From assembly GCA_963693285.1 (NCBI GenBank), contig OY848924.1, forward strand, positions 2,718,144 through 2,782,143: a DNA stretch of 64,000 bases. Reading direction: 5' to 3'. The DNA is from Xestospongia muta. Its lineage: Eukaryota; Porifera; Demospongiae; Haplosclerida; Petrosiidae. The notes under the pieces are model-generated. The model ran no database searches, was not told where the DNA came from, and was given only the letters and a program-made list of their open reading frames with translations. Both the position numbers and the translations under genes were made by a program. Below, in pieces: positions 1-64,000 of the stretch; within the stretch, counting starts at the first letter, position 1, and the number at the start of each line of letters is the position of its first letter.

Positions 1-648
1 TGACAAACATGACTACAGTACTCAAGAAACAACATATTTGCTACTCCATCTACTGCTGGTAAGTTATACATACAATTTTGTAATAATTGTGTAATAAACA
101 AAACAAACTTCTTCCAAGCAAACAAACTGCTTATGTAGTAGACAATAATTACAACCTTGCAAGGTACAGATAGCAATAGAATATCTTAGGAACATATGTA
201 CATATACTTTGTTTATATGAGCTAGTACATTCCCAACCAATAACAATATGTGATATGTTTATATCATACAACAGTTCACAATACTTGTGACTTCACAGTC
301 AACACTACAACATGTCTTGTTTACATTACTATATATAGTAATGTGAAAATAAATATTGTAGTACATACAAGTATTGAGACATAACTGAATCCTTAGTATT
401 TACTCACTAATAAGACAATGAGGTATATAGCGCTGAGACTACTTATTACAATTAAACTGTGATTATATTATGTTATTTGCTTATACCACACAGTGCATTA
501 TGTATTTCTTTTGTATATTTGTATTCACTATAGTTAACAAGATGTTTTTTTTTACTATCTATAGTGAGAACAGGTTTGTCACTGTGTTATTTTTACAGCA
601 GGTTGTGGCATTTTGATTAAAAATAATAACAAAGGTTGTGGTATATTA
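1..648. other. AT-rich non-coding flank
   Basis: No coding exon with family resemblance or convincing splice sites was seen on either strand. The short open frames here are low-complexity AT-rich sequence. Confidence 0.5.
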
Positions 649-705
649 TTAACCTCGCTGTGTGTGGGCGCAAAGCGAGGGTACTGTAGTCTGTCAGTGT
701 GTGTG

Positions 706-740
<35 letters not shown>

Positions 741-1540
741 GTTTGCACTGCCTGTGTTTTTAAAACTGCTATAACTTGGCAACCGAAGCATTACCAGCTA
801 CCAACGTTTAGCAACGAATAGAAAAACGTGTGGACTTTACAACAGTAGTATCAAGAACATCTTCAAAGAAAACGAAAGCTTAAAACTCGCAAAAGAATTT
901 TCAGGCTGCAGAGGTCAAGTGCCGTTTCTAGAAAAGTAAAAAAACTTAATGTGGAGATTTTTCAGTATGCTGTAGAGAATCTTAGAGGAATACGAATCAG
1001 CAAGACAGAAGGCCGTTGGTCGAAACAATCGTTAGAAAAATTCTGAAAAGTGTTTCAAGATTGTACATGGACTTGGAGTGAAGTAACGCATTCAGGAAAC
1101 ATCTCAAAGTACTGAAAAACTGCTACTAATAGATAATATATCAATTTATATTTGTACTACGGGACGTTTCCAAAGAATGCTTCATTTTCAAGTTACAATA
1201 AATTTTGTATATGAAATATTGAAACATTTTAAAGCATCATGTAAAGGCTCAGAGAAACATTCATCACGAATCTAGCACTTAATCCTGCTTGGCAATTGAA
1301 TGATACTATTACTTACTCAGTTACAGCTTCACAAACATGTCAATCAGAGTGCAAAGTATCCAGTAAACGACAAAGCTTTTTTCCCTTTGATTGAAGAGAA
1401 ATGCTGAGTCACCAAACAACAGTTTGTAATGTCATCACGTGATCCTATCAATAATTTGACCACACCTTGTCCAATCTTAAATGTACATGTTACATGCACT
1501 CTGCAGTATAGATTTACACTGGGTACCGCAGCGAGGTTAA
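649..1540. mobile_element. TTAA-bordered non-autonomous DNA element, copy 1
   Basis: The segment begins TTAACCTCGCTG and ends CAGCGAGGTTAA, perfect inverted ends with a TTAA at both borders, as for piggyBac-superfamily insertion. It contains a GT microsatellite near the left end and no transposase frame. The first 600 or so bases match a second copy at 19486-20182, including the microsatellite and the tract after it. Non-autonomous status is inferred from the absence of any transposase. Its ends differ from those of the piggyBac element at 29317-31563, so that element is probably not its driver. Confidence 0.8.
697..743. repeat. (GT)n microsatellite
   Basis: Near-perfect GT repeat inside the left end of the TTAA element. 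A shorter GT tract occupies the same place in the second copy. Confidence 0.95.
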
Positions 1541-1749
1541 GCATTTTTGTGATTTCATGTGTACCATTGGTATTGAAATTCATACATTTTCATGATGATT
1601 GATGAATACATATGAATTGAACATCTAGTATGTTTTGGTATTGTTTTTCACAAATTTAGAATAGCTCAGCAATAAATGTTTTCCTGTCAAAATATGTATA
1701 ATATGACCACAGTCACTAAATTCTATACTATAGAAAACTTTTTTCACAA

Positions 1750-2450
1750 AATAGATATTTACTTACTTGCCAATTAAGCATGAAAATTAAATAATGGTCA
1801 TTATTTAAATATTTTATAGACTTTGAGAGTGTTTGTAAAAAATTAAAAACATAAAGCTACAAGTTTGTTTTAAAACAACAAATCACCAATTATCATGGTG
1901 TTATAAGTAATATTGATTTAGTAGTACAATTATTACCATGGAAGTTGTTGCTATGGTGATGAATACACAAACACATATCATATACCGAGAATTGGAGACG
2001 ATAAAATTTGGCCGATTTGTAAAAATTTATATTTGGCGAGATTAAATTTAATGGATTTAGCACATGTCTTGTTACCACACCCACTTTAATGAAATAAATT
2101 GGAGTTCAGGTTTGATTCTGTTGTTAGAGGCTACCATGTGTACAAAAGTGTGGACGTGGCAACTATGTGATAAATTTTGATTGTTATTTAATTAATTTGG
2201 TGATTATTTAAAATTCACCAATTTGGCAAATTTTATCGGTCACCAATAAATCCCAGTATACGGTACTTGCTCTATAGTAATAGTTGCTATAGCAGCCATT
2301 ACTATGACAATTATTGTTGCTATAGTAACAGTTGCTATGGTGAGAGACACGCTGTTGTTAGAGTAATTATTGTTGCGGTGACAACGTGACATACATTCTT
2401 TTACTTAGTAACTGTTGTATTACACTGTATATTATGAGAAGTAACTTGTG

Positions 2451-2491
<41 letters not shown>

Positions 2492-2712
2492 AGTGTAGTT
2501 ACAAGTAGTCAACTTGCCAATTAAGCACAAAAATTAAACAATAGTAACTAATTAATTATTTTATAGGTTTTGAGTGTTTGTAATAAATTAAAAGGATATT
2601 GCTACAATTTTGTCTTAAAACAATAATATACTAAATTATCATACTGTTATAAGTATCATTGATATAGTAGTATAATTATTACCATGAAAGGTGTTGTTAT
2701 GGTGATGTGATC
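1750..2712. repeat. Diverged direct repeat pair with TA microsatellite between
   Basis: About 1750-1960 and 2505-2712 are diverged direct copies: both run from 'cttgccaattaagca' to a 'ttaccatg..gttgttatggtgatg' type end. A (TA)n tract lies at about 2452-2487. No gene was recognised in 1541-2727. Confidence 0.6.
2316..2329. promoter_or_regulatory. X-box-like palindrome (RFX type)
   Basis: GTTGCTATAGTAAC fits the RFX consensus RYYNYYATRRNRAC at every position. Binding or function is not shown; it may simply belong to a repeat family. Confidence 0.35.
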
Positions 2713-2727
2713 CTTCGCTTCCTTCAG

Positions 2728-2941
2728 AAAGGTTAGTGTTGTTGCAATTTCTAACTACTTTAAATGACAAAGGTCTCATTTTATTTATTAAAAATGAGGA
2801 TGATGCTCAAAGTTGGGTAGTTATAGACAGAGCTGCTCTTCTCACTGAAGTCAATGGTGTCCTTTTTGCTCCAAAGGAAATTGAACATGCCCATCAAAAT
2901 ATTGCTAGTAATACTGGCATTGTGCCTACATCTGTTCTGAT
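2728..2941 (+). pseudogene. Orphan fragment of a Roc/COR-like GTPase family protein
   Basis: A pyrimidine-rich acceptor (ccttcgcttccttcag) precedes an open frame of about 70 residues. Visible motifs are LNDKGLILFIKN, SWVVIDRAALLTEVNGVLFAP and SNTGIVPTSVL. This is the pattern of the winged-helix-like part after the GTPase in Roc/COR-type proteins, where a leucine-rich helix is followed by 'G-L-ilf' and 'W-V-i-d'. It is on the plus strand, opposite to the neighbouring ankyrin gene, with no GTPase motifs upstream and no clear donor downstream; it then runs into repeat sequence. Best read as a detached exon from a duplication of the family seen at 48-64 kb. A living exon of a gene extending left of the window is not excluded. 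Confidence 0.55.
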
Positions 2942-2945
2942 ACAC

Positions 2946-3864
2946 ACACACATACTTTCTATAGAAATAGTTGCTATGGTAACATACATGCTGTTGCTAG
3001 AGTAATTGTTGTTATGGTGAGTTTTGAATAAATGTGACCATAAATATGAAAAAGTACTTGCCATGCAAATGAATTTCGAACAAACGCTTGTGTCAAAATG
3101 GTTCTTACACATCAATCTTGAACAGGAAATCAATGTAATTTGGTACTTATAAAAGTCAATCATTCTACTTGTCACATACAGAATATTAATAACTTTTTTT
3201 CAAGATGATCCCATGGCAACAATTTATTCACAAGAGTTCTTTCAAATTCTGTTTGTGCATTAGGTACCATTTTTATATCTATAGTCATAAATGTTTGCCT
3301 ATATGTGGTTACTACACAGCCACTTTATACTAATTTGTGTATATTTGGTGTACATTCTTTATAAAATGATCATGTAGCAAATGCAAATAGAACATTCGTT
3401 CAAAATTCTTAGGAACAATGTGTGGTTTTCATTAAATAATGCAATAATATTATACTTATTCACATTATTTCTAAACTACAATATCTAACTTCATTAATGA
3501 TATGATGACTAACAGACAAAAACCTTGAACATTGTTTGTTAATTGTTGTGTTATATATATAGAATAGCCTTGTTACAAGTCACATAATGAAAGTACCATT
3601 TTAGTATGTTTACATAATAACTTATTAAATTCATCAATAATAAAGATTAGTATTGTTATTGAAATATTTCATGAAAAATCATTAATAGAATCAATATCTG
3701 GTAAAGAACAGTTGCTATAGAATGTAGGTTCCTAATTACATCAGTAATACACCTCAAATCATGTGTCTTATTGATTTATTAACCTCATATGAAGTAATTG
3801 GAACTATTTGATTGTCAAAATTTGGTCCAATGATATGTTTTGTAATACAATTACTGTGACTTAC
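2946..3864. other. Non-coding, probable 3' region of the ankyrin gene
   Basis: The interval holds intron-like sequence duplicated at about 6740-7227. No further ankyrin, GTPase or Death-domain exon was found here on the minus strand, so the 3' end of the ankyrin gene is unresolved. Confidence 0.4.
2970..2983. promoter_or_regulatory. X-box-like palindrome (RFX type)
   Basis: GTTGCTATGGTAAC fits the RFX consensus at every position. It lies just downstream of the orphan Roc/COR-like fragment, in sequence shared with about 2270-2360. Confidence 0.35.
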
Positions 3865-6800
3865 TCTATCCTTAGTGTTGATATCAGCTTGTCCAACTTC
3901 CATTAGCAATTTTACTATGTCAGCATGACCATTCTTTGCTGCAAGATGTGCAGGTGTATGTCCTAACTAGAAACATAAGACACAAAGTTATTTAATTACA
4001 AAAGAACATAAACTATTAGACAGTAAACTATATAGTCAATGGAACCAGTCATCAGTACACATCATCATAACAATTCTATTACATTGTATAATACAAGAAA
4101 TAACCCTACAACATGCTCTACATATTCAACACAAACTACTAATAGCAGCTAACATTTGTGACAAACAAACTGTAGTAGTAACATATTCTCTTTGTTAGCT
4201 CTATCTCATTCCATGATGTCACTATATGACATTATTATGGAGTCACTAAACAAGCTAACACTTTAAAACACACAAATTCTATATTAAAGAAAAATGATAC
4301 AAGCTCATGATCAATACCACATCACAAACCACACCCCTTGATTTCTAAAGAATTATATCATATATTGCGTACTTATTTTAGGAAACCACACTCAATAATT
4401 ACTATTAGTATTATTATTCAAATATTTTGTGAAAACTCATTAATACAATCAAAATCTGGTAAAGAATAGTTGCTGTAAAATGCAGGTTTCTTATTGAATC
4501 AGTAATACACCTCAAATCATGTGTCTTCTTGATTTATTAACCTCATATCAAGTAATAAGAACTATTTGATCGTCAAAATTTGGTCCAATGATAGAAGTTT
4601 TCTTTAGTTACAAATTGTTATTATCTCAGTACCCAAGACAATATACAAATCTACTTCCCATATAAAACACAGCCATTAATTAAAGTTAATATAGTTGACT
4701 ATATGTTACTTTTCAGAAACATTTATCTTTATCACACTACTTAATTATAGCACATAACATTTATAGTGATTACTTGACCTGTTACAGTGTTTACTGCTCA
4801 ATCATGTCAATCAATTGTCACAGAATGAAGATTTGTTGTTAGATACTGAATATTGACTTTACCTGTATCTCATGACATGATGACTCAATATTAGTAATCA
4901 CAGATATCCCATTGCTATTACTTCTTAAATTACTTTGTATTATATGTAGTTTAGTTTCAATAAACCAATGTTCAATGAAATAAATGTTTCTTAAATTGTT
5001 TGTAACATATTTCATCTTCACCACACTCACTTCTAGTATACATATACAAAATATAAATCCATTAAAAATAGAGTTTTGCAAAGAAGTATCAAAATTTGAA
5101 CTCTCCAATTTTAATGGCATTACACTAACAGACCACAAGTACTATCAACAATACATATACTATAATCTGTACACTAACATGATCTGAACCACTAATCAAT
5201 CAGTATACTAACCTTTAATAAATCACCATGATGAACATTGACATTAGCACCTGATGCAAGTGCTACATTTACGTTATGCATATCACCATTTTCAGCTGAA
5301 GTCAAAAGTAAGTCATCCTATTAAAATAAATAATATATTATAATTGTGACATGTACCCACATATAATTAGGTCATGTTTATAACATAACATATAAGATCA
5401 CTATGTCCATGTCATCATATGCAGTAGTTATATTATTACATCACTTACATTTCTAACTTGGTCCATATTACCTCCAAAAGAACGTAAGAGCTTAACAATG
5501 TTATTTTTACTGTACCAGTGTGCTATATGAAGTGGACTATTTCCCCACTATAAAATGAAATAAATTGCTTAATAATAACAATAGATCTTATTTATATTAC
5601 ACAAGATCACACATTACTAGCATAATGTGCACTATCAGGGACACATGTGTGTCACAAGAAAAAATCCATACTATATGTATTTCCATATATGAATACAAAT
5701 GATAAGTGTTTATTGTTTTATCAATTTTGTGCTATAGCCTCTTACTAGGTGAGCTTTAAAAAGAATATAAAAGCACATATAGAAATTTGTCTGTGTGTAC
5801 TAGGTGTCACAAACTAGTGTCTCAATTTCTTTGTATCATACTGCAAGGAAATGTCCATTCATTACTATTGTAATAGGATCTAAAAGAGTGATAGAACATT
5901 CGTAACAAGACTCTAGCATCTTTCCAAGCCTAAGATTACAAAGAGCACATCTTTTGAAATAAAAATAATACATTATTCCACTGTTTCTATCTCTTTGATT
6001 ATAAAACCTTTCATAACCTCTATGATTATATCATCTCTACAAATATAACAGTAGACTCTGATAAGTAAATATAGGATCCAATTTCAATTAGCAATTTTAC
6101 TATGTCAGCATGATCATTCTTTGCTACAAGATGTGCAGGTGTATGTCCATACTAGAAACATAAGAGACAAAGTTATTTAATTACAAAAGCACATAAACTA
6201 TTAGACAGTAAACTATATAGTCAATGGAACCAGTCATCAGTACATATTATCATAACAATTCTATTAAAGTCTATAATATAAGAAGTAACTGCACAACATA
6301 CTCTACATATTCAATACAAACTAGTAATAGCAGCTAACATTTGTGAAAAACAAACTGTAGTAACAACATATTCTGTTTATTAGTTCTTTCTCATTCCATG
6401 ATGTCACTATATGACATTATTATTGTGTCACTAAACAAGCTAACATATTAAGACACACAGAAATTCTATATTAAAGAAAAACGATACAAGCACATGAAGA
6501 ATACCACATTACAAAGCACACACTTTGACTTTTCTAAAGAATTATTATATCCTTTTATGTGAACTTAATTGGCAAAACAACACATGATGCAATAAGAAAT
6601 TTTGAAAAAATATTTGTGTATATGTAGGTTGCTACACAGCCACTTTGTACTGGATGTTTACGAAATTTGGTATCCTAGTAATATATTGATTGTCTTAAGG
6701 TTACAATATTTGGTATACATTCTGAACAAAATGATCACATATAACATGCATATAAACTGTTTACTTAAGATTCTTTAGCATAATGTGTGGTTTTTATTTA

Positions 6801-7690
6801 ATAATGTCATCATTATGCTCATTCATATTATTTCTAAACTATAACATCCGACTTCATTAATGGTATCATGACTAACAGACAGTAACCTTGAACACTGTTT
6901 GGTAGTTCTTGTGTTATATATATAGAATAGCCTTGTTACAAGTCACATAATGAAAGTACCATTTTAGTGTGTTTACATAATGACTTAATTAAGTTCATCA
7001 ATAATAATAATTTGTATTGTTATTCAAATATTTTGTAAAAATTATTAATAGAATCATGATCTGGTAAAGAACAGTTGCTATAGAATGCAGGTTCCTTATT
7101 GAATCAGTAATACACCTCAAATCATGTGTCTTATTGATTTATTAACCTCATATGAAGTAATTGGAACCATTTGATCATCAAAATTTGGTCCAATGATATA
7201 TCTTGTAATACAATTACTGTGACTTACATTATCGATAGTGTTAACATCAGCTTGTCCAACTTCAAATAGCAAATTTATTATGTCAGCATGACCATTCTTT
7301 GCTGCAAGATGTGCAGGTGTATGTCCATACTAGAAACATAAGAGACAAAGTTATTTAATTACAAAAGGACATAAACTATTAGACAGTAAACTATATAGTC
7401 AATGGAACTAGTCATCAGTACATATTATCATAATAATTCTATTAAAGTCTATAATATGAGAAGTAACTGCACAACATACTCTACATATTCAATACAAGCT
7501 AGTAATAGCAGCTAACATTTGTGAAAAACAAACTGTAGTAACAACATATTCTGTTTATTAGTTCTTTCTCATTCCATGATGTCACTATATGATATTATTG
7601 AGTCACTAAACAAGCTAACATATTAAGACACACAAATTCTATATTAAAGAAAAACGATACAAGCACATGAAGAATACTACATTACAAACC
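3400..7690. repeat. Segmental duplications carrying ankyrin exons
   Basis: Sequence around 3420-4340 recurs at about 6070-6540 (part) and 6760-7690, and about 4390-4600 recurs at 3650-3835 and 7000-7195. The copies include intron sequence and the GHTPAHL ankyrin exon, so exon number grew by local duplication. They are clearly diverged, so the events are not recent. Confidence 0.75.
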
Positions 7691-10600
7691 ACACCCCTTG
7701 ACTCTATTCATGATACAAACCTTGTCAGAAATATTGGGGTCTGCCTTAGCTGTTAAGAGTAACTGAATTATCTCAACATGCCCTCTAATTGAAGCAAAAT
7801 GCAAAGCACTCTGATGAATCTAGAGAAAGAATAAAACTAAATAATGTGGCTAGAAATTAATTATTAATAAATGTTTAATACTACAAAAAATTTTCAAAAT
7901 TTTCTAACCCTTGCTAATGAAAGATGACAGACAAAGGAGACATCATTACTGTATATAAATAACTAACACATAATAGGTAGTATTGGTGACATTATATTTT
8001 AACATTTCTAATGTAGGCAACTCTACAATATAGACATCACTCCTGTCAATACATATGTTTGCCTGTTCTAATAATAATAGGCACCCTCTGACTTCATAAT
8101 TAATTTTACGAGCACCTAATTAATTAAAAATTGAAATAGACTGAACTTTCTGTTGTAGGTTATAACAATTTATATTTTGTCAGTTCTGGACCAGCAGATG
8201 CAACAGAAACTCTTGATACCAAGAAATTCCGGCTTATTAATTAGTTACAATAACTTGCTACTCTTTAAAAGGGTAGAAAAACTGAACGAAAGACATTGAA
8301 ATGACAATTTAAGATCACCAGTTGTGATAACAGTTGAATAAGAAAGCTAGTTCATGTTGTCTGTATCATGTTTACTGATAAAACTAAGAAAGTGATACTT
8401 TTATAGACATGATAGCCTATGACTACTTCATCTTTCTCACTGCCGAACTGGTAAATTTTATTTAATCAGAATGTCACCTATTCACACAATTTCATATAAT
8501 CATGTAAGTAGATGACACCACAATTCAGGTGCCCTTTTCTTCTAAACTTTATTTTCCTACTCTAATAATAGTCACCTTTACTATAACATTATTTTAAGGT
8601 GTCCCTACATTAATATAACATGTAGTTATGAAAACTATACTAAATGTCTCCAAATAAAGCTCATTAATATATTGTTGTTACTTAAAATAAACCACACCTA
8701 CTATCAAGTTTTGTTATATGGAATTTTTTTAATTTTTTATCTGTTATACAGAGATGTCAGAAATGATACGACTGGAACAGGAGTGACCTCACCACTTTCA
8801 ACAGTCATGAATAAAAATCTTTCTTTGATTTACTTAGGTCAGTCTGTTATAATAAACCTTCTCACATTCAATTTTTGATGCTTCAATATACAGTGGTTAG
8901 GACACAAACATAACACCTGTTCAACACTCATTCATAATGCTCATGTGTTTCCGGTATTAAACTAATTGGACCTTAATATCCTCTTGTTCATACTGAAATA
9001 AAGTTTTGAAAAGTAGCCCAGCTTTGCTTATGAATAACAATAGACAAATTAGATATCTCCTGTACTGATATGTACAATTACCATGTTGTAGCTTTATTGG
9101 TAACATTATATTTTAATATTTCTAAATAAGCACCTCTCCAATATAAACAAAGTTCTGTCCATACATACATTTACCTGTTCTAATAATAAGCACATACTGG
9201 CTTCATAATTAATTTTACCAACTGTTTAATTAATTAGAATTGAGATAAACTAAAGTTTCTGTTATGGACTAGAACAAATGTATTTGGCAGTTTTGGACTA
9301 AGAAAATGCATCAGAAACTTTTGACATAAAGGAGATCTGGTTTGTTAACTTAATAGAATACCTTGCTACTCTCTAAAAGAGTATAGCACCAAAGTAAAAC
9401 ACATCAAAATGACAATTTACTTTCAAAAGTTAGGGCAGGAATTATATAAGATTGTTGGTTCTTGTTGTCTGTATCATGTTTAGTGATTTACATGTACATG
9501 TATATTATTATAATATCTTGTACTGATATAATACATAATAATAGTATTAAATACATGTACATGGACTGAATACAATACACACGTACATGGAAAATAAAGC
9601 ATCTCTGCACATAATACAAACCTTGTTACAAATATTAGGGCCTGAATTAGCTGTTAAGAACACTTATTCATAATGCTTATGTGTTTCTGGTACTATTATA
9701 CAAATATTAAACCAGTAAGAAATTAATTTTCTTCTTGTCAACAGCAAAATATTACAATCAAAATATTACACTTCACATAACACTGAGTATTATATGACTT
9801 ATCATGAAAATATTATATTGTATCCACAAACTTGTCATTATCAAATTAACGACAACAAAGCTATCTATTACTAGTTAACCATCATTTATTATTATTATAA
9901 GGTAATAACTTACTTCTTTATCCTGATAATTCACATTTGCCTTCTTTTGAATACTTTCTTCTACAATGTTTATTAGTCCTCTGTCTGCAGCTGCTAACAT
10001 AATTTCATTCTAATAAATCACAACAAGTAAATACAGATAATATACATCATAATAAATACAACAGTATATACAAGTGTTGAGTTTAATTACATATAATTGT
10101 GACTAGTACAACAAACCACTAATTAATTACCCAATTCTATATATATAAATGTATTCTTCTAATAATTATTGTATAAATGGTTGACACAAGTCTATCAGCT
10201 TTACTAAATATTTTGTCCTTAATCTCAAAGATGGCTACATATTATTCTAAATGTACATGTAATGATAGGATCTCTATTAAAATGAATATTGTGTCTGTTA
10301 TATGAACTGCTCCTGGTATTGATGTGGCATAAATTTTGGCTTCTAACAAGGTATATTATGTTAATAAGGTAACAAAGTATGCTTACTGTTTACTCCAATA
10401 CATCATTAAAGTTAGTAGCATTATAGCTATAATTTAAAATACAACACTTGTAATGATTGAATGTGGGTGTGGCTGCTATGAAACACAGTTGTTTAGTCAA
10501 TCTGTGATAATTTCTTTCATAATTGTAATATGAAGGCAATTATTAACACTGTATGCTGTACCTTAGTATTACATAATATGCTTTAAACTAATGCTATAGT

Positions 10601-11693
10601 TAGTAGCTAGTAATAAGAAAGGTAGTATGGAGAAAACTAGTCATAAACAATATATGTATAGATATGTGTATTAGGACTTGGTAATAACTAGGAGACATTT
10701 TCATGTAGTATACAAGTATGTACATGTACATGATATCAATATAACAAACAAGTATTATAGTAATTATAAATATTGACCTCAACTACATACTATACTTGTA
10801 TACACTTACATAATTAGGAGTAGCTCCTGCATTTTCAAGAATATGTACGATTTTGTTGTGACCATTGATGTAAGCTATAGTATGAGGTGTTGTGACACAT
10901 AGTATATCCCAAGTCACACCCTATATGAAAACAAAGACATTTTAATATATGAACTAAATACAATTACATATATGTGTATACACAATACAAACACAGCTAA
11001 AAACAATTAATACTCATTAAATCTACATATTTTGATTTAATTACTAAGTTAGTAGACACAAATAATAACAGACTAAATAATAAACTAATGAGATCTTACA
11101 TCAGAATAACGACATTTGAAGTTTGCTCCATTCTGGAGTAATTGCTTCACATTTTCTACATTTCCATCTCTAGAAGACTTCCAAAGTTCTCTGTCCTATA
11201 TAATAATATAACAAGTCATTACATTTAAAAATAGTAAATCATACAAACTAATAAAACTATAGAACTAGTCAAAGACATAATACACAAAGTGACAATATTT
11301 TACGATAAATGATTTTTGGTATTGAATATCACTCTCAACTAGTAGTCTTATCACTTGTTGATCAATATTGATATAGATATTATGGTTGATATTCAAGGAA
11401 ATACAGTAGTTATATTATAATAAAACTAGAACTAGACAATAAAGGATACAACTAGTATTAACAATACTAGTCTACTATAAGAGTACTCACTTACTACATC
11501 ATCATATTTATCATATAACATGTAATGTATTGATTGTACACTAACACATGTAGTATAATGGATTAGTTACTGATATACTTACAATATCAGACTGTGTTGT
11601 CTTTGAAAATTGAATTTGTTTTTTCATTGAGAGTTGAATTTGTTTTTTCTTTGAGGGTTGAACTTGTTCTTTCTTTGAGAGTTGAGCTGCCAT
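3865..11693 (-). CDS. Ankyrin-repeat protein, multi-exon (3' end unresolved)
   Basis: Nine exons share phase 0 and have AG/GT borders: 11583-11693, 11100-11195, 10810-10920, 9914-10009, 7721-7819, 7228-7329, 5449-5547, 5213-5317, 3865-3966 (307 codons so far). Most encode one ankyrin repeat of 32-37 residues, the best showing the signature 'GHTPAHLAAKNGHADIV..LL'. Ankyrin repeats are protein-binding scaffolds. The start ATG at 11691-11693 opens a lysine- and glutamine-rich leader made of near 10-residue repeats (SKKKQIQ type). The frame stays open upstream to a possible acceptor at 11744, so an extra 5' exon with another start is possible. The exon style matches the ankyrin part of the gene at 57.5-60.8 kb, but no GTPase or Death domain follows. 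Two further ankyrin exons in the introns are broken. Confidence 0.75.
6074..6151 (-). pseudogene. Broken ankyrin exon (copy of 3865-3966 / 7228-7329)
   Basis: The first 26 or so codons match the intact copies (GHTPAHL, then HADIVKLL), but after a GGATCC the sequence diverges and the donor GT is missing. It probably cannot be spliced into the ankyrin gene. Confidence 0.7.
7863..9660. repeat. Diverged tandem duplication of intron plus ankyrin exon end
   Basis: About 7863-8360 and about 9060-9480 are diverged copies (shared 'tattttaa.atttcta', 'cctgttctaataata' and 'ctgtatcatgttta.tga' tracts). The exon end at 7721-7760 is mirrored at 9622-9660. Confidence 0.6.
9622..9660 (-). pseudogene. Truncated ankyrin exon remnant
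   Basis: It matches the 3' part of the exon at 7721-7819 (LLTA..PNI...K followed by a GT donor), but the 5' half and acceptor are gone. Confidence 0.65.
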
Positions 11694-11862
11694 TGCCAGG
11701 AGGGCTGGCAGCCCTTGGCTGGTACTATTAAGTTGGTCTAGCTCTATAATAGAACATTAAATATCAATGAACATATATCAGTTATACTCTAATGTATTAT
11801 ATATATCACATTATAAAACGAAGAGAATAAATTGTATGTTCTAAATTTATTGTTGAATTAAA

Positions 11863-11865
<3 letters not shown>

Positions 11866-11924
<59 letters not shown>
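11866..11924. repeat. (TA)n microsatellite
   Basis: Uninterrupted TA dinucleotide tract upstream of the ankyrin gene. Confidence 0.95.
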
Positions 11925-11929
<5 letters not shown>

Positions 11930-11943
11930 TGATCATGACAACA

Positions 11944-13893
11944 ATTCAATATCACCTCATGATCATGAGATCAAGTACAGCAATAAATAGTTTATTTTTC
12001 CAGATGAGGCTTCATAACTGATATGCTAGTTAGGATCGCATCTTGGTTTTTGAGGGTGAGCCTGAGCGAGCTGCACATTTGTCATGTAAATAGGATAATT
12101 TGACAATGTACGTACGTCATTCCGTAATACTCTAATTTAGCGTTAAATAATTCTAGAATAAATGAAAATTCTGAAGATTACGGCTTGCTTCAGGTGCAAC
12201 AAAAATGGGTGCGTAAAGGCGATGTCTGGAGTAAAAGTGGACAATATGTACCAGCTGCTTGCCAAGCCGTCTTAGTTCCTGTGGTAACACGCAAATATCT
12301 GCCTCTAGTGTTTTTCAGTCATAAGAGACAAGGTACACAGTCATACAGAGATATATATTTGGTGATATTACTAATGGAGCACCATACAGTTTTATGACAA
12401 TCTAATGCATTAATGGCGCTGGACTATGACATCTTAAAAAACTACAGATGTATGGCTTATTCTAACACATTAGAGTGTATGGTTTTAGGATTTAGAGATA
12501 AGGATTGCTTTAATGACAAGTTATTGTGGCAAGTTTTCTTATAGAATCTGCAAATATATAACATCTGCTGCTATAGTTTAGTTTAGGTCTAGTCAGTGAA
12601 CTATAGGGATACAAATTAACATTTAACATTAAGGTTGATGTGCTAGAGATCAAAATATGCTAATCTTAGTCTGTCCCACTGAACTTGTTACTTTATACAC
12701 CTCTGGCCTGCAATATTTGACATATAAATCACATACTACATTATCTTGGTGCATGTTTACAACCTATGAATAAACAACTGCAACATGAAAATATATTCAG
12801 TAGTTCCTATGCAATTTTTGACATGAGTTAACAAATTTAAAGATGTTAGACCCATGCATGTGCCACTGCATGATTATCTTCTAGAGAGTATTTCTTTAAA
12901 CAAGAACTACATACTGACAAAACCATTCACTTACCTACCACTGGGAGGATGGTCTGATTACAATAGAAGCATCTGTATGCTGACACATACATGTATATAT
13001 GTATATCATAATATTATAATCTATATTTTTGTCTAAGTAGCAATGTAGTTATCAGTAACAAATAAAGAAATATCGCCTTCTTTACTTACATCAATTAGAT
13101 CACACTCTTCAATTCAAAGTCTTCTTTGTCAAAAGTATTTTGTGTGTGGTATAGATTTTATCATCACATGATGGCATGATGCAGTGTGGGTGGGAGATAA
13201 ATGGGTTTCGAAATACTAGCATTATTTACATAACAATACAATTGAATATATTCATGATTTTAACAATGAAATAGTATCACCTGGTGTTAATAGCCACACT
13301 AATACTTGTATGGTTGTAATACCATCCCTACAGAGGTCTCACAAATACATGCACCATAATATAAACCATCTTAATAGTTATACAGTTACCTAAGATAATT
13401 ACCTAAGACTAATGGTTTAGTATTGATGTCTTTGAACATATAACATACTTTATTTTCCTTTAAAAATGAAAAGGATTAATATAAAATTACATAAAAATAA
13501 TTAAGATCTGTTTGAATTGGCAAACTATAATTTCAGAACATATTAATTCAAAAAGAAGTGTTATTTGGTACATCTATGGAGAATATTAATAACATCCATC
13601 CGTTGTGTTTTCTGTAAACTCAATAAAATGTTTAGCAAATAATAATGAAAAAATACGATTACTGAATTAATCACTGATCACAATTTCATTATTTGAGCTT
13701 CTTTGTCATCTTTATTATTACTATTATTAGAGAGCAAGATAGTATAACAAAATGAACAAAAGATAAAACGAGATTTATTATGTATGGTTGTGATACTTAA
13801 CAACACTCACAAGACATTTCATAGTAAAACAAGCAGCATATGATCTCTGTTAGTTACAGCCATAAACGATAACCTTTGAAAATTTAGACGATA

Positions 13894-13953
<60 letters not shown>

Positions 13954-15298
13954 AATTAATAACTAATTTAGTTGTGTTTATAATCACAATCTATGCATGA
14001 TCACTCACACACATCATTCTAATGTTTGTCAGAATATTATGTGATACTGTCACAAAGTCATAGATTAGATTTTAAAATATCAAAAAGCTGCAGGTTAGAC
14101 TTTTCCTCTTTTCTCTTTGACAAACATAAAATCTTTCCTTTATATAAATCACAGACATTTATATATGTCAGGGCTACATAATAAAGAAACGTACTAAATT
14201 TTACACAAACAAAGGCTAAGGGTCACTTTTACCAAATGAAATACTATGTATTTACAAAGAACTCTTCTATACATAATACCAATAAAATATCATTCTCAGT
14301 TTAGTGTCAGGTAAGACCTACCACCCATTTGAGAGTAAACAATATGTTTTTTAAAATTCATAGAAATAAGATTAAATTTTGTTACTTTGAGCGCTAAAGA
14401 CCACACACCCGGAAGATGCACTGGGATAAACCATTGATTTTTAATAGGATGGTTCTGTTTGCTTGCATGTAAATGTGGTCTATAAGTTGTACAATTAATT
14501 ATAGGGTTTTTTAACTTGACAATCATTGCATTGTTCTATACAAGTCATGTTCATTGTTCTATTAACAATAGCAACTATAATAGTTACAATTTACTAAATA
14601 TTACAATTAAGTGTTATTACTTTTCTAAAAGCTTTATCACAACCTTTATGACTTTTGTAATGATACAATGGAATAACCTTATCTTTGCAACATTTATGTT
14701 CCAAACACAAATTTGATTAAAACATTGTTAATTCTCACCTGCAACTCTAATTGGACAAAGGTTACAGCACTTGCTCTGAGTCCATCTGTCTGTTAAGTTC
14801 TTGTATCCACACATATTTGACAGATAATAACATATCATGTGATTATTGTTATTTGTGTGTTCTTTATCATTTGACTGAGCTATTTTGTGTTACAACTTCA
14901 AGTAACTTAAACAAATTTCCTTAAAGAATTGTTAGTATTGAGAAACAAAACTGTTTATGTCACATTTAATGTAGGTGCCATCATAGTGTGCATATTTGTA
15001 TAGATATTATGATATTGTGTAGTTTTAACAACCTTTGTTGCCTGTTTTATTAAGCATGTATTCATGTTGTGGTAATGATGAGTGACATATCTCATTAACT
15101 ATGAGGTGACAGATTTTCAACTAGTGATTCATTAAAACAATTGGCCTTTGTCTTATTTTCCCCATCTACTGAATTATGTCAAAAGAAGCCAGTAGAAATT
15201 TATATCTGATCTTCATAATGTACTCTGAAAATATACACGTACAATAGATAAATATATGTATATTTTAAAATTTAAGTCAGTTGCATTTGTTTTTCCAG
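11944..15298. other. Mostly non-coding interval
   Basis: A TA tract followed by a GA tract lies at about 13894-13949. About 12122-12397 on the plus strand is an open frame of less AT-biased composition (contains WVRKGDVWSKSGQYVPAACQ) that matches no family I know and lacks clear splice context; it could be an orphan exon. Nothing else coding was supported. Confidence 0.4.
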
Positions 15299-16461
15299 TT
15301 GCAATGAAAACTACAATGTATAAGTGCAGTTGAGAGGATGAGTTGTTTATTGGCAGTGAAATTTTTAGGTAAGTTTCATTTGTATTTTTAGCTAAATCAT
15401 TGCATTAACTTTACTTACTTTCATTTCATGTAGATATCACTCATCTTGACAATGTCACTGAGAGAGAAAACAATCTGGCGAGTTTGTATTTGAGAGGTGG
15501 GGTTTATAAAGATAATTAAAAGGCGGAACTTATGATCTTGAAAGAAATGTGAAGACATCCATGTGCAGCCCTAAAGGAGAGATGAGCCAACTGGACTTCG
15601 TGTGTCAATATTGCTAGTTTTAATTCAATATAAACCCAAGGAAGAGATTTTGTAATAGAATTAACTAATATTTGGCATCATCAAGGTACAAGAAGCTGAT
15701 AAACAGTTACTGAAATAACAACTAATATCTACTTAGATAATGTGGAGTATATAACATTATATCTTGTATTTGTTTGGATGATTAATTTCACATTAAATTG
15801 TAGCACTCTTTTTTAATACTGTAGACATGAAATTTGAAATGTTTCATAGACTATGTCTGTACTACTAAAATTAGTGTTACAATTTTTTTGTGAAATTAAT
15901 TTGTGACATTAACTCTAGAGTCTATGATTTGTTCTTAAAAAACAAGTTTATTCCTATAAGTACTACTAGTAATCTTATTCATAATATGACTTGTTAGGAA
16001 TTAACTATGTTAGACAACTTGGAATTTAATCCTGTAGTAGTAATGAGGACACCTCTATATTATGGCTGTGGTCTTATATTGTCCATAATACAGTAGTGTT
16101 ATTTTACACTGTAGTATGTTATATTGGTATGCAAACTTTTGCTGAAATTAAGCTGAGGTTTTTATTGCATTATTTTTAGTATGTAGGCAAAAATGTACAA
16201 TTTAAATAAGTAATGAGAGAGACAAAGGGAAAGAGGTGAAAGAAATGTGCCTCTAATTACTTCAACTATTATTACAAATGTTGGCATATAAGCTCCCTTT
16301 AAGCTGTCTAGTAACTACTTTATATATTTAACATTTTTTCTCATTTTAGGACTACTTATATCAGATACTTTTGGAAGCATTCTAATGACATTATCCATTG
16401 TGACTTGAAGCCACAAAATATTCTCATCAGTCAAGGAGTTAGCTATCACATGTACAAGTAA
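15299..16461 (+). pseudogene. Decayed protein-kinase relic
   Basis: Two exon-like blocks carry kinase signatures. Block one (15299-15368) has an AG acceptor, a frame reading VAMK like the ATP-binding lysine motif (VAIK), and a GTAAGT donor, but an in-frame TGA eleven codons in. Block two (16350-16461) follows a TTTTAG acceptor and reads NDIIHCDLKPQNILIS, the catalytic-loop pattern of a Ser/Thr or TKL-type kinase with Cys in place of the usual Arg of HRD; it runs to TAA without a donor. A possible tail block at 18664-18724 reads RPPFAS like subdomain XI. No DFG or APE block was found between them. It is best read as a dead copy. Confidence 0.55.
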
Positions 16462-17319
16462 AACTTATGTGTGTGTTATGTTATTGTGCATGTTGTATGT
16501 ATGTTCTCCTATTAATCACTTGTGTATAACAGAATCCAACAATGCCTAACTAGTATTGACAAAGCCTTCCAGTATTACTACACAGACACACATGTACATA
16601 TATCATGGATAGCAGTATTAATCTAGTACACTTCATTATGAAGTACTGTAACACTGCAATCTTTAACTAATTCAGTACATTATATAACAAAAAAACACAT
16701 ACTTTTGTGTTTTCAATAAAGAAATAAAGAACCCTATTTCTTTTAGTAATAGATGATGTATTAGTTAGTATTAAGATGGAGTAAAATTAGATTGTGTTGA
16801 TCAATATTTACTTTTCATAGTAAAATAAAATAATAGAAAATATTTTAAAAGAAGACCTTGAATTTGCATACACAATCAGTTCACCAAAAAACCCTCTGGC
16901 ACTCAGTATATTTGATATAGGTTGCTTCATGGTTTCCTAGCTAGCCACATGAAGGAGAAGTAGGTTGGAGTGTCATGATGTTATCACAACTAATATTAGA
17001 CTCAATATGGCTATGAGTGTGAAATACTTTGTATATAATTGATGTTGGTGACAGGTTGCCCGGTTAAACTGCAACAGATGTGAAGCTACATTTATTAATT
17101 CTATTTTAACTTGTGTTTGTTGATTGTTAGCACTGTTTGGAGTTCTGGGATTTTCTTGAAGGTTTCTGTATCAGTGTCACTGTATAATAGATACTATTTA
17201 TGATTACTTTTACTACTACTTGTTATAATGATGAATTCCTGGTAGAAATTAACTTCTTGTACTGGTACCCTGTTTTTGCTATAGCTGGCTTAGTGTTAAC
17301 TTCTCTCACTCCCTCCCCT

Positions 17320-18262
<943 letters not shown>

Positions 18263-19485
18263 TATATATATTATATAGGTTGTTACTCAGTAGTACAGAT
18301 CTCCAGCAGTATTACTACAATCCTTTTATAGTAAAACAATAGATATAAGGAGTGTAGTATGTGTTTTAGCTAAAATGGACATTAGAAGGTAAATAACATT
18401 AAACAATTTTTGACATAAACTATCTAATGTCAAATATATGTACTATTATACTACAATGTTTGTAATCTGCTCTTTTCTGTTACTTCTTTGGTGGGTTGTG
18501 TCATTGTAAATAAACTGTTCTTTTGTTAAAGAGTACTTAGCAACAAGTATAATATAGCTTACAAAAAGTAAAACTAGTTGTTGCAAAATCTGAGAGAAAG
18601 ATCTAGTGTACTAAGTTGTATGTATGTATTAAATGATATGTCATATTGTATTTCCTTATATAGACCACCTTTTGCTTCAAAAAGAAATGGAGAAATAGGA
18701 CAACTTCAAGAGATACTTCAGTAGGTAGCAAAGTATAGAATTGACACCTTGATGGATGCATCAATTGACAGATATTTACACATGTGTAGAAGTCATTTAC
18801 ATATACACACATTGAGTAAAGTTAGCTTGAAGTCTTGATGTTGCTAGGTGGATTACCATAGATGCATTAGCTTAGTCACTGACACATACACACACATACA
18901 CACAAACATATATATCCTGAATTTCAATAGAACTCTAAGTACCTCTTTAGTTCATTTTACTATATATGTAATGACCCAACCCTTGTAGTAGTATGTAGCA
19001 ATAGCTAGTATGACATATATGTAAGTTAGGAAATACTAAAGTGTCATATAACCAGTTCTTAGTACCTGGCTAAAGGAAATGACAGTGTTTTGTGAATTAT
19101 TGTTGTATAATATGCTATTGGATTTGATTATTTTAGCAAAGTCACACTAGCTAAATGTTCATAAGAATATCATGACATTACCAAGTTTTTAATATATTGA
19201 ACATTATTTGGAAATCAGCTGTCATGTTTTTTATTTTACCAAAGCAATATATACATTAATTATTAGTAAGAGTTTATTCCTGTTTAATAACTTATTTGGT
19301 CTATTTCTCTTTAGTACAATAGGTATTACTTCAATTAAAGAATAGACACCAGAGACACCAATTTCACACAAACATTTCAAAGTTGTTCTTCCAAGATCGA
19401 GGATAGATATTTTGCCTAGAATTTGACAAGATGTTCAAGAGGTATTATCAGTAATAATACATGTACATGTAAAATTGGTTATTTA

Positions 19486-20182
19486 TTAACCTCGCTGTGC
19501 ATGGGCGCATAGCGAGGATACTGTAGTCTGTCAGTGTGTGTGTGGGTGTGTGTGTGTGTGTGTGTGTGTGTCTGGACTGCCTGTTACCGGGGATTGTTTT
19601 TGAACTGCTATAAGTTGGTAACCGAAGCGTTAGCAGCTACCAACTTTTAGCAATGAATGGAAAAACGTGTGGACTTTATAACAGTAGTATCAAGAACATT
19701 GTCAAGGAAAATGAAAGCTTGAAACTCGCAAAAGAATTTTCAGGCTGCAGAAGTCAAGGTGAGGTTTTCCGAAAAGTAAAAAACGTAATGTAGAAATTTT
19801 TTAGTATGTTGTAGACAATCTTAGAGGAATACGCATCAGCAAGACAGAAGGCATTGGTCGAAGCAATCGTTAGAAAAGTAATGAAAAGTGATTTCAAGAT
19901 TGTACATGGACTTTGAGCGAAGTGACGCATTCAGGAAATGTCTCAAAGCACTGAAAAAACTGATACTAATAGATAATATATTGATCTATATTTGTACTAT
20001 GGGACATTTCCAAAGAACGTTTCATCTTTATGTTACAATAAATTTTGTATATGAAATATTGATAAATGTGACCACACCTTCTAGAATGTTAAATTTTCTT
20101 GCAATGCTACCTAGCAACATCATAGCTGGGCCTAAGCTGGCATAGCATTTATAAAAAGCTTAGAAACTGCAGCGAGGTTCGG
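19486..20182. mobile_element. TTAA-bordered non-autonomous element, copy 2
   Basis: It begins TTAACCTCGCTG like copy 1 and ends GCAGCGAGGTT, but the terminal TTAA has become TTCG. Internal sequence follows copy 1 closely up to about 20060, then most of the right third of copy 1 is missing. It includes the same GT microsatellite position and no transposase frame. Confidence 0.75.
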
Positions 20183-21176
20183 CACTTTAGTGCCTTTCAT
20201 TATTTATGTACATGTATTTTTATTGTGTCTAAGGTATAATGAAAGATTTTTGTAATAGTTTAAAACTCATTCTGTTGTTATCTATAAACAGTAACTACAT
20301 GTTCACATAATATTTTGTTTAACAAATTTGTTGTATTTAGTGTAACTTATTTATTTTACTTTATTTAATAGAAAATGCAAATATTTGAATCTGCTAAAAG
20401 GGTGACTGCTGATTAAGCTATCGAGGACTCCTTTTTCTTAACAATTCCTACTATATTTACTGGTTGTACTCCCTCTTCCTTCTTATCCCAATCACCTTTC
20501 ACACTCACCATCTTTTCCTCTTTCCCCATCACCTTCACTATTTCTATCTCCCATCCTTTGTCTACAAGACCACACCCATAGACTTTTTCATATTCAAAAA
20601 ATATTCTTTTTTTGGTTTCACAGCATTATTTTTCTATTACATATTCTTTTGTTTAATACCTAGTAAAGTTTGTATGTGTGTTAGTAGTTCTTGTATGTGT
20701 TGTGTGAATATATATCTGTATGTACATGTGTGTGTGGGTGTGACATTTAGCAAGCACAGATAATCTGCTAAAATCATTTTATAGTTTGTTTGATATCTTC
20801 TGTTGAACAAAATGTGTTTCATTTCTTTTGTAATCATTATAATCAAATTATTTGGTACAAAGAAAAATTGACATTTTTCGTATGATTTTGATGTTTACTT
20901 CTCTTTTTAATTTAATGAAAAGTGTTCTACAGAAAAATGTTAATAATTAAATTATAATAATATTAATTTGTTAATTTCAGCAAAAGTTTTCACCAGTTGA
21001 TTAGTATATTATTGCAACATACATGTATGAAGTTGACAGATATTTGAGTTTTCAGTAGTTTTTGATTGTACAATTAAATGATATCCAGACTGTGTAGACT
21101 CATAGATAAAAATACTTTCCAAAAACAATAAATTTTAGGATATGCAATATCAGTCCAATACAAAGAATGCATACAA
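20183..21176. other. Non-coding interval
   Basis: A pyrimidine-rich patch (20460-20600) gives hydrophobic open frames without splice or family support. Nothing else was recognised. Confidence 0.4.
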
Positions 21177-21349
21177 GACAGTAGTGATGACAATTACATC
21201 ATCCCCACATAATATGACACAGGCACAGAATGCAACAACATATCAGTGTATTATTAAGTGAATTAGATAGTTGGAATATATCCTTACTTGTTTGTATGTC
21301 ACTTGTGGTATTATATAGGGATGATGTAATTGTCATCACTACTATCTTG
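21177..21349. repeat. Fold-back (inverted repeat) element
   Basis: Arms at about 21177-21230 and 21297-21349 are inverted copies; the core AGTAGTGATGACAATTACAT and the bases after it match perfectly, with a few mismatches further inward. The spacer is about 65 bases. It resembles a short MITE-like hairpin; target duplications were not identified. Confidence 0.75.
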
Positions 21350-21826
21350 CACTGTGTTGAAAGACAAGTATTTTGCTTATGGAAGCTAGTCTGTTGTAAT
21401 ATCTCATAATTCCACATGTCTTTCTGTGTAACAGATTTCCCACAGCTTATAAACATAAGGAACCAGCAATATTCCAGTTTAAGTATTGTATTGAATATGT
21501 CATTATTTCAATATAGGAATTGTTTGATAGTATGTTATTATTCAATTTGAGGAATTCTGTTAGAATAAGTCATTATTTCAATTGAGAAATTGTGTTAGTA
21601 TACACTATATGTCCACTATGGGAATACTACTTTAAAATGTTCTTTGAAAAAGTATAAATTTTATAAATGAACATGTTAAATCTATTCAAATACAAAACAA
21701 ATGACAACATAATTGTCATTCACTTCTATGCCAACTCTAATGGCTAATGTGATGGGCAGTCTATCTATCTTTTTTATAAAGACAATTTCCTCTAAATAGT
21801 AGATTTTGACAAATATTTCCTTTTGT

Positions 21827-23071
21827 CTAACCACGAAAGTCGTGTACTTTTTCTGATTTCCATAGAAGAGGGTGCTCAGTTAAAATATTATCTTCACTAT
21901 CTTCATTTACTTTCTTTTTAATTTCTTTGGTACTCATGAAATGCACAATCTTTCCTTTTCTCTTTTAAGAGAAGCCATGTAAACAGGTAGTTTCTATATT
22001 AATAGATGCCAATATTAATATTTTTATGAAGGATATCAAAGATTACCTTGTAAGTCTATTTCTTCTCTGTTGTCTATCTTTGTTTTGTGCATACTTTCCA
22101 TTGAGTCTTTGTAAAAAAAAACTTTTTTTAAAATTTTTAAATATTTTTGATATGTTCCTATTAGTTAAAATGTAAATAAAATAACATTTATTCATAAACT
22201 ATAACATACCTTTCATTTCAGTGACAGAAGCACGTACTAGGGACTTCACTTTGGCAACAATTGTCATTGTAATGTCCACATTCACTTTGTCCTTGACTGG
22301 TTTACTAAATAAGGATAGCCACATAAATTATATAAATAAAAGTAATATGACATACTCAAATGTCCATTCAAAATATTCTTCGTTGTCCTGTAGTGTTTTA
22401 TATACTGTTCTGATGGCATTCTCACAATTTTTTAATTAAAATTAACTTATTTAAGTTACTCACTTTAACATATGATGAAACGTTTGATTCTTCCTAAACG
22501 TTTGATCCTAAAAACCATTTATAATGTTCTCAATTTCTCATAGTTCTTTTTCAAAGTTGTCTTCTAACATTTTACTATTAGCATTAATTTCTTGTAGCTC
22601 ATCCTGAACATCTGTTGATTAAAGAAGGAATACAGTATTTACATATGAAATATAGAGAGCAGGGATATTGTAATGGTAGCAAATGAAATGCAATTAATTA
22701 CAATTTCTTTACCCTCAAATGTTTATTTACGATCAGTTTGGTTTTAAAATGGAACCTTATCCTCTTCTGAAAGACAAGGAGAGAATACACTGACTTCAAT
22801 GCATACATCGAGTTCACCCTGTATTGCGTTAGTTGTCTTCCACGGCATGCAATCGAGATCGTTGACTTGGAACGTCATTAGTATAGAGATCAGATTGAGA
22901 GTCTGTTTCTTCTAACATACTAGCATCATCAATAGTCATAGTTACAGAAAACAAAGATCTCCTATCCCTTCTCCTCAGTGGAAAAGGCGGAACATCAGTT
23001 TCACCATATAGTGTTGTCTTTGTCTTCCGCTCATAGTCAGTCATAGCGTAGTATCTCTTAGAACGCCACAT
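21827..23071 (-). CDS. Uncertain small protein-coding gene, unrecognised
   Basis: Several minus-strand blocks look coding. One at 22829-23071 is an open frame with a charged, serine-rich 80-residue product (PPFPLRRRDRRSLFSVTM). One near 22500-22615 follows an AG acceptor and is coiled-coil-like (VQDELQEINANSKMLEDN) but has an in-frame TGA. One ending near 22213 has an acceptor and a GTATGT donor (VDITMTIVAKVKSLV). The last, 21827-21937, ends VHDFRG before TAG. I could not join all of them in phase and recognise no family. It may be a decayed gene. Confidence 0.3.
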
Positions 23072-23700
23072 AGTAATAATAATAAATACCTGAAGTACAA
23101 CTACCTACTTGTCATGTTTACTGCAATATTCCTGGAGTACCTGCGAATAGATTTATATCATCAAGTAAGTTTAGTTATGACTCTCTTACAGCATTCAATG
23201 TGTAGTATTCGTTCATAATACTTACAATCATTTCCTTTTGAGGTTTCACACCTGACACAGGCACCTATTAAAGCTGGTAGAGTATCATTCCAATTACTAC
23301 TTTAGCTCTGGTACCATAGAAATAGCCACTATAGTATATATAATTATACAAATTATAATAATCAACTCTACAACAATAGCTATAATGTTAAGGAGAACCA
23401 AATTCAAAATCTATTGAAATTTGTAGAAATATGTCAAGTAACGGAAGGAAATGAGGAACAAGTATAAAATATGGAAACATCAAGTATATCATTAGATCTG
23501 GTAGTAGAAATGACATTAATGAATATACTAAAAGAAAAACACTGTCTTGATAATCTTCAGTATGAATGAACAAATGATTATAAATAGTCTATATTATGGA
23601 GTAACTAATTGTAACAGATAATTATAATATCAACTAACTTGTTATATTGTGTCCCATTCACTACTATACTTGACTATGTACATTATCTCAATGTTATTAG

Positions 23701-24662
23701 TCCATTAATGAACACCTCTCAATATATGATATATCTGGCAGCAGCTGTGATGACTCTATACATCATGATGACATGGTAAGTGAGGTCTAGTAGAGATGAG
23801 TCTTATATATTAAATGAAAGAGAAAAAATCATTCAATATTCTGAAATAAAGGAAGTTATATGAAACTGAGTAGTTACTAATATATATCATTAAAATTAGT
23901 TAGTGTACATTAGACTTATTGTATATGCCCTTTTGTGCTGTGAGATATTTCATTCTTCTATTATACATGTTCTTAACATAATAATTTCTGTCTCTTTTAT
24001 ATTCTTGTCATGTCAAACATAATGTATCAACATCATTGAGTCTTCACTTACAACAAGTACCAAAGTTAATAGCAGTATTAACTCAACATTGTTCACCTAA
24101 TGCTTTCATTGTCTCCTTTAAAGTATGTCTATTCCATTGATATTATATGATATTAGTCTGTTACTAGTTAGAAACTGATGAGAGTATTGTAGTTAGTAGA
24201 ACTAGAAAAACTCTGACAAAATATGGACATTAAGTAAGTTTATAAACTATAGATATTGTTTTAGAGTATCTTTAAATTGTCTTTTACAGCTAGGTTGATC
24301 AGTTATATAAATAGTTTACTGTACATGGACATATAGCAATTTTGTATCAACTCCTTTTTGTTGATAGACAGTTTTCAGTCCATAGCTATTACTTTGTTCA
24401 TTGGTACCAACCATTGTAAGTAGTAACCAGTAAATAATATTAAGTTAATAATCTGGAGAGATCATTGTGTTTCCATATGATATCATTATAGGAATGTCTA
24501 TGTGTAAAATAACTGTGATCTCTTGTATAGGTTGTAGTTGATAATACACTAGTTCAAAGGAAGGAGAAAATGACTATTGTTGAAAGAGATGAACTTAATG
24601 AGGAAGTACGTTGTCTCTCTATAGAGGAGAAAGAGAAGTGTGTGGTTATTAAAGGAAATTAA
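23701..24662 (+). pseudogene. Truncated phosphopantothenate-cysteine ligase (PPCS-like) copy
   Basis: PPCS joins cysteine to 4'-phosphopantothenate in coenzyme A synthesis. Four blocks splice in phase: 23701-23775, 24041-24122, 24168-24233, 24531-24662. They read YLAAAV, then VPKLIAVLTQHCSPNAFIVSFK, continuing into LETDESI and then VVDNTLVQRKEKMTIV, matching the C-terminal half of eukaryotic PPCS (the 'PKAFIISFKLETD' and 'VVVAN.L..R' regions). The N-terminal half, with the SGGTTVPLE-type motif, is absent. A TAA closes the third block exactly where the family usually has the Gln of 'HQVVV', so one base change may have created it. Truncation plus the stop favour a pseudogene; a sequencing error could explain the stop alone. 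Confidence 0.65.
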
Positions 24663-24836
24663 TATCTTATTTGTGTTATGAACATAAACAATATTAAAGT
24701 AAAAATACATAACAAACTCAACATATAACCTTGTCAGTCATAATTACTATTTTTTATTAATATCTTATAAATTCTTAATTTTGTACTTACATGTACATAG
24801 TATTATTATCCAGAAATTAATGAAGGGTTAAAATTG

Positions 24837-24854
24837 ACCTGCCTCGTGGCAGGT
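24837..24854. other. Short perfect hairpin
   Basis: ACCTGCC-tcgt-GGCAGGT forms a 7-bp stem with a 4-base loop in an otherwise AT-rich stretch. No role is evident. Confidence 0.3.
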
Positions 24855-25779
24855 AGTAAGGTATGCCTACTAGAGTTAGTTTCCTCAGTCTCTCTCATCT
24901 ATGTACCTCATACTGGGACATAGAAGATAATAGGATGTATAGACTTAGTTGATAGAAATGAATACTTTAAGGTAAGTGTAATATAAACAAAATAGAACAT
25001 CAAAACTAGTCACAAGTTATTTTGAGCTAATCAATTTATTACTACAATCTGTCTAGAGTGAAATATTGAACTGATATGTCAGTTTGAATGTGAATGTAGT
25101 TTATTTCAAGTAGTCATCCAACATACTTAACATTGGATTAAGTTAATGTTAATGAAGTATGTAATTATCATGTAAAGTTTGTCATTATACTGTGTTTATT
25201 ACTATTGTATTTTGGATAGTAATTTCAATTTTTTTGTTACCTTATTTACATTTCTCTTTTATTTACATCAAGTCTTTATGCAGTAGTGGAAATTGTAGAA
25301 GTGAATGTGCAGTGCAATCTCCATTCAGAAAAGGCAGAAAATATTAAAGAAAGAGTTACTTCTGGTAAGTTAAGGTTTGAAGTTGTCTGTAATAGTCACT
25401 TTTATAACTATTTTATCCATAGGAGTGTTGTCGTGGTAACTGTGAATGGGTGTGGTGACATAACCCAGAATATTAGGAAGAAAGAGTTATTGCTGGTAAG
25501 TTAAGGTTTGAAGTTGTCTATAATAGTCATTTTTATTTTATATACAGGAGTGTTGTCGTGGCAACTGTAAAAGTGGGTGTGGTGACTAAATCCACAATAT
25601 TAGGAAGAAAGAGTTATTGCTGGTAATTTAAAGTTTGAAGTTGTCTATAATAGTCATTTTTATAACTATTTTATGCATAGGAGTGTTGTCGTAGCAACTG
25701 TAATAGTGGGTGTAGTGACTTTACCTAGAATATTTGGAAGAAAGAGTTACTGCTGGTAGGTTAAAGTTTGAAGCAATGG

Positions 25780-26960
25780 TCACTTCTGTGTCAGCTTGTT
25801 CTGCTGAATCACATCAATAAGCTCATACATATTTGGGTTGAGAGCTTGGGAGAAATGAAAGAGGCACCCTTTCACCTCTGTTGTAGGAAAAGCAAGTTCA
25901 ATCCCTTGAATTGTTGCTAGTTCAAAGTCTGTTAGGACTTCATCTGGGCGTAGTTCAAGTCCAAGTTCTTCAGCTTTACATTCTATGATCTCCAATGTTC
26001 GTTGATAGATGGCACAAGATTTTCCAGGAAGAAGGCAGTAAACCAATGGAAACTGCTTTCCATTTATAAAAGCATGTACCATAATGATCTGATAAAATAA
26101 TCTGGGACATGTCTGAAAAGTGCCGTCAACATAGATCTTGTCAGCTTCTGAGAGATGTCTGATGTTAACATCAGTTGAAAAAAGTTGAGTTATTGCTGGT
26201 AACTGAAGGTTTAAAGTTGTTTAGCATCAGTTGAAAAAATAATTATTTTATCATCTCCATCACCATCTTCAGCTAACAAGAATGGCTCTCCTGCAATTGT
26301 TTGTGTCCACTCACCTTCAAAGTATACTTCATCCCTTGATGTGGGAAATGGTGGAAGTCACTTTCATCTTAGCTGATAAAGTGAAGATTTCATGGAGTAG
26401 AGAGTTGGCAATTGTGCAGCCACTTCTTCAAGATTTTCTTTGAGCGATATTTATCTCTACTGCTGTTGATAAAGTGCAGGCACTGGATCAATTTTGTCTT
26501 TGACTGCCTGCTTCATTGACTCAATAGCTTTACAGGCTATCATCTCAGCATCATTGGGTGGATGGTTGTGTTCACTTGCTCTGCTGGATACAATCTCATC
26601 ATTGATTGTAGTCAGTGCTCCACTGCAACAGCAACTCTTACCACATCTCCAAATATTTCGCTCATCACGACCTTGACTGTTGAGAACATAATTGTAGCCC
26701 TCATGAATAAGTGGTCGTCCTCCTCTAGTTGTGGACGATGAAGCACAGAGCTACCAATTTATAAGATTTTACTTGTGGTACTATTTTAGGTACAAAACAT
26801 TGTTTAGGTTGTTTAGGTGGTGTCTTAGGAGCTAATTTAGGTGCTAGGTACTAAAGTATTTTTCTAGGTGCTAGGTGCAGTAGGCAAAATGACACTTGGG
26901 TTACTAGTAGGCAAAGTGGGAGTAGGCAAATTGGGAGTGGGCGAAGTAGCACTACACCAT
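25780..26960 (-). pseudogene. Degraded Mutator-like (MULE) transposase with FLYWCH finger
   Basis: Read on the minus strand, about 26497-26745 encodes a FLYWCH-type zinc finger (GRPLIHEGYNYVLN, IWRCGKSC, EHNHPP). After a region with several stops, 25780-26180 encodes the MULE transposase core: IYVDGTFQTCP, then YCLLPGKS, then LTDFELATIQGIELAFP and GCLFHFSQAL. The second catalytic region ends abruptly in the satellite at about 25790. FLYWCH plus MULE is a known transposon arrangement that has also entered host genes. Frameshifts between the domains, a piece of satellite at about 26185-26222 and loss of the C-terminus mark it as dead. The Pro/Thr-rich stretch at about 26830-26960 may be part of its N-terminal region. 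Confidence 0.75.
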
Positions 26961-27400
26961 CAAGTTGTATATAATAGTCATTTTTATAACTATTTTATGC
27001 ATAGGAGTGTTGTCGTAGCAACTGTAAAAGTGGATGTGGTGACTTTTCCCAAAATATTAGGAAGAAAGAGTTATTGCTGGTAGTTAAGGTTTGAAGTTTT
27101 CTATAATCGACACTTTTATAACTATTTTATTCATAGGAGTATTGTCGTGGCAACTGTAAAAGTGGGTGTGGTGACTTTTCCCAAAATATTAAAAAAGAAA
27201 GAGTTATTGCTGGTAAGTTAAGTTTTGAAGTTGTCTATAATAGACTTAACTACTATATATACAGGAGTGTTGTCGTGGCAACTTTAAAAGTGGGTGTGGT
27301 GACTAAATCCAGAATATTAAGAAGAAAGAGTTATTGTTGGTAGTTAAGGTTTGAAGTTTTCTATAATAGACACTTTTATAACTATTTTATTCATAGGAGT

Positions 27401-27414
27401 ATTGTCATGGCAAC
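27401..27414. promoter_or_regulatory. X-box motif in satellite unit (example)
   Basis: ATTGTCATGGCAAC fits the RFX consensus RYYNYYATRRNRAC. GTTGTCATGGCAAC occurs at 31610-31623, 31826-31839 and 31958-31971; most other units carry it with one to three changes (for example a central GTGG or ATAG). Confidence 0.4.
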
Positions 27415-29316
27415 TGTAGAAATAGGTGTGGTGATTTAACATAGAATATTAGGAAGAATGAGTTATTGCTGGTTAGTTAAAGTTGGAAGTTGTCTGTGAT
27501 GGTCATTTTTATAATTATTCTATATATAGGAGTGTTGTCATAGCAACTAAAAAAAGCGTGTGGTGACTTTTCCCAAAATAGTAGGAAGAGTTATTGCTGG
27601 TAGTTAAGGTTTGAAGTTTTCCATAAGTCATTTTTATAACTATATTATGCATAGGAGTGTTGTTGTGGCAACTGTAAAAGTGGGTGTGGTGACTAAATCC
27701 AGAATATTAGGAAAAGAGTTATTGTTGGTAAGTTAAGGTGTGAACTGTGTAGTGTCTATAATAGTTATTTTTTAACTATTTATATTTACAGGAGTGTTGT
27801 CGTGGCAACTGTAAAAGTTGGTGTGGTGACTAAATCAAGAATATTGGGAAGAAAAAGTTATTGCTGGTTAGTTAAAGTTTGAAGTTCTCTGTGATGGTCA
27901 TTTTTCTAATTATTCTATATATAGGAGTGTTGTCATAGCAACTGTAAAAATGGTGTGACGACTTTCCCCAAAATACTAGGAAGAGTTATTGCTGATAGTT
28001 AAAGTTTGAAGTTGTCTCTAATAGACATTTTTATAATTATTCTATATATAGGAGTGTTGTCTTAGAAACTATAAAAGTGGGTGTGGTAACTTTTCCCAAA
28101 ATATTAGAAATAAAGAGTTATTGCTGGTGAGTTAAAGTCTGAAGTTGTCTATAATAGTCATTTTTATAGCTATTTTATGCATAGGAGTGTTGTCGTGGCA
28201 ACTGTAAATGGATTTTGTGACATTACCCAGAATATTAAGAAGAAAGAGTTATTGCTGGTAAGTTAAGTTTTAAAATTGTCTGTGATAGTTATTTTTATAA
28301 TTATTTTATGCGTAAGAGTATTGTCATGGCAACTGTAAAAGTTGGTGTAGTAACTAAATCCAGAATATTAGGAAGAAAGAGTTATTGCTTGTAAGTTAAG
28401 GTTTAAAGTGGTCTGTAGTAGTCATTTTTATAATTATTCTATATAATTATAGGAGTGTTGTTGTAGAAACTATAAAAGTGGGTGTGGTAACTTTTCCCAA
28501 ATATTAGGAAGAAAGTGTTATTGCAGGTAAGTTTAGTTTTGAAGTTGTCTGTGATGGTCATTTTTATAGTTATTTTATATATATATATATAGGAGCGTCA
28601 TCATAGTAACTGTAAAAGTGGGTGTGGTGACTTTTCCCAAAATATTAGGAAGAAAGAGTTATTGCTGATAAGTTAAAGTTAGAAGTTGTCTCTAATAGAT
28701 ATTTTTATAATTATTTTATATATAGGAGTGTTGTCATAGCAACTGTAAAAAAAGGTGTTGTGACTTTTCCCAAAATATTAGGTAGAATGTTTTATTGCTG
28801 GTAGTTAAGGTTTGAAGTTTTCTATGATAGACACTTTTATAACTATTTTATGCATAGGAGTGTTGTCGTGGCAACTTTAATAGTGGGTGTGGTGACTTAA
28901 CATTGAATATTTGGAAGAAAGAGTTATTGCTAGTTAGTTAGTTTGAAGTTGTCTGTGATGGTCATTTTTATAATTATTCTATATATAGGAGTGTTGTCAT
29001 AACAACTAAAAAGTGTGTGGTGACTTTTCCCAAAATACTAGAAAGAGTTATTGCTGGTAGTTAAGGTTTGAAGTTTTCTATAAGTCATTTTTATAACTAT
29101 ATTATGCATAGGAGCGTTGTCGTGGCAACTGTAAAAGTGGGTGTGGTGACTAAATCCAGAATATTAGGAAAAGAGTTATTGTTGGTAAGTTAAAGTTTAA
29201 AGTTCTCTGTGATGGTCATTTTTCTAATTATTTTATATATAGGAGTGTTGTCAAAGCAACTGTAAAAATGGTGTGACAACATTCCCCAAAATACTAGGAA
29301 GAGTTATTGCTGGTAG

Positions 29317-29337
29317 TTAACCCTTAAAACTCGAATG
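29317..29337 (+). repeat. Left terminal inverted repeat with TTAA
   Basis: TTAACCCTTAAAACTCGA matches the right end with one mismatch over 18 bases. Confidence 0.9.
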
Positions 29338-29537
29338 TCACATATTTGTGACAGCGTTTTGCTTCAATTAAACGAGTGTCACGTATATGTGACACGCCCC
29401 GAATTAATTAAAAAACGAATGTCACTATATTGTGACAGCTGCATTGATAAGTGTTTGATAAGTGTAGTGCGTTTGAAGTAAGTGTTTCTTTACATTGCTA
29501 TTGAAATAACTCAATCAATATAATAACAGAATAAAAG

Positions 29538-31282
29538 ATGAATGCTCAAGAAGTGTTAGACATGTTATATGATGATAACTATAATGATGATGATGATAAT
29601 GAAATTGTAGTGGAAAGTGTATGCTGTAGTGAGGAAAGTACTAGTTCTGAAAGCGATAGTGAAAGTGATGCTGAAATTGATGATATGAAGAATGATGAAA
29701 GTAGTACAAATAAAGGACAAGCTATTCGTGGTGGACGTGGGAGAGGACGTGGTAGAGGACGAGGTAAAGGAGGGAGAGGGTGTGTACCTAAAATTATTGA
29801 TGAAACACATCAGTGGGAAAAAGTAGAAGGTAAATTAATATATTAATATATTACCACAAAATTGTATTACAACAACTAGGAACCAAAGAATGGCAAAAAA
29901 CAAGAAATTATACAATGACGCCAGGTGCTACAGCACCTCAGCAAGATCGTCATACAGCAATACAATGCTTCAGTCTTCTATTCACTAATTTAGTATGGCA
30001 ATTCATAGTTGAACGTACAAATACTTTTGCTGAACACAAGATTCCGACCTACACAAGAAAATTTTCTTTATATAGAAACTGGGTTCCTGTGTCAGTAGAG
30101 GAAATGAAAGCATTTGTTGCAGTTATTTTAAACATGGGAATTATTCAGTTAACAAAGTTAGAACACTATTGGCGTCAGGATTTACCATCTAGCATACCAT
30201 TTTTCCCCGCAATTTTCACACGCGATAGGTTCTTTCAGATATTTGGCTTACTTCATGTAGGAGAATTTCAGTCACCTATAAAAATGGAAAAAATACAACC
30301 ATTTATTGATACTCTACTGCCTACCATCATGCAGAATTACGTTCCTAATCGTGAAATAGCCATTGACGAGTCCGTTATACAGTTCAAAGGTAGGACTGCT
30401 TACAAGCAGTACCTAAAAGGGAAACCTCATCCGTGGGGAATTAAAGCTTATGTTTTATCAGACAGCATTACCGGATACATGCATAATCTCCGTATCTACT
30501 TTGGAAAACAAACCAATCTGATTGACCGACAAGAGTTGTCACACACTGTAAAGGTAGCTGTGACTTTATGTGATCACCTTAAAAACAACGGTCACGACTT
30601 GTATACAGATCGCTTCTATACAAGTCCATTATTAGCTGAAAATCTAACGAAAATTGGAATTTCATGTACCGGAACTGTAATGAGTAATAAAAAGGGACTG
30701 CCAAAGGATGTAAAATGTAAGACAAAAATGGCAAAAGGGGATTGTGTTAGCTACAAATGTAATAACATGACTGTAACGGAATGGATGGATAAAAGAAAAA
30801 TTCTCATGTTGTCAACAAAGTATGGTAACAAGATGCTTGATGTTCCTTCAAGGTAAATTATATAGTTTACATGTTATTGATAATAAATGAAATAATCTTA
30901 CTTTAGAGGAAAAACAAAAAGAATTCCAGAAGTTGTACATTTTTACAACAAGTATATGCTTGGAGTTGACAAACTGGACCAGCTCATGTCATATTACTGC
31001 TTCCTTCACAAATCTGTTAAATGGTGGAGGAAAGTGTTTTTCTGGATTACAGAAATGTGTGTTGTCAACTCGTATATTATATACCAGCAGACACTAAATG
31101 AAACAAAGCAACGACCAAATCACCTGACATTTCGTAGATCCCTCATTCGAGATCTAATAGAACCATTACTCCACAAGAAGGCACAAAGTCTTGAGAGCTC
31201 ACTAAAAGTTTATAGATTGAATCACAGGATCCAACACTTTGCTGAAAAAAGAAAAAAAAAGAAGAGATTGTGTAGTTTGTAG
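29538..31282 (+). CDS. piggyBac transposase (DDE_Tnp_1_7), C-terminus frameshifted
   Basis: Exons 29538-29829, 29880-30852 and 30907-31282 join in phase to 546 codons. The N-terminus is acidic, then an RG-rich tract (GRGRGRGRG) typical of nuclear RNA- or DNA-binding proteins. The transposase core follows: FSLYRNWVPVSVEEMKAFVA, AIDESV with the first catalytic Asp (30365-30367), YTDRFYTS with the second (30608-30610), and GVDKLDQL with the last Asp pair (30968-30979). The protein excises and reinserts the element at TTAA. After the core, an A6-G-A9 tract (31245-31260) is followed by stop TAG at 31280-31282, while a Cys-rich finger (CVVC..CTTC..CPGSC) lies one frame over at 31266-31406. The family normally ends in such a finger, so this copy is probably inactive, although an error in the A tract is possible. 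Confidence 0.9.
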
Positions 31283-31542
31283 CGATAGAGGAATAGGAGA
31301 GCGTCACCTGACACCTTTTGTCTGCACAACATGTACTGATGACCCAGCTCTTTGTCCTGGAAGTTGTTTTAAACTATATCACACAAAACAACAATATACT
31401 AACTAGTAACTATCAATATATATCCAACAAACCCTATTTAAAGCAAATAAAAACTTACCGTGATCAACAGCAATCTTTCTCGTTTTTCAACAATGTTTCA
31501 CGTAAGCCACGCCTACTTTCAATATTTAATAATTACAATAGT

Positions 31543-31563
31543 ATCTCGAGTCTTAAGGGTTAA
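31543..31563 (-). repeat. Right terminal inverted repeat with TTAA
   Basis: Read inward it starts TTAACCCTTAAGACTCGA, one mismatch from the left end. Confidence 0.9.
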
Positions 31564-32512
31564 AATTGTCTGTGATGGTTATTTTTATAATTATTTTATG
31601 GGTAGGAGTGTTGTCATGGCAACTGTAAAAGTTGGTCCGATGACTAAATCCAGAATATTAAGAAGAAGAGTTATTGCTGGTAAGTTTTTGAAGTTGTCTC
31701 TAATAGACATTTTTATAATTATTCTATATATAGGAATGTTGTCATAGAAACTATAAAAGTGGGTGTGGTAACTTTTCCCAAATATTAGGAAGAAAGTGTT
31801 ATTGTGTTATTTTATGCATAGGAGTGTTGTCATGGCAACTGTAAAAGTTGGTGTGGTGGCTAAATCCAGAATAGTTGGAAGAAAGAGTTATTGCTGGTAA
31901 GTTAAAGTTTGAAGGTGTCTATAATAGTCATTTTATAGCTATTTTATGCATAGGAGTGTTGTCATGGCAACTGTAAAAGTTGGTGTGGTGACTAAATCCA
32001 GAATATTAGGAAGAAAGAGTTATTGCTTGTAAGTTAAAGTTTGAAGTTGTCTCTAATAGACATTTTTATAATTATTCTATATATAAGAGTGTCGTCATAG
32101 CAACTATAAAAGTGGGTGTGGTAACGTTTCCCAAAGTATTTGGATGAAAGAGTTATTGCTGGTAAGTTATGGTTTAAAGTTGTCTATAATAATCATATAT
32201 TACCAAAATTTTGTATTTTATTTTATTATGTTTCCAATATTAAAATACTCCACAATTCCAAAGGTTAGAAACAAATGTTTCATTGATAATTAATTATATA
32301 TACTTAAAAATTTATTATCAAGCAATAATATAAATTTATAACTTTAAAGGAAAAAGTCTTCAAGAAATTAACAGACCCACAACTAGTACTGTCTCATCAT
32401 TGATAGTGTTAAGTGCAAGAAAGAGCTATCCCAAGAATGTTTTCTATTGGTACAAACTGGTTGTCTGAACAGAACTCAAAAGTTGAGTTACAATACACCT
32501 CATAAGGTTTAC

Positions 32513-32763
32513 CAAAGTAATGACGGCTGTTCTTTCTCGCGGCAAAAATCAGTCTCTTTAACGGAATCATCACTAGATGAATCAGACAAACTGATAGAAG
32601 AGCTATCATTATTGTGCTTCTGGGGTTGTGATACATTACACCAGATTCCTGAGTGACAGTATAATCGTCGATGCTGCTTGTAAGTTTTCAATGAGAGTCT
32701 TTTAAAACAATGTCCACAAAGCATGAAATTTGTAGTCTTAGACTGTCTTAATCTCTGAGACAT
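32513..32763 (-). CDS. First exon of an unrecognised gene with a Cys/His finger-like motif
   Basis: The exon starts at ATG 32761-32763 and ends at a GTAAAC donor in phase 2. It encodes about 83 residues: a basic start, a finger-like CGHCFKRLSLKTYKQHRRLYC, then a Ser/Asp-rich acidic tail. The finger spacing is that of a C2H2-like motif. Downstream exons were not found with confidence; the sequence soon meets the satellite array, so the gene may be broken or have a long intron. It is head to head with the plus-strand gene at 32888. Confidence 0.45.
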
Positions 32764-32887
32764 TTTAGAACAAAGTAACCAAGATACCTCTCTTCCACTG
32801 TTGTAGTGATCACGTGATAACGTAGCCGAAAGGCACGGGATCTCTATACAGTTTTATCTCGTTCTCTCTGGCTCTAGTAGTTAGAAG
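32764..32887. promoter_or_regulatory. Compact head-to-head promoter region with an E-box
   Basis: Only 124 bases separate two divergent start codons. A palindromic CACGTG (32811-32816), the USF/MAX/TFE-type E-box, lies near the middle. A shared promoter is an inference. Confidence 0.5.
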
Positions 32888-34890
32888 ATGGCCTATTCTT
32901 TCCATCAGCATCAACCCAGTCCTAGCTATTTTGATCAACTCAATGATAATGACTATGATGAGTATCCTGAGAGCCTGTCATCGAGCTCATCTAACTGTCA
33001 CAGTACTGAAGGTGATGACGCAAGTCCTGTTGTAAATCCTCCTACACCTCCAAGAATAGCAGTGAGCAGTCGATTGAACATACTCTCTCGTTTCGAAGAT
33101 ACCATTGGTCCATCTCAGTTACCTTCTTGGATAAATGCTAGCACTTCTTTAAAAACAAAAGACAACAGTGTTAATACTAATGCCAAAGTTACTATTAGTC
33201 AAACCCAAGCTGACAATACCACACTGGGTAAAGCTTCAACTGAAATAACTCCCTACCATGCTAAAGCTACGTCAGCATCAAGAATTCCTTTGAAATGTAA
33301 TCAAAAACTCAAGGTAATACTAAAGTTAAAGAATCTCCTGTTGTCCATAACTTCATTGATAATGAAGAGACAGGTAAATGGTAAAATTGTACGTTTTTAT
33401 ATTATATTTTTGTAGCAATGGAAAAAATTTTCCAAGAGATTAAAAATTCAGAAGAAAGGCTACAGACACGTATTGAGGACTTGGAAGGTAGATTTGGACA
33501 ATGTCATGGTTCTATTACAAGAAGAAAGATTTCACCTCCTGAAGTAAGAGTAAGTTATTTTGATCTGCTGAGTAAAGTGAGAAATTTAACAGCTTTTATA
33601 ATACAACCACATAGCTATTTACACAATTTGTGGTCTATGGTAATCTCAATTTCTCCTTAGGCTTTTTAGTTGACTTAGGTATCATGATATGTTTATTCAG
33701 AAAGAATACTTTATACTATCCTTATGCTTTAGGGTTTGAAATGTTTTTGGTATGGGGCTAAATTGGAAAATAAATATATTACAGCACTATATTATGTGTA
33801 TAGTCAATTGATTGTGTATTTTTGAACAAACAGTACACTTTGTGTCAAGAATCTCAAGACACTTCCCTTTGTCCCATTATAAACTAATAGTAGGGTTGAA
33901 AGGTCGAAAGGTCTGCTCACTAGTCTAAACTATGATTAAATTTTATAGTGATAAGCAAATATAGTAATATTATTGTGACAATATTGTATGTATAACACTG
34001 TTAGTACATGTGATCCACCCACATATCATGTTATAGTAACTTTTATTACCTAGGATTGTGTACGCAAAACATATTTAGCTTTATACGAAGAAGATGAGAA
34101 CCTTGAATGGAACTTTAGGTATGAATAACATGACCTCTACTAGTAACACTATCTTCTGTATACTTGTTGTAGTAAGAAAATAGGTGACAAAGAAAATCAA
34201 ATGATTTTAAAGAAATTAGTAGCAGAAGTGAAATCTCATTTTCCTGATGTAGCCACTTCAGTTATTAATGGTTAGTAATATTATCAACCTGAAAGACATA
34301 TTGGCATATCTGTTGAAATTATGAATGTTATGTATAATATAATGTGTGCATTATTAAGTATTTTATTAAATATGGTTGTACCATATTACTCACCATTATG
34401 ATCCTTTTAAAGATGCTACTAAAACTTATTTTTCAAGTTGTCACACTAAGGCAAAGCTAATAAATTCAGGAAAGTATCCTAATAAATGTGAAAAACAGAG
34501 AAGAATAAACAGGATAACTAGAGTAAGTAGTTCATACCATTTAATTAATACTATTGTAATTTCCATTATAGGAAATGATATTAATAATGTTAGTGTAAAT
34601 ACCTATGAATTTTTCCTTTTATTTCAAACACTGTTTTTTAATAGAAGCTACAACGAAGACTTACTGAATATGATCGAATAGATGGCCTATCTGATGCTAC
34701 TAAAGCAAAGTGGAGAGTTTGTTTCACTGGTGATATGATGAGCTCAGAAGAGAGTGATAAAAATGAAGATTTCCAGTTTATTATCCCCACTCTTCCCTGG
34801 AGAAAAAATCTAATAAAATTACTGTATGCTTTGGACAAAAAATCTTCCAAAAATTGTTCAGTAAGAAGTAAGCATTATGACTTAAAATGA
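32888..34890 (+). CDS. Uncharacterised multi-exon protein with an SSEES/PWR C-terminal region
   Basis: ATG at 32888 opens an acidic, Ser/Pro-rich region to about 33296. Later exons join in phase: a block ending at about 33374 (SPVVHNFIDNEET), 33416-33549 (coiled-coil-like EKIFQEIKNSEERLQTRIED), 34054-34118 (LYEEDENLEWNF), 34173-34270, 34413-34522 (basic, KQRRINRITR) and 34645-34890 (MMSSEESD, then LPWRKNLIKLLYALDKK) to TGA. The C-terminal pattern resembles proteins grouped with vertebrate C14orf93, but this is from memory of motifs and weak. Between exon 1 and the SPVV block the frame shifts near 33296-33325; either a very short intron of about 29 bases or an indel is needed. A nuclear role is only suggested by the basic and acidic stretches. 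Confidence 0.65.
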
Positions 34891-36710
34891 AGGAAGGCCT
34901 TCCTTCTGATAGACTGAAACCAGCTGGTTATTCTGAATGTGCTTTTCAGCATTGATTGATACAGTGGTTATTCAATAATTAATTTTATGAGTCATTTATC
35001 CAATCATTTAAAAAGTTATGTTATGTGGTATATTATGTCATCAAGTACTGGTTTGTTGAGAATATTCTGATTATGTCATTTATTGTTTAAGTTATTTATG
35101 TGACAATGACATTATATTTAATTATTTATGATTTACATAACATTTCCTTTTCTTGAGGACATCATAAATGTATTTAATTTTGTAGTGATTACTTGATGTT
35201 TTTGGATTTGTTGTATTTGTAAATAATTATTAAATTCAATTGAAACATTAAAGTTTCTTTAATAAATACAAATAAAAATTTGGTGTTTTCAAGTGTTTTT
35301 ATATAGTGGGAAAATTGCTCTTCACATGTGTTTCTTATCAAAAGAAATCTTTATGTTTCCTTAGTTTGGAAACACCAGAAACATAACAGGATATTTGACA
35401 TTTTCAAAACATTTCCAGATGTTTCATGGTCCAGAAATGTATTAATTTTTCCAGTGTGTGTCCCCAAATCAAACTATTATAATATAGTTCTAAGTAGTTA
35501 GTTATCTTACATTGATCTAAAAACTGAATGAAGCCATTAGAGAACACAATTGCATATTTCCATTTCTGTAACGCCCATTATTTAATTATTATTACTAAAT
35601 ACCACAAAAGAATTTTAAAGAACAAACACTATTCTACAGATGTATAGTGATGTACATAGTCATAGGTAGTTAATTAAAGTAGTGTAATCAGCTTCATTTC
35701 TTGGTTTAAATAATATGTCTGCAGCAGCTTCAAGGATTTCTCTTTTCAGATATTGAGGTATGTATCTGTGGAACTAATAGATAATAATTAACTACAGTAA
35801 CTACAGAATATACTTAACTACCAACATAATAATGTTAATTAGAGTATAGCTCCTATGTAAATGGTTAAAATGTTGAATGTTTCCACACTAGTCATGTTAC
35901 TATTTTTAGACAAAAGCATAACCAAGAAGACTAACTATAAGTGAGGGATTAGTAAACTATAAGTTTTTGTTAAGATTCACTTTATTCTTGCCTTACATGA
36001 CAACAAGTTGGCTATGCATAACAACAGCCTAAGATGGTATGAAGGCTTTAGTACAAGAATATCATAGAAATAGCATCAGAGAAAAAATAAACTTAAGCCT
36101 GTAGCACAGATATTTCTGATATAAACATTGATAAAATCCACCAGTTAAAATGACCAGTGTGGGGGCATTTTAATTATTTGTGTAGGAGGTTCACATTTCT
36201 CTCTCTCTTTTGCCTTTTCTGTAATTATGGACTTAGTCCTTCACATGTAGTGGAACTGACTTGACTAGTAATGCAAAGCATTGGCCACAAATCATTCAAT
36301 TTTTAATAGTTCAAATGAACTATCATTTACATCTATACATGTATACATCCACATAACATGTACATTCTGTATTAAAGTAACTAGTATACTTACTATATTG
36401 TACTTGATGACATACATAACATCACTTATATAGATTGAGCACTCTCATTTTTTTCCCACCTACAAAATTAGAAAATTAATTTGTTTGTGGTCACAAGTTG
36501 TTTACATAGTCAATAATGTTTATAAAGTCAATGTTATATAAACAATATAGAAATTAATAGCCAGTACACTAATATTACATCTAAAAACAATCAAGTTATT
36601 ATTATTGTCAAAGTTTAATACAGATCACTGTCATGTAATAATATGGGACTATTCTTAGATAAGGTGTTCATTCTATGTACATGTAAACATTAATGTATGG
36701 ACAATGTAAC
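34891..36710. other. 3' flanks of two converging genes, no coding exon seen
   Basis: AT-rich sequence between the stop of the plus-strand gene and the terminal exon of the minus-strand giant gene. No open frame with splice or family support was found. Confidence 0.5.
35261..35276 (+). terminator. Two AATAAA polyadenylation signals
   Basis: AATAAA at 35261 and 35271, about 370 bases after the stop of the plus-strand gene ending at 34890. Confidence 0.5.
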
Positions 36711-36988
36711 CTACTGTTTTTTTTCTAAATATTTTTCATAAATTTCTGCTACATTATTCTCTCTAATAGCTTTTAAAGCAACTAATAAATTCCTCCTTGT
36801 TGCATTATGAGCTTTCTCCTGTATCCATAACTGATACATACTGGTGCAGTCATGACATCCCCTTAGTTTGACACTGTCTAGTTCTAGTTGCACACCCAAC
36901 AGATTATACTCTGCAGTTCTAGCATATTTAGTCACTTCTTGAATTGTAGGTTGTTGATCCAAGAGATCACCTCCTTCAACCATATTAC
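36711..36988 (-). CDS. Terminal Death-domain exon
   Basis: Phase-1 exon ending in TAG. It reads VTKYARTAEYNLLGVQLELD, then VKLRGCHDCTSMYQLWIQEK and LLVALKAIRENNVAEIYEKY. The W-I and A-L core of a Death domain is kept, although the first helix is weak. An intron of about 1.5 kb separates it from the UPA-like exons. Confidence 0.8.
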
Positions 36989-39900
36989 CTAATATGAAAA
37001 ATGAAAAAAATACAATTTAGTATTGATTTTAAAAAATGATTTTTTTTCTTTGTTAAACAAATAATAAGTGTAATTAAGCTATTGATATTAACTTGATGAC
37101 TTAACAAGTCAGACTGTTCACAAAAACTGCTAATAATTCAAAATACAAAATACAAATGTAATATTCATAGTTGGTGGTATCTATGAACAGGAAGTTTGTA
37201 CGTTTGGATTGATCTTTTATAATATAGCTATATAACTGCTGAAAAAAATTAGGTTGAAGCTTCAAGTATATTTAAAGATTAAGTAGTCACACAAATGGTT
37301 ATGCCTGCTTAAAAACATTTTCAAAATTCATTGTTACTTTGATAATCCACAAAGCAAACTGTCAACTGTTATATGTATATGTAATTAGTCATCAGATTGC
37401 ATCATTTATGGTCAGTAGTGTTAGCTAGAATCTGTGTTTTGTGACAGCAATTGTCTATTAAGGGAATTGTCTATACATATTGATGGTTTTAGAGTACTGC
37501 CATTTCTGAAAAGTGTAAGAATTGAACTCATTGAACTCATTGTTATAAAAGGTAAGTAAGATAAGAATCATGTATATATTTGTAGTAGTTACTATTAACG
37601 TCTTCAAAAAATATGGTAGAATGTTAAATAGACTTTAATTAAGTGTGTTAGTAACTTGTTATTATAAAAAAGGAGGTGTACTAATGATTTAATTTGTTAG
37701 AAAATAATCTCCAACTCTCAAGAAATGAACAACACACCTGTGTCTTGTAAAGCATACAAGATACAAGTCTATTTTTCTTTTGTAAAGGGACTTCTACAAC
37801 AAAATGCATTTGTAAGCATACAATGTACATGTACGTGACTTTCTAATACTATATATCTATATCATTATTATGTACTAGGTATGTGTATGCATACACAGTT
37901 ATGTCTTGAGCAACATGCTAAGTACTATAGGTGTAGTTATGGCTTAAGCAGAAGTGTCCTGTTGAGCAAGGAAGTCTTGGTCAAATTCTTAGATCTAAGG
38001 TGTCATTAAGAAACTCTCCTATCAAAAAAAATTGAACTTGACTTTATTTTGATGGGCAAATCTACTGAATCAAACTGTACTTGTGTTTGCATTTTCTTGA
38101 CCACTGTCTTATTGTGACTGGACATTTTTATCATCTCATATCTGACCAGCTAGAACCTTTCTTTGTCAATCACCCTTCTTCCTATACTCCTTGGGATTTT
38201 TCATCATACACTTATAATTGCATTCCTGAATATTGATAAGTGTATTACTGATGTAATTGTAGTTTGTGTATTATTATAAGTGAGGTAGGTCCTTTAGGCA
38301 TATATTTGTTATTACAATGACCTACAAAACTTATATAACACAAACATTACTGGGTTCACTGAAGGTACACAATATATAATATACGTATTCTAGCTTAGAA
38401 TTGAGAATCTTAACAAACACAATAAATTCCCTTGTGCTTAGGCACTTAGCTTAAAAATAATATCATAATGACATTATTAGGAATGCTCAGAATAAGGTTA
38501 TAATTAGGATACTACAAATACAAACACTCACTTTGTAAATTACTGGTCAGTGATCTAGTAATCACAATTTGAGGTGTATTGTCAGGTGATACTTGATTTT
38601 CAATAACTGTAATACCTTCAATTGTTATACAATGTTTGAGATTATTTCTGAAGTCATTTGTTCTAGGATTAGCAGATACGTTTACAGGAATATTAGGAGG
38701 AATAAGACTCCATGACTGATTAAAGTCATCAGCATCTTTCCTGTTAATCTATATCACAGTAATTGAAATGTAAAAACAGATAACTTACAGTACATGTAAC
38801 CTACATATATTTTTCATCAATACCACAATACACACACTCACTCACAAAACACATATCACTTACTACTAGTGGTCTACGTAGAGGTGTTATTTCCCACCCA
38901 TGAACTGCTTCGTCAGGGAATCCTGATAACTTTAAACTCTCTTCTCTATCACACTGTTCTCTTGATGAAGATACCTTAGTACTAAAACAAAATGGAAAAC
39001 TGTCTTCTTCGTCACCAAACTTAGATGTTACTTTTAGAATTACCTATATAAGAAAAAGTAATGATTAAAATAATTATTTAAAACAATCAACATTATTACA
39101 TTAGAATATATGGTATTTTGAACAACTGTGAATCGCATCTTCCATGTTCCTTCATTCACTACTTTGTAGAAGATATAAGCTCGATAGTTGCAGTTGGGAA
39201 CTTTAGTATCTGTATAAAGTAAGTATTGTGTATAATTAATATGTTGGGCTTTAAATAAAAGTTTATTTTATAACACAAAACATACAATTACTGACTCAAC
39301 AGCACTGCTCTAAACATTTTATTCCATACATGTGTTTAATATATCAGTATATACTTACTAGCTGCATAATAATATCCAATAGCACTGCTAACTGCACCTC
39401 CTAGAGCTGCTCCTCCCATACCAAATGTGGCACCACCAACTGCAACACAAAGTACTATAGCTAAGAATGAAAAATCCTTGAGATGTATAGTGCCATATTG
39501 TGAACCAGGACAAAATGATCCTCCTGGTAGGTATTCAAACTTGAAGGGTGGACCAGACTTAGCAACAACAAAACTGAGATATTCTGCCTGTTTCTTATCA
39601 GTAATATTAGCACAATGTTCTAGTTGAACTTTAGCTGGTTTATTGAACTGAGATGAACTAGATATATAACACACTCCACTGATAAGTATGCTATTTTCAG
39701 GAAATTCAAATTTGCTACCCCACAATCCATTAGCGGTAATTTCATATGAACCATCTACTGGTGTGATAACTTGTGCAGGTACTAAAATTTTTAGCCCACA
39801 TTCTTCAACCGATAACTGTTGATATTCAGCAGCACTAAACTTGGAATAGTTCTTCCCTACTATCACCATTCCTTTAAATAGAAATAATAATTAATACATA

Positions 39901-42900
39901 ATAAGTATACATATATAGTACAGTGATTGCTTAATTACAAGAAGATATATCATAATATGATTACTAACAATACCTTCTTTTATTTGAGTTGATTGTTCCT
40001 GTACTAGTTGCAAATTTTCAAGCAGAAGATCTTTACTTTCAGTTTCTTTCATCATTCTTTCTGCAACTAATAATATACCAAATTAAGAGGATAGAAGATA
40101 ATGTACACAGTTACAATAATGTTAGCAACATAATCAGACTAGACTATTTACACAGCTCATATAATGTACAATATCAATTAATAATAGATTAGAATCTAAG
40201 ACCAAATAGTCTCAATAGTAGTCACTATGAAGTCAAGTAATGATAGTCAATGGCTTATTGTAATACCAATCTTTAAATCTAGTCAATAGCTTCCAATGTT
40301 TTATGAACTATAATCAGTTAAGCAAGATAGCTACACAGATAGCTTTATTGGAGGCAAGAAAGCCAATGAGTTATTTCAAAAGAAATGAGGTACTGAAAAT
40401 CTAGTTACCAGCTTCTAAGTAATAAGATTACTTGAAGTCAAATATATTACTTTGAAGTGCAAAAAAGCAAGTGATTTATTTATCTATTCATAAATCTATT
40501 TGATAACAGTTATCAACTTTATAATGTAAAGGAATGTTATCACATGAACATATATGTGACCATAAATACGAAAATGGTACCTAATTATACAAACTACATA
40601 CATGAACTGTGCCATCAAAATAATTCAGACAGAAGGTAAATCAACATTAAGTTAGAATTACCCATCACCCTATTTATTAGAAAACCTATCTCCAAGCCTT
40701 ACCCTATAATTTAAGTTGTTGAAGTTAAGGATGTTGTTATTTGAGAATGTTTAATAATTGTGTGAATTATATGTGCACTCAGACCAAACTAAAATGGTCA
40801 CAGGTATTTCACATACATAAAAACTAACTGCTTACGTAAATTATCACATTTTGTGATTGTTAATACCACAATTGCTAAATAATCTCTATAGTATGTGAGA
40901 AAGCTACTTGCTGAAAGCAAAAATATACCATAATGAATTCATTATTATAAGCCATTTGGCTAAAAAACAATTATAGACTGCTCATGCCTGCATGCTGTCT
41001 GTGCCTATACCTACATGTTGTAAGTGACAACTGGTCCTAACTAAAAATACAAGTGTCCTTATATTTTCAATTTCCTTTAAGATTGTTCACTAATTAAGTA
41101 TCATCATCAGTTAACTCAAATCTACACACACACATATATATAATGATATACCTCTGACATTACTCTCTTGTTGTTCTTGGGTAGACTTCTTAGTTTTAGG
41201 CAAATCATCTAATGTTATGTAAAATAAAAGAATTATATTAAAATAAGTTAAATATTAGATACATAGAAATCAAACACAACATGTATTCCCCACACTATGC
41301 TATGAGTATACTTAAACCACATTAGCTTCATTTACTTTCCAAAGTAGACAGACAATTGATAAAATATTTGTTCATATTTAAGATAATTATATAGCATTGT
41401 ATGTGGTATCAATTAAAAATAAATTCCTTATGTTATAATGTTAGTAACACAGCATGTACATAGAAAATAATTATTTTTAGTTAAAAGATCAATTAATTTG
41501 TCGTCATTACCTGAATTAAAGTTACTATCATGCTTACGTTTACAAGAGCCTGGAGTGGTTTCTATAGAAACAGATGACATAACATATAACTCCAAATACA
41601 AGTATAAAAGTGAGTTAAAATTGTGTATAAAATTATCTGTAAATGTAGATATTATAATTTAACAAGTGTGTGTGTGACATTTAAAAGAATCTACCTAATT
41701 GATCATCATCTGTGTTATCAGATTGTTTGAGCTTCTTTGATGTTGAAGGGGAAATAGATCTCTTACGCTTAGTAGGAGCTGAGTATAGATAAAATCAAGT
41801 CATTGATTAAATGAAATTAAAGGTTTATGTAACACTGTTATGTTATAATGATAACAAGACATATTCACTACCTATTTAGTAAAATTATCTATATTTCATA
41901 AGATGTAGTTATTAAGTATATATAATATGTGAACAGTTAGAAAAATCAGTAAAATATAATACGTTCATATTTGGAAATATCTTTTCTTTAAAACTGAATG
42001 TGTACATTGATGTAATGAACCACTTTTACCAATTATAGTAATAATAAACTTACCATTAACTCTTTGGCTGTCCTCGGTAATAGACTCACTAACACTTTTA
42101 TTAACACTTATATTATGAAGGGCATAAATAATTACTGCTAGGAGTCATTGTATAATCATGTACAGGTTAAATGATATGGATAAAGTAACTTACCATCAGT
42201 ATGCTTATCAAATGTGTTATTGTCAGTTTGTACCACACCTCCTATAAAATTGTAGCATGACAATGAACATGTACTAGTATATATACAGTAAATATGAAAT
42301 ATTTGTTTGTGATTTAACATGTTAAATATTTATATGTTTATAATTATTAGTTTTGTGGTTTTTAGATCACGAACAAAATTTTATGGTTATAACATGCATG
42401 CTTGTGTGTAATTGACCAATCACATTGTTTTAAATGACATGAATGTATCAAACCTCATGGAAAGTTCAATATTAAACCTTATTTCAAATAATGTACTATG
42501 ACAGCTGCTAAAAAGCTATTAGAAAAAAATTGATTTTAATCTTTACTGGTGGAGCATTACTTCCCAACATGGTAATACAGTAAAACAAAGTAGGCTAAAT
42601 ATTGTAGCAAACATTTGTATCATATATAATTATACTTTGAATTTGTCAGCTGGAAAGTCAAGTGAGTTAACTACATTACTGTTCTAAATAAGAATGGAAA
42701 GTGATTATTGACCACCAATAAGGTGTTGAGTAACATTTTAATAAAGCCATTTTAACATGATATAAACTGTTATACACTATGTATATATTTCATTAGTAAT
42801 CAAACCTTACACCTGCAATACTCAAATTCAACCAGTATAAACTTATACCTTGGTGTGTATGTTAAAGTAACATATTATGTACAAGTACATATTAAACTTG

Positions 42901-44195
42901 AGCTCGTTTTAATGCTAAATATAGTAAGTATGTTTGCTTTAAAGTAAATAATATGGTCTACTTTTTCTAATGTATACATTATTTACATAATGACATCAAC
43001 TCACCAGTAATAGTCTTACTACTGTCAATGATAGTTTCAATGCAAATGACAATTTTATTAAAAACTTTTACTGAAACTGGCTCAAATATGCATAGTCTTA
43101 TATCAACATATATACAAAGCCAAGAGTTGAGCCATGAGGCTAATGCATAGTCTTATGTTTAACAAAATGGTTAAGAGGGAGAGTAGTAAAAGAGAAACAA
43201 GATGATATTTGAAAATAAAAATATCCCAACTAAACGTTCTCTGAGAGCACAAGAATCCCAATCTCACTTCTAATAACTTCAGAATGTATTATTTTCCATC
43301 TACTAATAAGAGGTTTCACTGGTCTTATTTAATTTATAGGATAGTTGGTCCTATTAGTAAATTGCATTACAATGAACCCAACAAGCCTCCACTTAATAAT
43401 ACAGGATAATATGCATGAAGATTAGATGTAAATAATACATGTTATAACATATAACAATACTTACTTATAAGATTGGACATATCTTCTTGGAGCTTTCTTT
43501 CCTTAGACACTTCTATAATTATATAGATGGAGTATGTATATTCATTACATACTTACCTAAAGGTTTTGAGCTTTCTTCTTTGAGCATTTTTTTCTTGGAG
43601 CTCTCTTCTTTAGATACTTCTATAATTATAATAAATGGAATATATTTATTCATTATACACTTACTTAATTGTTTTGAGCTTTCTTCTAGGAGCTTTCTTT
43701 TCTTAGATACTTCTATAATGACATAGATGGAATATATTTATTTATTACATACTTACCCAATTGTTTCAAACTTTCGTCCTGAAGTTTTCTTTTCTCTGAA
43801 CTACCTTTCTTTAAAGAATCATGAACTTCTTGACTGTCTGTAATTTTTAAAAAATTAATACTGAATGATCAAACTACCAGCAATAATTAAATCATTTATA
43901 ATTACATGAATATACATACAGGTTATACACTGAGGTAAAGGTTTCTACTGAATTTATCAGACCAAGCACCAAAGGTGTAAGGTTTGATGAGTCAGTAGAG
44001 AAAGATACTGAGTTGTATAACTGAGTTCTATCATGCAACATGCGTGTGAGGATAATAAGTGTTCCTAACTTCCCAGGAGGTTTATATGTAATCCTAGGAG
44101 TGAAACCTACCAGACTACTTATCAAGATCGCTATGACATTTTAAACCTGAAATCAAGACAATGTCATTAGTCAGTTTGCTAGTTTGCTATAAACA

Positions 44196-44231
<36 letters not shown>

Positions 44232-45984
44232 TATACTCAGTTGTAGCATAAATATATCTATATATGTTTCCTTCTTTATTTAGCGTTTTTATAGCATTCA
44301 TATTTAACCTGCAGTAAGGTTGCCTGATATTTTAATCTGTGTTACATCTTTCAATCTTCTAAAATTTTGGCAAATAACATTCCATTAAATAATTTCAATT
44401 ACAGGTAAATTTTTACAGGTATATTGGAATAGTCATTCTTGAATAATTATTTCTTAAAGGAAATCAGAGAAAATTGACTTGTTTCAATCCAGAAATCTAA
44501 GGCATACTAACTCCTTTCACACTAGCTAACAGGTGCATCCAACAATATAATCTCAATGCTGAATCATACAGCTAAGTGATTTTAGATTTAATTTCATTTC
44601 TATTCTTATATGGAACCTATAAGCTGCATGTAAAAAAATCCCAGAAAGATACTTCAAATCCTCATTAATTAAGTAGTCCAAAGGTGTCAACATTGAGCTC
44701 TTTGTTCATAAAAAGACAAGACTTCCATTATAAAACAAAAAAACCAACATGTATATACATAAAAGAATTGAACTATAAATCTCATGGTTAGATCTACATA
44801 TTTTTGCTGTCATACCAACAGAATGCAAATGTAAACCATTAGCACTAACTGCCATGAAATTTCACACTTGAAATAATTGGAAGAGTAACTTACATTTGCT
44901 CAACATATTTACAGCTGCAATCATTTCAAGAGATGATTCTTAATGCTTTAACTTATCGTCAATAGTGTAATAGTGTATCTATATTAAATTTCATAACACT
45001 TTGATTATCTATATATTACAATATACTTCAGATAAAATGTAAAATATTTTTAAAAGAAATGATTATTGTACTCCATAATAATTATGATCTCTTACCAACA
45101 ATTGTCTCTTTGTCATTAGACTTGTCACTATCAGCTAGTGACTCTTCTTCTATAAATTTGAAGAATGGGAATTAAATACACAAAAAAGGAAAAATTTACC
45201 AATGTTCTTAGTTTTGGTGTATACAACTTTCGTTTGTAATTCTTTTTTCATTGCAATAGCAGCATCTTTTTCTCCACAATCCTCAACTGCTTTTGTTAAC
45301 TCTTCTAATGTTGGCTGAGTGGAATGTTGAGTTATCCAGTAATCTAACATTTCTTCTAAGACCCAGTCATGACTCTTGCTTTCTTCATACGAGGACAACA
45401 GCTTCTTTCTATCACCCAGAGGGACATTTAGAAATTGAGCCAGAGATTTCCATTGACAAGATTTAAATCCACACTTGTGAAGAAACAGGAAGGCTTTATT
45501 AGAATTGCACTCTGTGTCAAAGGATTCAGAAATTATAGTATATAACAACTGTATGCTTCATCATAGATCTAAAATATTACTATGCACACATTATGCACAT
45601 ATGACAATAAAACTTCATGCACTGGGACATTAAAAGTCACTATGTTTTGTCATTCAGAAACATTCTTTGGGAATCAAATTTTGGTGCAAAAAATATTAAT
45701 ATCACGAACAAAGACATATAGCCCTTTCTCTACATTACTGATCATTTGTTCACTATGGACCTTTGACCTCTGATTATTACCAAATTACACATATATACTT
45801 GTACATACCTGTGCAACATGCAACATGCGTGTGAGGATAATAAGTGTTCCTAACTTCCCAGGAGGTTTATATGTAATCCTAGGAGTGAAACCTACCAGAC
45901 TACTTATCAAGATCGCTATGACATTTTAAACCTGAAATCAAGACAATGTCATTAGTCAGTTTGCTAGTTTGCTATAAACATACA

Positions 45985-46020
<36 letters not shown>

Positions 46021-49000
46021 TATATACTCAGTTGTAGCATAAATATATCTATATATGTTTCCTTCTTTATTTAGCGTTTTTATAGCATTCATATTTAACC
46101 TGCAGTAAGGTTGCCTGATATTTTAATCTGTGTTACATCTTTCAATCTTCTAAAATTTTGGCAAATAACATTCCATTAAATAATTGCAATTACAGGTAAA
46201 TTTTTACAGGTATATTGGAATAGTCATTCTTGAATAATTATTTCTTAAAGGAAATCAGAGAAAATTGACTTGTTTCAATCCAGAAATCTAAGGCATACTA
46301 ACTCCTTTCACACTAGCTAACAGGTGCATCCAACAATATAATCTCAATGCTGAATCATACAGCTAAGTGATTTTAGATTTAATTTCATTTCTATTCTTAT
46401 ATGGAACCTATAAGCTGCATGTAAAAAAATCCCAGAAAGATACTTCAAATCCTCATTAATTAAGTAGTCCAAAGGTGTCAACATTGAGCTCTTTGTTCAT
46501 AAAAAGACAAGACTTCCATTATAAAACAAAAAAACCAACATGTATATACATAAAAGAATTGAACTAAAAATCTCATGGTTAGATCTACATATTTTTGCTG
46601 TCATACCAACAGAATGCAAATGTAAACCATTAGCACTAACTGCCATGAAATTTCACACTTGAAATAATTGGAAGAGTAACTTACATTTGCTCAACATATT
46701 TACAGCTGCAATCATTTCAAGAGATGATTCTTAATGCTTTAACTTATCGTCAATAGTGTAATAGTGTATCTATATTAAATTTCATAACACTTTGATTATC
46801 TATATATTACAATATACTTCAGATAAAATGTAAAATATTTTTAAAAGAAATGATTATTGTACTCCATAATAATTATGATCTCTTACCAACAATTGTCTCT
46901 TTGTCATTAGACTTGTCACTATCAGCTAGTGACTCTTCTTCTATAAATTTGAAGAATGGGAATTAAATACACAAAAAAGGAAAAATTTACCAATGTTCTT
47001 AGTTTTGGTGTATACAACTTTCGTTTGTAATTCTTTTTTCATTGCAATAGCAGCATCTTTTTCTCCACAATCCTCAACTGCTTTTGTTAACTCTTCTAAT
47101 GTTGGCTGAGTGGAATGTTGAGTTATCCAGTAATCTAACATTTCTTCTAAGACCCAGTCATGACTCTTGCTTTCTTCATACGAGGACAACAGCTTCTTTC
47201 TATCACCCAGAGGGACATTTAGAAATTGAGCCAGAGATTTCCATTGACAAGATTTAAATCCACACTTGTGAAGAAACAGGAAGGCTTTATTAGAATTGCA
47301 CTCTGTGTCAAAGGATTCAGAAATTATAGTATATAACAACTGTATGCTTCATCATAGATCTAAAATATTACTATGCACACATTATGCACATATGACAATA
47401 AAACTTCATGCACTGGGACATTAAAAGTCACTATGTTTTGTCATTCAGAAACATTCTTTGGGAATCAAATTTTGGTGCAAAAAATATTAATATCACGAAC
47501 AAAGACATATAACCCTTTCTCTACATTACTGATCATTTGTTCACTATGGACCTTTGACCTCTGATTATTACCAAATTACACATATATACTTATACATACC
47601 TGTAGTATTCTGTTGGTTACTGCTTTCTTGTTTTAATGATTTGTATATCTCCATGGCAAGGGCTTCATTCTGAACAAGTGGTCCCTTTACAACATCTATA
47701 ATCACCTTCCAAATGACAGGAGTAGCTTTACTATTCGTTTCTATCCATTTCTGAAGGACATGATCAAGTTTCGTTTGATTAGACATGGAGGATTGAGCCA
47801 AACCCTCAAGATAGTTATAACTTATACCAAGATCTAAACCAATACCACGCCATGATGTATCAATATCAACTAACCATTTTAACACACACAGTTTATCAGG
47901 CTTTTCATCTATAGTTTAGAAAGTCGATAATCAATGAATCTAAGTAAGTTATTAGATTATGACTAAAACTCACTTAATTTAGGAAAATCACTCATAATCT
48001 CCTCAACTACTTCTACTTTCTCCTGACAATCATCTATAAATAATAAGGAAACAAGGTATATGTAGTAAAATGTACTAGAACACTTGAATTTAGTACTAAA
48101 TCAACTAATATCTGTACTATGATGTAGTAACAACCACTATTTCCAACAGATGTTTATTTATATCCTGTGCAATCAACACATGCAATGTACTCAATGAAAC
48201 AATATTATAACCTACTCTATAATGTACATGAACAATAGCTAAATAAGCACAATGGTAGATTACTTTTTCTTTTGACTCTCCTTTGCTCAATTCGCATTTG
48301 CCTTAAGGATTTCCGAATATCTTTAGCTACTTCTGGCTCCTTAACAACAGGACCTCTTACAACTTCAATTACATTCTCCCATGTGACAGGTGTAGGTTTC
48401 ATCTTCATCCATCTCTGTAGAATGTCTGTCAGCTTGGTCTCATTTGAGTTTTCAGAGATCCTTAATCCACTAATGAAGTTTTCATCCACTCCAAGTTGCC
48501 CACCAACTAAATCCCACTTGGAACTAACACAAGCTAATAATCGCACAAGATAATGGAGTTCTGGTCTTTTACCTGTAGGCAATGATAACATAAGATATTC
48601 AATATGTCAAAACACATACCTGGATTGCTTTTCAAAGTAATCCATGACATACGTGGAAAATTATTAGTGTCATCAACATGACAATGAAATAGCTGACAAG
48701 AAAGCTCAGTATTCCTTATTAATATAGCAAGATGATCATGTGGTTGTCTACCACATGGACAAAAGAAAGCAATATCCAATTTCATTTCTTTACCAATTTT
48801 CCGCTTCTTTTTGGTCTCCTTGATTGCATTCTCAATGGCTTCCTTGACTTCAGCCTGATCTTCATGACGTTCGCAGTGAATCTCAAAGCAATCTGAAGAT
48901 TCTACCAAACCAACTCTTCCCAGTAATTCATCGTTACGCAATATAATAGCATTGGAGTGCATCTCGGGAGTAGAGTCAGTGTCAAGTGACCACGAAAAGT

Positions 49001-52000
49001 CATTATAGAGCCCACCGTTGTCATCGTCATCGGTAATATAATCTTCACTTGAGAGGAGTTTAACAACCATAGCACAGAAAAAGCCAACTGGAGCACCATT
49101 TTTAAAGTGAAACAGCAATGGAGTGCAACCAGGGCTTGAAAATGGAACTGCCTTCGAAGGATCAATTAAGGGCAACAATGCAGGCATAAAATATCTTTCA
49201 TTAGATGGCTTGCTGCCTGGCAACTTCATTGCTAGTAGAAGATATGTGAAGATATCTAGTAAATCATTTTTAAAATCATGAAACTTGGCAGATATATCTG
49301 CAAACATTTTAAAATGTTTGTGTGAAAACACTTCGCTAGTAATGATGCCAAACTTAGCCATTTCTGGCAAAGCACATGTTCCTCGGCCAACATTAACTTT
49401 ACTGCGTATTTTACATATAAGAACCATAAGCTCATTGACTACTTGAATAAGGCTATAAGGATCAATGAAAACTAGCTTAGACACATTTTCTGGATAGTAC
49501 AAAATTGAGTTAAGGAGATATAAAAATTTTAAAGCACTATTGATTTCTCCTTTATCTAAACCTAACTCAACACCAGAAGATATGCACTCTTCCAATGGCA
49601 GTATACCACAACTGTCACGAGCTTTGTGACGCAGTAGAATTTCATATGCATACCACCTTAATGGAATATTCACTTTAAAAGATTGATTTCTTAATTCATC
49701 ACGAATTTCTTCCATCATTTTCTTAAGGTTATCATCATGCATTTCTTCAGAATCTTGTGCTTTACTGCCATCAACTTCAGATAGAATTTTTCCAGAAACT
49801 GGGTTTTCGTATAACAAATTATCCTTCACACATTGAAAAATCTGTTTAAGTTGACCTTCTTTCTCTTCAATGGTTTCCCTAACCTTTCCTTTTTTTTTGA
49901 GCTCATCATATTTATCTCGATGAGTAGCAATGGTAATGACTTTCAATTTGTCTGGTGGCTTGATTGCAGCAGCAAGACATTCATCACTACTGGTCATATC
50001 CTCTTGATGATTGCTGAAATTGACCATACTTATAAGACGTTTTAAGAGAGTCTCAATGGATAATGAGTACTTACTTACATCGTACTTTTTACCATTTTCA
50101 CATTGTAATTCAGTAGAGGACTGACTAGAGAGGCTATCTGCTAGACTAATAACTAGCATGAGGGCTGATGCACAAGGTATAAATGCTTGTAAAATCTGCT
50201 GAAATTGGATTTGACCCCCAGAATCAATAAAGTAGAGCCAGTCCTTGTACAATGTTAATTTGCCAGTCTGGGAAGAAGCATTACTGAGAATATCTGATAA
50301 CTGCTTCACTGCAGTATTACTTTCATCAGCTAGTGAAGATGTCTGAGCCATGCTAGAAGTTTTGCTAAGAGCATGTAATGCTACCACATCATTGCCACTT
50401 TCTTCTATTGGTTGTAAACCAGTTTCTTCCTTGGGATATGGATCAGTAGTTGAAGAAATGATGTTAAGTGTAGTGGGAACAGGTAACTCAACACTCTTAT
50501 CCTGAGCCACCTCTGCATACCTATTACCTTCCTCTTGACTAAACTGGACATTGTTATCTTGTTCATACAGATGGTCACTATCTAGCTGTGTTTCATCAAG
50601 ATTATATTGACTATGATCACCTGTTTCTTTGCTTCTGCTAGGGTGAGTGCCATCTTGTGCTTCATTGTTCTGTTCTACTTCTTTATTTTGTTGTGTCTTC
50701 ATAGCATCATCTTTTTCTATAAGAGACTTAATATCATTTGCAAACATTTCAATAAAGTTATCATCTGTGACCAGTTTCCATTTCTTTTTTTCATCTTGAC
50801 AAAACTGTTGTGCCAAAAAATCTCCAACTACTGATTGTGGGCACTCAGAAAAATCTCTAACTGCTACTTGTGGGCGCTCCGCAATACCAGTACTGGCTAT
50901 ACTATCGTAAAGCTTAGAAAGAATAAGACATTTCACTGAGGTCTTGCCAACTCGAGCGGGACCTTGCACAAGAACTTTAGAAATATTGGCTTCAACTTTT
51001 CCACTACTCTGGATGGCTTTATGAAGATATTGAAAATCTATTTAAACAGAAAACAATCATTTAGCTTATTAAATTCTATTACTTAAAGACATACATTGAT
51101 AAGTTATTCAGCATTAAACATTGTTACATTACTTAACTTGTGACATGATACCATAGAAGTTGAAAGTGCTGATAAGATCCTTAGACTTATAAAGTGAGAT
51201 ACAGAACTATATCCAGATAATGTGCTGACATCACTTTGAACTTCTATGATATCAAGCCACAAATATGTTATTGCCCAACCTCTTTTTATTTGCTAATACA
51301 GAGTGTGACATGACATTTAATTTCTCAATGTAAAGCATTATTCCCAGACAAGCTAGATCCTTCATATTCTGGAAATTATTGCAAGAATGAAGGTTTGCAT
51401 AAATTTTGAAGTCAACATAAGCTCTATGTATAGGTTATTGCCCAACCATTGTTTTTGCTATATACAAACAGTACAAAAGTCATAACAGTAACTAACCTAT
51501 TTTCGTCTGAGCTTCAGTAAGATCTTCTTGACCATCTACAAGAAATGATTTAAAATGAACATAAAATTTGTCAATGTATGTAATAGAATCCAATGCAAAG
51601 TATTATATTATATTATGTTCATAAACCAAACTATAACAAGGATATGATCCTTGTTAGTCATTTTTCTGCTAGTCCACCCATTTCCTTAATGCAAAATATA
51701 TATAGTGCTATATATAGTCTGTATGTCATGTGACAAGTACATGACATAATATGTGAGTCAGCCATGAATAATTTACTAAGAATTAAAGAGTGACAGCTAA
51801 GACTCTTCTAACCCACTCTCAAGTGAGATGAGGGTTTATTTATACATTCTTGTCAGGTGTACTAACATAAATTAGGAACGTATTTGAAAATATAATTGCA
51901 CAATCACTATTAAATTTACAAGTTATCATAACATAACCCTTAAGAGCATTGTCTGCTAATTTAATCACTCATATCTTTTTCTAATTCTCTGATTGAAACT

Positions 52001-55000
52001 ATTTGTATGGCCATGTAAGAACTATAAGAATAGTTGACTGCTTTTTACTACTCACACAAATGCCATAAGTGTTAGTAGAGCAACAAGCAAGTGCTCATGA
52101 ATTTAGAAGTTACTTTTTCAGTGCTAATGTATGATCAATTTACTCTATTACAAACATATGATTAACAATTTCATTACATTGCAAATTTCACTCAAAGCTC
52201 ACCAGTAGTCTGGAGATTAGTACTTTTAGTCAAATCTGTGCTTCCTTCCACTTTTTGAGTTTCTATGAGGACAAGATGATACAAATAATTAGCTGACAGA
52301 AGCAGTGTTTTTGGATTTAAGGAGAAACTTTAACCAAATTTAACCAAATTTATTGTCTTTTTAACTATTGTGAATATAATGTTTCTATTATCACTAAAAT
52401 CATCAAATTTTCTGAATAAAGCTACAATCTCTAAACATTTTAAAGAATGTAGTTTACTACAACACATAATATAAGCAAGCATAAATCATAGCAGGTTTGT
52501 ACTACATCTTCACTATTATACAATGACAAATTGATGCTACAAAGCCTGTCACCAATATAATGTATAGAAATTATGTCCATCATGTGAAGTGTCATTGTCT
52601 GAAGGATATGTAACCGAGTCTAACTCTATGTTATAAAATTATATAAGTTATTATTATTGACTACCATATCTACCAATTGTATCTGTATCAGTGAAAGAAC
52701 CTTTAGGAGTGGTAGTACCTAGTATTGTCATTATAACAAATTATATGTAAGTATGAAACCTTTGGTCAGAAATGTCTTTATTTACCTGATGCTTCACCCA
52801 CTAAAGTGCTTGTACTGGTCTCTATAAAAGTATATGTAAGTGAGGCTACATTTAATAGTCACATATATATATATATATATATAGGCTCTTCATTGGTTGA
52901 CATATAGGTTACCTGTTGTATCTATATCCAAAGAAGGATTAACAGGAATAGTGGAAACAGGGCTGTCAGGACTCATATAGACATCAGACTCTAGATGTAA
53001 TATAATATCATTAAATAATTACATAAGACAATTTCATTCAAATTACCTGGCATTACATTTGACGGAGTGGAACTGACTGGTAAGGAAAGATTCGACACTA
53101 TTATATCATTGAAGATTTAAAAGTAATAATAACAAAAATGGTAATGCTAAGTTTCCATACCAGCTGCAGCCTCAATGTCTTGAATAAGTCGATTCTCATT
53201 TATGCTCTTAAGAGCCTCAAATAAATCAGATCTCTTTGCATTTCCTCCATGTAGCCACTCAACTAACATGTCTTTACGAGCTGGCTGAGGTTGATAGTAA
53301 TTAGCTTCTTTGATATCCTTAATTACAACATCTTTAACACCAAGATGAATACCCAATATTTCCCAATTGTGAACCTCTTTTACAAATTTTATTAAAGCTG
53401 AGAGGTGACATTCATCTATGAGAGAGTGAAAGCAAGCATAAATCATAGCAGGTTTGTACTACATCTTCACTATTATACAATGATAAATTGATGCTACAAA
53501 GCCTGTCACCAATATAATGTATAGAAATTATTTCTTTAAAGTTGTAATTCCATGTGTCCAGGTTATCAATGATTACACTAACTATATACACTAACTATAT
53601 ATATATATATTTACTGACTTAGTGGTCCATCAGGTATAATAGAGCTAACAGAAATTATAGATGAGTTTCTCCCTAAAGTAACCAAAATATAAAATATATG
53701 AGTACTTATTTTCTAAAAACGTTTACTTCTAGTATCCGTAATTTCACAAATGGTATCAGCAGCTGGTTCTACAAATAAAAAAATGAATGATATTCATTTA
53801 CAATTATAATTTACAAAGTTATTTACCTAGAGGTCCATCATGTGAAGTGTCATTGTCTGAAGGATTTGTAACCGAGTCTAACTCTATGTTATAAAATTAT
53901 ATAAGTTATTATTATTGACTACCATATCTACCAATTGTATCTGTATCAGTGAAAGAACCTTTAGGAGTGGTAGTACCTAGTATTGTCATTATAACAAATT
54001 ATATGTAAGTATGAAACCTTTCAGAAATGTCTTTATTTACCTGATGCTTCACCTACTAAAGTGCTTGTACTGGTCTCTATAAAAGTATATGTAAGTGAGG
54101 CTACATTTAATAGTCACATATATATATATATATATATAGGCTCTTGATTGGTTGACATATAGGTTACCTGTTGTATCTATATCCAAAGAAGGATTAACAG
54201 GAATAGTGGAAATAGGGTTGTCAGGACTCATATAGACATCAGACTCTAGATGTAATATAATATCATTAAATAATTACATAAGACAATTTCATTCAAATTA
54301 CCTGGCATTACATTTGACGGAGTGGAACTGACTGGTAAGGAAAGATTCGACACTATTATATCATTGAAGATTTAAAAGTAGATTTACTATTTACTTACTT
54401 AATATTCTGTGTTGTGGGGAAGTAGCCTTAGTTAAAGTTATAACTAAAGTAATAAATATGGTTACACAAAGAAATTGTACTAGGTGAGTTACTTGATGGC
54501 ATATCTGATGTAGAAGAGCCTGCAGACAATGTTCTGTAACCTATTAAAAGTTATGAAATAAGATGTATTGCATAATGTTTTATGCTATACCAAATTGAGG
54601 TCCATCTGCCGATAATTTGCAAGGATGAGTTAAATTTTCTCCTGAAAATGAACAAAGCAAAATCAATTTCTTTATTAGTGAAATGCAGACTATGTTATAA
54701 CCTCTTCTTACCAGTAGATGATGTATCTGATTGGACACTGGATGCTGATGTATTTCGTAAAAACTCTATTAATAGATAAATAATAAAAAATGTAAATTAA
54801 TAACAATGTCTATACACAAATTTATTCAATTTGTTATAAAACCTTTTTAGCAAATCAGTAATATTATTTACCTTCATGATGTGATTGATTGTGCTCCATT
54901 GCAACAGAGACTGATGTTGAATCTACAGATAATAAAAGATTACTTTCTAAAATTTGTATACAATGAATTTTTAATGTATCCTTAATAATGAATATACAAC

Positions 55001-58000
55001 ACTTACTAGTAAACCAGCAGCTTTGTCTACAATTAGTTAAAGGCACTGATGGAAGTTCTGTCTCAATGCTACATCCAATAATAGGCGGAGTCTTCTTGAG
55101 CGATATAGTTACTGGATGCATCTTGATACCAGTTTCTTTAAAACGGTGTTTCAGTTGGCATGGTACAGTCGCCATACAGTCCAGTGCAAGATTGTCATAT
55201 GCCAATATTTTAGCACAGGATGACACAGCTATTTTTATTATTTCATGTAGAACAGGGCAATTCTCAGTCAGCCCAGTATAATACACCTCTATCCAATTGA
55301 AAGTGTCAACCAATAATATCGAACCTACTAGATCTTCTGAGTAGAGTTTAACTGCATATCTAAGCTGCCTTGGAAAAGGTGGAGAACGACTGTCCAAGGA
55401 AAATAGTGGACTTTCCTTTCTGTTGAGCAGTGCTACAACTACAGCAGGAAACACCCCCTAAACACCAGAGAAATACTGATAATGGCAACATGCATCATTA
55501 TAGTAATTACCTGAGGTACCACTTTGTTCTTGAATGTGATGACCATAGGGTCACAAGACTTTAGAAAAAAAGCTTTGTCTTTTATGCTAAGCTGACTTGG
55601 TGGCAACACAATTGGAAGAAAATATCGCTTAACTTTATCAGTAGAAAAAAGAGGAGCAACAATGCGAAGATATTGAAGCAGTTTTAGAAATTCAGGCTTT
55701 GTAAATAGCAAAGGAACAAAAGGAAGAGATAGCTTATCGAGTAAAGATTCTTGAAATACCCCATTCTCTCGAAGTAGTTTTTGGGTTTCAGGACTTAATA
55801 TTTGTCCTGGTGAGAGAACATCTTCCAGTAAGTCAACAAATGAGATCCGTATCAAAGCTGAAAGCATATCTAAAAGGTATTGAGGATTAGTGAAAATAAC
55901 ATTCGAAAGAACTTTAGAGAAATACAGAAGCAATGTAAGGGAGTCCAAGTAGTTCAAACAATTCAACACATCGTTTCTGTCCATTCCTAACTTTAATCCA
56001 ATAGCATAGCAAGAATCAAGCGAAATAACTCCATGTTCACTGTGTGAGGACTCTTCTTTTAAGCATATTTCAAACATATACCAACGTACTGGTATTGGAA
56101 CGGGAAGACTAACATTTTTCTTAGACATGATTTTTTCGCGTGCTAAAGCTGATATTTTCTGACGATTTTTAACACACAAATTATTGACAGGGAAAATGAG
56201 TTCTTCAGTTGCTTCGTTAAAAAATATAAGATGATCGCGGTAGTCTTGAAGAACTTTTAGAAGCTGCGAGTTTTTCTTTTTTAAAGATTCATAAGCTAAG
56301 CCTTTCAAACCATTTCTTTTGTCATTGCAAGTACCAACCAAAAGAAAATAAGGTTTGGAAGCTTCATTTACAATTCCTTCAGTCTTGTTAGCATTTTTTG
56401 AAGCAGCTATAGAACGCACAAAATGCTCTATAAGCTGTAGATTGGTCATTTGCAACTGGTTAGGCTGATTTAGTACCTTTCCTTCCAGAGAATAGCAAAA
56501 GTTAGGCTTATCAGATAGGTTTTCTGTTAACTTTGTGACAATAACGTTGAGTATGTTATGCCGTAAAAAAGCTCGAGAAATGTCAGCAAATTGGGGCTGA
56601 CCACCACTATCTAAGAGATGGATCCACGTTGCTTTGTGGAGTTCTTCTGACTTAAATGAAAGCCGTCTTGCAAGAGTATGCACCATCTCTTTTGGGCAAA
56701 AATCCATATCTGGTTCAAGCTTAGAATGTAGTGGAGTATCATCACTAAGATTGAATACATCAGAAACAGAGGAAGAGGGACTGTCAGGGTTCTCCCTATT
56801 AGGAAAAGACTCAGGTCGCAATGGGAAATGAGCTGTTGGCGAAAACCCATCTTGTGCAATAGTTGTCGATATTGAGTTCTGACGTTGTGTAAATTGACTC
56901 TGAGAAGCAGAACGAACTCGTGAATCTGTCAAACTATTAGAAAGAGAACTAAAAGAAAAATGATGTGTTGATCTAGCCAAAGGTGACTGAAAGCTTTCTG
57001 TGATTTCGTGTTCTTGTATAGCATCAGATAGCATCTTCATTAAGTCTGGCCCAGTTACACTGACCCAGATTTTTCCACTATCCCTTTCAGCTACTCTTTC
57101 AATGGCACGAATAGGTCTAGTTGCCAAAGCTGTACTGTTGTGAACTTCAGGTGGAGGCCAATTAAATAAAAGATACTTGAAAGCTGTCTTTCCGACACAT
57201 GGTGGACCCATTATAACTAACTTTATGTTAGTGATATAGACATAGCCTTTTTTGAGACCTCGTGTTAGAATGTACCGACATTCTAAGGGAAAATAAAACA
57301 AACTTATCATAGATAAATAGGAATATTAAGACAATATAGTTCTCTTGTATGAGCCAACCAAGCACAAAATATGTACTGACATGATAAATAAAATGACAAC
57401 AGCTTACACCCTAAAGCCGTATTACAATGTAACATGGATTTATCTATATGGGCTAGTAGTATTACGCTTATATAAAATATCTATGTATGAATACTTGGTC
57501 TATTTATTTTATGCATCTTTTATATCATGCCACAAGTTCATAGATGAAGTAATTATAGCACATACCTTTGTCCATTATTTGGTCTGTTAAAAATCTCACA
57601 ACATCATTGTTACATCTAGTTCGAGCCATGTCAAGGGGACGATCCTTTCTCTATATAAACAAGATGATTGTTACTTTAAATATTAGGAAATGACTTACTT
57701 TGTTGATTGCATATAAGTCTGCATTAGATTGACAAAGAAGTTCCACAACTGGAAGATGGCCATTATTAGAAGCAATATGTAATGGTGTACTAAAATCCTA
57801 AAATGAATTGTAATTATTATAAAGCAAGTTTTAAATTCACATTGTTGTTATTTCATTTAACTCCTGTACAAAGTCCATACAATGTATTACAAACAGTGTT
57901 ATCATAGATAGCTTTACACAAAGATCATATTACAACAGTGATCTTGTTACTATTAGTAATAACTAGCAATCATAACACATATTGTATAATCATGTTTTAT

Positions 58001-60805
58001 ATATATAAGTTAATATATGCTATATTGCCCTCTTGAGTATTATAAATACATGACATTGTGCTTACTCTATCAGTAACATTAGGATTAACGTCAAAACTGA
58101 GTAGTAGTCGTACGATATCAGTGTGCCCTCCTTCTGCTGCTAAATATAATGGAGCTTCCTTGTACTATACAATATAAAAACAGATGAAGCAATAAATTTG
58201 TATATGATTATAATGACGTTACTATATTTGTTATTATAGACAGTGTAAATGATTGTCTTTTATAAGAATTACTAATTCATTGTTATTTCTAAGTTGCTAT
58301 TATTGAGATACAGATCTATCATTAATACATATAGTTTGTATGTGCTAGTACTCACTTTGTTTTTGCTATTGGGATCACCACCAGCCTGTAGTAACAGATG
58401 TACCACTTCAGTGAAACCTCTTTTTGCTGCTGCCGCCATTGGGGTCATTTGTTCCTACAAACATATACATCACTCACAACTGCCAACAATTATTGGAATG
58501 TTACAACCCCGCCCCATCCTTATTAAGACATACTTTGTCAGCAATGTTGGTGTTGGCATTATGAATCAATAACAGTTGTACTACTTCCACATAGCCCTTT
58601 TTAGCAGCTATATATAATGGTGTTTCCCGGTCCTGTATAAACAGAAGTTGTACCAATGTACATAAACCAATAAGAATGGACAATGACTAATTCAATTGTT
58701 AAACTATGAGCATTAAGGTATAAAGTGAACACAAAACATTACACTATATAAACCTAACCTTGTTTGTGATGCTTGGATCAGCACCAGCTGATAAAAGTAC
58801 TTGTACTACTTGGATGTCACCATTATTAACAGCTTTATGCAAAGCTGCTCTCTTGTACTGTAGAGAAAAGAAACATACTGCTTTGCTATTAATCAAATGT
58901 AAATTTTATAGGGTACAGCATTTATTGCTAACAATGAGTCCTTTATCAAGGTATTTCTCCATATAATTACAGTGAATATTATGTCAATGCAATTGTAATC
59001 ACAGTAACACATAACGTTTTTAATAATAATTTCTTCCTTGTGGACTGCATGCATAATTAGTCCTATTAGATGAGTTATCTAATTAACTGACTGACATATA
59101 TTAACCAAGCTATGTGAACAATTAATTAGTCACATATTTTCTAGGAATTATGACATGTGTTCTAATATAGCTTATTCAAATGGATAGGTGAACAATTTAA
59201 AGCAATTTAACAAATAGTGACTATATATATATTATATTATATTATATAAAATGTATTTGTCATATTCAGTTTTGTAATATTACCCACTATGTATTAAATA
59301 GGAATTGACTTATAAGCACTTACTTCATCCCTTCCATTGATATTTGCTCCATTTAGTATAGCAGCTCTTACTTTTTCAGCATTACCAATCTCAGAGAAGT
59401 ATTGAAGCTCATAGTCCTAACATTAAATATTTAACGAGATAAAAAATGAAATATAGACTGTGCATGGAAAAAATAAATGTGTTTTTACGATTATTATTTT
59501 CATAACTACATACTACATTAATTATACGTACGTTGTGATCAATGACGGATCGTAAAATTCGTACTACTTGTGCATGACCTTCTTCTGATGCAATTTGTAA
59601 AGGTGTCTCATGGAACTATACAATAGAAAAGGATGAATATACTCTAGTATTAGACAGAGCTGACAACATAAGAATTGATAAATTGTTAGTCTAATTCACT
59701 TCTACAAATAATTGGTTATTCTAACTACTTAAATCTCCACGTAGCAATTACAAATTATTCAATTCTTGGCTCTGAGGTAAGTTATGATAAGAACAAAGCA
59801 ACACTATGTGCAGTATGATATGTGTATACTTCTTCATAGTTACATATATGATGTTTATATACAACAATGTAGTAGGAGTGTTTATACATACATTGCTATG
59901 ATGTGCTCAACTTTATAAATGAATACATTATACACTATTGCACATATTTGTGAGGGAGTGTATACTTATCATAGCATTGTTTCAATGCTATCATAATTTC
60001 CACTATTGCACTTTAAAAGGAATTCTGTCAGGGCACAGTATAAGCTATAGTGTAGTCACAAGATCTTAAAATCAATTTAACAGTGATGTATTTCATTCGG
60101 TATTGTTTGATATTATCAAAACCAGGCACGTACTGAATTAGTGATGTTTGGATTAGCTCCACACTTTAATAACTCCTTCACTACATCACTGTGACCTCTT
60201 CTTGCTGCTCTGTGTAAAGGGGTCCACTGGTACTGTAGAAAAAAGTATGTCAAAAGTTGTAAGAGCTATTTAATATAAAACAATCGAGGCATCTCATTAA
60301 CAGCGTGAAATAGATCAGAATTACTGAGATCTACATTATGAGCAGAAAAAGTTTTAAATTCTTTTAAATTTTTTGCCTTAATTGTTTCAGAACAACATTC
60401 CTTGTACATGTGTAATCACAAGACCATAATTTCATTATAATCACATTATCTGCATAATTAACTATAGCCCTTTATTTAATTAAACTCACATTATCTGTGC
60501 AATTAATTTTAGCTCCTTTCTCAAGAGCTTTTTTAACTTTGACAATATTACCATTGTCAGCTGCATCTCGTAATTGATAGTCCTAAAGTATACAAATTAT
60601 GTGGTTTAAAAGATAATATCATATAGAAGGGAATTAGTGTATATATGTGAAATGTAGGTTAGCAATATGTATACAGATACAAATATTTATTACAAATCAA
60701 ACATTTATTTATTACCAAGTCTTACATATAGATCAACTAACATTTAACACTTACCAGATCTTCCTGATTTACACTCTGTATATAAATAACAGCTGTAGAT
60801 GCCAT
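36711..60805 (-). CDS. Giant ankyrin / double GTPase / multi-Death-domain / ZU5-UPA protein
   Basis: 56 exons with AG/GT borders join without a phase conflict into 10,251 bases (3,416 residues) from ATG 60803-60805 to TAG 36711-36713. The order is ankyrin repeats (residues 1-333), GTPase with COR-like region (334-1074), mini-exon linker (1075-1278), Death domain (1279-1363), linker, second GTPase/COR-like region (1467-2272), Death domains (2273-2375, 2396-2498, 2499-2602, 2621-2724), basic mini-exons (2743-2953), coiled coil, ZU5 (2985-3155), UPA-like (3156-3324), Death domain (3325-3416). Roc-type GTPases switch scaffolds and Death domains pair with each other; ZU5-UPA-Death is the tail of UNC5, PIDD and ankyrins. 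A cytosolic signalling scaffold is inferred. The main doubt is whether this is one transcript or two genes split between about 53 and 51 kb; I see neither a stop nor a new start there. Confidence 0.7.
38532..39209 (-). CDS. UPA-like region (three exons)
   Basis: Exons 39100-39209, 38864-39043 and 38532-38748 follow the ZU5 exon in phase. Their order and beta-rich sequence (CNYRAYIFYKVVNEGTWKM, VILKVTSKFGDEEDSFPFCF, HGWEITPLRRPLV) fit the UPA domain that normally lies between ZU5 and the Death domain. The assignment rests on position and general pattern. Confidence 0.65.
39359..40066 (-). CDS. Coiled coil and ZU5 domain with glycine-rich hydrophobic tail
   Basis: Exon 39974-40066 encodes a 31-residue coiled coil (LLLENLQLVQEQSTQIKE). 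Exon 39359-39871 encodes a ZU5 domain: GLKILVPAQVI, then GSYEITANGLWGSKFEFPEN, CYISSSS, KVQLEHCANI and IHLKDFSFLAI. ZU5 domains of UNC5, PIDD and ankyrin fold onto UPA and Death domains and can hold them closed. Autocleaving relatives have His-Phe-Ser at the last strand; here it is Asp-Phe-Ser, so self-cleavage is not expected. About 30 small hydrophobic residues with repeated GxxxG-like spacing (VAVGGATFGMGGAALGG) follow, which is unusual for a ZU5 boundary. Confidence 0.82.
41152..43837 (-). CDS. Array of basic, Lys/Ser-rich mini-exons
   Basis: Ten phase-1 exons: 43757-43837, 43665-43712, 43557-43619, 43465-43512, 43005-43076, 42194-42241, 42054-42134, 41695-41778, 41511-41561, 41152-41208. 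The first four are copies of one another (V-S-K-x-R-K-L-x-E-E-S-S-K). Exon 41695-41778 has a nuclear-localisation-like PTKRKRSISPSTSKK and 41511-41561 has CKRKHD. The stretch separates the Death-domain cluster from the ZU5 region and could be a regulatory tether. Confidence 0.75.
45096..45511 (-). CDS. Death-domain exon plus acidic mini-exon (proximal copy)
   Basis: Exons 45200-45511 and 45096-45149 encode exactly the same protein as 46887-47302, 1,791 bases away. Both copies keep splice sites and phase, so tandem inclusion would work. Confidence 0.75.
46887..47302 (-). CDS. Death-domain exon plus acidic mini-exon (distal copy)
   Basis: Exon 46991-47302 (FLFLHKCGFKSCQWKSLAQF, then LLSSYEESKSHDWVLEEMLD, LEELTKAVEDCGEKDAAIAM) and exon 46887-46940 (EESLADSDKSNDKETIV) are phase 1 at both ends. 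The start uses the acceptor 'gacacag' at 47303, which fits the chain; the open frame extends further upstream. Confidence 0.8.
47600..47908 (-). CDS. Death-domain exon
   Basis: The 309-base phase-1 exon reads LKWLVDIDTSWRGIGLDLGI, then LDHVLQKWIETNSKATPVIW and VVKGPLV. It has the same length and tail as the exon at 48264-48572, so the two are duplicates. Confidence 0.85.
48264..48572 (-). CDS. Death-domain exon
   Basis: The 309-base phase-1 exon reads HYLVRLLACVSSKWDLVGGQ, then LGVDENFISGLRIS, LTDILQRWMKMKPTPVTWEN and a conserved VRGPVV tail before a Lys/Arg-rich end. Exon 47974-48033 (acidic, 20 residues) links it to the next Death domain. Confidence 0.85.
48620..51037 (-). CDS. Second Roc-like GTPase and COR-like region (single exon)
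   Basis: A 2,418-base exon in phase 1 at both ends. It enters through FQYLHKAIQSSGKVEANISK, which leads straight into the P-loop QGPARVGKTSVK, so the GTPase is not the start of a protein. G3 is DSGGQIQFQQI; the G4 region reads THRDK in place of NKxD. A Ser/Gln-rich linker of about 170 residues separates G1 from G3. The COR-like part (IPLRWYAYEILLRH, LPLEECISSGVELGLDKGEI, ILYYPENVSKLVFIDP) and a C-terminal part with FCPCGRQPHDHLA follow. The neighbouring exons on both sides match its phase. Confidence 0.87.
51497..54922 (-). CDS. Array of phase-1 mini-exons encoding a Ser/Thr-rich linker
   Basis: Eighteen mini-exons of 36-78 bases all begin after two bases of a codon and end on its first base, so each can be added or skipped without a frameshift: 54872-54922, 54712-54765, 54591-54641, 54493-54540, 54399-54443, 54302-54352, 54168-54245, 54041-54076, 53932-53976, 53827-53883, 53727-53768, 53619-53672, then after the Death-domain exon 53047-53097, 52913-52990, 52786-52821, 52674-52718, 52203-52262, 51497-51535. 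They encode polar, Ser/Thr/Asp/Pro-rich sequence such as SPDSPVSTIPVNPS, probably a flexible tether suited to alternative splicing. Confidence 0.8.
52574..52625 (-). pseudogene. Mini-exon that lost its donor
   Basis: It matches exon 53827-53883, but the deletion in this copy removed the CTAG-gtaaat donor, so the exon probably cannot be used. Confidence 0.75.
53161..53415 (-). CDS. Death-domain exon (first of six)
   Basis: One phase-1 exon encodes about 85 residues with the Death-domain pattern: LIKFVKEVHNWEILGIHLGV, then IKDIKEA, DMLVEWLHGG and LFEALKSINENRLIQDIE. The W-x2-LG and W-L core positions are kept. It lies between two copies of the duplicated mini-exon cluster. Confidence 0.88.
55007..57282 (-). 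CDS. First Roc-like GTPase and COR-like region (exons 12-13)
   Basis: Exon 55511-57282 then exon 55007-55457. The P-loop is GPPCVGKTAFK (about residues 359-369), G3 is DSGGQPQFADI, and a G4-like TCND follows 'YFLLVG'. Between G1 and G3 lies about 170 residues of Ser/Pro-rich linker. The COR-like part then reads VPIPVRWYMFEICL, SLDSCYAIGLKLGMDRNDVL and LTLLLYF, with a winged-helix look. The second exon carries a C-terminal region (VFPAVVVALLNRKESPLF, DTFNWIEVYYTG) common to this family. It probably binds and hydrolyses GTP as in Roc/COR proteins, although the G4 departs from NKxD. Confidence 0.85.
57566..60805 (-). CDS. Ankyrin module of the giant gene (exons 1-11)
   Basis: Exons: 60755-60805 (start, MASTAVIYIQSVNQEDL), 60490-60582, 60134-60232, 59532-59615, 59324-59416, 58759-58857, 58534-58632, 58356-58454, 58066-58164, 57699-57797, 57566-57650. 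Most are 99 bases in phase 0, one ankyrin repeat each, with clear TPLH.A...GH..VV..LL patterns (for example TPLHRAARRGHSDVV). The last is a half repeat in phase 1, which passes the frame to the GTPase exon. Ankyrin repeats probably supply ligand or partner recognition in front of the GTPase. Confidence 0.88.
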
Positions 60806-61474
60806 ATTCTCTGAGATAAACTCCTTCTCAACGTGATCATACTATTTCCATATTAGCTGAGTCTACAAGTTGACTCTAAAATGACATCACAAATATTTAC
60901 ACTGACATATAAAGTGGTTGTAGCATTCTTTTATTAATTTAATTAATTAAAGGAAGCTCTTTGGAACGCCCTTAAACGTCATCCTTATGCAGCACAACTC
61001 AGTGTCACAAACGTAGTAAAGTATCATATTACGTCATATGTGTTATTACGTCAAAATGACTTTTATGTAGTGGTATTTTCTATAGACAAATATTAACTTT
61101 AAGATATAATATTTTTCTCTATAAAAGTTGATTGGGCACTACTATATTGTCCATTATATATCATGTACACCTTCATATGGTAATCTACCAATAAGAAAAA
61201 TAAAATAACATTTGATAAATAGAAATAGAGGACAATGTCAAAAAGACAAAATAGAGATAAAACACAAAAGTCCCTACAAAAGTATACCTCTTTATTTATT
61301 TATTCTATTGTTCACTTCTTTCCTGTAACAACTATGAAATTTGTATTTTACATGTACATTGTAGATTGTCAATGATTAAAAATATCTGGTTTTCATGTAG
61401 TCACTGTATGATGGTATGTTATTCTATTGAACAATATTAATACATTCATAAAATAATAACACAGATACTAATGA

Positions 61475-61531
<57 letters not shown>

Positions 61532-61824
61532 TTGGCATAACAATATTGACTAAAACATGTATAGACTATATTTTTGGTGTAAAGAAACTAAAATAATTAA
61601 TCATTAACTATTGTACAGTGAATAATCTATAGAAAGTATTAACAAGTATTACTGATTATGAGATTATTTCCGTTTTAGTATAAACTAAGTCACGTGAACA
61701 ACTTTCAACATGACATCATCCACATATTTGTATTTTGTAGGCGTTCTGTTGTTTTGTGTTTTGTGTTTTGTGTTTTAATGCATCATTTTGGAATACCGTT
61801 GGATTGTATACTTTCTCAGTCAAC
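60806..61824. promoter_or_regulatory. Intergenic region between two divergent GTPase-family genes
   Basis: About 1 kb lies between the start codons of the giant minus-strand gene and the plus-strand membrane GTPase gene. It includes a (TA)n tract at 61477-61528 and a CACGTG E-box at 61691-61696. No coding exon was recognised. Confidence 0.45.
61477..61528. repeat. (TA)n microsatellite
   Basis: Uninterrupted TA tract in the divergent promoter region. Confidence 0.95.
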
Positions 61825-63955
61825 ATGATGGAAGCTTGGATCAGAAGATACGAAATCAAATTACTCAAATGGAATACAAGCGTCTTACTGATATTTTCCT
61901 TGGCTTCATTAGTAGCACCATCAATAGCACCCAGCCCTCTCAAAATTCTTTTGTTGGTAGCCAATCATTTTGATATCTATACTATTGGCGTTACATCATT
62001 CTCTTTCATACTCTTTATGTTAGTGATGAATAAACTGGTTCAAGTTACAATAGGAAGGAGGTCTAGGACTCTTATTGTATTGGTTGCTCTTACCATAGTA
62101 ATCAGTCCTGTATTGGCAACATTTTGGGTGGTTGGTTCTATAAGTATCTATCAAATTTTTACTGTTTCAGCTCCTATTATTGTATTCACAGCTGTAGTAC
62201 AGCGACTGGTTCTAAGTACTACTAAGACACCTGATGAACAGCGAGATGAAACAGGTAGACTACTTTATTTTAACTTTATAAAAGTTTTGCCAGTCATACT
62301 AATTACTATTTGACATGTTTTCTTTAGATTTTTACTTACAATATGTTCTTTTGGAACTATTATAATTAAAACTAAAATATTTTAATAAAGGATTTATTAT
62401 ATTAATTAGTATATACACTATAACTAAACTAGTGCTTTAAATGACATAATTTTGCTATAAGGTACAATTCAATTTTGTAAGGGAATTCCCTTATAGTACA
62501 GCAATATTACTCTTTAGGATTGTGAGATATTGTAAACATCTACAATGCTTGCTTCATTTGATATTTAATGACATTAACTATATGTTATAAGTCATGCAGG
62601 AATGAAAAGTAGTATATCTTTCATGTTTGCTGTGGTTTGTTCTTGTGTTGATATAGCTGGCATGTGTTATTGTGTTGATAATAAAGTTACTATAGAGATG
62701 TTATCAATGTTTATAATCATTTGAAAGCCAATACTATACCTAAATTGTAACTAACGTTTCTTTTCAACCAAAAAACAGCACTACACAACTCTAAATTGGT
62801 TAGAGATTTCCTGAAGAAGCTTACAGGCCTAAGAAATCTATTAAACATTTATGTATATTAGGGTTTGTTATGAAAACAACAGCTCTTTTGAATGGACTTC
62901 TATATCATTTAGTTTCATTATTCTCAGACTTTATATTGCTACACAATTGAATGGTTATATGAGTTACTATGTGCTTCTTGACTATATTTTTTCCAATAGA
63001 TGAGTATCAGTATGAAAGAATCTACAGAAAACTATTAAAGAATAAAGAAACATTAAAAGTAAACATTATTCATTGTATGACTATTGGTCCACCTACTGTG
63101 GGTAAAACTACATTGAAAGAACAGTTACTAGCTAATAATGAAGATGATCCTGTTATTAAGATAGGGCATGACCGACCACCTAGTAGTCCACTCTTTGAGA
63201 AACTTAAGAGAGTTGAAGTAACACTAACTGATCATAAAAGAGAGCAGTCACCCATTACAGTTGCATTGCAAAGTAAATACACATGGAAAGAGCTCACATT
63301 CAGTGAAGAAGTAGTGGGTTATCTTGAAAAGATGTCAAAGAAAAATCGGGAAGATATAGCTGACATGTCACTTTGGACTTACTTGATCAGCATGGTTGTT
63401 GTCGCCCTTTATGTATTCAGTGCAGTAGTGACAATGTATGATAACCCGTTTAAATTAATACCAAAAGAGTATGTATACAGTCTACTAAATCGCCTATTTT
63501 ATCTTGTCATACTCATCATATCATTTGGTATTCCATTTGTAATTATTTTACTAGCAGTGGATTGGATATATCGTCACTGGATAAAGCCAAGCACAAGAAG
63601 CTTCAGTCCTGTAATTTTTGTTAGAGAAGCTATTGAAAAGATTAATGTGAGAACAGTACCATCCCTTGTTGACCAGACTGTAACCATCTACTTCAGAGAT
63701 TGCGGAGGACAGCCAGAGTTCCATGAAGTTCTGCCAGCTTTGGTCTCACATTCCACCTTGTTTTTTCTTGTTTTCAATCTTAGTGAAGGCCTTGACACTC
63801 GATACAAAGTCACTTATAAAGCTAGAGATGGCAAAGTTTCTGATCCGTATGTAAGCACATTCACTGTAAAACAAGCTCTCTTGCAATGCTTAGCTAGTAT
63901 TAGCTCAATTGGAAATTATTCAAATCCACTAAAAACTTTTTTTTCACAAAATTAA
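61825..63955 (+). CDS. Membrane protein with Roc-like GTPase split by a two-helix hairpin
   Basis: Exon 1 runs from ATG 61825 (or 61828) to a GTAGAC donor at 62254 in phase 1 and encodes four hydrophobic helices (including VLLIFSLASLVAPSIA and TLIVLVALTIVISPVLATF). Exon 2 starts at 63000 after TTCCAATAG, in matching phase. It has a P-loop IGPPTVGKTTLK, then two more membrane helices (LISMVVVALYVFSAVV; LFYLVILIISFGIPFVIILL), then G3 as RDCGGQPEFHEVLPALVSHS. In its relatives here, disordered linker fills the G1-G3 gap. The GTPase probably faces the cytosol on one membrane face. A TAA at 63953-63955, after a T8 tract, ends the frame before G4 and the COR-like part, so the copy is cut short by an indel, by an intron I cannot place, or for real. 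The gene otherwise would run past the window end. Confidence 0.75.
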
Positions 63956-64000
63956 GTCTATTTTAATTTGGTATAGAGAAAAGCTTGCTCAATTATGGAT

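Follow-up and report, generated by a model that had tools for sequence, protein, structure and literature searches.

The window analysed in this work, i.e. the whole stretch of 64,000 nucleotides from the sponge Xestospongia muta, corresponds to C8:2718144–2782143 (OY848924.1) and was studied in the context of a searched genome of 158 Mb. The locus lies on the minus strand, where two pieces of gene families meet: gene 1, at 60805–53147, and piece 2, at 52262–36711. We have modelled the exons by hand as two phase-keeping chains, comprising 25 exons and 1342 aa for gene 1 and 24 exons and 1929 aa for piece 2; phase played a part in picking the small linker exons of this model, but none in picking the ankyrin, T2 and Death exons. 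The features are the following:

60755–60805, minus strand: first exon of gene 1, with the ATG at 60805; 156 of 160 bases are identical in the paralogue at C8:3.03 Mb
57566–60582, minus strand: ankyrin region of gene 1, ten exons, nine of them phase 0-0; Pfam Ank_2 1.3e-86
55511–57282, minus strand: T1 GTPase module, 590 aa, P-loop GPPCVGKT and DSGGQ motif; divergent Roc/COR-like
55007–55457, minus strand: gene 1 exon immediately 3' of T1 (hand model)
53619–54922, minus strand: eleven linker exons of gene 1, all phase 1-1 (hand model)
53147–53415, minus strand: Death exon of gene 1 with an in-frame TAG at 53149–53147; Pfam Death 2.2e-8, 34.6 bits
52473–53125, minus strand: A', a partial second copy of gene 1 linker exons; it shares 98.1–98.5% identity with 54380–53833 and 53534–53430
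52466–52474, no strand: junction between the gene-1-derived copy (high side) and T2-gene intron sequence (low side), placed by sequence comparison
51497–52262, minus strand: piece 2 linker exons 52262–52203 and 51535–51497, phase 1-1 (hand model)
48620–51037, minus strand: T2 GTPase module, 805 aa, 2418 nt, P-loop GPARVGKTS and DSGGQ motif; copy at C8:339161–341497
47600–48572, minus strand: two Death-like exons (48572–48264 and 47908–47600) and a linker exon; below the Pfam cut-off
46887–47302, minus strand: Death exon 47302–46991 and a 54-nt linker exon, tandem copy 1; Pfam 2.4e-6, 28.0 bits
45096–45511, minus strand: Death exon 45511–45200 and a 54-nt linker exon, tandem copy 2; protein identical to copy 1
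39974–43837, minus strand: nine linker exons of piece 2, all phase 1-1 (hand model)
39359–39871, minus strand: ZU5-like exon; Pfam ZU5 0.0027, 18.4 bits
38532–39209, minus strand: three exons 3' of the ZU5-like exon, the UPA of the preliminary description; no UPA match
36711–36988, minus strand: last exon, Death, with the stop at 36711; 1.3e-4, 22.5 bits

Elsewhere in the window there are an ORF at 29834–30856 on the plus strand, which by eye we take to be a piggyBac-type transposase, another at 25780–26220 on the minus strand, presumably of a MULE-type transposase as judged in the same way, and, at 31559–32199 on the plus strand, an array whose diverged repeat units measure about 130 bp.

The exon content given in the preliminary description is borne out, as the ATG at 60805, the ten ankyrin-region exons, the stop at 36711, the GT-AG borders and the minus-strand orientation are all found, together with two long GTPase-like exons (57282–55511, of 1772 nt, and 51037–48620), six Death-like exons and one ZU5-like exon. 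The ankyrin repeats are strongly supported by the Pfam Ank_2 match, and no kinase is found when the gene 1 protein (1342 aa) is scanned with Pfam. Out of the six Death domains that had been proposed, three exons (those beginning at 53415, 47302 and 45511, one of which is a tandem copy) score over the curated Pfam Death cut-off of 22.6 bits, whereas the other three are at or below it, the last exon falling just short and exons 47908 and 48572 yielding 0.0032 and 0.023, respectively. Of the proposed ZU5-UPA-Death tail, a ZU5 match below threshold (18.4 bits against a cut-off of 21) and a Death match near its cut-off are seen, but no UPA is matched at E up to 1 in a single-sequence Pfam scan of the 339-aa stretch, from which a very divergent UPA could escape. 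Directly after the ZU5-like domain, and within the same exon, there is a glycine-rich hydrophobic stretch (39360–39455) which recurs in near copies (in two of the five compared the alignment stops early), and the F-S pair just before it presumably corresponds to the ZU5/FIIND self-cleavage position.

The two GTPase modules belong to large families. T1 is found at no fewer than 74 loci, the window's own included, and among the loci listed the closest copy is C8:3036739–3038508 (L022), some 260 kb away, with 98% protein identity and a dN/dS of 0.17 in respect to the window; T2 is found at 55 loci or more, the nearest among those listed being C8:339161–341497, with 92% identity, and its dN/dS is 0.44 when the window is compared with L010. 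Judging from these ratios both modules are under constraint, although that on T2 probably predates the junction described below, and hence is no proof of present expression of piece 2. The families to which these parts belong are very large in this genome, a search for Death alone yielding at least 150 scored matches among 1488 candidates. As for their designation as Roc/COR-like, Pfam matches at E up to 1 are obtained for Roc in ten of ten T1 members (best 5.3e-4) and in seven of 18 T2 members (best 0.0028), and for COR-A in one of the ten T1 members (1.1e-4) and two of the 18 T2 members (best 0.0016); the T1 of the window reaches 0.14 for Roc, and its T2 matches neither Roc nor COR-A at this limit. 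T1 and T2 are mutually related (hhalign 99.9%), and profile comparison of each with canonical Roc-COR, carried out on shallow alignments, gives no relation (0.4% and 1.6%). Solved structures offer no match for single-sequence T1, single-sequence T2 or the T2 profile, and the T1 profile and the ZU5 stretch each yield one match at chance level (E 0.96 and E 0.4, respectively). Overall, Roc/COR-like is the best label for T1 and T2, which are candidate rather than established Roco members.

The Death exon of gene 1 had been taken to span 53415–53161, and past this donor there are four codons, G-M-E-T, followed by the TAG; the donor after 53161, which becomes an alternative one, scores 6.2 on our own scale. 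The gene 1 paralogue is inverted in respect to the window and shares with it 95–97% DNA identity from window position 53127 to beyond 64000, so that, on this comparison, gene 1 and its divergent neighbour lie together in a segmental duplication that is inverted and no shorter than 10.9 kb. The neighbour, a plus-strand gene at 61741–64000 comprised within the same duplication, contains a GTPase-like ORF with P-loop and DCGGQ motifs (62963–63955) and, by eye, hydrophobic stretches. The paralogue keeps the TAG, and homology stops 20 bp after it, the 3' flank beyond this point being present in the paralogue and missing in the window. Downstream of the paralogue no T2 is found within the 5.6 kb read; a convergent opposite-strand ORF ends about 300 bp past the stop, and the 298 bp between the two contain no AATAAA or ATTAAA but only variants of these. 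A 775-aa ORF convergent with the paralogue (L033:2659–4986, minus strand) is of RING/B-box/NHL (TRIM) type as judged by eye. In the window, seven AATAAA/ATTAAA hexamers that might mark a gene 1 end lie between 53146 and 51040.

In two T1 relatives, L030 and L031, a donor is found at the same place of the Death exon, scoring 4.0 and 3.4; the L031 model uses it and that of L030 a later donor instead, and both models run on to a second Death-like stretch, which is over the cut-off in L030 (2.1e-5) and weak in the L031 piece (0.12). Of 11 Death exons inspected in the T1 family, five end in a stop with no donor above 3 near the end, two further loci having failed to reach the exon.

Between gene 1 and piece 2 lies copy A', which is devoid of the Death exon and of two linker exons. 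On the low side of the junction the sequence is 75–76% identical to three T2 loci on C5, matching up to 52466, and the DNA upstream of the T2 locus at C8:341 kb matches the window up to 52291 at 95.5%. The fact that a copy with 98.1–98.5% identity abuts T2-gene intron sequence makes the join a young one, as far as can be read from the DNA itself, and it falls between phase-1 linker exons. A second young event, by the same reading, is the tandem duplication at 44032–47620 (about 1.79 kb), whose copies are 99.5% identical and which doubles the Death exon and the 54-nt linker exon in frame. Only in the window is a T1 found within 20 kb upstream of a T2 (one of the 74 T1 and one of the 55 T2 loci listed). 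At C8:6982675–6992743, on the minus strand, a T2 module stands 6.3 kb before a T1, in the opposite order, and nearness alone need therefore not mean fusion. We have also considered whether a Roc–COR–T2 gene was split by the insertion of gene 1; such a simple split is not supported, as the linkers of L051, the Roc–COR gene that comes next in the upstream direction (C8:2.80 Mb), match those of the Roc–COR–T2 gene at 341 kb and then continue into linker sequence resembling window positions 42–43 kb.

The single-gene proposal relied on 56 exons keeping phase from ATG to stop. All frames are in fact connectable, and our two chains can be linked in phase via exons at 53.1–51.5 kb; this constitutes, however, weak evidence. 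Of the 46 internal exons modelled by hand, 41 have symmetric phases, and phase 1-1 is found in 20 of the 23 in piece 2, where every one of the 20 exons from 52262 to 39359 is of this type, so that joining or skipping them preserves the frame. Clearly, such symmetric linkers make fusion easy and, by the same token, frame-keeping poor evidence: if the 53161 donor were spliced straight to the 51037 acceptor, chance alone would keep the phase in one case out of three, and in more cases where, as in this family, linker exons are phase 1-1. Moreover, the exon chainer tends to over-join, as it ran on to 81 exons here, many being micro-exons of spurious look, and in the gene 1 paralogue it passed the stop and entered a stretch with a long opposite-strand ORF. 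Since the chainer also overruns probable gene ends, phase-keeping is rejected as proof of a single gene. With respect to the start of piece 2, no ATG exon with a donor above 4 and matching phase is found in 52470–51037 (0 candidates), while the same search in seven comparison stretches returned 0 to 4 candidates each, with 0 in three of them.

A distinct line of evidence results from what lies upstream of T2 at its other loci. Canonical Roc–COR is found there at five of the 55 loci, at distances of 2.5–10.3 kb, Ras-family GTPases at ten (nine within 1 kb), and NACHT at one, 4.9 kb away; for 38 of the 55 there is no upstream NTPase within 10.5 kb among the matches listed. Comparing upstream with downstream as a control, an NTPase occurs within 1 kb at 9/55 against 0/55 loci, within 5 kb at 13/55 against 2/55, and within 10.5 kb at 17/55 against 11/55; the last control is large because the genes sit in tandem arrays, and the longer distance is thus weak evidence. 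In the C8:6.3–6.7 Mb array the Ras-family match ends 398–579 bp upstream in nine of 11 T2 loci. At one T2 locus (L061, C8:6668501–6675200) two Ras-family stretches precede the module, which by eye look Rac-like (1.8e-36) and Rab-like (7.6e-17), and with other chainer settings the Rac-like part becomes a separate gene while the Rab-like part stays with T2.

At C8:341 kb one open-ended chain contains ankyrin, canonical Roc–COR, Death-like, linkers, T2 and Death, with Roc (4.4e-7) and the final Death (6.6e-5) over the Pfam cut-off and the Death-like part (0.0039) below it. The same order is observed at C5:4.10 Mb, in a single chain of 13 exons over 8.5 kb whose Death-like matches (0.0012 and 0.035) are both below cut-off. 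These one-gene models come from the same over-joining chainer, which at C5:2.54 Mb closes one gene and opens another, with a new ATG, between Death repeats and T2. Broken T2 remains are found at C8:1.43 Mb between a canonical Roc–COR module and T2. In addition, C5:2531001–2539827 (L036) has tandem repeats of about 1.4 kb between its canonical Roc–COR module and T2, the modelled exons of which are, by eye, pairs of Death-like domains. Among 7984 scored candidates in the protein database the sole relative is P0001 (ENA), a predicted protein of 1719 aa with NACHT (1.9e-12) followed by T2 (34% identity over T2); one annotated relative is too few to decide on the gene model.

On sequence grounds, an ankyrin-T1-Death gene directly precedes a T2-Death(4)-ZU5-like-Death piece for which no start was found. 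We interpret this arrangement as a young fusion locus among NTPase/Death genes of a modular, immune-like family, and assign to this reading a probability of about 0.6. That a single gene with two GTPase modules results from it, as the preliminary description had it, is possible but not established: the recurrence of the Death-exon donor in L030 and L031, the missing start of piece 2 and the frequent position of T2 behind an NTPase argue for it, while the in-frame TAG, the near-identical paralogue in which the stop is shared and no T2 follows, the very recent join and a T1-before-T2 order not met elsewhere among the loci listed argue against. A long two-GTPase transcript as a real major product of the locus is, in our view, tentative, with odds somewhat below even, and a two-GTPase protein is plausible for the wider family.

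Alternatively, the two pieces could be independent neighbours, with gene 1 ending at the TAG at 53147, no joint protein being made, and piece 2 either having an unrecognised first exon and promoter of its own or being a decaying, 5'-truncated gene. We regard this as a serious contender, albeit a doubtful one. It accounts well for the TAG kept in the paralogue, with the convergent ORF ending shortly after and no T2 behind, for the T1-family Death exons that end in a stop with no donor above 3 nearby, and for a T1-before-T2 order seen only here among the loci listed; it is less easily reconciled with the lack of a start in 52470–51037, with T2 being an internal module in the models of near relatives and with a Death-exon donor that scores 6.2 and recurs. 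The end signal of gene 1 may have been lost in the window along with the flank beyond 20 bp, which would also speak against separate genes, an argument weakened by the fact that the 298 bp downstream of the stop in the paralogue itself contain neither AATAAA nor ATTAAA. A constitutive 56-exon gene encoding some 3,400 residues, in which two GTPases are combined with six Death domains and a ZU5-UPA-Death tail, is unlikely: its frames can be connected and two-GTPase arrangements are modelled elsewhere, for example at C5:4.10 Mb and C8:341 kb, but it must contend with the in-frame TAG, shared by a paralogue that has nothing behind it, with a very young junction, and with a UPA that is not found and ZU5 and several Death matches below cut-off. 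An even less favoured explanation, which we consider very improbable, is that the tandem copies (52.5–54.4 kb and 44.0–47.6 kb) and the junction are misjoined alleles or copies arising from assembly or haplotype artefacts; the 98.1–99.5% identity of the copies, with one pair exactly at the join, would fit, yet the copies differ by substitutions, A' has deletions of its own, and the models at C5:2.53 Mb contain tandem arrays of Death exons of a similar kind.

If the locus is a young fusion, two products could be formed. The in-frame TAG allows a short ankyrin-T1-Death protein, which would be made when the Death exon is read through to the stop; a long two-GTPase protein would arise when the Death-exon donor is used, or by exon skipping, and is possible because the linker exons keep the frame. 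By analogy with the general behaviour of STAND and Roco proteins, the ankyrin repeats would sense or bind a ligand, the first NTPase would switch or oligomerise, T2 would serve as a gated relay in second place, and Death-fold adaptors would be recruited or assembled by the Death domains. In a broader perspective, T2 might be a mobile second-GTPase module set behind differing NTPase sensors, the window representing one new joint, a proposal whose chances we place just short of even. Its partners would be NACHT, Ras-family GTPases, canonical Roc-COR and, in the window, T1; the symmetric phase-1 linker introns would serve as recombination joints, and one nucleotide switch would feed a second before Death-domain signalling.

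Should these joints be used, the genome would hold a live series of multi-NTPase Death-domain receptor assembly by exon recombination, whose stages would include intact partners, partial copies and a junction with copies about 98.5% identical. Roco-like, NACHT and Ras-type switches in series would then become testable, with a bearing on how large receptor repertoires arise in an animal that lacks antibody-type rearrangement. Even if the two halves in the window belong to separate genes, one would still have to explain why T2 is found repeatedly behind an NTPase.

No two-GTPase animal protein of this kind comes up among the open-access papers listed on Roco and Death proteins in sponges, the Roco family in early animals, tandem Roc–COR, DAPK1-type evolution and ZU5–UPA proteins, and comparison with known systems evidences partial likenesses. 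DAPK1-type Roco proteins have the order kinase-ankyrin-Roc-COR-Death, which gene 1 resembles in its succession of ankyrin, Roc/COR-like GTPase and C-terminal Death; unlike them, it has no kinase, its similarity to Roc/COR is weak and its T1 occurs at 74 or more loci. The ZU5-UPA-Death supramodule of PIDD, UNC5 and ankyrin proteins is echoed by the ZU5-like exon upstream of the terminal Death exon, but in the window ZU5 is below cut-off, UPA is undetected and a glycine-rich hydrophobic stretch follows the ZU5-like part. P0001 shares the position of T2 behind another NTPase in one predicted protein, and differs in that the first NTPase is NACHT rather than T1 and that Death is absent from its Pfam list. 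In brown algae, ROCO genes are described as GTPase immune candidates of LRR-ROC-COR design in which repeated exons of one phase are shuffled, the units being 72-bp phase-2 LRR exons (PMC11378527); in the sponge, by contrast, GTPase, Death and phase-1 linker exons appear to be recombined. For another sponge, Amphimedon, a further study describes a lineage-specific TRADD-N/Death expansion with hundreds of Death-fold proteins, many of unique architecture, and discusses it with immunity and self-recognition (PMC8195603). That expansion centres on TRADD-N, whereas in Xestospongia muta the unit in common consists of T1, T2 and Roc-COR GTPases with Death and ZU5-like parts.
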